DNA of 64,000 nt, from positions 1-64,000 of the forward strand of contig JARKPB010000010.1 in assembly GCA_029975475.1 (NCBI GenBank), written 5' to 3'. Below, piece after piece: positions 1 to 64,000 of the stretch (position 1 is its first letter; every line of letters starts with the position of its first letter). The notes below the pieces were generated by a model. It saw nothing but the letters and a program-made list of their open reading frames with translations. It was not told the DNA's origin and ran no database searches. This DNA is from Anaerolineaceae bacterium. GTDB lineage: Bacteria > Chloroflexota > Anaerolineae > Anaerolineales > Anaerolineaceae. The translations under genes were made by a program, and so were the position numbers.

Positions 1-1202
1 TAATCCAGAATCTTGGTAATAACGCCCGCGCCAACGGTCAGACCGCCTTCGCGGATCGCAAACTTCGAACCCTGTTCCAGCGCCACCGGGATGATCAGCT
101 CCACCGTCATGTTGATGTCGTCGCCCGGCATGACCATCTCCACGCCCTTCGGCAGCTCGATCAATCCGGTTACATCCATCGTCCGAATGTAGAACTGCGG
201 CCGGTATCCCGGGAAGAACGGCTTGTGCCGCCCGCCTTCTTCGCGCTTCAGCACGTACACCTGCGCTTCAAATTTCTTGTGCGGCGTGATGCTCCCAGGC
301 TTCGCAATTACCATCCCGCGCTCTACATCCGTCCGCTCTATCCCGCGCAGCAGCAGCCCCAGATTGTCCCCCGCAATGCCTTCATCCAGCATCTTGTGGA
401 ACATCTCTACCCCGGTCACCACCGAGCTCTTGCTCTTCTCCTGCAGCCCGACGATCTCCACCGGGTCCCCAACCTTGATCCGCCCGCGCTCAACACGCCC
501 CGTCACCACCGTCCCGCGCCCTTTGATCGAAAATACATCTTCCACCGGCATCATGAACGGCTTGTCGGTCTCGCGCGGCGGCTCGGGAATGTATTCATCC
601 ACCACCCGCAGCAATTCCTTGATGCATGCGTATTCCGGCGCGTTCGGATCCGTGCTCGGGCTTTCCAACGCCTTCAGCGCACTCCCGCGCACAATCGGCG
701 TCTCGTCCCCAGGGAATTTGTAGCTCGTCAGCATTTCCCGCAGCTCTAATTCCACCAGCTCCAACAGCTCCGGATCATCCATCATGTCCACTTTGTTCAA
801 GAACACCACGATGCTCGGCACTTCCACCTGCCGCGCCAGCAGCACGTGCTCCCGCGTCTGCGGCATCGGCCCGTCCGGCGCCGCAACTACCAGAATCGCG
901 CCGTCTACCTGCGCCGCACCCGTGATCATGTTCTTGATATAGTCCCGGTGCCCGGGCATATCCACATGCGCGTAGTGCCGCTTCTCGGTCTCGTATTCTA
1001 CATGCGCAATGTTGATGGTGATCCCGCGCGCTTTCTCTTCCGGCGCGTTGTCAATCTGATCGTAGGCTTTGAATTCCGCTTTCCCTAAAAATCCACAGTA
1101 TTTCGTGATCGCTGCGGTCAGCGTCGTCTTCCCATGGTCAATGTGCCCCATGGTCCCTACGTTCAAATGCGGTTTCGATCGATCACATTTTTGCTTGGCC
1201 AT
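1..1202 (-). CDS. tuf: Elongation factor Tu (3' end at window edge)
   Basis: EF-Tu is the GTPase that carries aminoacyl-tRNA to the ribosome. The product starts [12 protein letters not shown] and has the P-loop GHIDHGKT at residues 19-26, the G3 motif DMPGH near 80 and NKVD near 135. Exactly 400 codons are visible, ending ITKILD. The two remaining bases are TA, so the stop codon (TAA or TAG) is probably cut by the window edge and the protein is full length. It follows three tRNA genes on the same strand and probably shares their promoter. Residue 6 is Cys where Phe is more usual, a minor oddity. Confidence 0.97.
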
Positions 1203-1262
1203 GATAGCGCTCTCCTTCGACTTTCGTGATAATTACAGCAGTTTGCTGCGTCCGGCAAAGAG

Positions 1263-1335
1263 AGCCCTCAATGGGACTCGGACCCATGACCTCACCCTTA
1301 CCAAGGGTGCGCTCTACCACCTGAGCTATGAGGGC
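1263..1335 (-). tRNA. tRNA-Thr (anticodon GGT)
   Basis: A 73-nt cloverleaf with acceptor arms GCCCTCA and TGAGGGC. The anticodon GGT lies at 1302-1300, in a seven-base loop closed by a CACCC/GGGTG stem. CCA is not encoded. It is the last tRNA before tuf, matching the thrT position next to tufB in enterobacteria. Confidence 0.95.
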
Positions 1336-1381
1336 TTGCCGTTTTGACAACGACGTGCTACAGTTTTGGTCTTTCGACCAG

Positions 1382-1465
1382 TGGACGGTGTAGGAGTCGA
1401 ACCTACGAAGGGCGTCGCCCAACTGATTTACAGTCAGTCCCCTTTGGCCACTTGGGTAACCGTCC
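1382..1465 (-). tRNA. tRNA-Tyr (anticodon GTA)
   Basis: An 84-nt type II tRNA with a long variable arm, acceptor arms GGACGGT and ACCGTCC, and an anticodon arm ACTGA-CTGTAAA-TCAGT giving GTA. The T arm has the usual GTTCGA core. Only 46 bp separate it from tRNA-Thr(GGT), so no glycine tRNA sits between them. Confidence 0.95.
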
Positions 1466-1539
1466 ATGCCTCACCAGCGGTTGCCGGTTCGCAGATGAGA
1501 TGATCCGCGAAAACCATCTCATTTGCCAGCCTGCAACTG

Positions 1540-1612
1540 AGCCGACGACGGGAATCGAACCCGTAACCTACCGCTTACAAGGCGGTTGCTCAGCCGATTG
1601 AGCTACGTCGGC
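1540..1612 (-). tRNA. tRNA-Thr (anticodon TGT)
   Basis: A 73-nt cloverleaf with acceptor arms GCCGACG and CGTCGGC, anticodon arm CCGCC-TTGTAAG-GCGG giving TGT, and T loop GTTCGAT. It is the first tRNA of the Thr-Tyr-Thr-tuf transcription unit, about 40 bp downstream of a strong promoter. Confidence 0.95.
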
Positions 1613-1651
1613 GCAAGATTAAATTGTTAAGTTGCGCACACAGCGTGTCAA

Positions 1652-1679
1652 ATTATACCAAAACTTCCAGTGCTGACAA
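1652..1679 (-). promoter_or_regulatory. Sigma-70-type promoter of the tRNA-tuf unit
   Basis: On the minus strand TTGTCA (1679-1674), a 16-bp spacer and a perfect TATAAT (1657-1652) lie about 40 bp upstream of tRNA-Thr(TGT). No other promoter-like site is evident before tuf, so all three tRNAs and tuf are probably co-transcribed. Confidence 0.75.
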
Positions 1680-1847
1680 GGCTTAAATTCCCCGCCGGGC
1701 CGGAATTGGCGACAACGGAGGCAGAGTCTATCAAATCTTGAGCCGCGAGTCAAGGATTCGACCATTCTGTTTAATTCCCTATTCCTCAGGAGGATGCTCG
1801 AGGGGAAGTTCTGTGTTAAAATCGCCCGGTTGAAAACCATTCTATTG

Positions 1848-1853
1848 TATAAT
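1848..1853 (+). promoter_or_regulatory. -10 element of the MBL-mutY-pcm operon
   Basis: A perfect TATAAT 23 bp upstream of the start at 1877. No good -35 lies at the standard distance (a TTGAAA is present but only 12 bp upstream). A GGAGG ribosome site follows at 1868-1872. Confidence 0.5.
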
Positions 1854-1876
1854 GATTCCGACGGGTTGGAGGTTGC

Positions 1877-2527
1877 ATGGAAATCAGCTGGTACGGACAT
1901 TCCTGTTTTCGTCTGACAGAACGCGGCATGGCCACGGTAGTGATGGACCCTTATGATTCTGCCTCGGTCGGGCATGATCCGCTAAAACTTAAAGCGGATA
2001 TTGTCACGGTCAGCCACAATAAGCCGGGGCACAATCATCTGGGCGCTGTAAAGGGCTTCGAGCACGCCATCACCGGCCCGGGCGAGTACGAAATTGGCGG
2101 CGTTTTTATTACCGGTGTGCAGACCAACGGTTTTTCCAAAAAAAACAGCGATGAACCGCGCAACACCCTGTACCTGATTGATTACAACGGCATCAACGTC
2201 CTGCATCTCGGCGGGATGGACCGGGTCCCCAGCCAGTCGGAAGTGGAAGATCTGGGGCCGATTAACATCCTGCTGGCTCCGGTCGGCGGCGGCAGCAGCC
2301 TGAATGCGGCGAAAGCCGCTGAAGTGGTTGCCCTGCTGGAACCAAACATCGTCATCCCGATGCACTACGCCACCCCCGGTTCGTTGATTAAACTCGATTC
2401 GTTGAGCAAATTTATCAAGGAAATGGGGCTGGCAGAAATCTCGCCGATTCCTTCTTTAAAAGTAACTTCCATCAATGCCCTGCCGGATGAAACCCAGGTG
2501 GTGGTGTTGGAACAGCAGCACAGTTAA
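1877..2527 (+). CDS. Metallo-beta-lactamase-fold protein (UlaG-like), metal site degenerate
   Basis: A 216-residue protein of the Lactamase_B_3 / UPF0173-like branch of the metallo-beta-lactamase fold. The N-terminal strand (WYGHSCFR), the GPGEYEI segment near 68-74 and the C-terminal IPMHY near 162 match the family. The metal-binding loop that normally reads like SHxHxDH is SHNKPGH at 46-52, so the second His is Lys and the Asp is Gly. The usual HLGD is HLGGMDR at 110-116. Three ligands are therefore gone, and a hydrolase activity is doubtful. GGAGG lies five bases before the ATG. It is the first gene of a four-gene unit ending with pcm; the link to DNA and protein repair is only positional. 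Confidence 0.8.
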   Translation: MEISWYGHSCFRLTERGMATVVMDPYDSASVGHDPLKLKADIVTVSHNKPGHNHLGAVKGFEHAITGPGEYEIGGVFITGVQTNGFSKKNSDEPRNTLYLIDYNGINVLHLGGMDRVPSQSEVEDLGPINILLAPVGGGSSLNAAKAAEVVALLEPNIVIPMHYATPGSLIKLDSLSKFIKEMGLAEISPIPSLKVTSINALPDETQVVVLEQQHS

Positions 2528-2537
2528 CAGGTGCAGC

Positions 2538-2840
2538 GTGTCAGTGAAGTTAATCATGACCTGGGACATCGCTCCCAACCGCGAACAGGATTATTTTGAA
2601 TTTGTCGTGCGTGAATTTATCCCCGGCGTCCAACGCCTGGGGTTTGAACTCAGCGATGCCTGGGCGACGGTATTTGGCGAACAACCGCAAATTCTGGTTG
2701 GCGCGACCCTGCCCTCCCCCTCCAAAGCCCGCCAGATTATGCGCTCCGCGGAATGGAACCGGCTGCACACCCAATTATTAGAGCTGGTTCAAAACTACAG
2801 CGAAAAATTAGTGGAAGCCCGCGGCGGTTTTCAGTTCTAA
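2538..2840 (+). CDS. Small protein of unknown function
   Basis: A 100-residue protein not recognised as a known family. The GTG start at 2538 was chosen because an AGGTG lies just upstream and the previous gene ends at 2527; an internal ATG at 2556 is an alternative. The sequence is soluble and mixed alpha/beta-like, opening with MTWDIAPNREQDYFEF and ending ARGGFQF, with no membrane segment and no cysteines. The W-D-I...EQDYFEFVVREFIPGVQRLG pattern looks like a small dimeric alpha/beta-barrel monooxygenase-type fold, but that is a guess. Six bases separate it from mutY, so the genes are probably co-translated. Confidence 0.75.
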   Translation: MSVKLIMTWDIAPNREQDYFEFVVREFIPGVQRLGFELSDAWATVFGEQPQILVGATLPSPSKARQIMRSAEWNRLHTQLLELVQNYSEKLVEARGGFQF

Positions 2841-2846
2841 ATCCTC

Positions 2847-3935
2847 ATGACTCTTCGGATCGCCCCGCGGCTGCTGCCCTGGTACGCAAAACATGCGCGC
2901 GGTCTGCCCTGGCGCGGCAGCCGGGACCCGTATGCGGTCTGGGTTTCTGAAATTATGCTCCAGCAGACGCGGGTGGAAACGGTTATCCCCTATTTTGAAC
3001 GCTGGATGCGGCGCTTTCCGGACGCTGCCGCGCTGGCCCGGGCGGAAGAGCAGGAAGTGCTGAAAGCCTGGGAAGGACTGGGGTATTACAGCCGGGCGCG
3101 CAACCTTCAGCGCGCGGCGCGCGAGATTATGGAACGCTTTGGCGGTCAGCTGCCCGCCGATGCGCAGACGCTGAAGAGTCTGCCCGGGGTGGGAGAATAC
3201 ACCGCGGCGGCGATCGCCTCGATCGCTTTCCAGCAGGACGAAGCCGCTCTGGACGGCAACATCCGCCGTGTGCTGGCGCGGGTTTTCTATATGGACCTTC
3301 CGGCGCGGACTCCGCAGGGTGAAAAACAACTGCGCGCGCTGGCGCGCCAGGAGCTGCCCGCCGGGCAGGCTGGCGATTACAACCAGGCGCTGATGGATCT
3401 GGGCTCAGCGATCTGCACCCCGCGCAGTCCGCAGTGCCAGCGCTGCCCGCTGGCGGATATCTGCGAAGCGCGCAGGCGCGGGAATATGGAAGATCTGCCG
3501 GTGATGAAAGATCGCGCCCGCGTACCGCACCACACCGTCACCGCAGCGGTGATTCAACGCGGCAGACAGGTGCTGCTGGCGCGGCGGCCAGCCGGCGGGT
3601 TACTGGGCGGCCTTTGGGAGTATCCCGGCGGCAAGACTCAGCCGGGAGAAAGTCTGAACGAGTGTCTGCGGCGCGAAATCCGCGAAGAACTGGGGGTGGA
3701 GATCGAAATTGGCGCTGAATTTGGCATCTACCGCCACGCCTATACCCATTTCAAGGTGACCCTGCACGCCTTTCTTTGCCGGATCAACGGCGGCGAACCG
3801 CAGGCGCTGCACGCCAGCGAACTGCGCTGGTGCGAGCCAGAGGAGCTGGAGTCCTTTCCAATGGGCAAAATCGACCGCCAGATCAGCAGGCGCTTGATGC
3901 AGCAGGAAAGTTTGAGAAATGAAACTTCCGCCTGA
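2847..3935 (+). CDS. mutY: A/G-specific adenine glycosylase with C-terminal Nudix domain
   Basis: MutY removes adenine mispaired with 8-oxoguanine. The HhH-GPD domain (about 1-215) has catalytic Glu35 in SEIMLQQT, the hairpin LPGVGEYTAAAIAS at 112-125, Asp136 in LDGNIRR, and four cluster cysteines at 190, 197, 200 and 206 for [4Fe-4S]. The C-terminal domain (about 225-350) is unusual: residues 262-284 fit the Nudix box Gx5Ex7REUxEExGU without deviation (G262, E268, R276-E277, E280-E281, G283). In typical MutY proteins this domain is MutT-like but has lost the box. The protein may therefore combine adenine removal with nucleotide-pool hydrolysis. It overlaps pcm by 17 bp. Confidence 0.93.
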   Translation: MTLRIAPRLLPWYAKHARGLPWRGSRDPYAVWVSEIMLQQTRVETVIPYFERWMRRFPDAAALARAEEQEVLKAWEGLGYYSRARNLQRAAREIMERFGGQLPADAQTLKSLPGVGEYTAAAIASIAFQQDEAALDGNIRRVLARVFYMDLPARTPQGEKQLRALARQELPAGQAGDYNQALMDLGSAICTPRSPQCQRCPLADICEARRRGNMEDLPVMKDRARVPHHTVTAAVIQRGRQVLLARRPAGGLLGGLWEYPGGKTQPGESLNECLRREIREELGVEIEIGAEFGIYRHAYTHFKVTLHAFLCRINGGEPQALHASELRWCEPEELESFPMGKIDRQISRRLMQQESLRNETSA

Positions 3936-4596
3936 ATCCGCGGAATTTCGCGAGCAGCGTTTGCGCATGGTCGCCGAGCAGATTGAACAGCGCGGCGTGC
4001 GCGACCCGCACGTGCTGGCTGCGCTGCGCGCGGTTCCGCGGCATGTGTTTGTGCCAGAAGAAAGCCAGCTTTTCGCCTACGGCGACTATCCGCTCTCCAT
4101 CGGCAGCGGACAGACCATCTCCCAGCCTTACATCGTGGCATTAATGACGGAACTGGCGCAGGTCACGCCGGACAGCCGCGTCCTGGAAGTTGGCGCGGGC
4201 TGCGGCTACCAGGCGGCGGTGCTGGCCTGTCTGGCAGATCAGGTCATCGCGGTGGAACGGCTCGAATCCCTCGCCGAGACAGCCCGGCGGAACCTGTCGA
4301 TTTTAGATTGCGGTAATGTCGAGGTGATCTGCGCGGACGGTTCGGGCGGATGGCCGCCAAACGCCCCTTACCAGGCGATCCTGGTCAGCGCCGCCGCGCC
4401 GGAGGTTCCGCCGCCGCTGCTTGCGCAGCTGGCGGAAGGCGGGCGGCTGGTCATCCCGGTGGGCGGGCGCTCGGTCCAGTCTTTACAGGTCTGGCACAGG
4501 CAGGGCGGTGAAACCACCCTGCGGGACGTGATCCCGGTATCTTTCGTCCCGTTACTCGGCCAGTTCGGCTGGCGGGAGGAAGAGAGTAAGCGGTAA
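3919..4596 (+). CDS. pcm: Protein-L-isoaspartate O-methyltransferase
   Basis: A 225-residue SAM-dependent methyltransferase that repairs isoaspartyl residues in aged proteins. The Pcm signature is clear: VPRHVFVPE near 38-46, the substrate loop YGDYPLSIGSGQTISQPYIV near 53-72, and SAM motif I VLEVGAGCGYQAAVLA near 88-103. Length is usual for bacterial Pcm. The start overlaps the end of mutY by 17 bp, giving translational coupling in a repair-flavoured operon. A perfect hairpin follows at 4655-4678. Confidence 0.95.
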   Translation: MKLPPESAEFREQRLRMVAEQIEQRGVRDPHVLAALRAVPRHVFVPEESQLFAYGDYPLSIGSGQTISQPYIVALMTELAQVTPDSRVLEVGAGCGYQAAVLACLADQVIAVERLESLAETARRNLSILDCGNVEVICADGSGGWPPNAPYQAILVSAAAPEVPPPLLAQLAEGGRLVIPVGGRSVQSLQVWHRQGGETTLRDVIPVSFVPLLGQFGWREEESKR

Positions 4597-4654
4597 CGGG
4601 CGAGCCAGACGGGCAGGCAGATGGGCTGTAACTCGCTCTATTCGCTTAAATCAT

Positions 4655-4678
4655 CAACCGGCGATTTCTCGCCGGTTG
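4655..4678. terminator. Hairpin between convergent pcm and rnj
   Basis: A perfect 10-bp stem (CAACCGGCGA / TCGCCGGTTG) with a TTTC loop, placed between two convergent genes. Neither side has a clear T tract, so termination would be weak or factor-assisted. It could serve both strands. Confidence 0.5.
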
Positions 4679-4694
4679 ACACAGCGCGGCGAGA

Positions 4695-6335
4695 TTACTC
4701 GCGGCTGAGGGTGACAAAGACCATCGGCCTGCGGTGGGTTTCCGAATAGATATAGTTGCTGATCGCCTGTTCCAGGTCTTTCCGCGCCGAACCGTTGGCG
4801 CGGGCAACCGTGTCGTTGATCTTCTTGCGCATGCCTTCCATCAAGGTGTCAGCATCCCCGGCGACCATAAACCCGCGGGTGATCAATTCCGGTTCGCGGC
4901 TGACGCGCCCGGTGGCGTAATCCAGGGGCACATTCACCATCACCACCCCGTCGCGGGCCAGCTCTTCGCGTTCGCGCATTACCGCCGGGCCGACATCGCC
5001 CACCCCGGAGCCGTCCACAAAGACATAGCTGTTCGGAACGCGCTCCGCCAGGCGCATCTCGCCGTCCAGGAACTCGACCACCTGGCCGTTCTGGATAACC
5101 TGAATGCGGTCTTCGCGGATGCCAACCTGTTTCGCCAGCGAAGCGTGCTGCTTCAACTGGCGCAGCTCGCCGTGAATGGGGATAAAGAACTTCGGGCGGG
5201 TCAGATGAAAGAGCAGTTTCATCTCTTCCTGGCTGGCATGCCCGGAGACGTGCACGGGAGCGATGGCTTCATAGACCACATCCGCGCCGCGTTCAAACAA
5301 ACGGTTGATGGTGCGGTAGACATTTTCTTCATTGCCGGGGATGGGGTGAGAAGAGAGCACAACCGTGTCGCCGGTCTTGATGTCAAACTGGCGGTAGGCG
5401 CCAATCGAAAGGCGTCCAAGGATCGAGGTTGGCTCGCCCTGAGAGCCAGTGCACATGATGACCACATCCCTGTCTTTCATGTTGAGGGCTTCATCCAGGC
5501 TGACCTGCAGCCCATCCGGCAAATCCAGGTAGCCCAGCTTGACAGCGATTTTGACATTATCCACCATGCTTGGGCCGGCGAAAGCCAGTTTGCGCCCGTG
5601 GCGGCTGGCAGCGTTGGCCACCTGCTGCATGCGCGAAATCAACGAGGCAAAGGAAGCGATGATGATGCGGCCGGATGCCCGGGTAAAGACATCTTCTAAA
5701 GCGGCATCCACCACCCGCTCGGACGGGGTCCAACCCGCTCGTTCCGCGTTGGTCGAATCGGAGAGCAGCGCGAGGACGCCGCGGTCGGCGAACTCAGCCA
5801 GCATGCCGTAATCGCTCGGCCAACCGTCCACGGGGGTGTGGTCAAATTTGTAATCGCCCGAATGAACGATCAGTCCCTGGGGCGTTTCAATTCCCAGGCC
5901 GACGCCGTCCGGGATGGAATGGCAAACGTGGAAGAAATCCACTTTAAACGGTCCGATCTCCACACGGTCGCCAGCCTGGACGGTGTGCAGCGTGGCGCGC
6001 TGCAGGACGCCATGGCGGGCCAGTTTCACTTCCAGCAGCCCGCGTGTCAGCGGGGTGGCGTAGATCGGCGCGTTAACCTGTTCGAGCAAATGACGGATCG
6101 CGCCGGTGTGATCTTCATGACCGTGGGTGATGACAATCCCGCGCACTTTTTCGCGGCGGTCAATTAAATACTGCATATCCGGGATGATGTAATCAATTCC
6201 CAGCATGTCATTTTCCGGGAACATCAGGCCCGAATCAACGACCAGAATGTCGTCTCCGTATTCGTAGACCATCATGTTCCGGCCAACTTCGCCCAGACCG
6301 CCCAGCGGGACGATCCTTAAGGGTGTTTTATTCAT
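4695..6335 (-). CDS. rnj: Ribonuclease J
   Basis: A 546-residue metallo-beta-lactamase / beta-CASP RNase that matures and degrades RNA with endo- and 5' exonuclease activity. Residues 71-76 are the metal motif HGHEDH, with VHSGDYKFDHTPVDG further on. The beta-CASP part includes the LLSDSTNAERAG segment and the SSHPIPGNE and HVSGHAS motifs, followed by a short C-terminal domain. Length matches RNase J1/J2. It has its own strong promoter (6508-6536) and a leader of about 165 nt containing a GC-rich hairpin. As the single RNase J seen here, it is presumably a main RNA-decay enzyme. Confidence 0.96.
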   Translation of the reverse strand: MNKTPLRIVPLGGLGEVGRNMMVYEYGDDILVVDSGLMFPENDMLGIDYIIPDMQYLIDRREKVRGIVITHGHEDHTGAIRHLLEQVNAPIYATPLTRGLLEVKLARHGVLQRATLHTVQAGDRVEIGPFKVDFFHVCHSIPDGVGLGIETPQGLIVHSGDYKFDHTPVDGWPSDYGMLAEFADRGVLALLSDSTNAERAGWTPSERVVDAALEDVFTRASGRIIIASFASLISRMQQVANAASRHGRKLAFAGPSMVDNVKIAVKLGYLDLPDGLQVSLDEALNMKDRDVVIMCTGSQGEPTSILGRLSIGAYRQFDIKTGDTVVLSSHPIPGNEENVYRTINRLFERGADVVYEAIAPVHVSGHASQEEMKLLFHLTRPKFFIPIHGELRQLKQHASLAKQVGIREDRIQVIQNGQVVEFLDGEMRLAERVPNSYVFVDGSGVGDVGPAVMREREELARDGVVMVNVPLDYATGRVSREPELITRGFMVAGDADTLMEGMRKKINDTVARANGSARKDLEQAISNYIYSETHRRPMVFVTLSRE

Positions 6336-6395
6336 TTTTTCTACCTCTTACCTAAAGCCTTTAACAGGCCAATATATTTTTAATTAACAGACAAA

Positions 6396-6419
6396 CCCCG
6401 GTTCAACCAGCGACCGGGG
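6396..6419 (-). promoter_or_regulatory. Hairpin in the rnj leader (possible attenuator)
   Basis: On the minus strand CCCCGGT pairs with ACCGGGG around a 10-nt loop, followed by TTTGTCTGTT. It lies between the rnj promoter and the rnj start, so it would form in the 5' leader RNA. It resembles a weak intrinsic terminator or a site for RNase-based autoregulation. Confidence 0.45.
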
Positions 6420-6507
6420 CGCAAAGCGTAATCTTCAGCCGTTCCCATGAGCGCGTTTCACAACAACCATCGGCCATTAGCCGGTAATTCACCGAATATC
6501 TGCGAAA

Positions 6508-6536
6508 ATTCTAACACAGGCGGGGATATTTGTCAA
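6508..6536 (-). promoter_or_regulatory. Consensus promoter of rnj
   Basis: On the minus strand a perfect TTGACA (6536-6531), a 17-bp spacer and TAGAAT (6513-6508). It lies between the end of the btpA-like gene and rnj, making rnj independent of the upstream operon and giving a leader of about 165 nt. Confidence 0.75.
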
Positions 6537-6600
6537 AAGCGCCAGCCGGCCTGTGCAGCCCAGGGAACAAGGACCCAAACAACTTCACCAAGTCTGAGGG

Positions 6601-7437
6601 TTAACGGGCCGCCTTTCGAGCGGCCTGAACCAGAGCGCTGACCCGCTCTGAATCCACCGGCGCCTGGATCCTGCCGTCGCGTTTGAAGAATGAGCCGACA
6701 ATAGCCCCATCACAAATTGACAGGATCTGGGGGACGCTGTGCGGGGTGACCCCGCTGCCGGCCAGGAGCGGCACCTCCAGGCTGGCACGCACCTGGCGCA
6801 GGTCTTCGATTGAAGCCGACTTTCCCGTGCCAGTCCCCGTGACCACGACCGCGTCCGCCAGACCGCGGTTCTGCGCATCGGCGGCCGATTCACCGAGCGG
6901 GCGCGGCCACATCGCCTGGGTATTTTTCCCCTGCACATCCGCCAGCACCGCCACATCCTCGGCGTACAGGGCGGTTCGCTCGCGCTGGAGCTGGGCAGCG
7001 CAGGCGGGGATCAGCCCGGTTTCCGCGTAAGCCGGATCAATATACACCTCGGCCCGGATAAAAGCGGCTCCAACCGCCCGGGCGAGGGCCAGTTCAGAAA
7101 CATAGTCGTTATAGAGAATATTGACCCCCACCGGGATGGACGCGCTGGTTACCACCGCACCGGCGACCGCCGCCATCGCGGCCAGGGTGACCGCCGGCAC
7201 GCTGGCAGGCAGATAGGGTAAATCCCAGAAATTTTCAACAATCACGCCGTCCACCCCGCCGCGCTGAAGCGCATTCAGTTCGCTGAGCGCGAACTTTACC
7301 AGCGCGCTAAAGCGAGCGTCTTTTCCGGCCGGTGTGCCCGGCAGGGGAGGCAGATGGATCATCCCGATAATGGGTTTTTTGGAAGAAAAAACATCCTGAA
7401 AACGCGTGCGCCGGCTGGCGCTGATCGGCTCAAGCAT
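6601..7437 (-). CDS. BtpA/SgcQ family TIM-barrel protein
   Basis: A 278-residue protein of the BtpA/SgcQ family, a TIM-barrel group whose reaction is unknown. Cyanobacterial BtpA affects photosystem I and SgcQ sits in a sugar operon. Recognisable parts are IGMIHLPPLPGTP near 23-35, GGVDGVIVENFWDLPY near 59-74, GVNILYNDY near 104 and the C-terminal phosphate-site-like LAGSGVTPHSV and GAIVGSFFKRDGR. AGGAG lies six bases before the ATG. It overlaps the PurL-like gene by 8 bp and is the last gene of the nine-gene operon. A phosphorylated sugar or nucleotide substrate is likely by context, but this is inference. Confidence 0.88.
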   Translation of the reverse strand: MLEPISASRRTRFQDVFSSKKPIIGMIHLPPLPGTPAGKDARFSALVKFALSELNALQRGGVDGVIVENFWDLPYLPASVPAVTLAAMAAVAGAVVTSASIPVGVNILYNDYVSELALARAVGAAFIRAEVYIDPAYAETGLIPACAAQLQRERTALYAEDVAVLADVQGKNTQAMWPRPLGESAADAQNRGLADAVVVTGTGTGKSASIEDLRQVRASLEVPLLAGSGVTPHSVPQILSICDGAIVGSFFKRDGRIQAPVDSERVSALVQAARKAAR

Positions 7438-9028
7438 CTTTCACTCCTACCACGCCAACAAATAACTGCCCCAAAATCGGGCGGTCATCGGTCTCGTTAA
7501 ACAACGAGACATTTCCGCCGACCACAGGGATTTGATTTTCCCGGCAGGCATCCGAAAGACCGCCCAGCGCGGCGCTAATTTGCCAGCTGATCTCGGGTCT
7601 TTCCGGGCTGCCGAAATTGAGCCCGTCCGTCAGACCCAGCGGGCGCGCACCCTGCGCCCTTAAGCGGTCGCAGCACTCCTGAACCAATCGAAAGGCGCAC
7701 TGGTACGGATCGCGCTCGATTTCCGCCCCATTGCAGGCGGTCTGCAGCAGGACCGCTTTTTTCAGCTCCGGCAGGTCAATTTGCGCGCCTCCGGCTGACG
7801 GGAAAACAGCCGGGCCAATCTCCAGGCCACTGGCTTCTCCCCTCCCCAGGCTGACTTCAACCCGGTTGAAAGCGGATTCTTGGAGCAGTGGAGATTCCTG
7901 CTGATGAGTAAAATACGCCGGATGGTCGTTGATCGCAATCCGCGCAAAGCCGTCCACCACCAGGTCTACGGGCAAATCCGCCGCGGTCTGGCCGCCTTCC
8001 AGCAGGACGGCGCGGCCGCCGGGAGTAATTTCACCGATCAGCGCAGCCTGCAAGCGCGGATATTCCTTTAGAAGCGCCATTGCCGCTTCAATCTGATCCG
8101 GACGGACGGAGACCAGCATCCGTTCCTGAGTTTCTGAGAGCATTAGCGCGTAAGGACTCATCCTGTCCGCCGATGGAACGGCTGAGAGATCCAAACGCAG
8201 CCCGGCGCCAGCTTTATGAGTCATTTCAAAGGATGAACAGGTCAGGCCAGCCGCACCCATGTCTTGAATTCCCACCAGCAGCCCAGATTCAATCAGCCGC
8301 AGGGTCGCGAGCATCAACTCCAGCCCGGCCAGCGGATCGCCGGCCGGAGGATGGGCTTCAGTGTGTTCATCCATGCCTTTCGAGGCAAAAGCGGCTCCGT
8401 CCACGCCGTGGGGACCGGTGGGCAGGCCGTAATACAGCAGGCGGTTGCCCGGCTCTCCGGCGCTGCTGCGGGTCAACCGTCCGCGCCTTGCCAGGCCCAG
8501 CACAAGCACGTTGACCAGAGGGTTGGTCTGATAAGAAGGATGACAGCGCCAGTCCAGGCCGAGGTCAGCGATGCCGCAGGCGCGGGCGTACTCCGCGGCG
8601 CCGCGGCGAATTTCTTCAACCATGCGCCGGGTATCTTCAGCGGCTGGATCCCCGCTGCGCAGGAGAGTCAGTACCCCGATCGGGCGGGCGCCCATGGCCA
8701 TCACATCGCGCACCAGCCCGCCAACACCGGTGGCCGCGCCGTCATAAGGAGCGACGAAGCTGGGATGGTTGTGAGATTCAACCTTAAAGACCACCGCCCA
8801 ATCAGGGTCAATTAAAACCGCGCCGGCATTTTCACCCGGTCCCTGCGCCAGCCAGGGGGCGCTCACCGGGAATTGTCGGAATAGCGCGCGGGTATGTTTG
8901 TAGGAACAGTGTTCAGACCACATGGCAGAGAAAATACCCATTTCCAGGTGGTTCGGTTCGCGTCCCAGGCCCTGCAGGATGAGCGCATACTCCTCGGCGC
9001 TCAGGTGATAGTCTTTTGGATCGGGCAT
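7430..9028 (-). CDS. PurL-like FGAM synthase paralog lacking the last domain
   Basis: A 532-residue relative of phosphoribosylformylglycinamidine synthase II (usual small PurL about 740). The first half is well kept: MWSEHCSYKHTR near 35, QGPGENAGAV near 62, VESHNHPSFVAPYDGAATG near 82-101 and GIQDMGAAGLT near 258. The second AIRS N-domain is weaker, and the protein stops right after GGNVSLFNET, about 200 residues early, so the final AIRS_C domain is missing. The end overlaps the next gene by 8 bp with normal spacing, so this looks designed rather than frameshifted. No PurQ or PurS lies nearby. A GGAGG sits eight bases before the ATG. Normal purine synthesis is not the obvious role. Confidence 0.88.
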   Translation of the reverse strand: MPDPKDYHLSAEEYALILQGLGREPNHLEMGIFSAMWSEHCSYKHTRALFRQFPVSAPWLAQGPGENAGAVLIDPDWAVVFKVESHNHPSFVAPYDGAATGVGGLVRDVMAMGARPIGVLTLLRSGDPAAEDTRRMVEEIRRGAAEYARACGIADLGLDWRCHPSYQTNPLVNVLVLGLARRGRLTRSSAGEPGNRLLYYGLPTGPHGVDGAAFASKGMDEHTEAHPPAGDPLAGLELMLATLRLIESGLLVGIQDMGAAGLTCSSFEMTHKAGAGLRLDLSAVPSADRMSPYALMLSETQERMLVSVRPDQIEAAMALLKEYPRLQAALIGEITPGGRAVLLEGGQTAADLPVDLVVDGFARIAINDHPAYFTHQQESPLLQESAFNRVEVSLGRGEASGLEIGPAVFPSAGGAQIDLPELKKAVLLQTACNGAEIERDPYQCAFRLVQECCDRLRAQGARPLGLTDGLNFGSPERPEISWQISAALGGLSDACRENQIPVVGGNVSLFNETDDRPILGQLFVGVVGVKDA

Positions 9029-9055
9029 GTGTCAAACCTCCAAATCAGCTTTTTT

Positions 9056-9982
9056 TCAGGCACTCATCTTCTTGATAAATTCCTGAACGGCAGCGGCAGA
9101 TTCCGGCGCGCCGCTGGTCGCTCCCATCTTTAACGAGGCCATCGCGCCAACCGCATTGGCAAAAGCGAAAGCCCCGGTTTCATCAAAGTTATTCAGAACG
9201 GCGTAGATCAAACCGGCGTTGAACGCGTCGCCCGCGCCGGTCGTATCCAGGGGATGAATCGGAAATGCCGGTGAAAACAACGGCGCTTTGCCCGCTTGAT
9301 AGCGGACGCATCCCCGCGCGCCTTCTTTTACCACCACCCGGCCGACCCCCTGTTGAAGCAGATATTCGACCCGTTCGGGGCGGGAACCGCCGGGAGTAAG
9401 CATCTCAAATTCAACCGCATTGACCAGAAGAATATCCGTGAGCGCGATCAGTTCCGGCAGGCGGTCTGGATGCGTCTCAATTAAGATCGAGCCGGGATCC
9501 AGGCTGGCGGGGATTCCCAGCCGGCGGGCGCGCGCCAACAAATCCAGCCCGACTTCAAACACCGGCCCGTTCAAATGCAGCCAGCGGCAGTCCCGCAGAA
9601 GTGAATCCGGCACATCCGCGCCGCGCAGGGCCAGGTTCGCCCCGCGGTAACAGAACAGCCGCCGCTCGCCACCCGGGGTCACCACCCCGAAGACCATCCC
9701 GCTGGATTGACCGTCAGCCGTCTTTATAAAAGTGTCTGCCACACCACGGCGGCGCAGCAGCCCGCGCAGCTGCTCTCCGGCCGCGTCGCTGCCCAGCGCG
9801 CTGAAGAAAGCCACCTTCAGCCCCAGCCCGACCGCAGCCACAGCGGCGTTGGCGCCAGAGCCGCCCAGAAAGCCGTTCAATTCATCCATCTCAACTTCCT
9901 GATCCGCCGCGGGGAAAAACGGGCAGCGGCCCAGGTAATCCAGATTGATATCCCCGATGATCAAGACATCCTGATCGTGCAT
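9056..9982 (-). CDS. PfkB-family carbohydrate/nucleoside kinase
   Basis: A 308-residue ribokinase-family (PfkB) enzyme that phosphorylates a sugar or nucleoside hydroxyl with ATP. It has DINLDYLG near 11-18, the glycine-rich GGSGANAA at 40-47 that closes on the substrate, and the C-terminal signature DTTGAGDAFNAG near 252-263 with the catalytic Asp. The ATG at 9982 is preferred; a GTG six bases upstream is possible. A 10-bp hairpin precedes it, separating it from the solute-binding protein gene. In this operon it probably traps the imported compound as a phosphate (inference). Confidence 0.92.
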   Translation of the reverse strand: MHDQDVLIIGDINLDYLGRCPFFPAADQEVEMDELNGFLGGSGANAAVAAVGLGLKVAFFSALGSDAAGEQLRGLLRRRGVADTFIKTADGQSSGMVFGVVTPGGERRLFCYRGANLALRGADVPDSLLRDCRWLHLNGPVFEVGLDLLARARRLGIPASLDPGSILIETHPDRLPELIALTDILLVNAVEFEMLTPGGSRPERVEYLLQQGVGRVVVKEGARGCVRYQAGKAPLFSPAFPIHPLDTTGAGDAFNAGLIYAVLNNFDETGAFAFANAVGAMASLKMGATSGAPESAAAVQEFIKKMSA

Positions 9983-10000
9983 CTTCACCGCCTTAAGAGC

Positions 10001-10024
10001 GGCGGGAGGGTTCCCCCTCCCGCC
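10001..10024 (-). promoter_or_regulatory. Intercistronic hairpin after the solute-binding protein gene
   Basis: A perfect 10-bp stem (GGCGGGAGGG / CCCTCCCGCC) with a 4-nt loop, between the binding-protein stop and the kinase start. There is no T tract, so it is more likely an mRNA-stabilising structure raising the binding protein relative to downstream genes, as seen in many ABC operons, than a full terminator. Confidence 0.55.
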
Positions 10025-10037
10025 CACTGTCATCCGA

Positions 10038-11030
10038 TTACTTTGCCGGGAGATAATCGTTGGTGAACAGGTCTTCGACGGGAACGACCTTGTCAATTAA
10101 TTGAATATCCAGCATGAACTTCTGGACTTCTTCCCAGAGTTTACCGTCCTGCAGGCCGTAGACATCCGTCTTCAAGACTGGCAGGGTCGCCTCCCAGGAG
10201 GCTTTGGCGTATTCCTTGCTGAGCGCATCCGGATAAAGTTTCTCAAAGATCGCGAGGGCTTCATCCGGGTGGTCAACCGAGTACTGCAAACCTTTCATGG
10301 TCGCGGCGATAAACTTTTTAACGGTTTCGGGATTCTTCGCCAGATAATCATCCGAAGTGGCAAAGACATACACATACACATCCGGAACGCCAAAATCGCG
10401 CGCCATCAGGATAATGGTTTCCATCCCGCCGGTGATAAGCGCTGAGGTCTGTTCAGCATTGGTAATGCCGCCGATGGCGTCTACCTGCCTGGCGAGCAGG
10501 AGGGGCACCGTATCCGAGGTAGCCGGGAGCACTTTGACCGACTCGGGGTTCAGGCCGGCATAGGTCATCATCGCCTTGAACGAAGATGTGTCCCAGGTGT
10601 TGTCATACAGGCTGATGGTCTTGATGTCCTTCAGCTCGGTGATCCCGCTGTCTTTGGGGATAATAATGCCCCAGTTGTTGTAGCGAAAAACCGCCGCCAG
10701 GCTCTTAATCGGCACGCCCGCCGCGCGGCCCAGAATCACATCCAGCTGGGTGGTGTAAGCGAAATCCGCCTTGCCGGTGGCCACGTATTTGGGCGGGTCA
10801 GCCACAGTGGCCGGGACGACCGTGGTAACCTTCAAACCAACTTCCTGATAAAAGCCTTTTTCCTGGGCTACCAGCCAGGGGATCCAGCCAACCCAGGGAG
10901 TGGGCCAGTCGCCCACAATCGTGACTTCCTGCAGTTCACCCGCCGCGGGCGCCTTTGCGCTGCCGCCGCAGGCTGTCAGCAGCAGAGAAAGGACCACCAG
11001 GAAACTCAGAACGAACAGACTCTTTTTCAT
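10038..11030 (-). CDS. ABC importer solute-binding lipoprotein (NMT1/THI5-like)
   Basis: A 330-residue extracytoplasmic binding protein. The signal peptide ends in a lipobox LTAC with Cys21, so it is membrane-anchored. The body fits the NMT1/THI5/SsuA-like type: WPTPWVGWIPWLVAQEKGFYQEVGL near 42-66, DFAYTTQLDVILGRAAGVPIK near 89-109, and a hinge before VDAIGGITNAEQ. Relatives bind thiamine-pyrimidine precursors, riboflavin, nitrate or sulfonates. The ligand here is unknown; the purine-like neighbours favour a nucleobase, nucleoside or pyrimidine-type compound (inference). AGGAG precedes the ATG. It is followed by permease and ATPase partners upstream in the same operon. Confidence 0.93.
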   Translation of the reverse strand: MKKSLFVLSFLVVLSLLLTACGGSAKAPAAGELQEVTIVGDWPTPWVGWIPWLVAQEKGFYQEVGLKVTTVVPATVADPPKYVATGKADFAYTTQLDVILGRAAGVPIKSLAAVFRYNNWGIIIPKDSGITELKDIKTISLYDNTWDTSSFKAMMTYAGLNPESVKVLPATSDTVPLLLARQVDAIGGITNAEQTSALITGGMETIILMARDFGVPDVYVYVFATSDDYLAKNPETVKKFIAATMKGLQYSVDHPDEALAIFEKLYPDALSKEYAKASWEATLPVLKTDVYGLQDGKLWEEVQKFMLDIQLIDKVVPVEDLFTNDYLPAK

Positions 11031-11066
11031 ATTCTCCTCTCATTTCGTGTAAAAAACTACCAGGAT

Positions 11067-11873
11067 TTAGGACCGGCTCAGATAGGATTGGATACTGCGC
11101 TTGACCTTACCTCCTTTTTGCCAGGGGATCAGCAGATTTTCAATCGCCTGAGCGATGAAGAACAAAATGATCCCCATGATTGAAGTCACGAAGATCGCCG
11201 CGAACATCTCCGGCGTGCGAATTTGCGCGTTGGTCTGGAGGATATACGCGCCCAGGCCGCGGTCGGAACCGATCCACTCCGCCACCACGGCGCCGATCAC
11301 TGAGAAGGTTACCGCCACCTTGGAAGCCGAGGTGATAAACGGCAGCGCGTTGGGAAGCTGCACCTTGCGAAAGATCTGCCAGCGCGAAGCGCCCATCGAG
11401 CGCAGCAAAGTGATCAGGTCAGGGTCGCAGGCGATCAACCCGTCAAAGGTGTTTACCGTCAGCGGGAAGAAGACAATCAACGCCACCACGATAATTTTTG
11501 GCCAGATGTTATATCCCAGCCAGATCACCAGGATGGGTCCCAGCGCCACCACAGGCACCGTCTGGGAAATCACAATGATCGGGTTCAATGCCCGGCGCAG
11601 GGTGGTTGAGAAGAACATCACCAGCGCCAGGCCGAACCCAACAATGAAGCCGACCAGGAAACCGAGCAGCACTTCCTCGAGGGTGATGCCCATATGCCGC
11701 CAGAGGATCGCGCGCTTCAGAATCGCGACTGTCACAATGCGGGACGGGCGCGGCAGCAAGTATTCCGGGATATTGAACCAGAGCGAAGCCAGTTCCCAGG
11801 CGGCGATCAGGCCGGCCAGCAAGAGCAGCGGCGGGAGGATGGTTTTCCATTTGCTTTCAGCGGTTGTTGCCAT
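11067..11873 (-). CDS. ABC importer permease (SsuC/ThiX type)
   Basis: A 268-residue membrane permease with about six transmembrane segments, beginning at PPLLLLAGLIAAWELAS near 15-31. The cytoplasmic EAA-type loop that contacts the ATPase is visible in LITLLRSMGASRWQIFRKVQLPNALPFI near 152-179. It pairs with the adjacent binding protein and ATPase. Eight bases separate it from the ATPase gene upstream and 36 from the binding-protein gene downstream. Confidence 0.93.
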   Translation of the reverse strand: MATTAESKWKTILPPLLLLAGLIAAWELASLWFNIPEYLLPRPSRIVTVAILKRAILWRHMGITLEEVLLGFLVGFIVGFGLALVMFFSTTLRRALNPIIVISQTVPVVALGPILVIWLGYNIWPKIIVVALIVFFPLTVNTFDGLIACDPDLITLLRSMGASRWQIFRKVQLPNALPFITSASKVAVTFSVIGAVVAEWIGSDRGLGAYILQTNAQIRTPEMFAAIFVTSIMGIILFFIAQAIENLLIPWQKGGKVKRSIQSYLSRS

Positions 11874-11881
11874 GCGCCCTC

Positions 11882-12724
11882 CTATTTTCCCATACCGTTG
11901 GGGGATTCCGTCTGACCACTATCTGATTCACGCCGCAGCAGGGCAAATAACTCGGTGCGCAGTTTTATGATTTCAACATTCCCCATCATTTCATAACTGC
12001 GTTTCTCGGGTAATGGCACCTGGATCGTCTGGATGATGCGGCTGGGACGGTGGCTCAGCACCAGCACTTTTTCGGCCAAAAAGAGGGACTCATCCACATC
12101 ATGGGTAATAAAGATGATGGTTTTTTTACTGTCGCGCCAGACTTCATGCAGCCATTCCTGCATGGAAAGGCGGGTCTGGGCATCCAGGGCGCCAAAAGGC
12201 TCGTCCAACAGCATCACTTCGTTATCAAGCATCATGGTGCGTAAAAAAGCCGCGCGCTGGCGCATGCCGCCGGACAGGTATTTCGGGTAATAGGCTTCAA
12301 AGCCTTCCAGTCCATAGCGCCTCATCAGTTCGCGCGCCCGGGCTTCGCTTTTGGCGCGATCCCGGCCCTGTATTTCCGTTCCAAGAAGGATGTTCTCCAG
12401 GACGGATCGCCAGGGGAGCAAGAGATCTTTCTGAAACATGTACCCGACCAGCCCGGTTTTACCGTTGATCAGGCGGTCGCCGAGATAGATGTTGCCCGCA
12501 GTGGGCGGCAGCAGCCCGGCAATGGCATTAAAGAGTGTGCTCTTGCCGCAGCCGCTCGGCCCGAGAATACAGGTGAAACTGCCTTCATCAGCGTCAAAGC
12601 TGATATCCTCCAGGACATCCACCCGTTTGTTTTCATCCATCTTGAACGAAATCGAAAGATTCTCCAGGCGGATCTTGGCATTGCGCCGGGCAGCCAGGGA
12701 AAAGTCAGAGTTGAGTACGCTCAT
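11882..12724 (-). CDS. ABC importer ATPase (SsuB/ThiZ type)
   Basis: A 280-residue ATPase. Walker A GPSGCGKST is at 55-63, the Q-loop in GYMFQKDLLLPW near 95, the signature LSGGMRQR near 150, Walker B VMLLDEP near 171 and the switch His in ITHDVDES near 206. Short N- and C-terminal extensions surround a standard domain. It follows the peptidase gene by three bases and powers uptake by the neighbouring permease and binding protein. Confidence 0.95.
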   Translation of the reverse strand: MSVLNSDFSLAARRNAKIRLENLSISFKMDENKRVDVLEDISFDADEGSFTCILGPSGCGKSTLFNAIAGLLPPTAGNIYLGDRLINGKTGLVGYMFQKDLLLPWRSVLENILLGTEIQGRDRAKSEARARELMRRYGLEGFEAYYPKYLSGGMRQRAAFLRTMMLDNEVMLLDEPFGALDAQTRLSMQEWLHEVWRDSKKTIIFITHDVDESLFLAEKVLVLSHRPSRIIQTIQVPLPEKRSYEMMGNVEIIKLRTELFALLRRESDSGQTESPNGMGK

Positions 12725-12727
12725 GGT

Positions 12728-13786
12728 TTATGCTCGCTCCGGGTTAAGCGCCAGGGCTTCCAGCAGGCGCAACGTGTTTTCTGCATCCGTAAAATCGGCG
12801 GTTTCCACCGGCGCATGATGATAACGGATTGGCAGCGAGATCGCGGCGCTGCGGATGCCGCCCGCCGCATAGGGCAAGGGATTCATCGCCGTGCTGATGC
12901 CAACCACAACCTCGTCCTGCAGCGGTAAATGATTGGCTTCCGCCAGCGACTGGATATGACCGGCCAGCCTGGCATCCGGAACATAGGACTGCCCTTTCCC
13001 GCGCACGGTATCCAGCCATTTCAGGGCCGGCCCGGCGCCCAGCTGGATGCTGGACTGATCGCCGTCTAAATCCGGGCTGTCAAAAGTCAGGGTGCCGTCC
13101 AGACCGACCAGCAGATCCGGGCGAACGCGTTCTACCACCGGCCAACCGCCGAGCTGCATGGTCTCTTCCTGAACCACAAACGCCAGGTGGAGCGAGCAAG
13201 CCGGTTCGCGGTCGGCGAACAAGCGCGCGAGTTGGATCAACAAAGCGCAGCCCAGCCGGTCATCCAGAGTTTTGCCGCTGAAACGGCTGGTGCCCAACCG
13301 CTGCAGCGGACAGGCCCAGGTGAGGCCGTCGCCAACCCGCACACCCATATTTAAGACTTCTGCCTGCGAGGACGCGCCAACATCCACATACAGGTCTTTT
13401 AATTCATAAAACTCTTTCCGATCCAAGTGGAACGGCAGGATCCCCATAACCGCCGGCAGCGGCCCGCCGCGCGTCCAGAGGCGCACATGCGACCCAGGCA
13501 GCGCCATCACATTCATCCCGCCGACGCGCTCAACTTTTAAGAATCCTTCCGGGGTGATGCGGCGGACAATCAGCCCGACTTCATCCATGTGAACCATGAA
13601 CATCAATTTTGGGCCCTTGCCGCTCCGCACGGCGCACAGGTTGCCAAGCGGATCGCGCTGAATCTGCCACTTTTCCGCCGGCAGGGCGGATGATATGGCA
13701 TCTGCCACCATGGCTTCCCGGCCAGGCAGACCATACGCCTGGGTGAGCGTTTCCAGCAATGCCAGATCCAAAGCATACGAACTCAT
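12728..13786 (-). CDS. M42-family metallo-aminopeptidase
   Basis: A 352-residue M42 (glutamyl aminopeptidase / endoglucanase M) zinc or cobalt peptidase, usually a cytosolic dodecamer. Ligand motifs are present: HMDEVG at 66-71, GKTLDDRLGCA near 168-178, QEET near 204, an acidic GLDGTLTFDSPD near 224, and the C-terminal PIRYHHAPVE. The usual QEEVGxxG sequence is changed to QEETMQLGG. It overlaps the PurD-like gene by 4 bp (ATGA). In this operon it could split an amide or peptide bond in the imported compound, as the deformylase YlmB does in pyrimidine salvage; this is inference. Confidence 0.9.
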   Translation of the reverse strand: MSSYALDLALLETLTQAYGLPGREAMVADAISSALPAEKWQIQRDPLGNLCAVRSGKGPKLMFMVHMDEVGLIVRRITPEGFLKVERVGGMNVMALPGSHVRLWTRGGPLPAVMGILPFHLDRKEFYELKDLYVDVGASSQAEVLNMGVRVGDGLTWACPLQRLGTSRFSGKTLDDRLGCALLIQLARLFADREPACSLHLAFVVQEETMQLGGWPVVERVRPDLLVGLDGTLTFDSPDLDGDQSSIQLGAGPALKWLDTVRGKGQSYVPDARLAGHIQSLAEANHLPLQDEVVVGISTAMNPLPYAAGGIRSAAISLPIRYHHAPVETADFTDAENTLRLLEALALNPERA

Positions 13787-15108
13787 GATGACCTGCCTCC
13801 CCTCAAACGTTCCATCTGGGCAGTGCGATCAGCCAGAACGCCGGCTGAACCCACATCCTTGCGGTGGCGCAACTCTGGCGGTTCAAAGCGGGCCAGGAAA
13901 TCTTCCATCCGCGCGCTGATGGAAGCCGGATCAGGCCCGCTGCCGTACAATGCCAGCGCGCGCGACCCCAGGGTGCGCCAGACGTCCCCGTCTTTTTCCA
14001 CAGAAGCCGGCAGGAGGGTGAAGCCGGCTGCCTCTACCGCGGTTTGATCAAACCGGAAAGAGATTCCAACCGGGCTTTTTTCAGGATACTCCTGCGGCAC
14101 CAGGTATTTCACCACGGTCGCGCACGGCTGAAAAACGGGCGCGGGCAGCCTGCCAGAAGCCACCTCGGCCAGCAAGGCAGGCGCGTTTGACTCCAGCAGC
14201 AGCATCTCGTTAATTCCTTCGGGGTCGCCCAGGCGGACATTAAATTCAATCACCCGCACGCCTTCCGCGGTGGCCATAAACTGTCCGTAAAGAAAACCGC
14301 GGTAAGCGGTCCCGCTTTCTTCCTCAAGCGCCGCGACCACATCGGCGAGGATTTGATCCGCCGCACGCAAATCGGCGGGCTGCAGGAATGGAAGACTGCC
14401 GTCCGCGCAGGTGTAGGCGCCCATTCCGCCGGTCATTCCGCCGGTATCCCCGTCGCGGGCATACTTGAAATCCTGCGCGACCGGCATGCCGTAAATTTTT
14501 CCATCCGCTACCAGCGCGATCCGCGAAAATTCCTGCCCGATCAAGCGCTCTTCCAAAAGCACCTGACCGGAACGGTCGAGCTCCTGCCGCACCTCCTCAA
14601 GCGCGGCCGCAAGACCGTCCAGGTGAACGCCCATGACTTTAACGCCCTTCCCGCCGGTCAGACCGACCGGTTTAATCGCCGCCTGGCCCACCCGGCGCAG
14701 GAAGGTCTCGGCAGAAGGTAGATCAGCGGCCAGGGCCCACTGAGGCGATGCGCCGGGCACACGGCTCTGCAGCAAATCGCGCATAAACGCTTTGCTGCCC
14801 TCCAACTGAGCCTGATACCGGGTAGGTCCAATCGCCGCGATTCCGACAGCGCGCAGAAGATCAACCACGCCAGCCATTAGCGGCGCTTCCGGCCCAACCA
14901 CCACCAGGTCTGCCCCGGCCTGCTGAAAAAAAGACGCCATCGCCCGGGCATCGCCGGCTGAACCTACGGTTATATGCCCGGTCAGAGCGGTCAACCCCGG
15001 GTTGGCGTGGCCAGCCCAGACGGACAAAGGTGCGCCCGGCTCTCCGCGCAGGAGGGCGCGGGCGATCGCCACCTCCCGCCCGCCGCTGCCGATTAAACCA
15101 ATCTTCAT
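13783..15108 (-). CDS. PurD-like ATP-grasp ligase, divergent
   Basis: A 441-residue relative of phosphoribosylamine-glycine ligase. N domain: MKIGLIGSGGREVAIARAL, where PurD almost always has GREHA, so the His is Val. VVVGPEAPLMAGVVDLL near 76 and LEGSKAFMRDLL near 107 are typical. The ATP-grasp loop reads KPVGLTGGKGV instead of KADGLAAGKGV, and QDHKR is QDFKY. The metal site EFNVRLGDPE near 290 is kept. Substrate-side positions are therefore altered while nucleotide and metal sites remain. The ATG at 15108 is chosen because PurD-like proteins begin there; a TTG at 15120 overlaps the gntR stop. It is the second gene of the operon. Confidence 0.88.
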   Translation of the reverse strand: MKIGLIGSGGREVAIARALLRGEPGAPLSVWAGHANPGLTALTGHITVGSAGDARAMASFFQQAGADLVVVGPEAPLMAGVVDLLRAVGIAAIGPTRYQAQLEGSKAFMRDLLQSRVPGASPQWALAADLPSAETFLRRVGQAAIKPVGLTGGKGVKVMGVHLDGLAAALEEVRQELDRSGQVLLEERLIGQEFSRIALVADGKIYGMPVAQDFKYARDGDTGGMTGGMGAYTCADGSLPFLQPADLRAADQILADVVAALEEESGTAYRGFLYGQFMATAEGVRVIEFNVRLGDPEGINEMLLLESNAPALLAEVASGRLPAPVFQPCATVVKYLVPQEYPEKSPVGISFRFDQTAVEAAGFTLLPASVEKDGDVWRTLGSRALALYGSGPDPASISARMEDFLARFEPPELRHRKDVGSAGVLADRTAQMERLRGGRSS

Positions 15109-15116
15109 TTTTCGTT

Positions 15117-15887
15117 TCAAACTCCCTGTCCCGTTAAAGTCCCGGCAGATCGTTCGCGGCGCGAGGATTGCACGGTGAATTCGTAAAGGTCGCTGCGCCA
15201 GAGAATACGTTTGTATTCAATTGGCGTGCCGTCCTCCAAATATGCGGTTCCTTCGGCCGCCAGCAGCGGGGAACCGGTTTTAATCTGCAGCAAGGCCGCC
15301 TCTTCGCGGCTGGCGATGACCGGTTTGATGGTTTGTTCCTGCCAGGAGATGCTCAAGCCGTAATCCTCTTCGATGACAGAAAAAAGCGACTCGCGCGAAA
15401 AATCCCGGCGGTCAAGACCCGGGCATAAACGTTCGGGGATAAAAGACACCTGATGAGCCATCGGCTGACCGTCTGCCAGGCGCAGGCGCTCCAGGCGAAA
15501 GATATTTTCTTCCGGCAGCAGGCGCAGTTTTTCCACCAGCAGCTCGGAGGGGGATTCCTGACGCAGGGAGATGACAGCAGAACTGGGGCGCATGCCTTTG
15601 AGGCGCATTTCTTCTGAGAAACTGGTCAGGCGCTGCAGCCCGTAGCGCACTTTACGGTCAGCGACAAAGGTGCCCCGGCCTTGAACGCGGGTCACCAGGC
15701 CGCAGTGCGCCAGTTCCTCCACCGCCTGTTGAGCCGTGTTGCGGCTGACCTGAAATTGGACCATGATCATGCGTTCGGACAGGATGGGGTCGCCCGGTTT
15801 CAGGCGGCCCGATTCGATCTGTTCGCGCAGGAAATCGCTGATCTGCAGATAGAGGGGTTTAAAACTTGCGCGCGCCAAAACACCCAT
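15117..15887 (-). CDS. GntR/HutC-family transcriptional regulator
   Basis: A 256-residue repressor with an N-terminal winged helix (about 10-75: PLYLQISDFLREQIESGRLKPGDPILSER, then SRNTAQQAVEELAHCGLVTRVQGRGTFV) and a C-terminal UTRA ligand domain (about 95-240: VEKLRLLPEENIFRLERLRLADGQPMA). Such proteins sense small molecules: urocanate for HutC, phospho-sugars for others. It is the first gene of a nine-gene operon. Its promoter carries a 27-bp inverted repeat (15899-15925), so self-repression and control of the whole operon are likely. A GGAGG lies at the right distance from the ATG. Confidence 0.94.
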   Translation of the reverse strand: MGVLARASFKPLYLQISDFLREQIESGRLKPGDPILSERMIMVQFQVSRNTAQQAVEELAHCGLVTRVQGRGTFVADRKVRYGLQRLTSFSEEMRLKGMRPSSAVISLRQESPSELLVEKLRLLPEENIFRLERLRLADGQPMAHQVSFIPERLCPGLDRRDFSRESLFSVIEEDYGLSISWQEQTIKPVIASREEAALLQIKTGSPLLAAEGTAYLEDGTPIEYKRILWRSDLYEFTVQSSRRERSAGTLTGQGV

Positions 15888-15898
15888 ACCATCCTCCA

Positions 15899-15925
15899 GT
15901 TAACAGGTTGACCCAACCAGTTAAC
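15899..15925 (-). promoter_or_regulatory. Inverted-repeat operator of the GntR operon
   Basis: Arms GTTAACAGGTTG and CAACCAGTTAAC with a 3-bp centre match at 11 of 12 positions. The repeat lies between the -10 box and the gntR ribosome site, over the transcription start, where repressor binding would block transcription. GTTAAC ends fit the GT-TA-AC theme of GntR sites. Confidence 0.65.
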
Positions 15926-15928
15926 CAT

Positions 15929-15957
15929 ATTGTACGGATGTTTTCATAAAAAGCCAA
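15929..15957 (-). promoter_or_regulatory. Promoter of the nine-gene GntR operon
   Basis: On the minus strand TTGGCT (15957-15952), a 17-bp spacer and TACAAT (15934-15929). The operator follows directly. No comparable promoter was seen between the nine genes, whose gaps are at most 55 bp. Confidence 0.6.
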
Positions 15958-16051
15958 GTGATAAAGGTCACGGGTTGGGCAGGGAAAAGAAAGGCGCGCC
16001 AGACCGCTGACCGCGTCCTGCGATCAACTCGGTCGACCCTCCGCCCCGGGA

Positions 16052-17911
16052 TTATTCCAGACCGCTCTTGAGCGCCAGCGCCAGGTCTTCGGTGATGCCT
16101 GGAACGCGGGTCAGCTCCTCCAGCGAAGCCTCCAGAATGGCGTCAATCGAACCAAAACGGGTCAACAGCGCTTTGCGCCGGTTGGGACCGATGCCGGGAA
16201 TGGCATCCAGGCGCGAAGCCAGACCGATCTGGCTGCGGCGTTTGCGGTGGGCGGTGATGGCAAAGCGATGGGCTTCGTCGCGGATGCGCTGAATGAGGTA
16301 CAGCCCCTGGGAATGGCGCGGGAGGAGCAGCGGCTGGTCCCGTCCGGGCAGAAACAACTCTTCCTGCTGTTTGGCCAGCCCGACCACCGGCACCTGACCG
16401 CTCAGGCCGAATTCTTCCAGCACCTTTACCGCCCGGCCGAGCTGCCCTTTCCCGCCGTCCACCATTAATAAATCCGGAAGAAAGGCAAAGGAAGGATCCA
16501 CTTTCTTGCCCGGGCCCTTCTCTTCCTGAGCGGCGCGCCAGCGCTTAAAACGCCGGGTCAGCACTTCTTCCATACTGGCAAAATCATCCGGCCCCTGCAC
16601 GGTCTGGATATTAAAATGGCGGTACAGTTTTTTACTGGGCGTGCCCTGTTCGAAGACGACCATACTGCCGACCGAAGCGGTGCCCTGGGTATTGGAGATG
16701 TCGTAACACTCAATCCGGTTTGGCGCTCCGGGCAGCTGCAGCGCAGCCTGCAATTCCGCCAGCGCTTCGGTCTGGCGTCCCTTATCCGCCTGCCACTGAG
16801 CCCGCAGGGCACGCAGGGTTTCAGCGGCGTTCTCAGCGGCCATCCCGACCAGGGCTTCCTGCGGGGCGCCCTTGCGCGGCACGCTGAGCTGCACTTTCTG
16901 GCAGCGCTGGCTGTGCAGCCATTCGCGGATGACCCTGGCTTCTTCGATCTGATGGGGAAGCAGGACCTCGGGCGGAACGTATGCGGCTTCCGCGTAGAAT
17001 TGTTTGACAAACTGGGCGATCACTTCGCTGTCGCTGGCCTCATCGGTGCCTTCAAGGATAAAGTATTCCCGGCCGATCAACTTTCCAGAGCGAACGAAGA
17101 ATATTTGCACACACGCTTCCCCGTCTTCGCGCGCCATGGCGATTACATCCGAATCCAGCTCTTCCGTGCTGATCACCTTCTGCTTTTCAACCACGCGGTC
17201 AATGGCCTGGATCTGATCCCGCAGGGCAGCGGCGCGCTCAAAACGCAGGTCTTCCGCTGCCTGTTCCATCTCGCCGCGCAGGCGGTTGATAATCGGCGCG
17301 GTGCGCCCTTCAAGGAACTGGCAAAGATCATCCACCATCTGACGGTAAGCCGCTTTATCGATCGCGCCAATACACGGGCCGGAACACAGACGAATATCGT
17401 AAAACAGGCAGGCGCGGGTATCTTTTCCGGTGATCACCCGATCGCAGGTCAGATACGGGAAGATGCGCCGCAGCACATCCAGAGTCTGGTGCACCGCCCA
17501 GGCGGACGTATACGGGCCGAAGTAGCGCGAGCCGTCCTGAACCATACTGCGGGTAACGGTGACAGATGGAAACTCGTTTGCCCAGTGAACTTTGATATAA
17601 GGGTAGCGTTTATCGTCTTTCAGCCGGATATTAAAGCGCGGGCGGTGTTTCTTGATCAGATTCATTTCCAGGATCAGCGCTTCAAGCTCTGACCCGACCA
17701 CAATCCACTCAATGGTTTCAATACTCCGCACCAACTGACGGGTTTTGCCATCCAGACGGCTGCTCTGGAAGTAAGAGGATACCCGATTTTTAAGGTTGAC
17801 GGCCTTGCCGACGTAAATCACCTCGCCGGCGGAATTTTTCATGATATAGCAGCCCGGCCGGGTGGGCAGGGTGGTCAAAATACCTTTCAAATGGTCGCTG
17901 ATTTCGATCAT
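16052..17911 (-). CDS. uvrC: UvrABC excinuclease subunit C
   Basis: A 619-residue nucleotide-excision-repair nuclease that cuts both sides of a lesion. The order is: GIY-YIG domain (PGCYIMKNSAGEVIYVGKAVNLKNRV near 19-44), UVR motif for UvrB contact (about 205-240), RNase H-like domain with IECYDISNTQGTASVGSMVVF near 385-405, and tandem HhH at the C-terminus (IPGIGPNRRKALL, VPGITEDLA). The ATG at 17911 gives the family's N-terminus; an in-frame extension upstream is not UvrC-like. It lies 19 bp after the helicase-loader gene. Confidence 0.96.
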   Translation of the reverse strand: MIEISDHLKGILTTLPTRPGCYIMKNSAGEVIYVGKAVNLKNRVSSYFQSSRLDGKTRQLVRSIETIEWIVVGSELEALILEMNLIKKHRPRFNIRLKDDKRYPYIKVHWANEFPSVTVTRSMVQDGSRYFGPYTSAWAVHQTLDVLRRIFPYLTCDRVITGKDTRACLFYDIRLCSGPCIGAIDKAAYRQMVDDLCQFLEGRTAPIINRLRGEMEQAAEDLRFERAAALRDQIQAIDRVVEKQKVISTEELDSDVIAMAREDGEACVQIFFVRSGKLIGREYFILEGTDEASDSEVIAQFVKQFYAEAAYVPPEVLLPHQIEEARVIREWLHSQRCQKVQLSVPRKGAPQEALVGMAAENAAETLRALRAQWQADKGRQTEALAELQAALQLPGAPNRIECYDISNTQGTASVGSMVVFEQGTPSKKLYRHFNIQTVQGPDDFASMEEVLTRRFKRWRAAQEEKGPGKKVDPSFAFLPDLLMVDGGKGQLGRAVKVLEEFGLSGQVPVVGLAKQQEELFLPGRDQPLLLPRHSQGLYLIQRIRDEAHRFAITAHRKRRSQIGLASRLDAIPGIGPNRRKALLTRFGSIDAILEASLEELTRVPGITEDLALALKSGLE

Positions 17912-17930
17912 ATAGACGGGATTACGCGGT

Positions 17931-19343
17931 TCAACTGCCGCGCGGGCGGCGGGATTTTTCCGAGCGCGCCGCGCCGGCGCGGTAGGGCGGCACATCCAGC
18001 AAATAGATCCTGCACATGCGTTCATCCAGCATGCGCGAGCGGATGCGCGCATCCAGTTCTTCCAGCGCTGCGCTGGTGGTGATGACCATGGGCAGGCGCG
18101 CCATATAGCGGTAATTGAAAATCTGATTCAGCTTTTCGCGCGCCCAGGGAGTCGCGCTTTGCGTCCCCAGATCGTCCAGAATCAGCAGCGGGACAGTGCG
18201 CACGCGCTCAAAGCGTTCATCGAAGGATACCGTGCTGCTCGGGCTGAAAGTCGCGCGCAAGTGATCCAACAAATCCGGCACCGAAATCATCACCGGCTCT
18301 TCGCCCATGCCTTTGCGGTAATTCCCGATCGCCGCAGCCAGATGGGTTTTGCCAGATCCATAATCACCCAGCAGCACCAGCCAGCCGTACGGCTCCTCGG
18401 CGAACTGCTGGGCGGCATGAAAGGCTTTTTCCAGGCTGGCGCGTTCTTCGGCCTTTAACTTCTCGGGTTCGCGCAGGCTAAAATTACCGAAAGTGCGGTC
18501 AGCCATCAATGAAAGGGCGTAAATCAACGGATCGTGATTTTCCTGAACCGGGTTGCGAAAATCCGGCGCGGTGATCTTGACCACGGTTACCAAATCCGGG
18601 TCCAACAGGCGCGAGCGCACGCGGTCTTCGAGATCAGCCATGGTGAAGTTGGTGGTGATCACGGTCGGCAGCCGCCGCACATACCGGTGATCCATGATCT
18701 GAAAGAGTTTTTCCTGCGCCCAGGCTGTGGTGTTCTGCGTACCGAGGTCGTCCAGCACCAGCAAGGGCGCGTTGCGAATTTCCTCAAAGCGCTGTTCATA
18801 ACTCTCGTCAACACCGCTGTAGCTGGCGCGCAGCCAGTCGAGCAGATCGGGCACGGTGAGGAACAGCGCTTTTCCGCCAGCGGCAACCACCGCGTTGGCG
18901 ATGGCGGCAGCCAGATGGGTCTTTCCGCACCCGTATGTGCCGGTGAGCAGCAGCCAACCGTGGGGGTGATCGGCAAAGGTCTGACTCTGACTGAGGGCGT
19001 AGCGCAGGGAAGCCACCGCCTCATCACCCAGCCCCAACCGTCCCGCGGGATTGAAGCGTTCAAACGTTAGATTGGACAGCGCTTCGAGGTTGCTGTAGCG
19101 CAGCAAACTACTCTGAGCGGCCTGGAGGACAACCCGCCGGCGGCATTCGCACACCTGGACGCGGCCAAAATTCGGGTCGCCAACCGGTAAATCTTCGCGT
19201 ACGTACCCGATGCCGCCGCAAATTGGGCACTCAGGATCGCCTGGATAATTTGCCCGGCGCGGGTTAGCGCTGGATAAGGTCTCCAAATTCTCCCTGGGTG
19301 TACTTTCGGCGACCTTTTTTAGCGTTTCGCTGATCGGTTTCAT
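17931..19343 (-). CDS. Helicase loader with two tandem DnaC/DnaI-type AAA+ domains
   Basis: A 470-residue protein. An N-terminal zinc-finger-like part has Cys39, Cys42, Cys65 and Cys67, as in DnaI-type loaders. Two homologous ATPase domains follow. The first has Walker A GTYGCGKT at 135-142, Walker B LLVLDDLG at 194-201, VITTN near 228 and RVRSRLLD near 241. The second has GDYGSGKT at 326-333, LLILDDLG at 386-393, VITTS near 420 and RIRSRMLD near 433. Normal DnaC/DnaI loaders have one domain and about 245-310 residues. It follows dnaB and a dnaD-like gene, so loading of DnaB at origins or forks is the likely role. The ATG at 19343 has an AGAGGA site; a GTG one codon earlier is possible. The start overlaps the dnaD-like gene by 80 bp. 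Confidence 0.9.
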   Translation of the reverse strand: MKPISETLKKVAESTPRENLETLSSANPRRANYPGDPECPICGGIGYVREDLPVGDPNFGRVQVCECRRRVVLQAAQSSLLRYSNLEALSNLTFERFNPAGRLGLGDEAVASLRYALSQSQTFADHPHGWLLLTGTYGCGKTHLAAAIANAVVAAGGKALFLTVPDLLDWLRASYSGVDESYEQRFEEIRNAPLLVLDDLGTQNTTAWAQEKLFQIMDHRYVRRLPTVITTNFTMADLEDRVRSRLLDPDLVTVVKITAPDFRNPVQENHDPLIYALSLMADRTFGNFSLREPEKLKAEERASLEKAFHAAQQFAEEPYGWLVLLGDYGSGKTHLAAAIGNYRKGMGEEPVMISVPDLLDHLRATFSPSSTVSFDERFERVRTVPLLILDDLGTQSATPWAREKLNQIFNYRYMARLPMVITTSAALEELDARIRSRMLDERMCRIYLLDVPPYRAGAARSEKSRRPRGS

Positions 19344-19938
19344 CACGTCCTCTTTCCTGCCAGGCTTTCAAGACTGCGTCCACATAGCGCCACGAACGGG
19401 CATTATTTTCCACCGCGGCGCGAAAAGCATCCGCAATCACCTGCAGCGGGTAGGTCTTTTCGGCGTCTTCCAGCGCTTCCGCAATCAGCGGGGTAAGCGG
19501 GCCGATATTGGCTTCATACAGCGCATAGATATTGGGCCGCTCCGGGCGAAGTGGAGGCGCGGGTGTGCCAGAAGAAGGATCCCATGCGCCAGCCTGCAGG
19601 GCTTTTAGTCCCGCCCGTCCGCGCGGCGTGTTAAGAAATAACACCTGACCGGCCTGGCTCGGAGCAGCCAGGAGAGTACCGCGCGCCAGGGCTTTCTCCA
19701 GCGCGGAGTTAAATGCCGCCGCTCCGCCGAGGGCTGCCAGCAGCGCCGTGTCAGCGCGCAAATCGTCCTCCAGCAGGCAGCGGAGACTGCCTTCCATCTG
19801 GTTAATTGCCCAGAAACAATACAGGCTCAGTTTTAACTCCCCAAGATCATCTATGAGGGGGAGCAAACCGGTAAAAAACTCATCCGGCAGCGGCGTTAAG
19901 CGCGTCTTCCTGTCGGAAAAACCAGTGAAAGCAGACAT
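19264..19938 (-). CDS. DnaD-domain primosome protein
   Basis: A 224-residue protein with the DnaB_2/DnaD C-terminal domain at about 133-200: IYALYEANIGPLTPLIAEAL, a middle helix, then VENNARSWRYVDAVLKAWQERG, the YxxxI/W-type DNA-binding signature. The N-terminal half is a winged-helix-like DnaD N domain by length and pattern. The C-terminus is basic. Its ATG overlaps the dnaB stop by one base (TGATG) and its 3' end overlaps the loader gene. Firmicute DnaD works with DnaB-like and DnaI proteins to restart and initiate replication, which fits the neighbours. Confidence 0.85.
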   Translation of the reverse strand: MSAFTGFSDRKTRLTPLPDEFFTGLLPLIDDLGELKLSLYCFWAINQMEGSLRCLLEDDLRADTALLAALGGAAAFNSALEKALARGTLLAAPSQAGQVLFLNTPRGRAGLKALQAGAWDPSSGTPAPPLRPERPNIYALYEANIGPLTPLIAEALEDAEKTYPLQVIADAFRAAVENNARSWRYVDAVLKAWQERGRDETDQRNAKKGRRKYTQGEFGDLIQR

Positions 19939-21326
19939 CAGTGTCTTTTCTCCCCGCGGGCAGCGGCCGGGCGGGCCAGAGCGGCGTTTTCAAAACGCGC
20001 CAGATTGTTTAGAAAGACCAGTTCCACAGTTCCCACCGGGCCGTTGCGGTGCTTGGCCACCATCAATTCAGCGATGTTCTTTTTCTCGCTGGTTTCGTCC
20101 ATCGCGTCCGGGCGGTGAATGAACATGACAATATCCGCATCCTGCTCCAGAGAACCGGATTCGCGCAAATCGGACAGCACCGGTTTTTTGTCTGTGCGTT
20201 GTTCTACCGCGCGGGAAAGCTGGGCGGCGGCCAGAACCGGCACGTTTAATTCACGCGCGAGAATTTTCAAGTTGCGCGAGATATAGGAAACCTCCTGCAC
20301 GCGGTTGTCATTGCGGGTATCACCGCTCATTAACTGCAGGTAGTCTACAATCACCAGGTCCAGTCCAAATTCCATGAACAGGCGGCGGCACTTGGTGCGC
20401 AGCTGCATGGGGGTGAGCGCGGGGGTGTCATCCAGCCAGATGTGCGTGTCACTGAGCACTTCAATGGAATGGGTGAACAACGGCCATTCGTCATCATCCA
20501 GTTTCCCGGTCCGCAGCCGCTGGGTATCAATGCCCGTCTCCTGGGCGATCAAGCGCTGAACGAGCTGTTCGTTGGACATTTCCAGTGAGAAGATCGCCAC
20601 GTGTTTTTTATGCCGCTGGGCAGCGTTCTTGGCGATAGAAAGCAAGAAGCCGGTTTTACCCGAACCCGGGCGGCCGGCGATAATCAACAGATCTGATTTT
20701 TGCAGGCCGCCCAGTAAACGGTCCAGATCTAACAAACCGGTTGGCACACCGTAAATTTCATCGGTGCGTTTGGACAGCAGATCAACCTGGTCATAGTACG
20801 CGCTGATGACTTTATCAATGGGCTGCAAGTCCCGCTGAATGCGCCGTTCGCTCAGGCCGAAGATGGATTTTTCTGCCTCGCCGATGATCGACTCGACGGT
20901 TTGGCGCTGGTCATAAGCGGATTGCGCCAGCTGGTTGGCGGCCACCAGCATACGCCGGCGCACAGCGGATTCTTCAATGATGCGCCCGTAGGCTTCGGCG
21001 TGCAGCGAGGTCGGGGTCTGATTGATCAGCGCCATCAAGTACGCCTGCCCGCCAACCTCCCCCAGGCGGTTTTGCTGTTCCAGCTCTTTTGACACCGTCA
21101 GGATATCAATCGGTGTGCGCCGCTCATGAAGGCGGGTAAACGCCTCCCAGATCCAGCGGTTGCGGACGATGTAGAAATCATCGGCGCGTAAAAACTGCGC
21201 CACTTCATAATAAACATCCGGGTTGATCAACACAGCGCCAAGAACAGCCTCTTCCGCTTCGCTGCTGAAAGGCTGGGTCTGGACATTTGCCTGTTCCACA
21301 TCATCGTAAGGCGAAAGGTCGCTCAT
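19938..21326 (-). CDS. dnaB: Replicative DNA helicase DnaB
   Basis: A 462-residue hexameric 5'-3' helicase. The N-terminal collar domain (SSEAEEAVLGAVLINPDVY near 21-39) is followed by a RecA-like domain with Walker A GRPGSGKT near 217-224, FSLEMSNEQLVQRL near 245, Walker B LVIVDYLQLMSG near 325 and DLRESGSLEQDADIVMFIHR near 386. No intein is present. It is the head of dnaB-dnaD-loader-uvrC and lies 68 bp after the DUF151 gene, probably in the same transcript. Confidence 0.97.
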   Translation of the reverse strand: MSDLSPYDDVEQANVQTQPFSSEAEEAVLGAVLINPDVYYEVAQFLRADDFYIVRNRWIWEAFTRLHERRTPIDILTVSKELEQQNRLGEVGGQAYLMALINQTPTSLHAEAYGRIIEESAVRRRMLVAANQLAQSAYDQRQTVESIIGEAEKSIFGLSERRIQRDLQPIDKVISAYYDQVDLLSKRTDEIYGVPTGLLDLDRLLGGLQKSDLLIIAGRPGSGKTGFLLSIAKNAAQRHKKHVAIFSLEMSNEQLVQRLIAQETGIDTQRLRTGKLDDDEWPLFTHSIEVLSDTHIWLDDTPALTPMQLRTKCRRLFMEFGLDLVIVDYLQLMSGDTRNDNRVQEVSYISRNLKILARELNVPVLAAAQLSRAVEQRTDKKPVLSDLRESGSLEQDADIVMFIHRPDAMDETSEKKNIAELMVAKHRNGPVGTVELVFLNNLARFENAALARPAAARGEKRH

Positions 21327-21394
21327 CTTGTCTCGCTTGTTTTTAAGATGGATTGAAGGCTGCTCTGGCCCGCGCTTCTCGGCCCCCGGTCAGG

Positions 21395-22000
21395 TTAAGA
21401 TTTCGGAGCGTCTGGATCGTCATCCGGTTCAGAAGGTTGATCCTCGCCGCTGGACGGGTCGGGAGAATCAAGATCGATTCCCTTGAGAAAATCCTCAAAT
21501 ATGGACAGACGGTCTTCAGAATCCGGGCTGGGCGCCTCCGGGCTGGCAGTCGGCGGTTCGGCTTCCGCCGGCTCAACCGGTCGTACTTCGCGTTCCGGGG
21601 AGATGCCGCCTTCCAGCATGACCTTGCGGTTCACCAGCACAGGCACATGCGCGCGCACAGCCAGGGCAATGGCGTCCGAGGGGCGGCAATCCACTTTTTG
21701 AATTTCACCGTCGCGTTCTAACACCAGGTTGGCATAAAAGACATCTTCGCGCAGATCTGTGATCTCAACCTGCAGCAAACGCACATCCAGTTTGGATAAC
21801 AAGTTCTTGATCAGATCGTGGGTTTGCGGGCGGGCCACTTCAATCTCTTGCAGCGCGATGGTGATGGCCTCGGCTTCATACGGCCCGATCCAGATGGGCA
21901 GATAGCGTTCAGCGTTGAGCTCGCGCAGCACAACGATGCGCTGCTGGTTGGTCAAACTGACTCGCACGCTGTCAATGGTTACTTCCACAAATACAGACAT
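21395..22000 (-). CDS. DUF151 (bifunctional nuclease) family protein
   Basis: A 201-residue protein. The N-terminal DUF151/BFN domain (about 1-135) opens MSVFVEVTIDSVRVS and includes LPIWIGPYEAEAITIALQ near 34-51, RPQTHDLIKNLL near 57 and CRPSDAIALAVRAHVPV near 104-120. The C-terminal part is an acidic, Pro/Ser/Asp-rich tail, likely disordered. Plant and cyanobacterial relatives show nuclease activity; the bacterial role is poorly known. It has its own promoter at 22037-22065 and an unusual small hairpin (GGCAGC/GCTGCC) just before the ribosome site. Confidence 0.9.
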   Translation of the reverse strand: MSVFVEVTIDSVRVSLTNQQRIVVLRELNAERYLPIWIGPYEAEAITIALQEIEVARPQTHDLIKNLLSKLDVRLLQVEITDLREDVFYANLVLERDGEIQKVDCRPSDAIALAVRAHVPVLVNRKVMLEGGISPEREVRPVEPAEAEPPTASPEAPSPDSEDRLSIFEDFLKGIDLDSPDPSSGEDQPSEPDDDPDAPKS

Positions 22001-22036
22001 GCCCGATCTCCTTGGCAGCAGGGAGCTGCCTGCTTA

Positions 22037-22065
22037 ATTCTAACACGGGCAGGAAGCAGGCGCAA
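22037..22065 (-). promoter_or_regulatory. Promoter of the DUF151-dnaB unit
   Basis: On the minus strand TTGCGC (22065-22060), a 17-bp spacer and TAGAAT (22042-22037), about 37 bp upstream of the DUF151 start. Confidence 0.5.
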
Positions 22066-22107
22066 CCAGCCGCAATTGAGTGCATAAACACGCAAGCCAT
22101 GATTTTT

Positions 22108-22149
22108 AATCTTAAGAAAATTCGGCCTTTTTCCTTAACAAATCTTAAG
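22108..22149 (+). promoter_or_regulatory. Direct repeats at the response-regulator promoter
   Basis: AATCTTAAG occurs at 22108-22116 and again at 22141-22149, 33 bp apart (about three helical turns), with a related CCTTAA between them. The repeats flank and overlap the -35 region. OmpR/PhoB-type regulators bind direct repeats, so self-regulation is plausible. Confidence 0.4.
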
Positions 22150-22162
22150 TTTTGTGTATAAT
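22135..22162 (+). promoter_or_regulatory. Promoter of the atypical response-regulator gene
   Basis: TTAACA (22135-22140), a 16-bp spacer and a perfect TATAAT (22157-22162). The start codon is at 22383, so the leader is over 210 nt. Confidence 0.7.
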
Positions 22163-22382
22163 AAGCCCACCTGACCGGCTATCAGCCCGTTCAACGTAAC
22201 AAACTGGCAGTTCGGCCTCCACCCATTTGATCAATGGCGCCTGCGGGGAAAATTAACGGGAGAGCTGCCTGCCGCAACGAAACGCTGGCCAAAGCGTTAC
22301 TAATAGCAATAGATACTTACCGGTTCACCTCCTGTGCCAGCGGCCAGGAGCGATATATTTGACGGCGGACAGAAGGCCACTG
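22163..22382 (+). other. Long structured leader without a recognised gene
   Basis: About 215 nt between promoter and start. Several small hairpins are visible: CCATT/AATGG at 22223-22237, AACGCT/AGCGTT near 22280-22297 and CTCCT/AGGAG near 22329-22350. The segment CACCTCCT at 22326-22333 equals the anti-Shine-Dalgarno tail of 16S rRNA and could pair with ribosome sites. A 42-codon ORF (22234-22362) lacks a ribosome site and is probably not translated. No known riboswitch consensus was recognised. Confidence 0.4.
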
Positions 22383-23087
22383 ATGAAAGCAAAGGTTCTG
22401 CTCATTGAAGGAAAACGCGCTGACAATCCATCCTTTATGGCTGGATTGATTAAAAAAGGATTCGAAGTCGAAACCGTTCCTTCCGGTGCCGCCGCGCTTG
22501 AATCGCTCGCCAGGCAGGTTCCCAACCTGGTTGTGATCAACGCCGCTTCCATGCGCACGAGCGGAAAACGCATCTGTCAGGCGATCCGCCAGCAGTACAA
22601 TCAGCTCCCGCTGGTGTTAATTCTTGATCCGTCCACCGAGCGGGTAGATCCTCAGACAGCGGATGTCATTCTCACCCTGCCGTTTACCCCGCAAAAATTA
22701 ATTAACCGCATCCGGCCTTTCCTGCCGGTCGAGAAAACCAACATGCTCAAAGCCGGACCGCTGGAACTGGACAGCGATTCACGCTTCCTGGTCTTTGGCG
22801 GTAAACAGGTTCGCCTGACTCCGCGGTTGACCGTGCTGCTGCGTTTGCTGATGGAACATTCGGGCGAAGTCGTCAACCGCAAGGATCTTTTCCGGCAAGC
22901 CTGGGACACCGATTACACCGAAGACATGCGCACCCTGGATGTGCACATCAGCTGGTTGAGAGAAGCCTTTGAAGAGGACCCCCGTCATCCGCGCCTCTTG
23001 AAGACCGTACGCGGCGTGGGTTACCGCCTGGATGTCGGCCTGGGCGGGCCAACCCGCCCCAACAAACGCGTAAAGCCCGGCGGCTGA
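22383..23087 (+). CDS. OmpR/PhoB-type regulator with degenerate receiver
   Basis: A 234-residue protein. The N-terminal receiver-like domain (about 1-115) opens MKAKVLLIEGKRAD, with Glu9 where the acidic pair normally is, and has Asn53 in NLVVINAAS where the phospho-accepting Asp should be. The C-terminal winged helix (about 125-222) is typical: LTPRLTVLLRLLMEHSGEVVNRKDLF, DMRTLDVHISWLREAFEEDP and LLKTVRGVGYRLDV. It should bind DNA but not be switched by standard phosphorylation. No histidine kinase gene adjoins it. The ATG at 22383 has an AAGG at good spacing. Confidence 0.9.
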   Translation: MKAKVLLIEGKRADNPSFMAGLIKKGFEVETVPSGAAALESLARQVPNLVVINAASMRTSGKRICQAIRQQYNQLPLVLILDPSTERVDPQTADVILTLPFTPQKLINRIRPFLPVEKTNMLKAGPLELDSDSRFLVFGGKQVRLTPRLTVLLRLLMEHSGEVVNRKDLFRQAWDTDYTEDMRTLDVHISWLREAFEEDPRHPRLLKTVRGVGYRLDVGLGGPTRPNKRVKPGG

Positions 23088-23162
23088 ACCTGGTTTTTCC
23101 CCATTCTGAGGGGTTTGCATTACAATTCTCCTGTAAGCATCGATTGAGCGCTGGAGACCAGG

Positions 23163-23690
23163 ATGAACGCAACCCCAACTTCTTTATTAACAATCCAATC
23201 CTTACCCCAAACACCCATTGGCACGATCAGCCTGGCGGCCAGCCCGCGCGGCCTGACGCACGTCTGGTTTGGAACGCCCGAAGCGCTGGCAGCCGCTACC
23301 GGCGGACAGCCAGGTGAAAGCCCGATTTTATCCCAGGCGCTGCAACAACTGGCGGCGTATTTTTCCGGCGCGCTGAAGCAATTCTCCCTGCCTACAGATC
23401 TGACAGGGCGCAGCGAGTTTGCCCGGCGGGTATTACAGGCCTGCGCTGCGATTCCGTACGGCGAAACCCGTACCTATGCCTGGCTGGCCGCGCAGAGCGG
23501 CAGACCGGCTGCGGCGCGCGCGGCCGGCGGCGTGATGGCTGCCAACCCGCTGCCGATTATCATACCCTGCCACCGCGTGGTGACCGCCGCTGGCCGCCTG
23601 CGCGGATATTCCGCGCCCGGCGGGCTGGAAACCAAATCAACCCTGCTCTCACTGGAAGGAATTCGCGTTGTCAACCAGAGACTGGCTTAA
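23163..23690 (+). CDS. ogt: Methylated-DNA-protein-cysteine S-methyltransferase
   Basis: A 175-residue suicide repair protein that removes alkyl groups from O6-guanine. The acceptor motif IPCHRVV is near 139-145, followed by GRLRGYSAPGGLETKSTLLSLEG. The helix-turn-helix with IPYGETRTYAWLAAQSGRPAAARAAGGVMAANP precedes it. The N-terminal domain is short and variable, as in Ogt. GGAG precedes the ATG closely. The end overlaps the next gene by 23 bp. Confidence 0.94.
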   Translation: MNATPTSLLTIQSLPQTPIGTISLAASPRGLTHVWFGTPEALAAATGGQPGESPILSQALQQLAAYFSGALKQFSLPTDLTGRSEFARRVLQACAAIPYGETRTYAWLAAQSGRPAAARAAGGVMAANPLPIIIPCHRVVTAAGRLRGYSAPGGLETKSTLLSLEGIRVVNQRLA

Positions 23691-24561
23691 ATTCACGCTG
23701 TTAGGGGTCATCTGGGGGTCTTCATTTTTATGGATCAAGATAGGACTGCGCGAGGTGGGGCCGCTGACCCTGGTGACCTACCGGGCGGCTTCCGCAGCTC
23801 TGGGTCTGGGAATTTTTCTGCTGCTGAACCGGCGCCTTAATCTGCGCTGGAGCCATCTGCTCCCATTTTTGATTCTTGGCGTGGTCAACGCCGCCGTGCC
23901 TTTTGCGCTGATCACCTGGGCTGAGTTGACGATCACTTCCGGTATGGCGTCCATCCTGAACAGCACATCACCGCTGTGGGTCATCCTGCTGGGCCCGCTT
24001 TTCCTGGCGGACGAGAAGGTAACCTGGGCGCGGACCGCCGGCCTGCTGCTGGGCTTCGCCGGCGTGGTGGTCTTGATGATGCGCTCGCTCAACGGAGCGG
24101 TCTCCCCCCTCCCCGGGGTGGCCGCGATGCTGGTGGCGACCTTTTGTTACGCGCTGGGGGCAATTTTCATCCGCAAGAACAAGGCGGAACTATCCACCGA
24201 AATGCGCGTTTTCGGTCAGTTCTCGACGGCCGCTCTGGTGATGCTCCCGGCGGCGGCCCTTTTTGAGCCGCCCTTTGAGATTCCCGCGCTGCCGCTGACC
24301 TGGACGGCGCTTTTATGGCTGGGACTGCTGGGCTCGGCGCTGGCTTCAATTCTATATTTTGACCTGATCAAATCCGCCGGCCCGACCCGCGCGCTTCTGG
24401 TCACGTATATCTTTCCGCTGGTCGGGGTGATTCTGGGAGCCATCTTTTTACAGGAAAGTGTGAGCATCAACCTGGTCATTGGCGGCGCGATGATCCTGGC
24501 GGGGATCTGGATCGTCAATCAAGGTCTGCCGTTTGGCCTGGCAAAAAAGGAGCTGTCATGA
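23668..24561 (+). CDS. EamA-family (DMT) transporter
   Basis: A 297-residue membrane protein with about ten transmembrane segments in two EamA repeats; the first opens FTLLGVIWGSSFLWIKIGL near 9-27, the second near 150. Members export amino acids or metabolites, and the substrate cannot be read from sequence. The start is TTG at 23668, preceded by GAAGGA at seven bases; no ATG fits better. It overlaps the alkyltransferase gene by 23 bp and era by 4 bp, so it belongs to a coupled operon. Confidence 0.9.
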   Translation: MSTRDWLKFTLLGVIWGSSFLWIKIGLREVGPLTLVTYRAASAALGLGIFLLLNRRLNLRWSHLLPFLILGVVNAAVPFALITWAELTITSGMASILNSTSPLWVILLGPLFLADEKVTWARTAGLLLGFAGVVVLMMRSLNGAVSPLPGVAAMLVATFCYALGAIFIRKNKAELSTEMRVFGQFSTAALVMLPAAALFEPPFEIPALPLTWTALLWLGLLGSALASILYFDLIKSAGPTRALLVTYIFPLVGVILGAIFLQESVSINLVIGGAMILAGIWIVNQGLPFGLAKKELS

Positions 24562-25466
24562 GTTTCCGCGCTGGTTTTGTGGCTGTGGCCGGCCGGCCCA
24601 ATGTGGGCAAATCGACCCTGATCAACCATATCCTGGGGCAAAAAATCGCCGCCGTCTCGCCGCGGCCTCAGACCACCCAGCGCAACCAGCTTGGAATATA
24701 TACCGATGAGCAGGCGCAGATTGTGTTTGTGGACACTCCCGGGCTGCATAAACCAGTTCACCGTTTGGGCGAATTTATGAATCAAGAAGCGCTGGAGGCG
24801 CTGCTGGACGCCGACCTGGTGCTCTGGCTGCTGGATGCCAGCCTGCCGCTGACCGATGAAGACCGCGCCATCGCTGCCAGGTTAAAAGAACAGCCTCGGC
24901 TGCCGCCCGTCTGGCAGATTCTCAATAAAGCCGACCTTGCCAAAAAAACCGCGCTGGCGGCCAAAGCCGCCGAGGCAGGCCAGCTCTTCCCCGTTGAAAA
25001 ACAGTTTACAATTTCAGCCATTACCGGTCTGGGCATCGCGGAACTGCTCGCGGAAATTCGCGCGCGGCTGCCGGAGGGCGGCGCTTTTTATGACAGCGAT
25101 CAAATCACCGACCGCTATGAACGCGATATCGCCGCCGATCTGGTGCGCGAAGCCGCGCTGGAGCATCTGGAAGATGAAATCCCGCACACGATCGCGGTGA
25201 AGGTCGAAGAATATAACGAGCGCGGGGAGAGCGGCGCGCACATCCTTGCGTCGATCTATGTGGAACGCGAAACGCATAAAGGGATTGTGATCGGCAGGCA
25301 AGGGGAGATGCTCAAGAAGATCGGCACAACCGCGCGCAAAGCCATTGAAGAGATGAGCGGCCGCAAAATCTTTCTGGAATTGCACGTTAAAATCAAGAAA
25401 AACTGGCGAAACACGCCGGAAGGTCTGCGCTATTTTGGCTTTATTCGAGAAAGAGGTGGAAAATGA
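24558..25466 (+). CDS. era: GTPase Era
   Basis: A 302-residue ribosome-assembly GTPase that binds 16S rRNA. The P-loop GRPNVGKST is near 13-21, switch I SPRPQTTQRNQLGI near 35-48, G3 VDTPGLHKP near 60 and NKAD near 121. The C-terminal KH domain (about 210-290) has GIVIGRQGEMLKKIGTTARKAIE. Length is normal. ATGA overlap with the transporter upstream and the YhhN gene downstream indicates one operon. Confidence 0.97.
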   Translation: MSFRAGFVAVAGRPNVGKSTLINHILGQKIAAVSPRPQTTQRNQLGIYTDEQAQIVFVDTPGLHKPVHRLGEFMNQEALEALLDADLVLWLLDASLPLTDEDRAIAARLKEQPRLPPVWQILNKADLAKKTALAAKAAEAGQLFPVEKQFTISAITGLGIAELLAEIRARLPEGGAFYDSDQITDRYERDIAADLVREAALEHLEDEIPHTIAVKVEEYNERGESGAHILASIYVERETHKGIVIGRQGEMLKKIGTTARKAIEEMSGRKIFLELHVKIKKNWRNTPEGLRYFGFIRERGGK

Positions 25467-26128
25467 GCCTGATCTGGGGAATTCTGGCCGCCGCTGCGGC
25501 CGTGATGGACTGGCTGGCGCTCTATTTTCACTGGAATAAGATCAACCGCATCACCAAACCCGCCGTGATTGTGTTCTTCCTGCTGCTGGGCTGGCAAATC
25601 AGCGCCTGGCAGGGGGCGCTGGTGTGGTTTGGGCTGGCGCTGCTGGCCAGCCTGGCCGGCGACGTTTTTCTGCTGCTGCCAGAGCGGTATTTCTTTGGCG
25701 GACTGGTTTCGTTTCTAATTGCCCATGTGTTTTTCCTGATCGGTTTTAACCAGGACGCCAGCCCGCTCACCGGCATCAGTTTTATCCTGGCAGCCAGTGT
25801 GGGCATCGCCGCGGGGATGGCCATGCGCAATTTACTCGCGGCACTTCCGAGCGGCAGCCGCCAGAGCGAGCGCCGCTGGGTGATCATCTACCTGTGCGTT
25901 CTGACACTGATGTGGCTTTCAGCCACCCTGACTCTGACCAACCCAGCCTGGCAGGGCCCACCCTCGTGGCTGGCAGCCGGCGGAGCCATTCTGTTCACGC
26001 TCTCGGATTTGCTTCTGGCTTACAACCGCTACGTAAAAAAATACGCCCGCGGCCAGCTGGTTGTGCGCATCCTGTATCATCTGGGACAGGCGGGCATTCT
26101 GGCCGGGGCGCTGCTGCGCTGGGGATAA
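25463..26128 (+). CDS. YhhN-family lysoplasmalogenase-like membrane protein
   Basis: A 221-residue multi-pass membrane protein of the YhhN family; the eukaryotic relative TMEM86B cleaves lysoplasmalogen. About seven or eight hydrophobic segments are visible, with the family features SLAGDVFLLLPERYFFGGL near 67-85, FLIAHVFFLIGF near 88, and a C-terminal TLSDLLLAYNRY near 183. Its activity on ether lipids is inferred from the family only. It overlaps era by 4 bp and ends convergently 5 bp from the YitT gene. Confidence 0.82.
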   Translation: MSLIWGILAAAAAVMDWLALYFHWNKINRITKPAVIVFFLLLGWQISAWQGALVWFGLALLASLAGDVFLLLPERYFFGGLVSFLIAHVFFLIGFNQDASPLTGISFILAASVGIAAGMAMRNLLAALPSGSRQSERRWVIIYLCVLTLMWLSATLTLTNPAWQGPPSWLAAGGAILFTLSDLLLAYNRYVKKYARGQLVVRILYHLGQAGILAGALLRWG

Positions 26129-26133
26129 GTTGA

Positions 26134-27057
26134 TCACGACCTGGTCAGCGGTCGAAAACCTTCTCCCAGCGCTTCGTGGGCCGACCCGATGACCATAAAC
26201 GCCCGCGGATCGGTATCTTTGACCATCTCTTTCAGCTGATTTACTTCAGACCTTGTAACGACGCAGTATAAAACCGCTCGTTCTTCGCCGGTATAAGCCC
26301 CGGTTCCGACCAGTTTGGTTACCCCGCGCTCCAGGCCGGTCATAATTTTCTCAGCCACAGCGTCCGCGTCCGCGCTGATGATAATCGCGGTGCGAAAGAT
26401 GCTGGATCCTTCGGAAGCGGCTTCCGCGGCCAGACCGCTGACGTAAATGACCACCAGACCGTAGAGCGCTTTTTCCCACGAGAAGGTGAAACCGCCCATC
26501 AAGACCACCAGGCTGTCGGTGATCAGGTAAGCCTGGGAAATGGAAATGCCCAGGCGGAAATTGAGGATGCGTCCGAGAATATCGCTTCCGCCGCTGGTGC
26601 CCTGTCCGCGGTACACCAGCCCCAGACCGACCCCCAGCATGATGCCGCCGTAGAGGCTGTTTAAGACATTATCACCCGAGACGCCGCTGGCAGGGATAAA
26701 GAAAACCAGCAGATCGGTCAGAAAGGAAAAACTCACGATGGCAAAAGCCGTGCGCAGGGCGAATTTTGCGCCGCCCAGGAAACGCCAGCCAAGAATGAAC
26801 AAAGGAATGTTCCCAATCAGAACCATTAACCCGATCGGCCAGCCGGTAAAATAATTGATAATCTGAGATGCGCCGCTGATGCCGCCGCTGACCAGGTTGG
26901 CCGGCACCAGAAAAAGGCGCATCGCCAGCGCCTGAACCAGGGAACCGGCCAGAATAAAGAGATAGTCTTTAATCGACCGGCGGCTAAACTGGATTTTGCC
27001 TGCCCACTGCTCAATTTTTTCTAATCTTTGATTGATATAATCTTTCGGTTTCATCAT
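26134..27057 (-). CDS. YitT-family membrane protein
   Basis: A 307-residue protein with five or six transmembrane segments (YitT/DUF161: FILAGSLVQALAMRLFLVPANLVSGGISGASQI near 35-67) and a soluble C-terminal DUF2179 domain from about 225 (IFRTAIIISADADAVAEKIM, then GTGAYTGEERAVLYCVVTRSEV). The function of the family is not established; transport or sensing is suspected. A TATAAT on the minus strand at 27086-27081 is a likely -10, with a poor -35. Confidence 0.9.
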   Translation of the reverse strand: MMKPKDYINQRLEKIEQWAGKIQFSRRSIKDYLFILAGSLVQALAMRLFLVPANLVSGGISGASQIINYFTGWPIGLMVLIGNIPLFILGWRFLGGAKFALRTAFAIVSFSFLTDLLVFFIPASGVSGDNVLNSLYGGIMLGVGLGLVYRGQGTSGGSDILGRILNFRLGISISQAYLITDSLVVLMGGFTFSWEKALYGLVVIYVSGLAAEAASEGSSIFRTAIIISADADAVAEKIMTGLERGVTKLVGTGAYTGEERAVLYCVVTRSEVNQLKEMVKDTDPRAFMVIGSAHEALGEGFRPLTRS

Positions 27058-27133
27058 CCGCGCCTCCGCCGTAATGGTCTATTATAGGTAGAACTAGCGG
27101 TTTCGAGAAGGTGCGAATAAAAAGGGTCGAGCT

Positions 27134-29920
27134 GTGAAATTACCGGTGCGCAATTCATATTTCTGGCTGGCAGTCATCACCGCGCTGATAGGCGCGGCGA
27201 TGCTGTATGCCTGGAAAAACCCGCCCCCGCCCTACCGCCCCAACGCTCAGAACAACAACTCCGCGACCCGCTCATACGCCGTGTCGGGGCAGCCGCGTCT
27301 GGTGGTGGGATACAATCCGGACTGCCCGCCTTATGAATACAGTTTGGACGGACGGCCGGCAGGTTTCACCATTGAAATACTGCGCGGCGCAGCAGCCCTG
27401 GAGAACCTGGCCCTGACCTTTGAACCGGGCAGCGAAACAGAGCTGCGCCAGCGGTTTGAACGCGGTGAAATCGATATTCTTTCCGGCGCTCCGTATCGTC
27501 CCGGTCTCAGCCAGCAGTACGTCTTCAGCCTGCCCGTTATCGACCAGGTCTATGACATCTTTGTCACCGAAGGATCTTCTATCCGGCAGCCGCAAGACCT
27601 GGCCGGGAAACAAGTGATCATCCTGCCCAACGCGCCGTCAGAAACGTATCTGTCCGCGAACATTCCTCTGGCAGTGCCGGTCTACGCAGGCGATATTGAA
27701 AGCGCGCTCAACATGCTGGCAGCCGGCCAGGGCGAAGCCGCTTTGCTGCCCAAAGATCAGGCGATTTTGCTCGCCAAATCCGGGAACCCGACAAAAATAC
27801 GCAATCTGGCTTTCGATCCCTTTTCCATCCCCTACGGGTACGCCGTGCAGCCCGGCGCAGGCGATTTGCTTTACCGCTTAAACCGCGGAATTGCCCAGAT
27901 GAGAGAAAGCGGCGCTTATTACACCATTTACGAGCGCTGGTTTGGCGTCTCACCTCAGCCGATGGTCTGGAATCTGTTTCGCTACGCGGTGGTGGGTTTA
28001 TTATTCATCGCCCTGTTTTTAGCCATCTCTGCCGCCTGGCTGGGGGTGCTTCAGCGTCAGGTGCGCCAGCGCTCCGCCCAGCTAGCCGCCAGCGAAGAAA
28101 AATACCGCCAGCTGGCAGAGAACGCGTCGGAAGGGGTGGTGGTCATTCGCGGCCCGCAGGTCTTGTATGCCAATCAACGGGCTGCGGATATTATCGGGTA
28201 CAGCATTGAAGAAATGCTGCGATTACCGATTGCGGTCATCATGGGAGAAGACCGCTACGAAAGCGCGCGCCAGCAGCACCGCTCGTTGATGCTGACCAAT
28301 GGTCAGGTGAGGTCTTACACCATCAAAGTGCGCACCAAAAGCGGCGAGCGGCGCTGGCTGCAGGTCAACGGCGCCACAGTAAGCTGGGAAGGCGCGCCGG
28401 CATATCTGGATATGTTCACCGACATCACAGCTGAATATCAGGCGCAGCTGGCGCTGCGCCAGTCGGAAGATAAGTTTTCCAAAGCGTTTAAGACTTCTCC
28501 GGATTCGATCAATATCAACCGCCTTTCGGACGGCGCTTATCTAGAGGTGAATGAGGGCTTTACCGCTTTAACAGGTTACAGCGAAGCAGAAGTCATCGGC
28601 ATTCCGTCAAATCAAATCAATATCTGGGCAAATCCTGAAGACAGACAGCGCCTGTTGAACGAGGTGATGAAACAAGGGTTTGTCCGGGATATGGAATTCG
28701 ATTTTCGCATCAAGAACGGCAGTCTGCGGCGGGGATCGCTCTCAGCGCGGGTGATTGAAGTGCAAGGCGAGCCCTGCCTGCTGACCATCACGAGGGATGT
28801 CACCGAGCGCCGCGAGGCGGAACAACGCATCCGGCAGCAGGTCAACCGGCTGGCCGCGCTGCGCGCAGTTGACCTGGCGATGATTACCTCAGAAAATCTC
28901 ACCTACACGCTGCGCATCCTGCTGGATAAAGTCTGCGACCAACTGGGACTGGCCCACGGCGGCATCTTGCTGCGCGAAGAAGAGAAAGAGCTGCGCTATC
29001 TGGTCGCGCGCGGTTTTCGCGCCAATGGCACAACCGGACCTTCACCCCTTGCCCGTCAGATTTTTAACCTGGGCCGGCGGCTGGTCCTTGATTCCCTGCG
29101 GCCGGAAGAAGCGGAAGGACTGCCGGTTGGAAAAATGAGCAGTTACCTGGGGCTGCCTTTCATCACCCGCGGCCAGGTTGTGGGGGTGCTGGAGCTGTAC
29201 CACCGCGGAAAGCTGTTTCTGGATGACCAGGATCAGGAATTTCTGGATGCCATGATGAATGCCGGCGCGATCGCGATCGAGAATTCGCGGCTGCTGAATA
29301 ACCTTGAGCAGGCGAACCGCGATCTGATCGCCGCGTATGATGCCACCATCCAGGGTTGGGCGCGCGCGCTGGAACTTCGAGACGGAGAAACGGAAGGGCA
29401 TTCACAGCGGGTCACCGAGATGGTTCTGCGCCTGGCGGATGCGCTGGGCGTTCCAGAAAGCGAGCAGCTGCATATCCGCCGGGGTTCGCTCCTGCATGAT
29501 ATCGGAAAGATGGCGATTCCCGATTCGATCTTGTTGAAAAAAGGCCCGCTCAGCGAAGATGAATGGCGCATCATGCGCCGCCATCCCAGTTATGCGTTTG
29601 AACTGCTCTCGACGATTGATTTTTTACGCCCGGCTCTGGCAATCCCGTATTATCATCACGAACGCTGGGATGGAAGCGGCTATCCCGGCGGGATTTCCGG
29701 CGAGGATATCCCGCTCTACGCGCGAATCTTCTCGGTTGTGGATGTCTGGGATGCCCTGCGCACCGGACGGCCGTACCGGCCGGCGATGACGGATGAAGAA
29801 GTCTATCAATACCTGGTAAAAAACGCGGGCAAACACCTGGACCCCCGCATTGTGGACACCTTCCTGCGGCTGGTGTATCCTGATCGGGCCGCACCTGCTC
29901 CCGCGAAACCCAGGGAATAA
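27134..29920 (+). CDS. Solute-binding/PAS/PAS/GAF/HD-GYP sensor phosphodiesterase
   Basis: A 928-residue one-piece sensor. After an N-terminal membrane anchor (about 9-27), an extracellular SBP_bac_3 domain (about 55-275: VVGYNPDCPPYEYSLDGRPAGF) is followed by a transmembrane helix near 282-308, two PAS domains (about 320-430 and 445-560), a GAF domain (about 575-720) and an HD-GYP domain (about 735-915). The HD-GYP motifs are intact: HDIGK, then HHERWDGSGYPGG, then DVWDALRTGRPYR. HD-GYP proteins degrade cyclic di-GMP. The design couples an outside small ligand to c-di-GMP turnover. The start is GTG with AAAGGG seven bases upstream. Confidence 0.92.
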   Translation: MKLPVRNSYFWLAVITALIGAAMLYAWKNPPPPYRPNAQNNNSATRSYAVSGQPRLVVGYNPDCPPYEYSLDGRPAGFTIEILRGAAALENLALTFEPGSETELRQRFERGEIDILSGAPYRPGLSQQYVFSLPVIDQVYDIFVTEGSSIRQPQDLAGKQVIILPNAPSETYLSANIPLAVPVYAGDIESALNMLAAGQGEAALLPKDQAILLAKSGNPTKIRNLAFDPFSIPYGYAVQPGAGDLLYRLNRGIAQMRESGAYYTIYERWFGVSPQPMVWNLFRYAVVGLLFIALFLAISAAWLGVLQRQVRQRSAQLAASEEKYRQLAENASEGVVVIRGPQVLYANQRAADIIGYSIEEMLRLPIAVIMGEDRYESARQQHRSLMLTNGQVRSYTIKVRTKSGERRWLQVNGATVSWEGAPAYLDMFTDITAEYQAQLALRQSEDKFSKAFKTSPDSININRLSDGAYLEVNEGFTALTGYSEAEVIGIPSNQINIWANPEDRQRLLNEVMKQGFVRDMEFDFRIKNGSLRRGSLSARVIEVQGEPCLLTITRDVTERREAEQRIRQQVNRLAALRAVDLAMITSENLTYTLRILLDKVCDQLGLAHGGILLREEEKELRYLVARGFRANGTTGPSPLARQIFNLGRRLVLDSLRPEEAEGLPVGKMSSYLGLPFITRGQVVGVLELYHRGKLFLDDQDQEFLDAMMNAGAIAIENSRLLNNLEQANRDLIAAYDATIQGWARALELRDGETEGHSQRVTEMVLRLADALGVPESEQLHIRRGSLLHDIGKMAIPDSILLKKGPLSEDEWRIMRRHPSYAFELLSTIDFLRPALAIPYYHHERWDGSGYPGGISGEDIPLYARIFSVVDVWDALRTGRPYRPAMTDEEVYQYLVKNAGKHLDPRIVDTFLRLVYPDRAAPAPAKPRE

Positions 29921-29952
29921 GAGACCTTAAGCGAGGGGAAAACGAACCGGAT

Positions 29953-31680
29953 TTAACCTTTCAGACGCGCCAGTTCCTGACGGAGAATGCGGCGGGCGAT
30001 CGCCACCATGGTCGCGTAGGTGGCATCCATACCAAAGTACGAAAGCGTCCCAGCGCCCAGGTTTTTTCCTTTGCTCATCGGGGTATCCGAGGCGTAATGG
30101 ACGATGCCGAGGTCAAAAGGAGCCCCGTAAAGATTGACAATTTCATTCACCGGGTGGCGGCGCGGTCGATACATTTCATATACCGCGGATAAATACGGAC
30201 CGGCTTCCATTTCAATATCCGTGTAACCTTCGCGGTAGATCACATCCATGACGCGTGAATTTTGCAGGAAGGTCCCCAGCACCGTGACCGCTTTTTGATT
30301 ATCCAGCACAGTGCCGTTGTTCAGGAAGGGAGCGACATCCACCGCGCGGATGCTGTTTTGAAACAAATAGGTGTTCTGGGTGTGCTCGTCATGCACCACA
30401 GCGGGGATCATGACGTCCCCGCGCACGCCGTTCAGCGTGGCCGCCTTGCCCATGATGTACACGCCCTGCAGGCTGCCGACATGTTCGGCGGTCTTGGAAA
30501 GGATGTTGTACGCGGCCAGACCCAGAGGGTAATCCACATTCAGAATAACCGCGTCGCTGCGGCGCAGCGCCTGCAATTCAGCCTCGCTCAGCGGCTGCTC
30601 GCCGCCCAGCAGGCGGGGGTCAAACCATTCAGGCTGCAAGCCGGAAAGCGGCAGGATCTGGGCTTCAATTTCGAAGATTTCCGGGTTGGTGATGCGCTGA
30701 AACCCGAGCCGGTTTTCTTCGGCCCGCTGAGCCGCGCTCATTTGCCCGCCGGAGGCAGATTGCTGGTATTTTTTCAGCACGTAATACAGGAAATTTTCAC
30801 GGCTGGCGCCAGGTGCGCCGCGCTCAATCGCCTGCCATTCTTCCAGCAGACGCGGATTTTCTTCGCGCCTGACAAATTCAACCAGGGCTTCCTGCTGGCG
30901 CAGGGCGAAACCGCTGAGAATATTGGGCAGGCTGTGAGGATTACTGGAAACGAAATAAACCGGCCGATCCTGAATATCACGGCAGGCCTGTTCAATACCG
31001 TCCCACCAGGAACGCGTGGCGCGCTGGTAATCGCTGTACGAGCCGCTCAGCAGCTGGACCCGCAGGGAAAGCGCCCGCCCGCGGACGGCCAGCAGGTTAT
31101 CCAGGAAATTGTCCTCCCAGATCGCCCACAGCCGGGCCAGGTCTTCTTCACCCATTTCCAGAGCCCGGGCTAAAGCAGGAAAACCAGCCGCGTCATCCTC
31201 AACCCCGGGGTGGAGGAATTCCTGCGGGCAGCGGTTCAACAGCACATGCAGTTTATTCCACTCAATCTGGTAAGCCACCAGGGTCGGGATCAGATCGTCA
31301 ATATCAGACCGGCTGGCGATAAACACCGCCAGGCTGTCGCGGCCGTTGAAGAAGCAGCGCCGGCGGCGGGCGCGGGCAGCGGTCGGCATCCAGGTTGTCA
31401 GGTCGCCGTAGCCGTGCTGGCAAAAAACCGCGTAACTCTGACCGATGGCGATCCGCTCCACTCTGGGCATTTCAGGCGGCAGGCGCAGCAGGCTGTAGAT
31501 AAAAGCCGAGGTATCCGGACGGGTAGCGCGCGCATCAGGATGCAGGGATGAATTCATGCCAGCGTGCACTTCTTCCAGAGTGCGGATCTGCACCTCGGTC
31601 GTGGACCGCAGCAGGGAATAGATCGTGCGCAAATATAATTCGATTTCTTCCGAAGCAGTGCTGGGAACGGTTCTTTCCAT
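29953..31680 (-). CDS. Conserved protein of unknown function (possibly DUF6909)
   Basis: A 575-residue soluble protein with no signal peptide. I do not firmly recognise the family; from memory it may be what is labelled DUF6909. The N-terminal half is helical. The C-terminal third resembles nucleoside-phosphorylase-like proteins: SDAVILNVDYPLGLAAYNIL near 375, VYIMGKAATLNGVRGDVMIP near 405, and EGYTDIEMEAGPYLSAVYEM near 500, where MEAGP recalls the ME-A segment of phosphorylases. It ends NLGAGTLSYFGMDATYATM. It lies on its own between the HD-GYP gene and an EamA gene 15 bp upstream, so co-transcription with that transporter is possible. Confidence 0.7.
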   Translation of the reverse strand: MERTVPSTASEEIELYLRTIYSLLRSTTEVQIRTLEEVHAGMNSSLHPDARATRPDTSAFIYSLLRLPPEMPRVERIAIGQSYAVFCQHGYGDLTTWMPTAARARRRRCFFNGRDSLAVFIASRSDIDDLIPTLVAYQIEWNKLHVLLNRCPQEFLHPGVEDDAAGFPALARALEMGEEDLARLWAIWEDNFLDNLLAVRGRALSLRVQLLSGSYSDYQRATRSWWDGIEQACRDIQDRPVYFVSSNPHSLPNILSGFALRQQEALVEFVRREENPRLLEEWQAIERGAPGASRENFLYYVLKKYQQSASGGQMSAAQRAEENRLGFQRITNPEIFEIEAQILPLSGLQPEWFDPRLLGGEQPLSEAELQALRRSDAVILNVDYPLGLAAYNILSKTAEHVGSLQGVYIMGKAATLNGVRGDVMIPAVVHDEHTQNTYLFQNSIRAVDVAPFLNNGTVLDNQKAVTVLGTFLQNSRVMDVIYREGYTDIEMEAGPYLSAVYEMYRPRRHPVNEIVNLYGAPFDLGIVHYASDTPMSKGKNLGAGTLSYFGMDATYATMVAIARRILRQELARLKG

Positions 31681-31695
31681 GTAAGTACCCTGTTT

Positions 31696-32598
31696 CTATT
31701 CTAGCACAGGCAAAGCGCGCCGGTTCACCAGATATATCCCCGTCAGCACGACCGCTCCTCCCAGCCACTGCACCCAGTTCAACCCTTCCCCGGTTAACGG
31801 GACTGCCAGCAGGGTGGTCAGCACCGGCTGCGCCACCATGGTGGGGGCGACCGCCGAGGCAGGCAGGCGCCCGAGGGCATAGGCGACCGCCAGGTAGCCA
31901 ATCCCCTGCGAGAACAAACCGGAAGCCAGGAAAACCAGCCAGGTACGGCTGTCGAACCCGCTCAGCGGGTAACCGGCGCTCAGACAGACCAGCAGCAGCA
32001 CCCCGGCCGCACCCAGGTTGACAATCCACATAAAGACAAGCACCGGCAGGGCGCGCCGCGCGCGCTGGGTAACCAGGTAATACGCGGCGTAGAACAGACT
32101 GGAAAGCCCTGCCAGCGCATCCCCGCCGGATAAATGCGGATGGGCAAGCAAATCATAGCCGATGACGAACCCCGCGCCGCCCAGGGTAAACGCCAGCCCG
32201 AGCCAGAACTGGCGCGGCAGCCGTTCGCGAAAAAAGAAAAACGCCGCCAGAGCCACCCACAGGGGGGCGATATTATTCAGCAGGGTCAGGTTGGCGATGC
32301 GGGTCAGGGCGACCGAAGCGCTTAACAAGGCGTGATCCAGACCGGCCAGCGCGCCGGCCGCAACCGCCAGGCGCAGGGGAACGGCGGGCAGCGAGGAGGT
32401 TTGGCGCTGCAAAGCCAGCAGGGCGGGGACGGCAAGCAGGAGCGCAGCCACCAGCATACGGTAGAAAGCGGTCACGGGCCCGGGCGCTGATGATAGACGG
32501 ACAAAGATGGACGTCATCGAAAGCGCCAGCACACCCACCCCGAGAGCGGCATAAGCGCGCCAGATAGGCGGCGCAGCGGGCAGAACTGGCTGGCTCAT
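31696..32598 (-). CDS. EamA-family (DMT) transporter
   Basis: A 300-residue ten-helix membrane transporter with two EamA repeats, opening YAALGVGVLALSMTSIFVRLSS near 15-36, with the second half near 165-290. It belongs to the drug/metabolite transporter superfamily; the substrate is not predictable. It is unrelated in position to the EamA gene at 23668 and diverges from it in sequence. Fifteen bases separate it from the unknown gene downstream. Confidence 0.9.
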   Translation of the reverse strand: MSQPVLPAAPPIWRAYAALGVGVLALSMTSIFVRLSSAPGPVTAFYRMLVAALLLAVPALLALQRQTSSLPAVPLRLAVAAGALAGLDHALLSASVALTRIANLTLLNNIAPLWVALAAFFFFRERLPRQFWLGLAFTLGGAGFVIGYDLLAHPHLSGGDALAGLSSLFYAAYYLVTQRARRALPVLVFMWIVNLGAAGVLLLVCLSAGYPLSGFDSRTWLVFLASGLFSQGIGYLAVAYALGRLPASAVAPTMVAQPVLTTLLAVPLTGEGLNWVQWLGGAVVLTGIYLVNRRALPVLE

Positions 32599-32630
32599 GC
32601 TCCGATTTTAACATGACCAAACCGGAATGG

Positions 32631-32658
32631 TTGCAAATTGCGCCGTTCTGACTAGAAT
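32631..32658 (+). promoter_or_regulatory. Promoter of the zinc-ribbon membrane protein gene
   Basis: TTGCAA (32631-32636), a 16-bp spacer and TAGAAT (32653-32658), about 70 bp before the start, which has AGGAG upstream. Confidence 0.5.
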
Positions 32659-32729
32659 CAGCATAGATTTCACAAATTCCCGCGCGGCAATCCTGCCGCC
32701 CTGTACACAGCAATCACAAGGAGCGTAGA

Positions 32730-33617
32730 ATGACCACGATCGCATGTCCCAACTGTAAGACGGTCAACCCGGCCACCAATCTGTTCTGCCAGTCCTGCGG
32801 AACGCGGCTGGCCCCTGCGCCTCAGGCTGCCGCGCCGACTCCGCCTCCGCCCCCGCAGGCCGCCGTGCCGACTCCGCCTCCACCCCCACCGCCCGCACCC
32901 GGCCCTGTCCCGGCGTATCCGCCTGTGCAGCAGCCTGTTTACCCGACCCCGGTTCCCGGCGCCTATCCCCCGCCGCCCGCACCTGGAGCATACCCGCCCC
33001 CGCCTGGAATGATGCCTCCGGCCGGCGCACCCGCTGGCTATATGGGCGGTTTCTCGCTGGACAGCCTGGGCGTGCGCATGGAGGGCGGCCTGGAGCTGCT
33101 GGAAGGCAAAGGCGATAAAGTTGAAGATCTGGATAAAGCGCTCGGCGAAGCCCTGAAAGAAGCCCAGATCCCGCAGACATCTGTCAGCCGGGTGGAAGTA
33201 TTCAGCCCGGCCGGCCGCAAGGCGTATCATGTGGTGCGAGCGGCCAGCTGCGCCAGCGCGGTCGCTTACGTTCACCCGACCGGCAAAGACGCCGCAGCAG
33301 GCTGGTCTCTGTACTACAAACCGGCTTTGAAGACCCTGAATCTAATCATCCTGGGTGTGGCTGTGGCGGCCCCGGCCCTGATCCTGGCCGGGCTGTTCGG
33401 CAGCTGGTCTTTCCAGACTTTCCTGGGCCAGTTTTTCATGTACCTGGTGCTGATGCCCGCTCCGGTTGTCCTGGTCGCGATGGTAGTCGGCAAGCTGGTC
33501 AAAGGATACAAGTGGCACTTCATCACCGGCGGGTTTGACAACGCCACCCTGGAAGAGATGCGCCTGCTTGGGCTGCGAGTCAGTAAAATCCTGGCGAAGG
33601 TCGTCGAGAAGAAATAA
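32730..33617 (+). CDS. Zinc-ribbon, proline-rich membrane protein
   Basis: A 295-residue protein. Residues 6-23 form a zinc ribbon (CPNCK, then CQSCG). A low-complexity Pro/Ala/Tyr tract runs from about 28 to 105, rich in PPPP and YPPPP repeats. A soluble domain follows (about 110-195), then two transmembrane helices (about 207-230 and 237-258), and a basic C-terminal tail. Proteins of this layout are common and poorly characterised; the ribbon and Pro tract suggest protein-protein contacts. It is a single-gene unit with its own promoter and a strong terminator. Confidence 0.85.
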   Translation: MTTIACPNCKTVNPATNLFCQSCGTRLAPAPQAAAPTPPPPPQAAVPTPPPPPPPAPGPVPAYPPVQQPVYPTPVPGAYPPPPAPGAYPPPPGMMPPAGAPAGYMGGFSLDSLGVRMEGGLELLEGKGDKVEDLDKALGEALKEAQIPQTSVSRVEVFSPAGRKAYHVVRAASCASAVAYVHPTGKDAAAGWSLYYKPALKTLNLIILGVAVAAPALILAGLFGSWSFQTFLGQFFMYLVLMPAPVVLVAMVVGKLVKGYKWHFITGGFDNATLEEMRLLGLRVSKILAKVVEKK

Positions 33618-33625
33618 GGCGCGAG

Positions 33626-33667
33626 CAAAAAAAAAGACCGGCCGGGGTTCAACCGGCCGGTTTTTTC
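33626..33667. terminator. Bidirectional intrinsic terminator
   Basis: A CCGGCCGG/CCGGCCGG stem with a 7-nt loop, preceded by nine A's and followed by six T's, so it works on both strands. On the minus strand the HAD stop codon (33651-33649) lies inside the loop region, so the last HAD codons form part of the terminator. Confidence 0.85.
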
Positions 33668-34410
33668 TTCCATTTATTCAAAAGCCCGGGGATCTCGCGG
33701 AGCGTCTCCACCTGACGATCCGGCTGGATCGTATCCAGGTGGTCGCGGTTATCGGGCGTATCCGCGCGGCGCGTGATCCAGATACTGGCCAGCCCGGCGT
33801 TGCGCGCGCCCAGCACATCCGCGCCAAGCGTATCGCCGACCATCACGGCCCGGTCAGCCCGTACCCGGTGGGCCGCCAGCGCCAGCTCAAAAATTTTAGG
33901 GTGCGGTTTACGGTAACCCACCTCGGCGGAAATCAACACGCTGGAAAAGAAGGGGGTAAGCCGGGCTTTTTCAATCAGCCGGTAAACATCCCGGCTGTCC
34001 CCGGCGTTTGAGATCAGGCCAAGAGCATACCCCATCTCACGCAGCCGGCTCAGGCAGTCGTGCGCGTCTTCCTCCAGCACCCAGTGAGACTGAGTCACCG
34101 CGTAGAGCGCGTCCAGAGCGGCGCGCACCGCCGGCTGCGGCAGCCCGCCGGGGATATATTCAGCGATCAGACGAGTCAGCACCGATTCTGTGGTGTATTC
34201 AATAAATTCCGTGTCTCTTTCGCGGTAATAAGCGCTCAGGCGCTCGTGAAAATCGGCGATAAATCGTCCGCGCGGAAGGTCAGCGCCGCTGGCGCGCAGG
34301 GATTGAAACAGCTCGGTATAGCCGGCTGCCATCACCTCGGGCCAGGGGGCGTCAAAATAGATTAAGGTCGAACCGAGATCAAAAAGAACCAGATCAAAAC
34401 TGCGCTTCAT
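33649..34410 (-). CDS. HAD-superfamily hydrolase
   Basis: A 253-residue haloacid-dehalogenase-like hydrolase, probably a phosphatase. Motif I is FDLGSTL near 10-16, with the nucleophile Asp and Gly in place of the second Asp, as in FDLGG-type members. A helical cap follows; motif II is LISNAGD near 131, the motif III Lys is in GYRKPHPKIF near 158, and motif IV is VMVGDTLGADVLGARNAG near 180. The substrate is unknown. The C-terminal KKKPAG is encoded by the terminator stem. It follows the dehydrogenase gene by 7 bp. Confidence 0.88.
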   Translation of the reverse strand: MKRSFDLVLFDLGSTLIYFDAPWPEVMAAGYTELFQSLRASGADLPRGRFIADFHERLSAYYRERDTEFIEYTTESVLTRLIAEYIPGGLPQPAVRAALDALYAVTQSHWVLEEDAHDCLSRLREMGYALGLISNAGDSRDVYRLIEKARLTPFFSSVLISAEVGYRKPHPKIFELALAAHRVRADRAVMVGDTLGADVLGARNAGLASIWITRRADTPDNRDHLDTIQPDRQVETLREIPGLLNKWKKKPAG

Positions 34411-34417
34411 ACTTTAA

Positions 34418-35443
34418 CTAATAACCCCGTTCGGGGTCAAAACGGTTCAAAAGCGGTTCCCCTTCAAGGTAAAGCCGCAGGTTCTGCTCAAACAGTGCGG
34501 CGGCGCGCTGTAAATACGCCGCGCTGATCCCGGCGACATGGGGGCTGACGATGCTTTCCGGCAGGTGCCAGAGCGGATTACCGGGCGGCAGCGGCTCTTC
34601 CGGGAAGACATCCAGCGCAACTGCAGCCAGGTAGCCTTCCTTAACCGCTTCCTGTAAGGCGGAGGCGTCCACAACCCCGCCGCGGCCCACATCAACCAGA
34701 CAGGTGCCTTTCTTCATCGCTTTAAAGACACTCTCGCCGATTAATCCGCGCGTTTTCGGAGTTAACGGCAGGCAGACGACCACAAAATCGCATGCCTTAA
34801 CCATGGAACCCAGCGCCTCAATCGGGTACAGGCGGGTAAAGAGATTCCCCTGGGGGTCACCGAGGCCTTGCGGGAGGTAACCGCTGTCTTCGGGATGAAA
34901 GACATCGCGCTTGGCGGCCAGGATCGTGCAGCCAAAGGGCTGCAGCAGGCGCGCCAGTTCGCGGCCGATGCTGCCGTACCCAATGATTCCGACGGTGCTG
35001 CCGCGCAATTCGCGCGGGACAAAACGCGTCCAGCGGTCGTTCGGCCATTCCATTTTCGCCTGATTCTTAATCACCGCCGGCAGGCGGTGAGCCAGGGCGA
35101 GCAAGGCGGCCAGGGCATATTCAGCCACCTGAGGCGCCGCCGCTCCGCTCAATGTGGTGGCGATCAGGTCGGGGCGAGCGAGCAGCGGATGCTGGGCGGC
35201 GAAATCAACCCCGGCAAAATGGAACTGAAGCCAGCGCAGGTTGGGAACCATCTCTGGCGCTGGCAGCACCCGGTCGGTGTAAAGCACTTCGATTCGCTGC
35301 CAGATATCTTCAGCGATGTCCTCGACCCGGCGGGTAGGAATTTCCGTGATTCGCAGGCGCGGGGAGAGGGCGCGCCAGGATTGCACCAGGTCGGCGGGAA
35401 AATCAATTGTACACAGCACCTCGATCGGGGATGGTTCAGCCAT
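34418..35443 (-). CDS. D-isomer-specific 2-hydroxyacid dehydrogenase
   Basis: A 341-residue NAD-dependent dehydrogenase. The nucleotide-binding GYGSIGRELARLL is near 154-166, then CLPLTPKTRGLIGESVFKAMKKGTCLVDVGRGGVVD near 215-250. The catalytic Arg/Glu/His set is in that block, in LDVFPEEPLPPGNPLW and in SPHVAG. The substrate (glycerate, phosphoglycerate, lactate or other 2-hydroxyacid) cannot be fixed. ATG 35443 has AGAGG at six bases; a TTG at 35464 is less likely. It is first in a two-gene unit with the HAD gene. Confidence 0.9.
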   Translation of the reverse strand: MAEPSPIEVLCTIDFPADLVQSWRALSPRLRITEIPTRRVEDIAEDIWQRIEVLYTDRVLPAPEMVPNLRWLQFHFAGVDFAAQHPLLARPDLIATTLSGAAAPQVAEYALAALLALAHRLPAVIKNQAKMEWPNDRWTRFVPRELRGSTVGIIGYGSIGRELARLLQPFGCTILAAKRDVFHPEDSGYLPQGLGDPQGNLFTRLYPIEALGSMVKACDFVVVCLPLTPKTRGLIGESVFKAMKKGTCLVDVGRGGVVDASALQEAVKEGYLAAVALDVFPEEPLPPGNPLWHLPESIVSPHVAGISAAYLQRAAALFEQNLRLYLEGEPLLNRFDPERGY

Positions 35444-35472
35444 TGGAAACCTCTGCGCCAGCAATTGAGTGT

Positions 35473-35501
35473 ATTATACTGTAGCCCTTCTGCACTGCGA
35501 A
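35473..35501 (-). promoter_or_regulatory. Promoter of the dehydrogenase-HAD unit
   Basis: On the minus strand TTCGCA (35501-35496), a 17-bp spacer and TATAAT (35478-35473). The -35 box begins within the T tract of the upstream terminator, a compact arrangement. Confidence 0.55.
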
Positions 35502-35529
35502 AAAAACGGCTCTCATGGTTTGAGAGCCG
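35500..35529 (-). terminator. Intrinsic terminator of the CoA-transferase operon
   Basis: On the minus strand CGGCTCTCA pairs with TGAGAGCCG around a 5-nt loop, followed by seven T's. It lies directly after the CoA-transferase beta gene, which ends at 35536. Confidence 0.85.
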
Positions 35530-35535
35530 CTGGGT

Positions 35536-36303
35536 TTACTTGATATAAATTCCGGTCGGATCCAATTCCTGGCGCAGAATGCGCAGCTCCTGCTCTCCGG
35601 GCGGTTCGGTAACCGCCAGAGTTGAGGCGACTTTGAGGTCCCACCCGGTATTGGCTTTGACCTGCTCGACGCTGACGCCCGGGTGCAGCGTGGTCAGATT
35701 CATTTCGCCCGTCTCATCCGGTTCCAAAATCCCCAGGTCTGTAACCACCGCAACCGGCCCCTTGCCGCGCACACCCGCCGCCTGGCGCTCGCCCTGCCCG
35801 CTGAGGTAACCGGCCGAGGTGGCAAAATCCACCCGTTCCGGAAAACGCCGCTTCTGGTGAGGGGTAATAATGTAACACCGGTTCGCCCAGGCAGCAATTT
35901 CCTGAGAGCCGCCCGAACCGGGCAGGCGCACTTTGGGAGCCGCATACGGGCCGATCACGGTGGCGTTGATGTTGCCGTAGCGGTCAATCTGAGCTCCGCC
36001 GAGAAAGCCAACATCCACGTTGCCGCGCTGTAGATAGAGGGTGAAAATATCGTACATGCTGACCACCGACATGGCTCCGCTCACCAGGGTCGGGTCGCCA
36101 ATGGAAAGAGGCAGGCGCGAAGGCCGCGCGCCGATTACCCCAGCTTCGTAGATCATTTGCAGGTTGGGCGCATGCGTGCGGCGCGCCAAATTGCAGGCCA
36201 GATTGGGCAGGCCGACGCCCACGAAGACGTTATCGCCGTCGCGCAGCAAACGGGCCGCGTTGACGCACATCAATTCTGCCGATGAATAGGTTGTTTCAGT
36301 CAT
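35536..36303 (-). CDS. Family I CoA-transferase, beta subunit
   Basis: A 255-residue subunit of a two-subunit CoA-transferase (GctB/CatJ/IpdB-like). The expected catalytic Glu region is MIYEAGVIGARPSRLPLSIGDP near 50-71, and QRGNVDVGFLGGAQIDRYGNINATVIG near 92-118 is typical. The C-terminal part includes VVTDLGILEPDETGEM. It acts with the alpha subunit just upstream (gap 22 bp) to move CoA between carboxylic acids. The substrate is not known; the aldehyde dehydrogenase in front suggests a dicarboxylate or amino-acid-derived acid. Confidence 0.88.
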   Translation of the reverse strand: MTETTYSSAELMCVNAARLLRDGDNVFVGVGLPNLACNLARRTHAPNLQMIYEAGVIGARPSRLPLSIGDPTLVSGAMSVVSMYDIFTLYLQRGNVDVGFLGGAQIDRYGNINATVIGPYAAPKVRLPGSGGSQEIAAWANRCYIITPHQKRRFPERVDFATSAGYLSGQGERQAAGVRGKGPVAVVTDLGILEPDETGEMNLTTLHPGVSVEQVKANTGWDLKVASTLAVTEPPGEQELRILRQELDPTGIYIK

Positions 36304-36325
36304 TCGATGCGCTCCTTTCGCCGGC

Positions 36326-37228
36326 CTAATAATTTCCGTAATCCACCCCGGCTGCCGGACGGGGGGCGACCTTAAGACGGGCGTGAGTTTCCGCGCCCAG
36401 TTTCTGCCAGTACTCGCGCCGGTCTTTTACCCCGAAGACCCATTCCTCCAGCCAGCGGTTGGTTTCTTCGCGGCTTTCCGTCACCTTATCCCAGTTCAGA
36501 TAAAACGCGTTGTCGCGATCATAATAGCCCTGAGTGTAAGAAGGGTGAGCGGCGAAGGGCGCTTCGACCACCGCGTCGACAATGATTTCGGGCACCAGGG
36601 TCCGGTTGGGATCAGAGCGGATAACGTCTTCATCCACGATTTCTTCGGCGGTAACGATCACGTGTTTGGCGGCGAAAGCGGCTTCTTTCTGTTCCCCGAT
36701 GATGCCCCAGATATGCGCGTTGCCGTTTTTATCCGCCCGCTGGGCATGCACGATGGCCACATCAGGATGCAGCGGCGGAACCACAATCACATCCTTCCCG
36801 CCGTAGGGATCGGGAACGCGCTTGATGTTCGGGTTGGCGCGCTCCAGGTCCGTGGCGGCGGTTTGCTTCATGGGAATAAATGGAAGCCCGCTGGCCCCGG
36901 CCTGAAGGCGGGAAATCATCCCAAAGTGTGAATATTCTTCCCACTCCAGGCGGCCGGCTTCCAGTTCTTCCCGCACGATGCGCAGCGAACCCACGCCGGG
37001 ATTGCCAGCATAAGAAAAGATCAGTTTGCGGGCGCAGCCCGCCGCGACCATTTGTTCATAGATCAGGTCGGGAGTCGCGCGCGCCAGGACAAGATTCCTG
37101 CGCCCCTGGCGGATGATTTCGTGCCCGGCGGCGAAAGGAATCAGGTGGGTGAAACCGGCCGCGTAGACGCAGTCGCCATCATGCACAAACTGCTGCACGG
37201 CCTCTTGCATGGAACACAATTTGGACAT
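36326..37228 (-). CDS. Family I CoA-transferase, alpha subunit
   Basis: A 300-residue alpha subunit (GctA/IpdA-like). SMQEAVQQFVHDGDCVYAAGFTHLIPFAAGHEIIRQG near 6-42 is the typical N-terminal part, and FSYAGNPGVGSL near 71-82 and PLHPDVAIVHAQRADKNGNAHIWG near 150-174 match the family. The C-terminal segment is long, as in glutaconate CoA-transferase. It sits between the aldehyde dehydrogenase and the beta subunit in one operon. Confidence 0.88.
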   Translation of the reverse strand: MSKLCSMQEAVQQFVHDGDCVYAAGFTHLIPFAAGHEIIRQGRRNLVLARATPDLIYEQMVAAGCARKLIFSYAGNPGVGSLRIVREELEAGRLEWEEYSHFGMISRLQAGASGLPFIPMKQTAATDLERANPNIKRVPDPYGGKDVIVVPPLHPDVAIVHAQRADKNGNAHIWGIIGEQKEAAFAAKHVIVTAEEIVDEDVIRSDPNRTLVPEIIVDAVVEAPFAAHPSYTQGYYDRDNAFYLNWDKVTESREETNRWLEEWVFGVKDRREYWQKLGAETHARLKVAPRPAAGVDYGNY

Positions 37229-37244
37229 AAGCCTTCCTGTGGCA

Positions 37245-37268
37245 TGACCCCGGGTCAGCCCGGGGTCA
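37245..37268 (-). promoter_or_regulatory. Intercistronic hairpin in the ALDH-CoA-transferase operon
   Basis: A perfect 10-bp stem (TGACCCCGGG / CCCGGGGTCA) with a 4-nt loop, between the dehydrogenase stop and the CoA-transferase alpha start. It lacks a T tract and may adjust relative expression or mRNA stability. Confidence 0.5.
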
Positions 37269-37278
37269 GGGTTGGTCT

Positions 37279-38862
37279 CTACGCTTTTTCCACGTAGGTA
37301 CGGATCTGTTCATGCATGTAAAGCTGGAGGTAATGGACGCCGCCCGCATTTTTGCCGCTCGAACCGGAGCCTTTCCAGCCGCCAAAAGGCTGGAATCCCG
37401 GCCAGGCGCCGGTGGTCGCGCCCATTGGGCGGTTGGCGTAGGTAACCCCGGCTTCAATCCGGTCAAAGAACCATTCCGCTTCCTCTTTTGTGCCGTAAAA
37501 CCCGGCTGTCAGGCCGTAATCCACATCGTTGGCGATTTTCATCGCCTCTTCCAGATTGCTGACTTTGCCCAGCGTGGTGATCGGCACAAACATCTCGGTT
37601 TTCCACAGGCGGTGATTGAAAGGCAATTCAGCCAGCGTCGGAGCGCAGAAATATCCTTTGGCGAATTCACCTTCGGTTAAGACCTTCCCGCCGGTCAAGA
37701 CCCGACCCGCTTCAATCAATTCGCCCACAAATGTCTGGTAATCGCGGTAACTGCTTTTATTCACCACCGGCCCCAGATACACATTCCGGTCGGTCGGGTC
37801 GCCGATGGTGAGTTTGGCGGTCAGCTCTACCAGGCGGGCAGCCAGCTGATCATACACCGGTTCTTCAATCAGCACGCGCGAGCAGGCGGAACATTTCTGG
37901 CCCTGCAGACCAAAGGCCGAGCGCACGATCCCGAGCGCGGCGATCTCCAGATCAGCGTGGCGCGAGACAATCGCCGGATTTTTTCCGCCCAGCTCAAGGA
38001 TGGCGGGGCGAACCCAGCGGCCAGCGGCAAAATCGCGGTAGATCTTCATGCCGACATCATACGACCCCGTGAAGGTGATGCCGTCCACTTCCGGGCTTTC
38101 AATGATGGCCTGACCGAGGGTGCTGCCCGGCCCGGTTACATAATTAACCACGCCGTCCGGGATGCCGGCTTCCAGCAAACATTCGGCAATCAGGCGAGCG
38201 GTCCACGGCGTGTCTGTGGCGGGTTTCATCACCACTGTGTTACCGGTTACCAGAGCCGCGCCGACCGGTCCGCCGGTCAGCGCGCAGGGGAAGTTAAAGG
38301 GGCTGATGACAACCCAGACACCGTAAGGGCGCAGAATGGAAACATTGGTCGAGTTGTAACCCACCAGCGGATCGCGGCCCATCTGCGTAACAAACCCGCC
38401 AGCCGCCTCCATCCGGTCGCAGGCGTAGCGCAGCAGGTCAGCGGTTTCTGCCACATCGCCGATGGCCTCCATGCGGTTCTTCCCGACTTCCTTGGAGACG
38501 ACCACCGCCATTTCGAAGGTGCGGCGGTCCATGATTTCGGCGGCTTTGCGCACCAGGCGCACGCGCTCCTGCCAGGGTGTGCGGCTCCATTTGGGGAACG
38601 CTTTCCGCGCCGCAGCCAGCGCATCCAGGCCATCCTGAGCCGTGCCTTTCTGGAAGATGCCCAGCACCTGATCCGTATTCGCCGGTGAGCGGTCTTCAAA
38701 TTTCTCGGCAGCGAAGCGCTCTTTGCCGTCAATGATCATGGCGTGTTCTTTACCAATATTTTGATGAAATTGTGCTAACGCTTCTTCAAATCGGGTGTGC
38801 AATTCTTCCGGGGGGTTGAACATGGTAGCATAGGTTAACTTAAATGCGCTTTCACCAGCCAT
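37279..38862 (-). CDS. Aldehyde dehydrogenase, 1-pyrroline-5-carboxylate dehydrogenase-like
   Basis: A 527-residue NAD-dependent dehydrogenase of the group that oxidises glutamate semialdehyde (RocA/PutA-like). The cofactor region VVISPFNFPCALTGGPVGAALVTGNTVVMKPATDTP is near 178-213, ITFTGSYDVGMKIY near 265, the catalytic Glu in LELGGKNP near 294, and the catalytic Cys in GLQGQKCSACSRV near 322-334. The C-terminus GFQPFGGWKGSGSSGKNAGG matches. ATG 38862 has a perfect AGGAGG. It leads an operon with the CoA-transferase pair; a role in amino-acid catabolism fits but is inferred. Confidence 0.9.
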   Translation of the reverse strand: MAGESAFKLTYATMFNPPEELHTRFEEALAQFHQNIGKEHAMIIDGKERFAAEKFEDRSPANTDQVLGIFQKGTAQDGLDALAAARKAFPKWSRTPWQERVRLVRKAAEIMDRRTFEMAVVVSKEVGKNRMEAIGDVAETADLLRYACDRMEAAGGFVTQMGRDPLVGYNSTNVSILRPYGVWVVISPFNFPCALTGGPVGAALVTGNTVVMKPATDTPWTARLIAECLLEAGIPDGVVNYVTGPGSTLGQAIIESPEVDGITFTGSYDVGMKIYRDFAAGRWVRPAILELGGKNPAIVSRHADLEIAALGIVRSAFGLQGQKCSACSRVLIEEPVYDQLAARLVELTAKLTIGDPTDRNVYLGPVVNKSSYRDYQTFVGELIEAGRVLTGGKVLTEGEFAKGYFCAPTLAELPFNHRLWKTEMFVPITTLGKVSNLEEAMKIANDVDYGLTAGFYGTKEEAEWFFDRIEAGVTYANRPMGATTGAWPGFQPFGGWKGSGSSGKNAGGVHYLQLYMHEQIRTYVEKA

Positions 38863-38912
38863 CTTGTCCTCCTGTTTAAATGCCGGGTCTAAGCCCTGTG
38901 CGGGCAGGGATA

Positions 38913-38941
38913 AGTATAGCCGAAGCAAATCGGCTTGTCAA
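38913..38941 (-). promoter_or_regulatory. Consensus promoter of the ALDH operon, with inverted repeat
   Basis: On the minus strand TTGACA (38941-38936), a 17-bp spacer and TATACT (38918-38913). The spacer is an inverted repeat: AGCCGA, six bases, TCGGCT (38935-38918), exactly where a repressor would block polymerase. The -35 overlaps the stop region of the glycosyltransferase gene upstream. Confidence 0.7.
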
Positions 38942-40218
38942 AGCGCGGTAGGTTCAGGGGGCTGAGGCGCCTCTACCGCGGCTGAATCTGGCGTCCCCTC
39001 CGACTGGGACCGCGCTGCAACGCGCTGATAAAAATCCACAGCAGCCTGCCGCACGGCCGGCGCGCTGGCCCGATCGGCTACCAGCGCAGTGTTGAGGGCA
39101 GCCGCGCGCTGGCGCAGCCCCTGATCCTGCAGGGCAATGACCAGCGCTTCAGCCAGCTGCTGCGCCTGGTCCGGCTGCACCAGCAGCCCGTTGATTCCCG
39201 GAGTGATCCATTCACGCAGCGAATCGATATCCCCGGCGACAGGAAAGCAGCCGCAGGCCATGGCTTCCAGCAGGGTATTGGGCGTTCCATCATGCTGGCT
39301 GACCGAAACCGATACCGCCGCTCGCTGGAACAGTCCCCAGAGCTGCGCCTGAGTCAGGAAAGGCAGCAGGCGAACGCGCTCATCCAGATGGTATTTTTCA
39401 ACCCAGCGGACCGCCTCTGGCTGACCGGCCATGCCAGGACAGATGAAGAATACGTCAGGGAGGCGTTCGAGCACCAGCGGGATCGCCTGGAAAAACGTGT
39501 CATTCCGGACACTGCCGGGGCGGAAGCCGCGCGGATTGACCACCAGCGGAGCGTCGGCTGGCAGCGCGACCGGTAAGGCATCCGCCATGGCGCGCAGGCG
39601 GGCAACCTCTTCCAGATCCACACCCCCGCCGCCTGGCAGGACTGCGGTTGGCTTATCTTCCAGAAACCCCCATTGAAACGCCAGGCGGATATCGCGCCTG
39701 GTATCCGCCAGAAGGCCGTCAGCGCGCTTTAACGCGCGGCGGGTGAGGGCGCGCATGCGCCCGGAGCGGCGGGCATGCAGGGTCAGATCGTTTCCCCAGA
39801 TGCTTATCACCAGGGGAAATTCCCGCGGTGTAAAGGCGGACAGCATGCCCTCAAAGGGAATGCGCATGGCGTGAACCAGGTCCGGGTTGGCGGCGCGCAC
39901 CAGCTTTTGATAACGCTGTCGGGAAAATTCAAGCATCCAGGGGCCCAGACCGTAGCGGATGCCGGTCAGCAGGTTGCGAAACTTACCTACAAAACGGCGG
40001 GCTGCCGTGCGGCCGCCCGTGCCGGGCTGCCCTGTGCCAACCTGGCTGCCTGAAAAACCGCCAAAAGCCACCGGGAGGATATGGGTGTGCTCCGTGCCGG
40101 GGATTTCTGCGCAGGGATAGGTGGAGATCAGAGTGACCTGCTGTTTCAAGGCCAGTAAACCCTGAACCCAGCGGCGGGTGGTCGGGCTGCGCCCGTCAGC
40201 AACGATCAGGATGTGCAT
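38938..40218 (-). CDS. GT4-type glycosyltransferase
   Basis: A 426-residue GT-B glycosyltransferase. N-terminal MHILIVADGRSPTTRRWVQGL is the acceptor-side Rossmann start; the C-terminal donor domain has VVNPRGFRP near 235 and the family motif SQHDGTPNTLLEAMACGCFPVAGDIDSLREWI near 313-345, including the E-x7-E-type acidic residues. The tail from about 405 is Pro/Ala-rich. It probably uses a nucleotide-sugar donor; the product is unknown. It overlaps the preceding glycosyltransferase gene by 13 bp, so the two act together. Confidence 0.9.
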   Translation of the reverse strand: MHILIVADGRSPTTRRWVQGLLALKQQVTLISTYPCAEIPGTEHTHILPVAFGGFSGSQVGTGQPGTGGRTAARRFVGKFRNLLTGIRYGLGPWMLEFSRQRYQKLVRAANPDLVHAMRIPFEGMLSAFTPREFPLVISIWGNDLTLHARRSGRMRALTRRALKRADGLLADTRRDIRLAFQWGFLEDKPTAVLPGGGGVDLEEVARLRAMADALPVALPADAPLVVNPRGFRPGSVRNDTFFQAIPLVLERLPDVFFICPGMAGQPEAVRWVEKYHLDERVRLLPFLTQAQLWGLFQRAAVSVSVSQHDGTPNTLLEAMACGCFPVAGDIDSLREWITPGINGLLVQPDQAQQLAEALVIALQDQGLRQRAAALNTALVADRASAPAVRQAAVDFYQRVAARSQSEGTPDSAAVEAPQPPEPTAL

Positions 40219-41324
40219 TCATTCGACTCCGTCACGGAATGGACTGCCTGGATGAAGATATCGACCATACGCTCCAGGTTGATCTCGTCGCGCACGATTT
40301 CATAAGAAGCCTGGCCCATACGGCGCAGGCGCGGAACATCCGAGAGGGCTTCCCTGAGCGAAGCGGTGAGCGCTTCCAGGTCGCCAGGCGGAAGCTGCCA
40401 GCCGTTCTGGGGGCGGATAAGATCCGCCTGGGTGCCGTCGGCTTCCGCCGCCATCACCGGAAGGCCGGCCGCCATTGCCTGCTGAACCGCCAGCCCGCCG
40501 GTGCCGGGCAGGACGAAAAGGTCCGCGGCGGCGAAGTAGGGCTGCAGCTCAGCGCCGTGCAGCGAACCCGTGAAGACGGCGCGCGGGTACACTTGATCCG
40601 CCAGCGCCTGCAGATCCGGGCGAGCGGGGCCATCGCCCACAATGGTCAGGGCGGGTTGAAGCCCGGGCGGCAGGGCTGCGCAGGCGCGCAGCAGCAAATC
40701 CACCCGCTTGCGTTCCTGAAGCCGGCCGACAAAGAGCACCGTCGGGGGGGTCCCCCGATTAACAGGGCGTTCGGGGGGCGGGGCGGCTGGGCGCGGCGCC
40801 GCCGCGTTCGGCGCGACAAAAATCCGTTCGCGCGGGAAACCGATGGCAGCGTATTCCAGCGCGCCCTGGGTTGAGTAGGTGATCAGGGCATCAAACTGCG
40901 CCAGAAAAACCCGCCGCCAGGCGCGGCGCAGCCCGGCGAAACGGCTTCCGGCGCCCTGCGCGCCCAGACCCCAGCCGATGAGCGGTCGGCGGCGGGCGCG
41001 CATCCAGCGCACAGCCAGGGGCGACGAGAGATAACGCGGGTTGGCTTCCACGATCAGCACCTGCGGCTGCCAGGTATTCAGCCAGCGCAGCAGACCAGAT
41101 TGCCAGCAAAGATAGGCTGTACCGTTGAACAAATGCACGTTGCGGGCGCGGAACCATTCAGCCACCTGCGGTCCGCGGCCTTCTTCAACCATTTCCTGCG
41201 GGCGGGCTTGCCCGGCGAAGATTTGCAGTCCACCCCGGCAGCGCTCTGCCAGCGCGTCGAAAAAAACCGCCCGGTAGGCAGGCAAGACCCGCTGGATCAC
41301 TCCCAGTCGCGGCGGCGGATTCAT
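40206..41324 (-). CDS. GT4-type glycosyltransferase
   Basis: A 372-residue GT-B glycosyltransferase. The donor domain starts VLFVGRLQERKRVDLLLRACAAL near 192-214 and includes LTIVGDGPARPDLQALA near 225 and LFVLPGTGGLAVQQAMAAGLPVMAAEADGTQADLI near 270-304. Its N-terminal domain has a GLGAQGAGSR loop near 119. It overlaps sbcC upstream by 4 bp and the next glycosyltransferase by 13 bp. Its position after DNA-repair genes looks like operon read-through rather than shared function. Confidence 0.9.
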   Translation of the reverse strand: MNPPPRLGVIQRVLPAYRAVFFDALAERCRGGLQIFAGQARPQEMVEEGRGPQVAEWFRARNVHLFNGTAYLCWQSGLLRWLNTWQPQVLIVEANPRYLSSPLAVRWMRARRRPLIGWGLGAQGAGSRFAGLRRAWRRVFLAQFDALITYSTQGALEYAAIGFPRERIFVAPNAAAPRPAAPPPERPVNRGTPPTVLFVGRLQERKRVDLLLRACAALPPGLQPALTIVGDGPARPDLQALADQVYPRAVFTGSLHGAELQPYFAAADLFVLPGTGGLAVQQAMAAGLPVMAAEADGTQADLIRPQNGWQLPPGDLEALTASLREALSDVPRLRRMGQASYEIVRDEINLERMVDIFIQAVHSVTESNECTS

Positions 41325-43885
41325 GAAACCACCACCGATACAGTTGAACCCTGCGGAGTCTTTTCCACCTCAATCCGGTTGGGGAAGGCGTCTTTTAGCT
41401 CATCCATGTGGGTAATCACCAGAATCTTGGCAAAATCAGCCCGCACCAGATTGATGGCTTCAATCAGGCGCTGGCGGCCCTGCGCGTCCTGACTGCCAAA
41501 GCCTTCGTCAACCACCAGGAGCTGCAGCCTGGCGCCGGCGCGCCTGGCCAGCACCCGGGAAAGCGCTAAGCGAATTGCGAAATTGACCCGAAAGGCTTCG
41601 CCGCCCGAAAACATTTCGTAAGGGCGTTCGCTGACCGAATCCGCGATGAGGATATCCAGGGTCTCTTTCAAATCCGCGCGTTTTTTATCTTTGTAATCGC
41701 GCTGGGTAACAAACCGCACCGACATCGTCCCGCCGCTCAAGCGGTCAAGCAGGTCGTTCGCCTCCTGCTCAATTTCCGGCAGGGCCTGTTCAATCAACAG
41801 AGCGGGGATGCCGTCCTTGCTGAAAGCGCGCTCCAATTCTTTATAGCGCAGGATCTGCTGGGCAAGCGCATCCCGGTGGGCAGCCAGTTCCTCGCGGCGT
41901 TTTTTGCGGCTTTTCAAGACCTCGACGAGCTGGTTCGCCGCAGCCACTTCGCTGCGGGCGCGGTTTTCAGTTTCCTTCAAGGCGCGCAGCTCTTCTTCAG
42001 CCTTATCCAGATCGGGCAAGCCAGCGCTTTCGCGCTGGTATTCTTCAGCCGCCTGCGCTTCCTGGGCTTCCAGCGCGGCGATGTCATCACGGAACACCGC
42101 ACGCTGATTCGACAGGTCGGCAATCGCTGCCTCGAGCGGTCCAAGAGCTGCCCGGGCGCTGCGCAGCGCCTGCATTTGTTCTTCTGCCGCCCGGCCGTCC
42201 TGCTCGCGCTGGCGGGCGGCCTGGTGGGCTGCCGGGTCATAGCCCAGCGCCTGAAGCGCGGCCTCGGCTTCCTTAAGATTGGCGCGAATTTCTGGCAGAA
42301 AATCGCCGGCGGCGAGGCGGGCTTCCAGTTCCTCTAAATCCGGCTGGCCGGTCTTCAACCAGTCATCCACCATCATCTGTTTTTGCGCCACATCCGCTTC
42401 CGCGTCTCCGGCTGTCTTCAAGCGCACCGGCAGTTCGCGTTCCAGGCGGGTTAAAGCCTCAAGCTCGGTTTTCAATGACTCAATCAGCGGACGCTCCTGC
42501 TGCATGGCGGCCTGATTCTGGCGGTACTGCTCTGCCAGTTCATGCCCTTCGCGGTTTAGAGCGGCGATGAGTTTCAAGCGGTCGTCATTCCCCAGCGGCT
42601 GACCGCAAAGCGGACAGACTGCCCCGCTGCTGCTTTCCAGTTGATCAATGCGCTCTTTGAGCGCATCCATTTGTTCTTTTAACTGACGGTTGCGGCTTTC
42701 CAGGGAAGTCAGGTTTTCATTGCGCAGGTTGCGTTCGTTCTGAAGGGCTTCGCGCGTTTTCAGGCGGTCAAGCAGTTCATCCGCCATCTGGCGGCAGCGG
42801 GTGGCTTCCTGCTGAATTCTCGGGAGGCTGGCCTGAATGGCGCGGATCATTTCCGCCTGTTGACGCAAACCCTCACGCCGGGCGCTCAAACGCGCTTCTT
42901 CCGCAGCCAGGGCGCGGCGCGGTTCTTCCAGCTTTTTTTCCTGCTCGCGATAGCGAAGCGCTAAATTTTCCCACGATTCCAGTTCCGATCGGGCTGCCAG
43001 CCATTCCGCGTACGCCGTTTCGATTTGCGCGGCGCTTGCCAGCAGGCTTGCGTGATTTTGAGCTTCGGCCTGACGCAATGCAAGTTTGTCCTCGACCTCC
43101 TGCTGGCGTTCGCGAAGGGTCATCAAGCGGGATTTCAGCTCTTCCCAGTTTTTTTTCTTTTCCGCCAGGCTGGCCGCGCGCTGGCGGTACAGGTTGACCA
43201 GCTCTTCGCGGGTCTGGTATTCTTTGCTCAACTGTTCCAGCGCGGCCTGTTTCTGCTGTAAACTGGCGCGGCGGTCTTTTTCCTCACCCAGTTCGGCGTC
43301 GATCTCGACGATCAGGCTGTCCACCCTCTGTTTTTCGCTTTCCAGACCTTTTCGGCGCTCGGCAGCCCGTTCTTTGTATTCTTCCCAGATATCCAGCCCC
43401 AGAATACTGGAAAGAATGCGTTTGCGCTGGCCAGCATTTTGCGTGGTGAACTGGTCGGCTTTTCCCTGCAGGAAAAATGAAGCGTTGGTAAAGGTCTCGT
43501 AATCCAGCCGCAGCGACTTGCGAATGCGGTCCTGGGTTTCCCTGAGCGAGCGCTCGCTGAGCGTCTTCCAGGCGCCGTCATCGGTCTGGATAAAAAAATC
43601 CAGCTGGGCAGTCTTGTCTTTGTGTTTATACCGCCGCACACGGTAAAGAAAATTTTCGTAGCGAAAATCAAAACTTACCTCGGCCGCCTTGCTCTGGCTG
43701 TTTATCACCGCGTCATCTTTGCCGCGCGCTTCGCCAAAAAGCGCCCAGGTGATGGCATCCAGCAGGGTGGATTTACCTGCCCCGTTGGCGCCGGTGATAC
43801 AGGCCAGGTCAAACCCGTCAAAATTCAGGCTGACCAGCTGGCGGTAAGACAGGAACCCGCTAATGTTCAGAGCAACAGGATCCAT
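41321..43885 (-). CDS. sbcC: SbcC/Rad50-type ATPase of the SbcCD nuclease
   Basis: An 854-residue SMC-like protein. The N-terminal Walker A GANGAGKS is near 33-40, with LDAITWALFGEAR following and the Q-loop near FFLQGKADQF. Long coiled coils flank a zinc hook CPLCGQPL near 425. The C-terminal signature and Walker B are in MFSGGEAFRVNFAIRLALSRVL and LLVVDEGFGSQD. It works with SbcD to process hairpins and DNA ends. Unusually the sbcD and sbcC genes are separated by a CorC/CNNM gene. Confidence 0.94.
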   Translation of the reverse strand: MDPVALNISGFLSYRQLVSLNFDGFDLACITGANGAGKSTLLDAITWALFGEARGKDDAVINSQSKAAEVSFDFRYENFLYRVRRYKHKDKTAQLDFFIQTDDGAWKTLSERSLRETQDRIRKSLRLDYETFTNASFFLQGKADQFTTQNAGQRKRILSSILGLDIWEEYKERAAERRKGLESEKQRVDSLIVEIDAELGEEKDRRASLQQKQAALEQLSKEYQTREELVNLYRQRAASLAEKKKNWEELKSRLMTLRERQQEVEDKLALRQAEAQNHASLLASAAQIETAYAEWLAARSELESWENLALRYREQEKKLEEPRRALAAEEARLSARREGLRQQAEMIRAIQASLPRIQQEATRCRQMADELLDRLKTREALQNERNLRNENLTSLESRNRQLKEQMDALKERIDQLESSSGAVCPLCGQPLGNDDRLKLIAALNREGHELAEQYRQNQAAMQQERPLIESLKTELEALTRLERELPVRLKTAGDAEADVAQKQMMVDDWLKTGQPDLEELEARLAAGDFLPEIRANLKEAEAALQALGYDPAAHQAARQREQDGRAAEEQMQALRSARAALGPLEAAIADLSNQRAVFRDDIAALEAQEAQAAEEYQRESAGLPDLDKAEEELRALKETENRARSEVAAANQLVEVLKSRKKRREELAAHRDALAQQILRYKELERAFSKDGIPALLIEQALPEIEQEANDLLDRLSGGTMSVRFVTQRDYKDKKRADLKETLDILIADSVSERPYEMFSGGEAFRVNFAIRLALSRVLARRAGARLQLLVVDEGFGSQDAQGRQRLIEAINLVRADFAKILVITHMDELKDAFPNRIEVEKTPQGSTVSVVVS

Positions 43886-43892
43886 ACATCAC

Positions 43893-45218
43893 TCACGGTC
43901 GGTAAATTTCCCGGTCACCGCCTGGCAGCGGGGTCACCAGGATTTTATCCACCCGCCGGCCGTCCATATCCACGACCTCGAAGCGGTAATCGGCGAATTC
44001 AAAGCACTGCCCGGCCGCAGGGATCGAGCCAACCTGGCTCATGACAAAACCACCCGCGGTTTGAAAGCCAACCCGTTCTTCGCCCGGGAGTTCATCCACG
44101 CCTAAAATTTCCTTCAGCTCATCCACCGGCAAGAGACCATCCAGCAGATACGTGCCGTCTTCGCGCTGAATGATTTCCGGTTCATCCCCCTCGAGCGTGG
44201 AAGGCATTTCTCCCACAATCGCTTCGAGCAGGTCGGTGGGAGTTACCATCCCCAGCAAACCCCCGTACTCATCAATCACCATCGCGGCTTCGCTGCCGCT
44301 CTGACGCATGCTCTCCAGCGCTTTGAGGGCATTGCTGCTTTCCGGGACGTAAGGCACGGGATGAATAAAATCGCGCACATGTTTCAACTCGCCGCGCAGA
44401 TAAGCGGCCAACAATTCGCGCGCCAGCGCGACCCCTTGAACCGCGTCCAGGGTGTTCTCAGCCACCGGAAATACATTGTAATGGCTGGCTTTGACCTTCT
44501 CCAGCAGTTCATCCACGGGCTCGCTCAGGTCCAGCCATTCCAGTTCAGTGCGCGGAGTCATAAGTGCATCCACAAAGCGGTCGCCCAGGCGAAATACGCT
44601 CTCGACCATATCCTGCTCCGCCTCTTCAATCACCCCGCCCTGGGTAGCCTGTTCAACCATCACCCGCAGTTCTTCTTCGGTCACCTGCGGTTCTTTCGAC
44701 TTGGATGAACCGAGAATTTTCAGACCAAGGTCGGTAGATCGGCTGAGCAGCCAGACCAGGGGAGCAGTCAACAGGGATAACACCCGCATCGGCCCGGCGG
44801 CTGCCATGGCAATTCGCTCCGGGTTGTTCAAGCCCAGCCGCTTGGGGATCAGTTCGCCGATCACCAGGGAAATATAGCCGGTAACCAGAACGATAATGGT
44901 TGTCGCCAGCCATCCGCTGGGCGCGGCCAGCGCCGGGATGCGGGCGATCAAGGCCGCCAGCGGCTGTTTAAACGCCTCATTGCCGATTGCGCCGTTTAAG
45001 ATGGCGATCAAGGTGATGCCAATCTGGGTCGTGGAGAGCAGCTGGTTGGGATTGACCGCCAGTTCCAGGGCGGTTTTTGCGCTCCATGAGCCCTCTTCGG
45101 CCTTTTGCTGCAGGCGCACTTTTCGCGCCGAAACCAGGGCGATTTCTGACATGGCAAAAAAACCGTTGATCAGGTTCAGCAAAAGAATGACGATTAATTC
45201 CACCCACGGAAAAGGCAT
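43893..45218 (-). CDS. CorC/CNNM-type (hemolysin family) membrane protein
   Basis: A 441-residue protein with the DUF21/CNNM transmembrane domain (about 1-190: LLNLINGFFAMSEIALVSARKVRLQQ near 14-39), two CBS domains (about 210-330: MTPRTELEWLDLSEPVDELL, then MVIDEYGGLLGMVTPTDLLEAIVGEM) and a C-terminal CorC_HlyC domain (about 340-430). Members take part in magnesium or other cation efflux and resistance. It is placed between sbcD and sbcC with gaps of 7-15 bp, so it is co-transcribed with them. Confidence 0.93.
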   Translation of the reverse strand: MPFPWVELIVILLLNLINGFFAMSEIALVSARKVRLQQKAEEGSWSAKTALELAVNPNQLLSTTQIGITLIAILNGAIGNEAFKQPLAALIARIPALAAPSGWLATTIIVLVTGYISLVIGELIPKRLGLNNPERIAMAAAGPMRVLSLLTAPLVWLLSRSTDLGLKILGSSKSKEPQVTEEELRVMVEQATQGGVIEEAEQDMVESVFRLGDRFVDALMTPRTELEWLDLSEPVDELLEKVKASHYNVFPVAENTLDAVQGVALARELLAAYLRGELKHVRDFIHPVPYVPESSNALKALESMRQSGSEAAMVIDEYGGLLGMVTPTDLLEAIVGEMPSTLEGDEPEIIQREDGTYLLDGLLPVDELKEILGVDELPGEERVGFQTAGGFVMSQVGSIPAAGQCFEFADYRFEVVDMDGRRVDKILVTPLPGGDREIYRP

Positions 45219-45233
45219 ACGCGCCGCCCCTCT

Positions 45234-46511
45234 TTAGCCAGATTCTTCACTGCCTTCAGCCTGCCAGTTAAATATTTCTGCCGCCAGCCGGTTCAACGCT
45301 TCGCGGTTTTCCGCGCTGCCGCCCTGCTGCTTCCAGTACAGTTCAAGCAGCTCTTGCGGGGAATACTGACTGACGGCCTGGTTGCCGGGCAGGCGCAGGC
45401 GGGCTTCAACCTGCGGACGGCGCAGCAGATGGAACTCAAATGCGCTCTCACAATCGCGGCGCAGTTCGGTTTCATCGATAAAAACTTCCCAGCCGCGCGG
45501 GTATTCCAGCGTGAGCCGCAGCACCGCGCCTTCCAGATCCTGCGGCGCGGGCAGCGCAGATCGAATGACGCGCATACAATCCTGCAGAGACGGCAGCCCG
45601 TCCACCAGCGTCAGGTTGCTTTCATTCAGCCGAACATAGCGGTCGATGAAGCGCCGGCCATCCAGTTTATGCCATTCAAATTCCGTGTGCCCCCGTTCTA
45701 TCCGCGCGGTGACGTAATACTTGTCATCGGCGGCTTCGCCAAAATCCACCCGCTCAATCGAACCCGGATAGATCACCGGGGGGTGAGCATTTTCATTCAG
45801 ATTCTGCGCTTTATGGATGTGCCCGAGGGCGGCGTAATCAATCCGCGGATCGCGCACCAGCGAACCAGGCAGCACAAGGTCATTTCCGAGCATCACGGCG
45901 CGTTCGCCGCCGTACACGGCTCCCTGCACCGAAGCGTGGGCTGTCAATATGACCGGCAGACCGGGATCAGCCTGCTCCAGCCAGCGGTCAACCAGCACCT
46001 GATAACGCGCGGCCAGTTGATCGTAAATATCCCCACCTTCCAGGCCGTCTTCCTGCAGGCGCGCGAGCAGGGTGGAACGGGAGATCCACGGCAGAGCGAT
46101 CACCTGAACAGGCAGACCTTCCAGCTGATCCGGGCCCCAGAAGGACAGTTCGCTGGCGGTAAAAATGTGCGGGATTTCGAGGGTTTCGTATTCCTGCAGG
46201 GCATGCGCCCGTTGAGCAGCCGGGGAGCGGTCATGGTTCCCGACCAGCAGCAGGGTGCGAATCCCCGCGCGGGAGAGGCGCATCATGCGCCGGCCCCACT
46301 CGCGTTGAAAGGTTGGCACCGGGGTGCGGTCCTTGTAGGCGTCCCCGGCGAAGATGACCAGGTCCACCTGCTGCTCCACAGCGGCATTCACAATTTTGTC
46401 CAGCGCGGTCAGGAAATCCAGCGATCGTAAAGGCAGCCCGCTGGCCGGATCAAGACGGCCCTGTCCGGCCATGTCAATGTGGGCATCAGCAAAATGGAGC
46501 AGTTTGATCAT
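45234..46511 (-). CDS. sbcD: SbcD/Mre11-type nuclease
   Basis: A 425-residue manganese phosphoesterase. Metal motifs are intact: HFADAHID near 6-13, VIFAGDAYKDRTP near 52-64, LLVGNHDRSP near 86-95, VILTAHASV and YAALGHIHKAQ. Phospho-motif order is that of Mre11. The C-terminal cap is followed by an Ala/Glu-rich tail that contacts SbcC. The ATG at 46511 begins MIKLLHFADAHIDM, the expected N-terminus; the ribosome site is weak. Four bases separate it from the C39-like peptidase gene. Confidence 0.93.
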   Translation of the reverse strand: MIKLLHFADAHIDMAGQGRLDPASGLPLRSLDFLTALDKIVNAAVEQQVDLVIFAGDAYKDRTPVPTFQREWGRRMMRLSRAGIRTLLLVGNHDRSPAAQRAHALQEYETLEIPHIFTASELSFWGPDQLEGLPVQVIALPWISRSTLLARLQEDGLEGGDIYDQLAARYQVLVDRWLEQADPGLPVILTAHASVQGAVYGGERAVMLGNDLVLPGSLVRDPRIDYAALGHIHKAQNLNENAHPPVIYPGSIERVDFGEAADDKYYVTARIERGHTEFEWHKLDGRRFIDRYVRLNESNLTLVDGLPSLQDCMRVIRSALPAPQDLEGAVLRLTLEYPRGWEVFIDETELRRDCESAFEFHLLRRPQVEARLRLPGNQAVSQYSPQELLELYWKQQGGSAENREALNRLAAEIFNWQAEGSEESG

Positions 46512-46515
46512 GGCT

Positions 46516-47817
46516 TCAAGGAGCAACGCCCCAGGTCTGTAAAGCCTGCAGGGCGGGAGCAAAATCTTTATGCCATTTCAGAGCTGTACGCATGTCCTCG
46601 ATGGCGGCTTCTACCTGGCCCAGCTGATAACGGGCCAGACCGCGCCAGTAGAAGGACTCTTCCAGAGCTGGTTTATCATCCAGCACCATGGCGATTGAAT
46701 TATTGGTCGCCAGGTCGACCACGTCCTGGTATCGACCGGTGTAGTAATAGGCAAAGTAAGGGCCGGTTTGGTACCAGAGGATGCGGTAAGGCCGCGAGGT
46801 CAATTCCTGCGGCAGGCGGTTGTACAGTGTGAAAGCCTGATCATAAGCGTTGGCCGCCCCGGCATAATCCTGCAGTTTCACCAGGTTGGTGCCGATATTG
46901 TACCAGGCGAAGAACTGGTCAACCCCTTCCAGACCGTAGACTTCATTGGAAGCCAGCACAAAGGCGTTGCGGTAATTTTCGGTCTCATCGGCATCCGGTC
47001 CCAGCAGCGCCAGTACCTGGCTTTCCTGTTCAGGGCGGTAAATGATGATATAGGTGTAGTTGAACGAGCGCCAGTCCGACATGAACTGAGCGTACGGCTC
47101 TTCCAGATTGGCTTTTACATATGAATCCTGGGCGATAAAAACACCTTTGGCGTCGTCATAGCCGGTGATGACCTGGTAGTGGCCCATCCAGCTCTTGCGG
47201 TTCTGTAAATCATTAAACAGCACACTTTTTTCGACCAGCACCGGGAAACCCGCGGCGACAAATCGTTTTATCGTTTCCGCGGACCCGCCAACGCGCTCAA
47301 CCGCTCCCAGCCCGGCGACGTCGCGGGCGTAGGCGGCCATCTCGTAGGGCATGACATTTTTATCCTGCGGATGGGGCTTGATCGCCGAGCCAAGCTCTTC
47401 CAGGTTGCCGTTCCAGCCGTAGTAAGAAAGCGCCATCGCCAGGTTGGCAGGCGCGCAGTAGTTGAAATAACCGTGCTGAGAGGTATAGCGCACCCCTTCC
47501 AGGCGTACGGCAGCCGGCAGCGCGGTCGGCTGCATTGTGGGAGTCGGCTGCGGCTGGGGGGTGGATTGCGTCCGGGTCGGCGCCGGGGTCGCGCTGGGGC
47601 GCATGGCGTCTAGCGTGGCCTGTAAATCCAGCGTCTGCTGAACCTGAATGGCAATATCCACATCTTCGGGAGGATTTAACCAGGAGCGCAAAGCGATCAT
47701 CACCTCCGTAACCCTCCAGCCAACCGCATTCCGGATTGGGGTCACGGCGTAACCAAGGACAAAAAGGATTACCAACGCGGACAGTACCAGTAAAAAGATC
47801 TTGAGCTTCTTCTTCAT
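46516..47817 (-). CDS. C39-like papain-fold peptidase with TPR tail
   Basis: A 433-residue protein. One N-terminal transmembrane helix (about 6-26), a Pro/Thr/Gln spacer (about 75-105), then a C39_2 domain (about 110-260) with the expected triad: Cys in YFNYCAPANLAMALSYYGW near 119-137, His in GHYQVITGYDD near 217, and Asp in AQDSY near 231. The C-terminal third consists of TPR-like helices. It is probably anchored outside the membrane. No ribosome site is evident, and a TATAAT ends seven bases before the ATG, so the transcript may be leaderless. Confidence 0.85.
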   Translation of the reverse strand: MKKKLKIFLLVLSALVILFVLGYAVTPIRNAVGWRVTEVMIALRSWLNPPEDVDIAIQVQQTLDLQATLDAMRPSATPAPTRTQSTPQPQPTPTMQPTALPAAVRLEGVRYTSQHGYFNYCAPANLAMALSYYGWNGNLEELGSAIKPHPQDKNVMPYEMAAYARDVAGLGAVERVGGSAETIKRFVAAGFPVLVEKSVLFNDLQNRKSWMGHYQVITGYDDAKGVFIAQDSYVKANLEEPYAQFMSDWRSFNYTYIIIYRPEQESQVLALLGPDADETENYRNAFVLASNEVYGLEGVDQFFAWYNIGTNLVKLQDYAGAANAYDQAFTLYNRLPQELTSRPYRILWYQTGPYFAYYYTGRYQDVVDLATNNSIAMVLDDKPALEESFYWRGLARYQLGQVEAAIEDMRTALKWHKDFAPALQALQTWGVAP

Positions 47818-47824
47818 AAGGTTG

Positions 47825-47830
47825 ATTATA
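47825..47830 (-). promoter_or_regulatory. -10 element directly before the C39-like gene
   Basis: On the minus strand a perfect TATAAT ends seven bases before the start codon, so transcription should begin at or within a base or two of the ATG. No clear -35 is seen. Confidence 0.45.
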
Positions 47831-47867
47831 ACATCAGCCCTTGAGCGCGAAATTGCTCTCAAGTGGT

Positions 47868-48593
47868 TTAATCCACACACAGGCCGTCTTCGGCCGGATC
47901 GCGAAAGAGCGGCCTGGGCTCGCTCAGACTCAGCACCCCATCAGGAGTCAGGAACACATCCACCCGGCTGGTATCATGGGGCCCGCAGCCGCAGGCCTGG
48001 TAGCGGAAAAGGTTGATGCGCCAACCCTGGCCTGCAGCGACCACGCTGGTCTGTTGGGCTGCGCTCTGGTCGTAATAGATCAGCCCGGGGTCGGGCTTCC
48101 ATGTAAAATCCGCGTAGAGGCCGGTCGCAGCCAGGGCGAAAGAAAGCGCTTTTTCGGGTGTATCCAGCGGCCCGCCAAGCGCAAGCCAGTCTGATGGAGT
48201 TTTTAACAGACGAAATTCACCCTGAACATAGACAATATAGCGCACATAAATCCGCAGCATGCAGCCGCGCGTGTGAAAGTAGGATTGATTTTGGGTGATT
48301 TCCTGCAAAGCCGGCGAAGTTTCATCGAAGCGCTGGATAACCCAGCATTCAGCCAACGGCTGCCCCAGCCCGCCCAGCATCGGTTCAGCCGGCTGGATGC
48401 GGTCGCAGCCAAAGGCGGAAAAAGCGGGTTGATCAGCGCAAGTATCCCAGCTGCCGCTGCAGCCAGCCTCTTCAAAAGGAGTCCGGTCAACATCTAAGTC
48501 CGGCGTCGGCCGGGGAACGTTATTTCCTCCCCTGCAGCCTGTCAGCAGCAGCCATCCCAGAAAAATAAAGACCAGCTTTTTTTGCACTTGCAT
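47868..48593 (-). CDS. Cysteine-rich lipoprotein of unknown function
   Basis: A 241-residue secreted lipoprotein; the signal peptide ends in the lipobox LTGC. Eight further cysteines are spread through the mature part (GCS, TCA, GCD, ECW, GCML, ACGCG, LCVD), suggesting disulfides in an extracellular fold. I do not recognise a family. GGAGG lies five bases before ATG 48593, favouring it over an ATG twelve bases upstream. It precedes the C39-like gene by 50 bp on the same strand. Confidence 0.8.
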   Translation of the reverse strand: MQVQKKLVFIFLGWLLLTGCRGGNNVPRPTPDLDVDRTPFEEAGCSGSWDTCADQPAFSAFGCDRIQPAEPMLGGLGQPLAECWVIQRFDETSPALQEITQNQSYFHTRGCMLRIYVRYIVYVQGEFRLLKTPSDWLALGGPLDTPEKALSFALAATGLYADFTWKPDPGLIYYDQSAAQQTSVVAAGQGWRINLFRYQACGCGPHDTSRVDVFLTPDGVLSLSEPRPLFRDPAEDGLCVD

Positions 48594-48701
48594 CGCTGCC
48601 TCCATCCTTATTGATTATGACAGAAATGGCCTTTCATGGAATCACTTATTTTATGTATAGACTTCTGCAACCTGACGCTTTTTACCCGCCTGGCGGCAGG
48701 C

Positions 48702-48707
48702 TATAAT
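48702..48707 (+). promoter_or_regulatory. -10 element of the nfeD gene
   Basis: A perfect TATAAT 18 bp before the start at 48726. The -35 region is poor (T-rich). A GAGGT ribosome site lies at 48716-48720. Confidence 0.4.
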
Positions 48708-48725
48708 TGAATGTAGAGGTATAAC

Positions 48726-50051
48726 ATGCGCGCGCGAATCATCAGCCTGATTTTACTGATCTTTCTGCTCAATTCCATCATCCTACCCGCGTCAGCTCAA
48801 AGCGAGGAAAAACAACCCACAGTCGTTGTGCTGACCGCCAGCGGACCGCTGACCAGCACCATGGCAGGGTATATTCGCAGGGGGATCGATCAAGCCGAAG
48901 CCCGCAGCGCGGATTTCATCATCCTGCGATTAAACACGCCGGGGGGCGAGGTCAGCCTGATGACAGATATCGTCGAAACCCTGCGCGGCAGCCCTATCCC
49001 GGTGGTGGTTTACGTAGCTCCCGAAGGGGCGATAGCGGGCAGCGCCGGAACGCTGATTACTCTGGCGGGCCACCTGGCCGCCATGGCTCCCGGCACAGCC
49101 ATCGGCGCAGCCAGCCCGGTCGGGATGCAGGGGGAGGAGATCGAATCCACCCTTGACCGTAAGGTGAAAGAAATATTGAAAGCGCAGGCGCGCTCGCTGG
49201 CCGAGCGGCGCGGGCCGCAGGCGGTTGCCCTGGCGGAAGACACCATTGAAAACGCGAAAGCAGCCAGCGCCAGCGAAGCGCTGCAGGCCAATCTGGTGGA
49301 TTTTATTGCCCGCGATTTGGAAGACCTGCTCGCCCAGCTGGACGGCCGGCAGGTGAACCTTGGCGGGCAGCCGCGCACCCTGCACACGCTGAACGCGCGT
49401 GTGATTGAAATCAACCCAACCCTGATCGAACGCATCCTTCAGGCCGCCACCAATCCGAACATTCTTTTCCTGCTGCTGACCATCGGCGTGCAGGCGATCC
49501 TGATTGAGTTTTCCAGCCCGGGCGGCTGGGTGGCCGGCTTTGTCGGCGCGGTGTGTTTGCTGCTGGCGGTTTACGGCCTTGGGGTTATCCCGGTCAACTG
49601 GGTCGGTTTGCTGCTGATGGCGATCGCCTTTGTGCTTTTCTATCTGGAGACGCAAACCCCCACCCTGGGCGCGCTGACTGCCGCCGGGGCGGCTTCGTTT
49701 ATCGCCGGAGCGCTGGTACTCTTCAACACAGTTCCCGCGCCCGGGTTTGCGCGCGTTTCCGTGCCGCTGGTCGTTATTACCGGCGTTCTTGTGGCGCTAA
49801 CCTTTTCCGCGGTGGTCGCCATCGCAGTGAAAGCCATGCGCACGCCGCTGCGCAGCGGTCCTCAAACCCTGCCCGGTCAGCGCGGACGGGCGGTCAGCCC
49901 GTTAAACCCGCGCGGCACGGTGCAAATCAGCGGAGAGCAGTGGAGCGCGCGGCTTGCTCCCGGCCAGCCCGCGCTGGAGGCTGGCGCGGAGGTTGAAGTG
50001 GTCAGCGTCGAGGGTATTCGGCTGGTGGTGAAGGGAGTGGAGGAAGGATAG
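48726..50051 (+). CDS. NfeD-family membrane serine protease (long form)
   Basis: A 441-residue protein with a signal peptide (about 1-24), a ClpP/SppA-like protease domain (about 30-230) and a membrane-plus-OB C-terminal part (about 240-441). Ser-Lys dyad candidates are Ser in GAIAGSAGTLITLAGH near 101-116 and a Lys in LDRKVKEILKAQ near 143. RLNTPGGEVSLM near 68 is typical. Archaeal relatives cleave the stomatin C-terminus, and NfeD genes usually sit next to a stomatin gene. Here no stomatin gene follows; tRNA genes do. Confidence 0.9.
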   Translation: MRARIISLILLIFLLNSIILPASAQSEEKQPTVVVLTASGPLTSTMAGYIRRGIDQAEARSADFIILRLNTPGGEVSLMTDIVETLRGSPIPVVVYVAPEGAIAGSAGTLITLAGHLAAMAPGTAIGAASPVGMQGEEIESTLDRKVKEILKAQARSLAERRGPQAVALAEDTIENAKAASASEALQANLVDFIARDLEDLLAQLDGRQVNLGGQPRTLHTLNARVIEINPTLIERILQAATNPNILFLLLTIGVQAILIEFSSPGGWVAGFVGAVCLLLAVYGLGVIPVNWVGLLLMAIAFVLFYLETQTPTLGALTAAGAASFIAGALVLFNTVPAPGFARVSVPLVVITGVLVALTFSAVVAIAVKAMRTPLRSGPQTLPGQRGRAVSPLNPRGTVQISGEQWSARLAPGQPALEAGAEVEVVSVEGIRLVVKGVEEG

Positions 50052-50142
50052 GCTGCAGGCCGGGTCAAGAGCGAGCCTTTCACCGCCAATTTGCCGCCGG
50101 CCGCGCAGAATCCTTCTAGATGTTTTCCTTACCTGCCGCGGG

Positions 50143-50179
50143 AAAAAAGTAAATCCCCCTATGCTACAGTCATTGGGGG
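50143..50179 (-). terminator. Terminator-like hairpin after the tRNA cluster
   Basis: On the minus strand CCCCC (50179-50175) can pair with GGGGG (50159-50155) across 15 bases, then ATTTACTTTTTT follows. The CCCCC is also the 3' acceptor-like end of the tRNA-like fragment, so the two structures compete. Confidence 0.45.
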
Positions 50180-50275
50180 CCCGGCTGGGTTCGAACCAGC
50201 GCTCCCCTGCGGGGATCTCCGCTGGGCGCTTTCAGCGCCCGCTCCGACAACGGTTCTTCGCCCCCGCGCTCTGCC
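50174..50275 (-). pseudogene. Degenerate tRNA-like fragment (3' part, with insertion)
   Basis: Reading 5' to 3' on the minus strand it begins GGCAGAGCGCG, as in the intact CAT tRNA's D arm. It continues with an altered anticodon-arm-like GGGGGCGAAGAACCG, then about 45 nt of palindromic insert (GGGCGCT/AGCGCCC and CCCC/GGGG hairpins), and ends with a perfect T arm and acceptor-like CCGGGCCCCC. The T-arm-to-acceptor block of 24 nt is identical to the intact tRNA at 50297-50368. The 5' acceptor and most of the D arm are missing, so a functional cloverleaf is unlikely. Confidence 0.6.
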
Positions 50276-50296
50276 GTTTTTTTCTTTACATCATAG

Positions 50297-50368
50297 TGGG
50301 CCCGGCTGGGTTCGAACCAGCGACCAAGCGGTTATGAGCCGCGCGCTCTGCCACTGAGCTACGGGCCC
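50297..50368 (-). tRNA. tRNA with CAT anticodon (Ile2 likely, Met possible)
   Basis: A 72-nt cloverleaf with acceptor arms GGGCCCG and CGGGCCC, anticodon arm GCGG-CTCATAA-CCGC and T arm GCTGG/CCAGC. The CAT anticodon fits elongator Met or, after lysidine modification, Ile2. The variable and T-arm segment TTGGTCGCTGGTTC is the same as I remember for E. coli ileX, so Ile2 is favoured. CCA is not encoded. Confidence 0.88.
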
Positions 50369-50398
50369 TTCATCAGGGCAATTATCCATTATTAAAAA

Positions 50399-50448
50399 GC
50401 GCTCTGCCGCTGCCCCCGAAACAACCGGGGGTGTAAGCTACAAGCCCT
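50399..50448 (-). pseudogene. Degenerate tRNA-like fragment (5' part, with D-loop hairpin)
   Basis: On the minus strand it reads as an acceptor and D-arm start (GGGCTTGTAGCT), a hairpin insert (CCCCCG, seven bases, CGGGGG), then CAGCGGCAGAGCGC. Without the insert this matches GTAGCTCAG-GGCAGAGCGC of the intact tRNA. It stops there and a T-rich spacer leads to the intact tRNA. It is probably a broken duplicate and would lie in the 5' leader of the tRNA precursor. Confidence 0.5.
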
Positions 50449-50479
50449 ACTGACCCATTCTTGCCCACAGCGCACGCCC

Positions 50480-50488
50480 ATTATATCA
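50480..50488 (-). promoter_or_regulatory. Extended -10 promoter of the CAT tRNA
   Basis: On the minus strand TGATATAAT, an extended -10 (TG, one base, TATAAT). The -35 is poor. It precedes the fragment at 50448 and the tRNA at 50368. On the plus strand another TATAAT at 50503-50508 points to the gene at 50538. Confidence 0.45.
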
Positions 50489-50537
50489 TTTTCCTTGACG
50501 GGTATAATAGGTTTATCCCACCTGCCAGAGGTCCTGT

Positions 50538-52271
50538 ATGCTGACCATTGCCCTGTGCGTGCTGTTTTTCCTGCTTTACTTTACCGGGATCGGCTTGCTG
50601 CTGCCCTTCCGCCTGCTGCGGCCGACACATTTTTTTAACGATCTGCTGGCGTCTTTCTGGCTGGGGCTGGCGGCAGCGGTGGCTTTTCTTCAGCTCTGGC
50701 ATTTCCTCTTCCCGGTCACCCTGCTGACCTGGGGGTTGCTCCTGGGGTTGTCCCTCCTGGGCTGGGGGCTGAACGCCCGCGCGGTCTGGGGATGGCTGCG
50801 GGCGCATCGCCTACGCCGCATCCTGACCCTGCTGGCGCTGCTCGCCCCCGCGTTATTGATCCTTTCCAACCAGGCGATCTGGGGTGAAGTGCATTTTGAC
50901 CACGGACTGTATCACATGCAAACGGTCAAGTGGATCGAAAATTTCGCCATCGTTCCAGGATTGGGAAACCTGCACCACCGCTTTGCTTTCAACAATTCCT
51001 CCATGCTCTATGCGGCGCTGCTCAACCCCGGACCTTTCCACGGCCTTGCCTTCTACACCGCCAGCACCCTGACCATCTTCGCCGTGCTGCTGCGCTGCTT
51101 CTCCGCCCTCGCGCGCCTGGTTGAAGAGCGCGGAGCGCTGCGGCCCACCGATCTGTTTTACGCGCTTTTTACGCCCTTCCTGCTCTGGTACACCGCCAAT
51201 TCAACTTTTACCGGTTATTCGCCCGATATTTTTATCTTCGCGCTGCAATCCGTGCTGGCCGGTGGGTTGATCGCGATTTTCACCCGTGATCCGGCCGATA
51301 CCGCCCTGCTGCGCACCTATATCACCCGTGTGGTGCTGCTCGCCGCGCTGGCGATTACCGTCAAACTCAGCAGCGCGGTTTTCGCCGCCGGCGTTTTGCT
51401 TGCCGCGGTGGTTTATTACCTGCTGCGCACGCCGCGCTTTTCCGGCAAGTGGCGCGCGTTGGCTGGTTGGGCAGGCTCAGGCGCGCTGCTGATTCTTCCC
51501 TGGCTGGCGCGCTCGGTGATCCTCAGCGGCTATCTGCTTTACCCCAGCCCATTAATTTCCTTCAACGTCCCCTGGAAAATTCCCGTCCAGATGGTCGAGC
51601 CAATCGCCCCGATTATTCGGTTGTGGGCCACCTACGGCAGCGGAAGCATCCCGAATATCTCGTTCTGGGAATGGCTGGCAACCTGGTCAAAAAAGGTGCC
51701 CTTTGAAATTAAGGAAGGCGTCTTTTATCTGATCGGCCTGCTCGCGCTGACGTTGCTGCTGCGGCTGGCCAGCCGCCGTCCGCAGCGCCAGAGCGGCGCG
51801 CCGCTGGTAGTACTGGCCATTTGTATTGCCTCGCTGGTTTACTGGGGCTACATGGCCCCGGATGTGCGCTTCATGGGCGCGGCTTTCTGGCTGGCGGTTA
51901 CCGCCGCGCTGATGCTGTTTATCCAACAGGTCATGGCGATGAAGGCGGTCAAATCGCTGAATTTGCTGACTGCCGCGGTTATGCTGGTCGTGCTTTTCTG
52001 GCTCTCACCCAATTTCACCAATCAAATTTCCAGAAGTTATCTGATTTCCCCGCCGCTGGAGACCTTCATCGCCGAACAGTCGGTCACCGAAGGACCCCAG
52101 CCGTATCAGGTCACCCGCAGCGGACTGGTTGTGTACACCCCCAAAGATTACAGTAAAGAAGCCTGCTGGGACGCCCCGCTGCCCTGTACGCGCCTGAACG
52201 ATTACGACAGCCGTCTTTCCCTGCTCGACCCGCAGGATATGCAGAAAGGTTTTTATATAAAGATTCCCTGA
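50538..52271 (+). CDS. Multi-pass membrane protein, glycosyltransferase-C-like
   Basis: A 577-residue membrane protein with about 12 hydrophobic segments. After five or so N-terminal segments, a loop reads GEVHFDHGLYHMQTVKWIENF near 116-136, then VPGLGNLHHRFAFNNSS near 139. Acidic residues early after a helix are typical of GT-C enzymes. It resembles, from memory, the LIC_10190-type membrane protein family, which is uncharacterised. The C-terminal 70 residues are soluble and lie outside or inside the membrane. It is a single gene ending in a bidirectional terminator. Confidence 0.75.
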   Translation: MLTIALCVLFFLLYFTGIGLLLPFRLLRPTHFFNDLLASFWLGLAAAVAFLQLWHFLFPVTLLTWGLLLGLSLLGWGLNARAVWGWLRAHRLRRILTLLALLAPALLILSNQAIWGEVHFDHGLYHMQTVKWIENFAIVPGLGNLHHRFAFNNSSMLYAALLNPGPFHGLAFYTASTLTIFAVLLRCFSALARLVEERGALRPTDLFYALFTPFLLWYTANSTFTGYSPDIFIFALQSVLAGGLIAIFTRDPADTALLRTYITRVVLLAALAITVKLSSAVFAAGVLLAAVVYYLLRTPRFSGKWRALAGWAGSGALLILPWLARSVILSGYLLYPSPLISFNVPWKIPVQMVEPIAPIIRLWATYGSGSIPNISFWEWLATWSKKVPFEIKEGVFYLIGLLALTLLLRLASRRPQRQSGAPLVVLAICIASLVYWGYMAPDVRFMGAAFWLAVTAALMLFIQQVMAMKAVKSLNLLTAAVMLVVLFWLSPNFTNQISRSYLISPPLETFIAEQSVTEGPQPYQVTRSGLVVYTPKDYSKEACWDAPLPCTRLNDYDSRLSLLDPQDMQKGFYIKIP

Positions 52272-52291
52272 CCTTTTTCACGGATAAAGAG

Positions 52292-52320
52292 ACCGGCGGC
52301 CGTCTGGCCGCCGGTTGGTT
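52292..52320. terminator. Terminator hairpin between convergent genes
   Basis: A perfect 10-bp stem (ACCGGCGGCC / GGCCGCCGGT) with a GTCT loop. On the plus strand TGGTTTTC follows; on the minus strand TCTTTATCC follows. It lies between the membrane protein gene and the S41 protease gene. Confidence 0.65.
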
Positions 52321-52339
52321 TTCGTAGTTACCGCGTCAA

Positions 52340-54343
52340 TTAATAACCGGTAATCAGTTTCACCGCGTAATCCAGGACAGTGTCGCCGCCGGAAAGCACG
52401 GATTCAGCCGTCACCGGCACAACTTCGTCCGGCACCACCCCCACGCCTTCCAGAAGGATTGTGCCGTCCGGCAGGATTGTGCGTCCGGTCGGCACCTGCA
52501 GGGAGATCCCGCCCGGGAGGACGAACTGTCCGCGAGCCACATCCCCAAACAGGCCGCCCGTCGGCGTTTCGCCCACCACAATCATCCCCGGCACCTGGCT
52601 GAAGGCGTAGGCTTCAAATTCACAGGCGCTCGAGCAGCCCTGACCGACCAGCAAAACCATCTTGCCAAAGCGGTACTGTTCCTCGCTGGGAATAATTTTC
52701 CCCGGCGCGCCGGACGGCTCAAACTTGCCGGTCACTTCACTGAAATATTCATCCTGCCCGGTCGGGATTTCTTTATCCGTGAGGAAACTGGCCAGACCCA
52801 GCGGTTGACCGCCGCTGTTCAGGCGCAGGTCAATAATAATGCCCGGCACTTCGTTCATTTCAAAGGTCGCCAGCGCGCGGGTAAACAGGCGGAAGACCAG
52901 GTTCAAATCATCGTAATTGGAATTGAGCTTGATATAACCAACCCCCGAATCGAGGATTTCAAACTCAACCGGCAGCGCGTTCGGATTGTAGCCGCGGTAA
53001 AGCGAGGTGGCGCTGAAACTCTTGCGCTCCGGGAAAGCCTTGAGCCTGGCGGTCTGCTCGCTCCCGCCCGGGTTGGTGAAGACGACTTCCATCTCCTCAC
53101 CTTCCCGCGCCCGCAGCAGGTAGCGCAGCTGCTGGTATTTGCGGGTGTGATCGGTGGAGAACGGCCCGGAATATGCGTTGACCCTGTCGCGCGCGGCAGC
53201 GACATCTTCCCCATTAATCTTGCTCACCACCGCCCCGACCTGCATACCGGCACTTTCCGCCGGTCCGCCGGGCGTGACAAACACCACCAGGAATGAGCCG
53301 TCGCTCAGTTCGCGCAGCGCAAAACCATAACCGTAATCGGTGAGTTCATAAAAAACCGCGTCGTCCACACTGCCGCCGCTCAGGCCGACATGGGCATCCT
53401 TAAAGGCATAGGTGAAATCTTTGAGCGCCAGGAAGAACAGCCGGGCTGACTTTTTCTCCTCAGCCTCTTTGACGCGCGGGGCGAGCTGGCTGTACAGCTT
53501 ATCCCAGTCAGGCGCTTTGCCGGGAATATCATTGAAGGCATATTCGGTCTTGACCTTCTCAAACATCTGATCAAAAGCCTGGGTATAGGACAGGTCGGAA
53601 AAATCTTTGATCGCGTAATCTTTTGGCTCGTACAGGTCGACCACCGGGTTGGCTTCGCGGATCACAGCGAAGGGTTTCTGGTCGAGGTCAATCACGGAAT
53701 AACCCGCCGGCACCGGCCCGACCGGATCATCAGCGGTGAACAGTTTGCCGTCATCGCCAAAGCCGGTGGGGAATTGCTGCCGGTCATCTGGCGCCCAGAT
53801 GATCAGCTTGCCGCCCACCACTTCGTACTCTTTTTCTGAATCCGTCACGGTCGAAGCGATGTAATTGCTCCAGCCGCGCGAAGCGTCATCGCCTTCTGAG
53901 AACGGGCCGCCAGCCCAGTTCGGGGAATAAGCCACCGTGAAGATTTGGACCCCTTTATCTTCTTTGCCGTTTTGATCCACATCGTTAAATTCGCCCTCAG
54001 GGCGGGCGGGCAGCGCCAGGCGGTACGTGGCGCTGTTTTTGTCTTTGTCCACCTTCAAATAGCCCAGAACCTGGGATTCCACCGGCAGTTCCCATTCCTG
54101 ATCGCGGATCACAAAACCGTGCATATCATTGAGAGCGACCGCCTGTTCATAAAAGTAGGTCTCTACCGCGAAATCATTGCTGTAGGTCATCGTCCCGGTA
54201 ATCAAAACCGGCTCCTGCGCCGCGGTTTGCCCGCCCGCCGGCGCCTGGGGCGCGGCCGCGCCGCCGCAGGCCGTCAGCAGGACCGTCAGCGCGGTGAAGA
54301 CGCCCATCCACACCATCCATCGCTTGATGTTCATCACGTTCAT
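52340..54343 (-). CDS. S41-family serine protease lipoprotein with PDZ domain
   Basis: A 667-residue exported lipoprotein (lipobox LLTAC near 22-26). The N-terminal ~200 residues are a secreted domain of unknown type. A helical part (about 230-310) is followed by a PDZ domain (about 330-410: GGPAESAGMQVGAVVSKINGEDV) and the S41 tail-specific protease domain (about 460-660). The catalytic Ser lies in LLVGQGCSSACEFEAYAF near 566-583, with IIDLRLNSGGQPLG near 501. It is likely to process or degrade extracytoplasmic proteins. GGAGG precedes the ATG closely; an ATG three codons on is an alternative. A TTGACA-17-CTATCA pair at 54381-54409 may be its promoter. Confidence 0.88.
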   Translation of the reverse strand: MNVMNIKRWMVWMGVFTALTVLLTACGGAAAPQAPAGGQTAAQEPVLITGTMTYSNDFAVETYFYEQAVALNDMHGFVIRDQEWELPVESQVLGYLKVDKDKNSATYRLALPARPEGEFNDVDQNGKEDKGVQIFTVAYSPNWAGGPFSEGDDASRGWSNYIASTVTDSEKEYEVVGGKLIIWAPDDRQQFPTGFGDDGKLFTADDPVGPVPAGYSVIDLDQKPFAVIREANPVVDLYEPKDYAIKDFSDLSYTQAFDQMFEKVKTEYAFNDIPGKAPDWDKLYSQLAPRVKEAEEKKSARLFFLALKDFTYAFKDAHVGLSGGSVDDAVFYELTDYGYGFALRELSDGSFLVVFVTPGGPAESAGMQVGAVVSKINGEDVAAARDRVNAYSGPFSTDHTRKYQQLRYLLRAREGEEMEVVFTNPGGSEQTARLKAFPERKSFSATSLYRGYNPNALPVEFEILDSGVGYIKLNSNYDDLNLVFRLFTRALATFEMNEVPGIIIDLRLNSGGQPLGLASFLTDKEIPTGQDEYFSEVTGKFEPSGAPGKIIPSEEQYRFGKMVLLVGQGCSSACEFEAYAFSQVPGMIVVGETPTGGLFGDVARGQFVLPGGISLQVPTGRTILPDGTILLEGVGVVPDEVVPVTAESVLSGGDTVLDYAVKLITGY

Positions 54344-54438
54344 TCTCCTCCAGAATGAAATGGCAGGCGCACCGCGCGCCTGATAGCAATATTGTACTCA
54401 CAATGTCAAATTTGAGGAAAGAAATCAGGGGATACGTT

Positions 54439-56679
54439 TCAGGGCTGTAAAAAGCGCATGTCCCAGAGGTGTACATTCGAGTGCTGCGGAGCGAGCACGT
54501 CTAACAATTCAACCCGCAAGACGCGCACGCGCAGCGGTTTTGGAAAATCAAGCCGCAGGGTTTTAAGATCTGACCCTTCGGGAGCGGTGATCTGGAATGT
54601 CTGCTCCTCACCTTCCAGCGGCGTTACCCGCGCGCTCAAACGCACCGCTTCTGAGCCAATTAACACTTCCAGCCCGATTAACTCAGGCGGCTGGCTGAAG
54701 GTAAATTCCATCATAAACGGGTTGTCCCGGCGCGTGCGCACCAGAGATTCTGGGTTTCCATCCAAAACACTGGCGATATCTCCATCGTCCAGAGCCGAAT
54801 GACGCACCCTGACGCTTTGACCCTGCCACTGAACGCTGGTATCAACGGGCTGGAACTCCGCCAGGGTGCCGTTCAAGATATGCTCGCGCGCTGCGGGGGA
54901 CAATTCCAGGCGGGTTAACAGGAAGGCGGGCGAACCGTCAGGGTAATAGATGGTTTCTTCCACCTGAATGCTGGAAAACAGCCCTTCCGTCAGCAGTTGT
55001 TGATAATCCTGCCGCTTGACGTAGAACAGCAGATGGTCGCCCGCGGCCAGTTCTTCGAGATGATCGAGGGGGCTGCCCATCATGACCGGCCGGTCTTCGG
55101 GGATAAAGTAGCGCAGCAGGGTATCATCCTGCCAGGACCACTCCCCAGCCACATAGATTTTGGCTACCGGATGGGCGTTGCTGTAAGCCAGAGCGCTCCC
55201 AAAGACCTGGCGCGCGCCCCACTGCATTCCAGATAAGCCGTAATCGCTGACCCAGGTCGGACCGCCAATCAACGCGCTGGCAAACAGCACCAGCAGATAA
55301 AGGACGAGCAGCAGGCCAGTCCCAAGCGCCAGACCTTGCCCGGAAAGGCGCAGCCGTTTCGCCAACCATTCCAGCGAGGCAAAGAGCCCCAGCGCGCCAA
55401 GCAGGCCAAAGGGCAGCACCAGGGTCAACACCCGGGTTACCTCGACCCCCACCAGTCCGCCCACCAGCGGCGTTGCCAGCAGCGGAACAATCAGCGCGCG
55501 CCACTCCGGCTTCTGGCGGTTGCGGTAGAGCAAAACCAGGCCAATGGCGAGCAGCGGCGCGAGAAAAAACGGCAAATGCCCGTAAGGACCCATCCAATAC
55601 TGTTTCCAGCTCTCCTGGTAGGGAAAAAACCAGCGCACAGGGTTGAACGATGCGAGATAATTTCCCAGGAAAGCCAGCAAGCGCTGCCAGGGATCCATTT
55701 CCGCGGTCAGGGCTGAACGGTACATTGTGAGATAGCGCGGGTACTGATTTAGATTGGTGACCAAAAACCGCAGAAAAGGCAGCGAAACCAGCCCCACCAG
55801 GCCCAGCGCGCGCAGCGCGGTGCGGCCGTTTTGCCAGTGGTAGCGAAAATCCAGCACAGCCAGCAGCGCCGCGCTGACGGGAACGATCACCTGGGCGGGC
55901 ACGTAGGTGTAGAACGCCAGCGCTGCGAAACCGACCGCCGCGTACAGCCAGCGCGGGCTGCCCTGGCGGTAGCGAAGGTAGGCGTACAACCCGGCGGTAT
56001 AAAACGAGACCATCAGCGCGGTTTCATACGCCGTGCGGGTGAAGAGAAACCAGACCGGAAAACCCGCCAGCAGCAGCGGCCCCAGCGGCCACCAGCGCGC
56101 TTTGAAGATGTCGCGCAGAATCAGGCCAAAGAAGTACACCCCCAGCAGGCAGGCCAGCGCGTTGATCCCGCGGGTCGCCCACACCGCACGCCCCACCAGC
56201 AAATTGGGAATCAGCTGCAGGTAAACGGTCGTCCCCAGACTGTGTTTACCGTCATTTAAGAAAAAGGTCGGCAGGAGCTGCCCTTCATAATCCCGAAAGC
56301 CGTCCCGAACCAGATCGGCGGCGCGCATGGCGGTAACAGCCTCGTCCCCGGCAAAATAAATCGGGAAGGATTGAATGCCTGCCAGCCGCGTGAGCAGATA
56401 CAGGCCGATCACCAGATAAAACAGAGTCTGCATCCCCGGTTTTTGCCAGCGCGCCAGGGATGCTTCCAGGCGTTCAAGCCAGCGTTCCACCCGGGCAAAC
56501 CGCCCCGGACTGGCGGGCTGAGGAAGGACACCTGTTTCAAGCAGGCGGTAGAGATCGTCGTCCGATTCTGGCGGTGCCGCCGCCGCAATCGACAGTTCCA
56601 GATTCTGACCGGGCTGCAGCTCCAGCTCGATTTCCAGTTTGATCGGCCTGCGCGCGGCGCGGGTTTCTTCCGGTCTCAT
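54439..56679 (-). CDS. GT39-like multi-pass glycosyltransferase with C-terminal beta domain
   Basis: A 746-residue protein. A soluble N-terminal ~90 residues leads to about 12 transmembrane segments (about 90-480) of the dolichyl-phosphate-mannose-protein mannosyltransferase / ArnT type. The first outer loop holds the acidic site IYFAGDEAVTAMRAADLVRDG near 117-137. The C-terminal ~150 residues look like a galactose-binding/discoidin-type beta domain: SVLDGNPESLVRTRRDNPFMMEFTFSQPPELIGLEVLIG. It probably transfers a lipid-linked sugar. It has an extended -10 promoter shared back to back with the export operon. Confidence 0.88.
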   Translation of the reverse strand: MRPEETRAARRPIKLEIELELQPGQNLELSIAAAAPPESDDDLYRLLETGVLPQPASPGRFARVERWLERLEASLARWQKPGMQTLFYLVIGLYLLTRLAGIQSFPIYFAGDEAVTAMRAADLVRDGFRDYEGQLLPTFFLNDGKHSLGTTVYLQLIPNLLVGRAVWATRGINALACLLGVYFFGLILRDIFKARWWPLGPLLLAGFPVWFLFTRTAYETALMVSFYTAGLYAYLRYRQGSPRWLYAAVGFAALAFYTYVPAQVIVPVSAALLAVLDFRYHWQNGRTALRALGLVGLVSLPFLRFLVTNLNQYPRYLTMYRSALTAEMDPWQRLLAFLGNYLASFNPVRWFFPYQESWKQYWMGPYGHLPFFLAPLLAIGLVLLYRNRQKPEWRALIVPLLATPLVGGLVGVEVTRVLTLVLPFGLLGALGLFASLEWLAKRLRLSGQGLALGTGLLLVLYLLVLFASALIGGPTWVSDYGLSGMQWGARQVFGSALAYSNAHPVAKIYVAGEWSWQDDTLLRYFIPEDRPVMMGSPLDHLEELAAGDHLLFYVKRQDYQQLLTEGLFSSIQVEETIYYPDGSPAFLLTRLELSPAAREHILNGTLAEFQPVDTSVQWQGQSVRVRHSALDDGDIASVLDGNPESLVRTRRDNPFMMEFTFSQPPELIGLEVLIGSEAVRLSARVTPLEGEEQTFQITAPEGSDLKTLRLDFPKPLRVRVLRVELLDVLAPQHSNVHLWDMRFLQP

Positions 56680-56711
56680 GCGGATTCCTGCCGGGGGAAG
56701 GGATTGAGTTC

Positions 56712-56720
56712 ATTATAGCA
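56712..56720 (-). promoter_or_regulatory. Extended -10 promoter of the GT39-like gene
   Basis: On the minus strand TGCTATAAT (TG, one base, TATAAT) 33 bp before the start. The -35 is poor, as tolerated by extended -10 promoters. Confidence 0.5.
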
Positions 56721-56725
56721 CGCGC

Positions 56726-56754
56726 TTCAAAGCCGGTCGGTTTACTGTTATAAT
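56726..56754 (+). promoter_or_regulatory. Promoter of the polysaccharide export operon
   Basis: TTCAAA (56726-56731), a 17-bp spacer and TATAAT (56749-56754), with TG at 56746-56747 making an extended -10. The start at 56783 lacks a clear ribosome site. Confidence 0.7.
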
Positions 56755-56782
56755 CGCTAAAAACCGGCATCTCGAACTGGCT

Positions 56783-57634
56783 ATGGATCAAACCGAAACC
56801 CTCCCCCTCCCGCCCGCGGACAGCATCGTGATTGAGCCGCCCGGCCGCGGCATTTCCCTGGGCCTGCGCGAACTGTGGCGCTACCGCGAATTGCTGTTCT
56901 TCCTCACCTGGCGCGATGTGAAAGTGCGCTACAAGCAAACCGCCCTCGGCGCGGCCTGGGCGCTGCTTCAGCCGCTGCTAACCATGGTGGTCTTTTCAGT
57001 GATCTTTGGCAGCCTGGCCAAACTGCCATCGGAGGGCATCCCTTACCCGATTTTCACCTATACCGCGCTGCTGCCCTGGCAGCTGTTCGCCTTTTCGCTC
57101 ACTTCTTCTTCGACCAGCCTGATCAATGACCAGCGCCTGATCACCAAGGTCTACTTTCCGCGCCTGGTGATCCCGATTTCCTCGGTTTTGGCCGGGTTGA
57201 TCGACTTTCTGATCGCTTTTGTTGTGCTGCTGGGTATGTTGATTTTCTACCAGGTGCCGCTCTCCTGGCGCATGCTCAGCCTGCCGCTCTTTGTCCTGCT
57301 GGCGGTTATCTCCGCTCTGGCGGTGGGGCTGTGGCTTTCGACTCTGAATGTTAAATACCGCGATGTGCGCTACGTGGTGCCTTTCCTGACCCAGTTCTGG
57401 ATGTACGCCACGCCGATCGCCTATTCCAGCACGCTGATCCCTGAAAAATGGCGCCTGCTTTACGCGCTCAACCCGATGACCGGCGTGGTCGAAGGGTTTC
57501 GCTGGGCACTGCTGGGCAGCGGGGAAGGCGCCGGGCCGATGGTCCTGGTTTCCGCTGTGATTATGGTGGCGCTCTTCATCGGCGGGCTGGCTTACTTCCG
57601 CCGCCAGGAAGACCACTTCGCAGATGTGATCTAG
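56783..57634 (+). CDS. Polysaccharide ABC exporter permease (Wzm type)
   Basis: A 283-residue ABC-2 permease with about six transmembrane helices. ELWRYRELLFFLTWRDVKVRYKQTALGAAWALLQPL near 28-63 is the typical amphipathic start of Wzm/TagG proteins, and VKYRDVRYVVPFLTQFWMYATPI near 192-214 is the second hallmark. It exports O-antigen-like or teichoic-acid-like polymer across the membrane with a Wzt ATPase. The first Wzt follows after 10 bp; a second lies at 62367, but no second permease is seen in the window. Confidence 0.92.
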   Translation: MDQTETLPLPPADSIVIEPPGRGISLGLRELWRYRELLFFLTWRDVKVRYKQTALGAAWALLQPLLTMVVFSVIFGSLAKLPSEGIPYPIFTYTALLPWQLFAFSLTSSSTSLINDQRLITKVYFPRLVIPISSVLAGLIDFLIAFVVLLGMLIFYQVPLSWRMLSLPLFVLLAVISALAVGLWLSTLNVKYRDVRYVVPFLTQFWMYATPIAYSSTLIPEKWRLLYALNPMTGVVEGFRWALLGSGEGAGPMVLVSAVIMVALFIGGLAYFRRQEDHFADVI

Positions 57635-57644
57635 ACGAGATCCA

Positions 57645-58913
57645 ATGCCCGAAATCGCCATTCAAGTTCAGAATCTCAGCAAACGCTACCGCCTCGGCGC
57701 ATCCCAGGCGCGCTATAAGATGCTTAGAGAAAGCATCATGGAAAGTTTAAAGCAGATCGGTAGACCAAAAAACTCCCCGGAAACCATTATCTGGGCGCTC
57801 AAAGACGTCTCCTTCGAGGTCCGCCAGGGCGAAGCCGTCGGCATCATCGGCCGCAACGGCGCCGGTAAGTCCACCCTGCTCAAAATCCTCTCGCGCATCA
57901 CCAAACCCACCTCCGGACGCGCCCTGATCCACGGTCGGGTCGGCTCGCTCCTCGAAGTCGGCACCGGCTTTCACCCCGAACTCACCGGCCGCGAGAACAT
58001 CTACCTCAACGGCGCGATCCTCGGCATGCGCCGCGCCGAGATCGAGCGCAAGTTCGACGAGATCGTGGCGTTCTCTGAAATCGAAAAGTTCCTCGATACC
58101 CCGGTCAAGTTCTACTCTTCCGGCATGTACGTGCGCCTGGCTTTCGCCGTGGCCGCCCACCTGGAACCCGAGATCCTGGTGGTGGATGAAGTCCTGGCGG
58201 TCGGCGACGCTCAGTTTCAGAAAAAATGCCTGGGCAAGATGGACGAGGTCAGCAAGGGCGGGCGCACCGTGCTCTTCGTCAGCCATAATATGGGGGCGGT
58301 GGAGAAACTTTGTAAAAAAGTCATTTTCCTTGAAGACGGTATGGTTTCAGCCTACAGCCCGGATGTGAACAGGATTATCAGGCAGTATGTCATGGGCGGC
58401 TATGACTCTCTCCAGCACCCTGTCTGGAACAAATCCAATGATTTCCCTTCCAATGAATGGATTGTCCCTGAAAGAGTTGCCCTTACCGATGAGTCAGGAA
58501 ACATCAAGACCTTGCCGGTCTCGAATGATGATACCGGGGTATGGGTTGACCTGACCTTTACCGTTAATAAATTAGATCCCGCGCTGGTCGTTGGGATTGC
58601 CTTATATTCGGATGACGGCGAGCTGATGTTCTGGTCTTATCCAAATGATGAAGTTGAAGACAAATGGCCCAGGTTAAACTTAGGGCGTAACCAGCTTCGA
58701 TGCCACCTTCCTCCTCATTTGCTAAACGAAGGTTCGTATCATATTCAATTGATCGCCAGCCTTCATTTTCGCCTCTGGATCATCGAACCCAATATGAGCC
58801 AACCCGGTATCCCGTTCACAATCCAGGGGGGATTGAGCGACTCTCCTTACTGGTACGCGAAACGGCCGGGACGGTTAGCCCCTATACTGGAATGGAAAAT
58901 GGGAATTGAATAA
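57645..58913 (+). CDS. Polysaccharide ABC exporter ATPase (Wzt type), copy 1
   Basis: A 422-residue ATPase with a C-terminal carbohydrate-binding domain. Walker A GRNGAGKST is near 74-82, the family's GSLLEVGTGFHPELTGRENIYLNG near 108-131, signature YSSGMYVRLAFAVAAHL near 166-182 and Walker B LVVDEVLAVGD near 187. Residues from about 240 form the Wzt C-terminal domain that selects the glycan. The ATPase part is almost identical in DNA to copy 2 (529 bp, six silent differences), but the C-terminal domains are unrelated. The C-terminal part is visibly more AT-rich. Confidence 0.94.
   Translation: MPEIAIQVQNLSKRYRLGASQARYKMLRESIMESLKQIGRPKNSPETIIWALKDVSFEVRQGEAVGIIGRNGAGKSTLLKILSRITKPTSGRALIHGRVGSLLEVGTGFHPELTGRENIYLNGAILGMRRAEIERKFDEIVAFSEIEKFLDTPVKFYSSGMYVRLAFAVAAHLEPEILVVDEVLAVGDAQFQKKCLGKMDEVSKGGRTVLFVSHNMGAVEKLCKKVIFLEDGMVSAYSPDVNRIIRQYVMGGYDSLQHPVWNKSNDFPSNEWIVPERVALTDESGNIKTLPVSNDDTGVWVDLTFTVNKLDPALVVGIALYSDDGELMFWSYPNDEVEDKWPRLNLGRNQLRCHLPPHLLNEGSYHIQLIASLHFRLWIIEPNMSQPGIPFTIQGGLSDSPYWYAKRPGRLAPILEWKMGIE
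57773..58301 (+). repeat. 529-bp direct repeat (Wzt ATPase block), copy 1
   Basis: Matches 62495-63023 at 523 of 529 positions by eye, at a constant offset of 4722. The differences are all silent third-position or Leu-codon changes (TCC/TCT, CTG/TTG, GGC/GGT, GCC/GCT, GAG/GAA, TTC/TTT). Outside the block similarity drops sharply, downstream at once. Confidence 0.92.
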
Positions 58914-58938
58914 CCATTTTCAATTCCCTGAGGGAACC

Positions 58939-59859
58939 ATGCCCGATCTCGTTTCGGTGATAATTCCAACATATAACCGCCGCGCATTAACCATCCGGGC
59001 TGTGGAAAGCGTCCTCGCTCAAACCTACCCGCATTTCGAGGTAATTGTGGTGGATGACGGTTCTACAGACGACACCATCGAATATTTATCGAGAATTCCT
59101 GATCCCCGGGTAAAGGTGCTTCCAATCAAACACAGCGGGCACCCTTCCATCGCCAGAAACGCCGGTATTGAGATTGCGAAGGGAGAATACATCGCTTTAT
59201 TGGATTCGGACGATGAATGGCTCCCACCAAAGTTGGAAAAACAGGTAGAGGTATTCACAAAGTTGCCTGCTACCGGCATGGTTTGTTCCGATGCGTATAA
59301 AATTGATTTGAATGGGGAGGAAATAAGCCTGTATCATGGAAAAAAACTTTCGGCCGGATATTTCACCCTGAACAGGCTCTTAAAAAGCAATCCGGTCATT
59401 TGCTCATCAGCGCTCATCAGGAAGAAAATTTTTTCGGACGTTGGACTTTTTTCTCATGATTTCGTTTTCCGTGCTGCCGAAGACTATGTTTTTTGGTTAA
59501 GAATGGCCAGAAGTTACCCAATTTATTATCTGGATTGCCCTTTGCTGAATTACCGCGTAACCCAAGACAGCCTCACCTTACAAGCGACCAGGTCTCAAAC
59601 CCTTCATCGACTCATCAATATCCTTGATTGGTTCGGAAGAGAATATCCGGACAGCTATAAAGAAAACAAAATTACCATAAGACAAAAAATAAGTGAGTAT
59701 TATTATCAATTACAAAAAGATTCAGCAGAAATCAAAGACATAAAAAGGTTCTTTCTTTACTGGTATAAAGCATTCCAGCGCACACCCTTTTCGATAAGGA
59801 ACCTCAAAAAAGCAGGATTGAATCTAATTTTGCTCGTAAAGTCAATGCTTAAGTCATAA
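58939..59859 (+). CDS. GT2-family glycosyltransferase
   Basis: A 306-residue GT-A enzyme. VSVIIPTYNRRALTIRAVESVLAQTYPHFEVIVVDDGSTDDT near 4-45 is the family start and LLDSDDEW near 87-94 is the DxD metal site. It transfers an activated sugar, cytoplasmic face. ATG 58939 has GAGG five bases upstream; a TTG at 58906 overlaps the wzt stop and is less likely. Lys/Ile/Asn codons become frequent towards the end, and the DNA is AT-rich, consistent with horizontal origin. Confidence 0.9.
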   Translation: MPDLVSVIIPTYNRRALTIRAVESVLAQTYPHFEVIVVDDGSTDDTIEYLSRIPDPRVKVLPIKHSGHPSIARNAGIEIAKGEYIALLDSDDEWLPPKLEKQVEVFTKLPATGMVCSDAYKIDLNGEEISLYHGKKLSAGYFTLNRLLKSNPVICSSALIRKKIFSDVGLFSHDFVFRAAEDYVFWLRMARSYPIYYLDCPLLNYRVTQDSLTLQATRSQTLHRLINILDWFGREYPDSYKENKITIRQKISEYYYQLQKDSAEIKDIKRFFLYWYKAFQRTPFSIRNLKKAGLNLILLVKSMLKS

Positions 59860-59874
59860 AACTCACAGGAGATT

Positions 59875-59925
59875 ATGATTAATATTTTACCCTTTCATAA
59901 GCGGCAAATAACGGATCCAATCTAA
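59875..59925 (+). pseudogene. Possible remnant of a gene start (16 codons)
   Basis: CAGGAG sits five bases before an ATG that opens MINILPFHKRQITDPI and then stops. The good ribosome site with such a short frame, inside an AT-rich 217-bp gap between glycosyltransferase genes, suggests a deleted gene. It could also be chance. The rest of the gap (59926-60076) holds A-runs and no recognisable gene. Confidence 0.25.
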
Positions 59926-60076
59926 ACCAACCCGGGAGAAAAAATCGGGTAAAAGAGAGCCAATTGCAGTAAGGGCTGAAAAAAAAACGGAACAGAAATT
60001 TCACCCAGGAGAAAAATATCTCCTAAAATTTATATTTGGCGGCAGATAAGGGGTCAGAAATCTGGAGTTGACCAAC

Positions 60077-60958
60077 ATGGCTTACTTAATCGCTCGTTTA
60101 CAAGGTGGTCTGGGAAATCAAATGTTCCAGTACGCGGCGGCGATGCAAGTTTCAAAACAAAGCGGCTACCGTTTTTTCATTGACAGCAGTTATTATCTGG
60201 ATCAGGAAAGGATTGCGCCGAATAATACCGTAAGGGAATACCGCCTGGACGCTTTTAACATTTCTGCAAAGAATATCCCAAAATATCCCGCTATAATTGC
60301 CTATTCACTGACAAAGAAAAGGCGAATAAACTATTGGCTTCGAGCAGTTAAGATCCCTCTGCTTCACTGGCAATTACTGACCGAAAACAACTACATGTCG
60401 CGCGCACACAATTTGGTCATGTATGACTACTGGAACAGCGAGCAATATTTTTCAGAGGTCGCATCCGAAATCAAGAAGGAATTTACCTTGCGGTATCCGC
60501 TATCTTCTGAGGCGATCGGCTGGGAACGCATAATTCAGGAAACAAATTCGGTCAGCATTCATGTTCGCAGGACTGATTACGTCAATAATCCAATCACCAA
60601 TCAATATCACGGGGTTTTGCCGTTAAGTTATTACCGGAAGGGGCTCGAAATCATCAAACAAAAACTTAATCACCCGGAATTTTTTGTATTTTCCGATGAT
60701 ATCGCCTGGTCTAAAGACCACTTAGATTTTCTATCCCCGGTCAATTTTGTTAAAATTAACGGGAAAAATCAAGATGTAGAAGAACTCTATCTACTTTCAC
60801 AATGCCAGCACCATATTATTGCCAACAGTACTTATAGCTGGTGGGGAGCGTGGTTATCCAACAATCCCGACAAGATGGTAATCGCCCCCCGAGTATGGAG
60901 ACCCGGAGTGGATGCAAAAACAGCCGGGATTGTCCCTGACGGCTGGCTTGTAATTTAA
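60077..60958 (+). CDS. GT11-family alpha-1,2-fucosyltransferase
   Basis: A 293-residue GT11 enzyme that adds fucose from GDP-fucose. The N-terminal LQGGLGNQMFQYAAAMQVSKQSG near 8-30 is the classical first motif; SIHVRRTDYVNNP near 169-181 is the GDP-fucose-binding HxRRxDY, and IIANSTYSWWGAWLSNNPDK near 257-276 is motif III. ATG 60077 has GGAG at nine bases; a TTG at 60068 is too close to it. The gene is AT-rich, like its neighbours. It implies a fucosylated surface glycan. Confidence 0.93.
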   Translation: MAYLIARLQGGLGNQMFQYAAAMQVSKQSGYRFFIDSSYYLDQERIAPNNTVREYRLDAFNISAKNIPKYPAIIAYSLTKKRRINYWLRAVKIPLLHWQLLTENNYMSRAHNLVMYDYWNSEQYFSEVASEIKKEFTLRYPLSSEAIGWERIIQETNSVSIHVRRTDYVNNPITNQYHGVLPLSYYRKGLEIIKQKLNHPEFFVFSDDIAWSKDHLDFLSPVNFVKINGKNQDVEELYLLSQCQHHIIANSTYSWWGAWLSNNPDKMVIAPRVWRPGVDAKTAGIVPDGWLVI

Positions 60959-61023
60959 ACCCCAAAATCCATATACTCATACATAACAAATGATGTTTAT
61001 AAAATTAAGCGCAAGCTATTTCC

Positions 61024-62349
61024 ATGAATATTGTTCAGGTTAACCAACACGACCTGCGCGGCGGTGGGGCGCTTATTGCCTACCAGCTTCACCTGGGCTA
61101 CCTGAAACGGGGTTTACCCGTGCGCTTTCTGGTCAGCCAGCCCAGCGCAGAAACCGCCGGCGTCGAAGCAATCCCAACCCCGGAGGACTTGTATCCGGCG
61201 GTCGCCTGGTTTCGGAAATATTCCAGAAAACTTAAAAAGTCAGGGTTGAACGTTTTAGGCAGGGCGTTTAATGTTCTGGCTGAGCCCCACCGCTACCTGG
61301 CGAATCTGATGGGGCGCGAGGAATTTAATTACCCGGGGTTCGAGGTCTGGCTGTCCTCCGCCAACCCCCAACCGGAATTGCTGCATCTGCACAACCTGCA
61401 CGACCGCTACTTTGACCTGCGCGCCCTGCCGCGTCTTAGCCAAAGATTTCCGGTCTTAATTACGCTACACGACACCTGGCTGTTGAGCGGGCACTGCGCG
61501 CACTTTTTAGACTGCCAGCGCTGGCAGACCGGCTGCGGGAACTGTCCCTACCTGGATGTTTACCCCGCTCTGCGCCGCGACGGAAGCGCGGCCAACTGGC
61601 GCGCCCGCCGCGCGATTTACGCCCAGAGCCGGCTCTACCTGGCCGCTCCCTCCCAATGGGTCATCGACCAGACCCGGCAGTCGATCCTGTGGCCCGCTGT
61701 GCGGATTTCCAGGGTGATCCGCAACGGTATTGACCTGGGCATATTCCGCCCGGCTGACAAAACCGCCGCGCGGGCTGCGCTGGGTTTACCGCAGGACGCC
61801 CTGGTGGTCCTGTTCACCGCCAACCGTGTGAAAGCCAACCAGTTTAAGGATTATCCTACCCTGCGCCGCGCGGTCAGCCTGGCAGCGGAAGGATTGCCCG
61901 ATCAGCGCCTGATCTTTCTCGCGCTGGGAGAAGATGCCCCGACTGAATTCGCCGGTAAAGCGGAACTGAGGTTTCTGCCGCACCGAACTGGCGCCGCTTC
62001 TGTGGCCGGGATCTATCAGGCCGCCGACCTCTATATTCACGCCGCCAGGGCGGACACGTACCCGACGACCATCCTGGAAGCCCAGGCCTGCGGTCTGCCG
62101 GTCGTCGCCACCGCAGTGGGCGGCATTCCTGAACAGGTTATAGAGGGGGTGAACGGCTTTCTCACCCCGCCAGCGGACCCGGCGGCGATGGCCGACAGGA
62201 TCCAAACTTTAGCCAGGGACGAGCAGATGCGGGATCATTTCAGCCAGGAGGCGCTGGCCTTTGCCAGAAAACATCACGACCAGCAGCGCATGATCGCTGA
62301 ATACCTGGCGTATTACCGGGAAATCCTGGGTGACTATCACCAAGCCTAA
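61024..62349 (+). CDS. GT4-type glycosyltransferase
   Basis: A 441-residue GT-B enzyme with [19 protein letters not shown] near 11-29 and a donor domain from about 250 ([20 protein letters not shown]). The family block [38 protein letters not shown] near 341-378 has the E-x7-E-type residues. Six Cys/His residues near 155-180 ([19 protein letters not shown]) look like a metal-binding insert common to this subgroup. GC content returns to the genome average inside this gene. It ends 17 bp before the second wzt. Confidence 0.92.
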
Positions 62350-62366
62350 AACCAGAAAGCACGGAA

Positions 62367-63617
62367 ATGCCTGACCTAGCCATTCAAGTTCAGAACCTCA
62401 GCAAACGCTACCGCCTCGGCGCCGCCCAGGCGCGCTACCAGACCCTGCGCGAGAGCCTTATCCGCGCCGCGCGCTCCTTCGGCCGCCGGGATCCCTCCCC
62501 GGAAACCATTATCTGGGCGCTCAAAGACGTCTCCTTCGAGGTCCGCCAGGGCGAAGCCGTCGGCATCATCGGCCGCAACGGCGCCGGTAAGTCTACCCTG
62601 CTCAAAATCCTCTCGCGCATCACCAAACCCACCTCCGGACGCGCCTTGATCCACGGTCGGGTCGGCTCGCTCCTCGAAGTCGGCACCGGCTTTCACCCCG
62701 AACTCACCGGCCGCGAGAACATCTACCTCAACGGCGCGATCCTCGGTATGCGCCGCGCCGAGATCGAGCGCAAGTTCGACGAGATCGTGGCGTTCTCTGA
62801 AATCGAAAAGTTCCTCGATACCCCGGTCAAGTTCTACTCTTCCGGCATGTACGTGCGCCTGGCTTTCGCCGTGGCCGCTCACCTGGAACCCGAAATCCTG
62901 GTGGTGGATGAAGTCCTGGCGGTCGGCGACGCTCAGTTTCAGAAAAAATGCCTGGGCAAGATGGACGAGGTCAGCAAGGGCGGGCGCACCGTGCTCTTTG
63001 TCAGCCATAATATGGGGGCGGTGAAGTCCCTGTGCGCCAGCGCCATCCTGCTCGATCAGGGACAAATCGCGCGCATCGGCGGGGTAGATGCGGTCATCAG
63101 CCAGTATCTGAACAGCAGCGACGGGGCGGAATACCCGGCCCTGAGCTTTGAGGATCAGCCCGCGCTGCCGCTGCAGTTGACCCGCGTGGCGGTGGTAGAT
63201 GAGCAGGGGCTGCCAGCGCGCATGTTTTCGTACGCCGAACCGCTGCGCCTGGAAATTGGCTACCGCGTCCACCGCCCGATCCCGCAGGCTTACATCGCCC
63301 TGCACATTCACGACAGCGATCTGAACACGCTCTTGTTTTCGCGCGATTTTGAGTACAAACCGGAACTGCTCGACCGCCGCGAAGCGGGTGATTACGCTTA
63401 CACGGTGGTTATTCCCGAAAAAGTGTTCGCGCCTGGCCTCTACCGCATCAGCGTGCACGCCACGCTGACCTACGGCGGGGTGGTTCACCGCGCCGACCAC
63501 GCCTGCCCGTTTGAAATCATTGACACCGGCAGTCAGTGGGCAAAAATGGGCTTTCCCTGGCAGGGCAAACTTTCCGTGCCGGTCACCTGGCTGGAGAAGC
63601 CTGAAGAAGGCCGGTAG
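62367..63617 (+). CDS. Polysaccharide ABC exporter ATPase (Wzt type), copy 2
   Basis: A 416-residue ATPase whose residues about 44-218 are identical to those of copy 1. Walker A, signature and Walker B lie at the same places. The C-terminal domain from about 240 is a different carbohydrate-binding domain (LQLTRVAVVDEQGLPARMFSYAEPLRLEIGYRVH, later YRISVHATLTYGGVVHRADHACPFEI). The first 40 residues differ moderately. Without its own permease here it may share the Wzm at 56783 and give the exporter a second glycan specificity (inference). Its stop is followed at once by the next start. Confidence 0.94.
   Translation: MPDLAIQVQNLSKRYRLGAAQARYQTLRESLIRAARSFGRRDPSPETIIWALKDVSFEVRQGEAVGIIGRNGAGKSTLLKILSRITKPTSGRALIHGRVGSLLEVGTGFHPELTGRENIYLNGAILGMRRAEIERKFDEIVAFSEIEKFLDTPVKFYSSGMYVRLAFAVAAHLEPEILVVDEVLAVGDAQFQKKCLGKMDEVSKGGRTVLFVSHNMGAVKSLCASAILLDQGQIARIGGVDAVISQYLNSSDGAEYPALSFEDQPALPLQLTRVAVVDEQGLPARMFSYAEPLRLEIGYRVHRPIPQAYIALHIHDSDLNTLLFSRDFEYKPELLDRREAGDYAYTVVIPEKVFAPGLYRISVHATLTYGGVVHRADHACPFEIIDTGSQWAKMGFPWQGKLSVPVTWLEKPEEGR
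62495..63023 (+). repeat. 529-bp direct repeat (Wzt ATPase block), copy 2
   Basis: Second copy of 57773-58301, same strand, 4722 bp apart, with six silent differences. Long direct repeats such as this allow recombination that would delete or duplicate the glycosyltransferase genes between them. Confidence 0.92.
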
Positions 63618-64000
63618 ATGCGTAAGCTTCGTGGGTTGTATCAAAAAATCTTTCCAAAGCGCTTTCGCGAAGTGTTCGCCGCGCTGCGCTTCTCATTCTG
63701 GCAGAGCTGCTGGTATCCCCCCACCCTGGTTCGCACGCTGGGCGAGGCGGATTTGCGGGAGATGGCCCGGCGCCTGCGGTCGCTCAAAGATCAGTACCGC
63801 GGGCAGCGCTGCTTTATCATGGGCAACGGACCCAGCCTGAACCGCATGGACCTCTCGCTGCTGGCCGGCGAGCACGTCTGGGCTTCTAACCGTGCGTATC
63901 TGCTTTTCGACCGCATCTCCTGGCGGCCCGATTTTTACATCGCCGTGGACCGGCGGGTTGTGCCGGACAACGCGGAAGAATTAAACCGGCTGGCAGAAGC
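63618..64000 (+). CDS. DUF115-like (MptE-like) glycan-locus protein, 3' truncated by window
   Basis: The first 127 residues of a gene that runs off the window. FIMGNGPSLNRMDLSLLAGE near 66-85, then WASNRAYLLF and RPDFYIAVDRRVV near 107, fit the DUF115 / 6-hydroxymethylpterin-pyrophosphokinase-MptE-like fold often found in surface-polysaccharide loci, where a sialic-acid- or phosphate-transfer role is suspected. The ATG directly follows the wzt stop (TAGATG). Only the start can be judged. Confidence 0.72.
   Translation, partial: MRKLRGLYQKIFPKRFREVFAALRFSFWQSCWYPPTLVRTLGEADLREMARRLRSLKDQYRGQRCFIMGNGPSLNRMDLSLLAGEHVWASNRAYLLFDRISWRPDFYIAVDRRVVPDNAEELNRLAE

Follow-up and report, generated by a model that had tools for sequence, protein, structure and literature searches.

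Our analysis of a 64,000-nucleotide stretch of an Anaerolineaceae contig (JARKPB010000010.1; hereafter the window) found nine genes on the minus strand, between positions 6601 and 15887, that combine a GntR-type regulator and an ABC importer with a peptidase, a PfkB-family kinase and purine-type enzymes (Table 1). An earlier note on this DNA had described the same families on one strand with overlaps or gaps of at most 55 bp, and this layout holds: three of the junctions overlap, by 4, 4 and 8 bp, and the remaining five gaps measure 3 to 55 bp. The kinase gene has alternative in-frame starts at 10033 and 10096. Because the RNase J gene downstream of btpA (4695-6335) has a promoter-like site of its own (at 6536, 11 of 12 consensus positions), the operon probably ends at btpA. 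No description of the nine-gene set was found in the literature among the matches listed.

Table 1. Genes and putative control elements of the operon (coordinates of the window).
Feature	Position	Strand	Basis
Promoter-like site TTGGCT-17-TACAAT	15929-15957	-	9/12 consensus
27-bp operator-like dyad, GTTAACtGGTTGggtCAACCtGTTAAC, directly after the -10	15899-15925	-	shuffle test; core common to O. apprima
GntR/HutC-type regulator with UTRA domain	15117-15887	-	PF00392, PF07702
PurD-like ATP-grasp protein, separate from the phylum's ordinary PurDs	13783-15120	-	profile matches, tree
M42 metallopeptidase	12728-13786	-	family match, residue conservation
ABC importer ATPase	11882-12724	-	best NCBIfam score taurine-type, below cut-off
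ABC importer permease	11067-11873	-	family match
NMT1/THI5-type binding protein	10038-11030	-	PF09084; nearest solved sequences 4nmy, 3ix1
PfkB-family kinase	9056-9982 (ATG)	-	ribokinase/ribose-1-phosphate-kinase-like, below equivalog cut-offs
PurL-like protein with linker-A1-B1-A2, final AIRS_C domain missing	7430-9028	-	profile matches, comparison
BtpA/SgcQ-family protein, predicted TIM barrel	6601-7437	-	family match, structure model

The promoter and inverted-repeat operator proposed earlier fared differently. The -35/-10 match is not above chance when taken alone (three sites in the region, 3.1 expected), whereas for the dyad, which pairs at 11 of 13 positions, just 1 of 400 dinucleotide shuffles did as well. 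Shortening the arms to 10 bp weakens the case (8 of 10 pairs, equalled by 46 of 400). Ornatilinea apprima carries TTAACTGGATGGGTCAACC directly after a hexamer that resembles a -10 by eye, with 18 of 19 bases identical to the window. The same dyad test is weak at the O. apprima, Levilinea and G168 promoters, where 144 to 400 of 400 shuffles were as good, and gave 18 of 400 with 13-bp arms and 53 of 400 with 10-bp arms at the promoter of the related locus G252. The operator is thus better supported than the promoter, yet not beyond doubt, and the arrangement of promoter, dyad and GntR gene suggests that the operon may be self-repressed.

The gene-neighbourhood search suggested in the earlier note gave a positive result. 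All nine genes occur in the same order in O. apprima, and four further loci with a PurD-like gene retain parts of the set (GntR, PfkB, BtpA and the M42 peptidase). Across these six PurD-like loci, two of which (AS06 and G168) are cut by contig ends, the M42 gene lies beside the PurD-like gene in five, BtpA, GntR and some part of an importer are each present in five, and PfkB is present in four. The PurL-like gene, which the earlier note had included in its pathway, is optional: two of the six loci have it, as does one further locus that lacks PurD.

The PurD-like protein passes the TIGR00877 equivalog cut-off (313.1 versus 288 bits), and it may therefore use glycine and phosphoribosylamine as substrates. 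It matches GARS_N, keeps the GDPE motif in a six-row alignment, scores below the cut-off of Pfam GARS_C (29.9 versus 34.8) and has changed loops relative to ordinary PurD. In a tree, the 40 ordinary PurDs of the phylum are separated with 100/100 support from the six PurD-like proteins plus one ambiguous sequence, G660; the six alone are grouped with support of 98/78, and branches on the PurD-like side are long. G168 carries both kinds, a PurD-like gene and an ordinary PurD that adjoins its PurF. The G660 protein, intermediate between the two kinds, was the only one in 393 genomes from the phylum of an Oscillospiraceae locus (L063); it lies on a 6.4-kb contig next to genes that look by eye like ATP-synthase genes, and was left out of the PurD-like counts. 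A search of 103 genomes from the phylum of a Thermotogales locus (L055) gave no match of any kind. A plasmid-borne version of the set was also sought, by tblastn of the PurD-like protein against 72,556 plasmid records, and was rejected: 61 records matched, none with at least 60% identity. The best 15 of these 61, at 33-37% identity, comprise five annotated as purD, one of which also overlies xseA, and ten without a listed feature, and we take the plasmid matches for ordinary PurD. A partial parallel exists in haloarchaea, where the extra PurD-like proteins Hlac_1553 and rrnAC0307 were judged not to be GAR synthetases and are described as without GARS_N and Mg-binding sites (PMC3261824). The window protein differs from these in having both GARS_N and the GDPE motif.

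The PurL-like protein has a single AIRS_C stretch in place of the linker-A1-B1-A2-B2 architecture of small PurL, and falls below the TIGR01736 cut-off of 525.75 (507 bits as a protein, 404 bits when the genome was scanned). We rejected a frameshift or an assembly break as the cause of the short PurL, since three copies share the same C-terminal end point and btpA overlaps or directly follows. Neither PurQ nor PurS is among the nine genes. A structure predicted from a three-row alignment was of low quality (mean pLDDT 54.7), and no conclusion rests on it.

The host genome, which is 98.9% complete, contains one GARS_A protein over the cut-off and one PurL match, both of them encoded by the operon. 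No PurF over the cut-off was found in it (13 of 14 controls over it), nor a PurH over the cut-off (12 of 14 controls positive), and no PurC over the cut-off was found in the host or in G068 (Levilinea), G101 and G638, the last counted without a completeness figure (14 of 14 controls positive). None of the host AIRS proteins matched the purM model at E 1e-10; besides the PurL-like protein these are SelD, HypE and one protein below every cut-off, which is most like HypE. PurF over the cut-off is likewise missing in six of the seven genomes with the system, the exception being G168 with its second, ordinary PurD, and in five of the six with a PurD-like gene (the host and four of the other five). 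These bacteria thus appear unable to make purines de novo. The operon enzymes are the only PurD and PurL of the host, but the pathway that they would serve in ordinary purine synthesis was not found, in agreement with the earlier note's placing of both outside it.

This bears on the view that the two genes are relics of, or detached from, ordinary purine synthesis and still make GAR and FGAM. In its favour, the window proteins resemble de novo PurD (GAR synthetase) and small PurL (FGAM synthetase) in domain make-up, bar the missing PurL domain, the purD cut-off is passed and many canonical positions are unchanged in all rows compared: 45 of 89 for PurD, in a comparison of four of the six PurD-like proteins (without G252 and G168), and 105 of 210 for PurL, including the ESHNHPS stretch, in a comparison that left out the canonical PurL L088. 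However, PurL lacks its last AIRS_C domain, the PurD-like proteins form a clade apart and occur alongside an ordinary PurD in G168, and no PurF, PurC or PurH over the cut-off and no PurM was found. This view is largely contradicted and scarcely probable.

The importer and its relatives bear on the substrate. The binding protein has six solved relatives at E 1e-5, namely 4nmy, which we take to be a thiamin-bound structure, the FAMP binder 3ix1 and yeast-type THI5/THI13 proteins, and with its one permease and one ATPase the window importer resembles ThiXYZ-type thiamin-pyrimidine importers. An operon for salvage of a thiamin- or AIR-related pyrimidine or imidazole precursor, in which PurD and PurL make precursors of AIR, and HMP is made from AIR, would fit these relatives and the TenA-family genes found beside or near BtpA in three of six plasmid loci inspected. 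Such salvage nonetheless seems improbable: with no PurM match and no PurF over the cut-off, AIR would be out of reach from PurD and PurL alone; no TPP riboswitch over the gathering score was found in the window; and none of the nine genes has a best match named ThiD, ThiE or TenA. The relatives, moreover, use a different type of importer. The window operon has an NMT1-type binding protein and no BMP/PnrA-type one (PF02608), whereas PF02608 proteins occur in the AS06, G548 and G252 loci, that of G252 having TmpC- and Bmp-type lipoproteins as its nearest solved relatives. Directly behind the G252 importer comes an ADP-ribosylglycohydrolase gene, followed about 150-250 bp further on by a second PfkB and a PF04227 gene, which may form a separate transcription unit. 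An IU nucleoside hydrolase lies two genes from the Levilinea set, on the opposite strand. These neighbours, the BMP/PnrA proteins, PF04227, the ADP-ribosylglycohydrolase and the nucleoside hydrolase, point to a nucleoside-like substrate; the imidazole-like alternative that the earlier note had offered alongside found no support.

Residues H66, D68, D175, E207, E208, D230 and H324 of the M42 protein, which we take to be its metal and catalytic residues, are invariant across five operon copies. The solved proteins most closely related to it are plain aminopeptidases. BtpA exceeds the cut-off of the BtpA/SgcQ family (TIGR00259; 236 versus 153 bits) and falls below that for the BtpA of photosystem I biogenesis (NF045918; 213.6 versus 400 bits). 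Its model (pLDDT 93) matches the barrels of TMP synthase, HisA/HisF, TrpF, KDPGal aldolase and PdxS with nearly tied scores (Z 18.7-20.9), so that the fold search names no single reaction. A PfkB gene adjoins BtpA in all six plasmid loci inspected, taken from 205 plasmid records with a match; the link is not general, since among 30 BtpA loci PfkB is the next gene in only eight and lies anywhere in the examined stretch in 12. In E. coli, the sgc gene set, itself not known to have been described, also brings together BtpA (presumably SgcQ), an M42 peptidase (presumably SgcX) and an importer. That importer is a PTS rather than an ABC system, and the set is not known to include PfkB, PurD or PurL.

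It is also conceivable, though unlikely, that the substrate, perhaps as for the sgc set, is a sugar-amino-acid or peptide conjugate and not a nucleoside, with kinase, peptidase and BtpA freeing the sugar phosphate and the PurD-like protein catalysing a side reaction. Ribokinase and ribose-1-phosphate kinase are the best-scoring models for the kinase, which stays below both cut-offs. In Brevibacillus, BtpA and PfkB occur together with M20 peptidases and ABC importers of the ribose type, and in a Caldilineaceae locus they accompany another ribose-type importer; no PurD- or PurL-like gene was found in the examined stretch of either. The PnrA-like binding proteins in three of the six PurD-like loci and the glycohydrolase behind one of the importers speak against a conjugate, which would also leave the recruitment of PurD and PurL unexplained.

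Taken together, the gene set points to an undescribed route of salvage or breakdown, of which breakdown is more likely. Our favoured reading, which we hold tentatively, is that the operon is inducible and serves to take up and process a nucleoside-like compound in which an amine or amide links the aglycone to ribose; we infer the substrate, the direction and each of the enzymatic steps from gene content. Against this reading stand the NMT1-type importer of the window, the plain aminopeptidases nearest to the M42 protein, the purD equivalog score, the nearly tied barrel matches of BtpA and the lack of a PurL-like gene in four of the six PurD-like loci. The steps may also run in another order than the earlier note's import, unmasking, phosphorylation, ligation and amidation. 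In this reading the ABC importer would bring the compound in, PfkB would phosphorylate the 5'-OH of the ribose, and the M42 peptidase would trim or release amino-acid or acyl parts by cleaving amide bonds. The PurD-like ATP-grasp enzyme would make or break an amide on phosphoribosylamine and, in strains that have it, the PurL-like protein would perform ATP-dependent chemistry on the same phosphoribosyl amide; an R5P-NH-CO-R unit is common to the substrates of PurD and PurL. BtpA would isomerise or cleave the phosphoribosyl part, sending ribose phosphate into central metabolism, and the GntR/HutC protein would act on the dyad as a repressor, to be released when an intermediate of the pathway occupies its UTRA domain. 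A similar logic operates in pseudouridine catabolism, in which the PfkB kinase PsuK makes a 5'-phosphate and a second enzyme, PsuG, acts on the phosphorylated ribose end. The PF04227 gene (pseudouridine-phosphate-glycosidase-type) and PfkB near the G252 copy recall this pair; the window operon, in contrast, has no PF04227 gene, BtpA would take its place, and the PurD-like, PurL-like and M42 proteins have no counterpart there. The same PF04227 (Indigoidine_A-family) gene and the recruited purine enzymes might instead suggest biosynthesis, with a modified nucleoside or a C-nucleoside as the natural product. This we consider very unlikely: an importer and a UTRA regulator fit uptake, and no exporter or tailoring gene was noticed in the loci read, where most flanking ORFs lay outside the family-library comparison.

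A more specific and rather doubtful form of the breakdown route would be a new catabolism of N-ribosyl amides, in which the imported compound is phosphorylated to an N-acyl-phosphoribosylamine, a PurD-type ligase running in reverse splits the amide and makes ATP, and BtpA takes the ribose phosphate onward. Candidate N-ribosyl amides include glycinamide-riboside-like compounds and ribosylated amino acids from the turnover of ADP-ribosylated proteins.

The purD annotation model accepts this PurD subfamily, yet five of the six genomes in which it was found have no PurF over the cut-off to feed it, so that automated annotation may wrongly report purine synthesis. Since Ornatilinea apprima P3M-1, a named strain, has the whole set in one operon, both the substrate and what BtpA/SgcQ does are open to direct testing. 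If the N-ribosyl amide route is correct, purine-synthesis chemistry would run in reverse in organisms without purine synthesis, and the widespread BtpA family would gain an enzymatic role.

The PurD- and PurL-like proteins of the nine-gene operon had been set apart from normal purine synthesis in the earlier note, and this separation held up: they are the only PurD and PurL copies in the window's genome (3.15 Mb, 98.9% complete), but PurF, PurC, PurH and PurM were not found alongside them. The operon PurD-like is the sole GARS_A protein above cut-off, and the PurL-like the sole TIGR01736 match at E 1e-50. Searches for PurC (controls positive in 14 of 14) and PurH (12 of 14) returned zero matches in this genome, and no PurF scored above cut-off (13 of 14 controls did); the partial PurF matches, mainly to its first 200 positions and in frames of more than 600 residues, were taken as GlmS-type proteins. 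SelD, HypE and a protein below every family cut-off make up the rest of the AIRS family in this genome, and none of them matches the purM model at E 1e-10. Among other genomes with the system, PurC had zero matches in G068 (Levilinea), G101 and G638, no PurF was above cut-off in these three or in G548 and G252, and TIGR01736 had zero matches in G548. In a seventh genome, G168, contig 276 carries PurF side by side with an ordinary PurD; the PurD-like gene lies elsewhere. These purine-pathway gaps, together with the ordinary PurD that G168 carries besides, indicate that the PurD-like protein serves a separate function.

The PurD-like proteins also stand out by sequence. A 4-row profile run against 396 genomes of the class placed three at 502-753 bits, one of them being the window's own row, with the other matches listed at 287 bits or less; a single-sequence search of 121 genomes of the phylum singled out G548 at 319 bits (next, 171). 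A tree of 47 rows separated, with support of 100/100, 40 ordinary PurDs from a side holding the six PurD-like rows and the PurD of G660, an ambiguous case in a genome from the wider search. Without G660 the six had 98/78, and the exact limit of the group is unsure because G660 and G168 are long branches. Among 23 ordinary PurDs, 89 positions are shared by at least 90%; at these, the four PurD-like rows compared all agree at 45, all depart at 21 and depart in some rows at 23. Changes common to all six rows are M229, replacing N within the NTGGMG loop, F281, K338, Y339 and S386; invariant are K150, E190, E292, N294, R296 and D299, which we take to be ATP and metal ligands. The GDPEx[EQIM] motif given in PMC3261824, which also reports other PurD-like proteins, from haloarchaea, cannot separate the two kinds, since the window PurD-like carries GDPEGI and formally matches it.

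By family search the PurL-like protein (532 residues) has linker, A1, B1 and A2 domains without a second AIRS_C, and its counterparts in Ornatilinea apprima and Levilinea stop at this position too. Retained are the stretches WSEHC and ESHNHPS, with the catalytic histidines. Among 19 ordinary PurLs of the phylum, 210 positions are conserved; the three PurL-like rows all agree with them at 105, all depart at 52 and depart in some rows at 32, and the other 21 fall within the missing end. The protein is rare, exceeding 600 bits in 3 of 147 genomes of the family (next, 149), and at E 1e-60 only the window's own was recovered among 396 genomes of the class.

Family search also identified a GntR/HutC regulator, a PurD-like ATP-grasp protein, an M42 peptidase, a PfkB kinase, BtpA and an ABC importer (ATPase, permease and NMT1-type binding protein) in the operon, where three junctions overlap and five have gaps of 3-55 bp, taking the PfkB start at 9982. 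The promoter match, taken alone, is at chance level. The dyad's pairing was matched by 1 of 400 dinucleotide-kept shuffles, and with 10-bp arms by 46 of 400. The expectation that the set would be conserved was borne out by the neighbourhood search, which found nine of nine genes in unchanged order in O. apprima P3M-1, with 51-63% identity to the window in PurL, M42, PurD and BtpA. Ornatilinea and Levilinea, as named members of the same family, point to Chloroflexota (Anaerolineae) as the lineage of the window's genome. The O. apprima genome has 18 of the 19 bases of TTAACTGGTTGGGTCAACC right behind its own -10-like hexamer; the dyad test found no dyad as good as the window's in O. apprima, Levilinea, G252 or G168.

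Features of the window and of related loci
Feature	Position	Strand	Description
Nine-gene operon	15887 to 6601	minus	gntR-purD-M42-ATPase-permease-binding protein-pfkB-purL-btpA
Dyad	15925-15899		starts 4 bases past the -10; 11/13 positions paired
UvrC-like ORF	16052-18052		upstream of operon; by eye
RNase J	4695-6335		downstream of operon; own promoter-like site
471-residue protein	17931-19346	minus	two tandem DnaC/DnaI/IstB-type domains; several loader families each match in two stretches
Three consecutive tRNA genes	1263-1612	minus
tRNA gene	50297-50368
Levilinea sp. D180 locus			gntR-purL-btpA-pfkB, divergent from ECF-type importer
Chloroflexi AS06 locus			purD-M42-btpA, then PF02608 binding protein at contig end
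G548 locus			gntR-pfkB-btpA-purD-M42; PF02608 importer with two permeases
LarE-family sulfur transferase (G548)	L115 2074-2928		334 bits, cut-off 150; about 75 bp past PnrA-type importer of PurD-like operon, same strand
G252 locus			pfkB-btpA-gntR-purD-M42; PF02608-type importer as in G548; ADP-ribosylglycohydrolase
G168 locus			gntR-purD; serine-dehydratase-alpha-family gene at contig end
PurD of G660	L149 5145-6404		intermediate between ordinary and operon kind; cut by contig end; ATP-synthase-like ORFs precede

Across the six PurD-like loci, M42, BtpA, GntR and an importer part each occur in five, PfkB in four and the PurL-like gene in two, counts limited by the AS06 and G168 loci ending at contig ends. 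In Levilinea, the importer side of the set also holds an additional PfkB (PF00294) and a short gene resembling BtpA that stays under cut-off, and a nucleoside hydrolase lies two genes from the set; in G252 the genes for another PfkB and for a PF04227 protein lie 150-250 bp beyond the ADP-ribosylglycohydrolase. The literature matches listed held no description of this gene set.

The scan for BtpA yielded 30 loci, three with PurD- or PurL-like genes; PfkB is the next gene in eight and lies anywhere in the examined stretch in 12. Among six plasmid loci examined, from 205 records matching, PfkB adjoins BtpA in all and TenA is beside or near it in three. On plasmids of Rhizobium, Pantoea and Sagittula (L141, L142 and L143), TenA, PfkB and a Zn-hydrolase or M20 lie beside or near BtpA, and in L143 a ureidoglycine aminohydrolase is near it as well; BtpA may thus be part of a broader heterocycle-riboside theme. 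In Brevibacillus reuszeri (L051), BtpA-PfkB is accompanied by M20 peptidases (PF01546 confirmed) and an ABC importer of the ribose type, L052-L054 being similar; no PurD- or PurL-like gene occurs in the examined stretch of the Brevibacillus BtpA loci. The predicted structure of BtpA (23 rows, pLDDT 93) is a TIM barrel, with best fold matches including TMP synthase, KDPGal aldolase, HisA/HisF, TrpF, TrpA, ribulose-phosphate epimerase and PdxS, which act on phosphorylated substrates; invariant positions over the 23 rows include H28, E68, K171, T200 and T204. This fits a role for BtpA as an enzyme acting on the PfkB product.

The most economical reading of the operon is an inducible route for the uptake and processing of a ribosylated nucleoside-like compound. 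The closest solved relatives of the G252 binding protein are TmpC- and Bmp-type lipoproteins, which are nucleoside receptors. That of the window's importer is closest to thiamin-pyrimidine binders, which pulls the other way, towards a thiamin-pyrimidine-type substrate, although neither a thiamin gene with the operon nor a TPP riboswitch was found. As to the identity of a nucleoside-like compound, PurD and PurL substrates share an N-acyl-phosphoribosylamine unit, PfkB would supply the 5'-phosphate and M42 would cut amide bonds; from these points, and from the amino-acid-dehydratase-family gene that follows in G168, our guess is that the operon handles an N-ribosyl amide or amino-acid conjugate.
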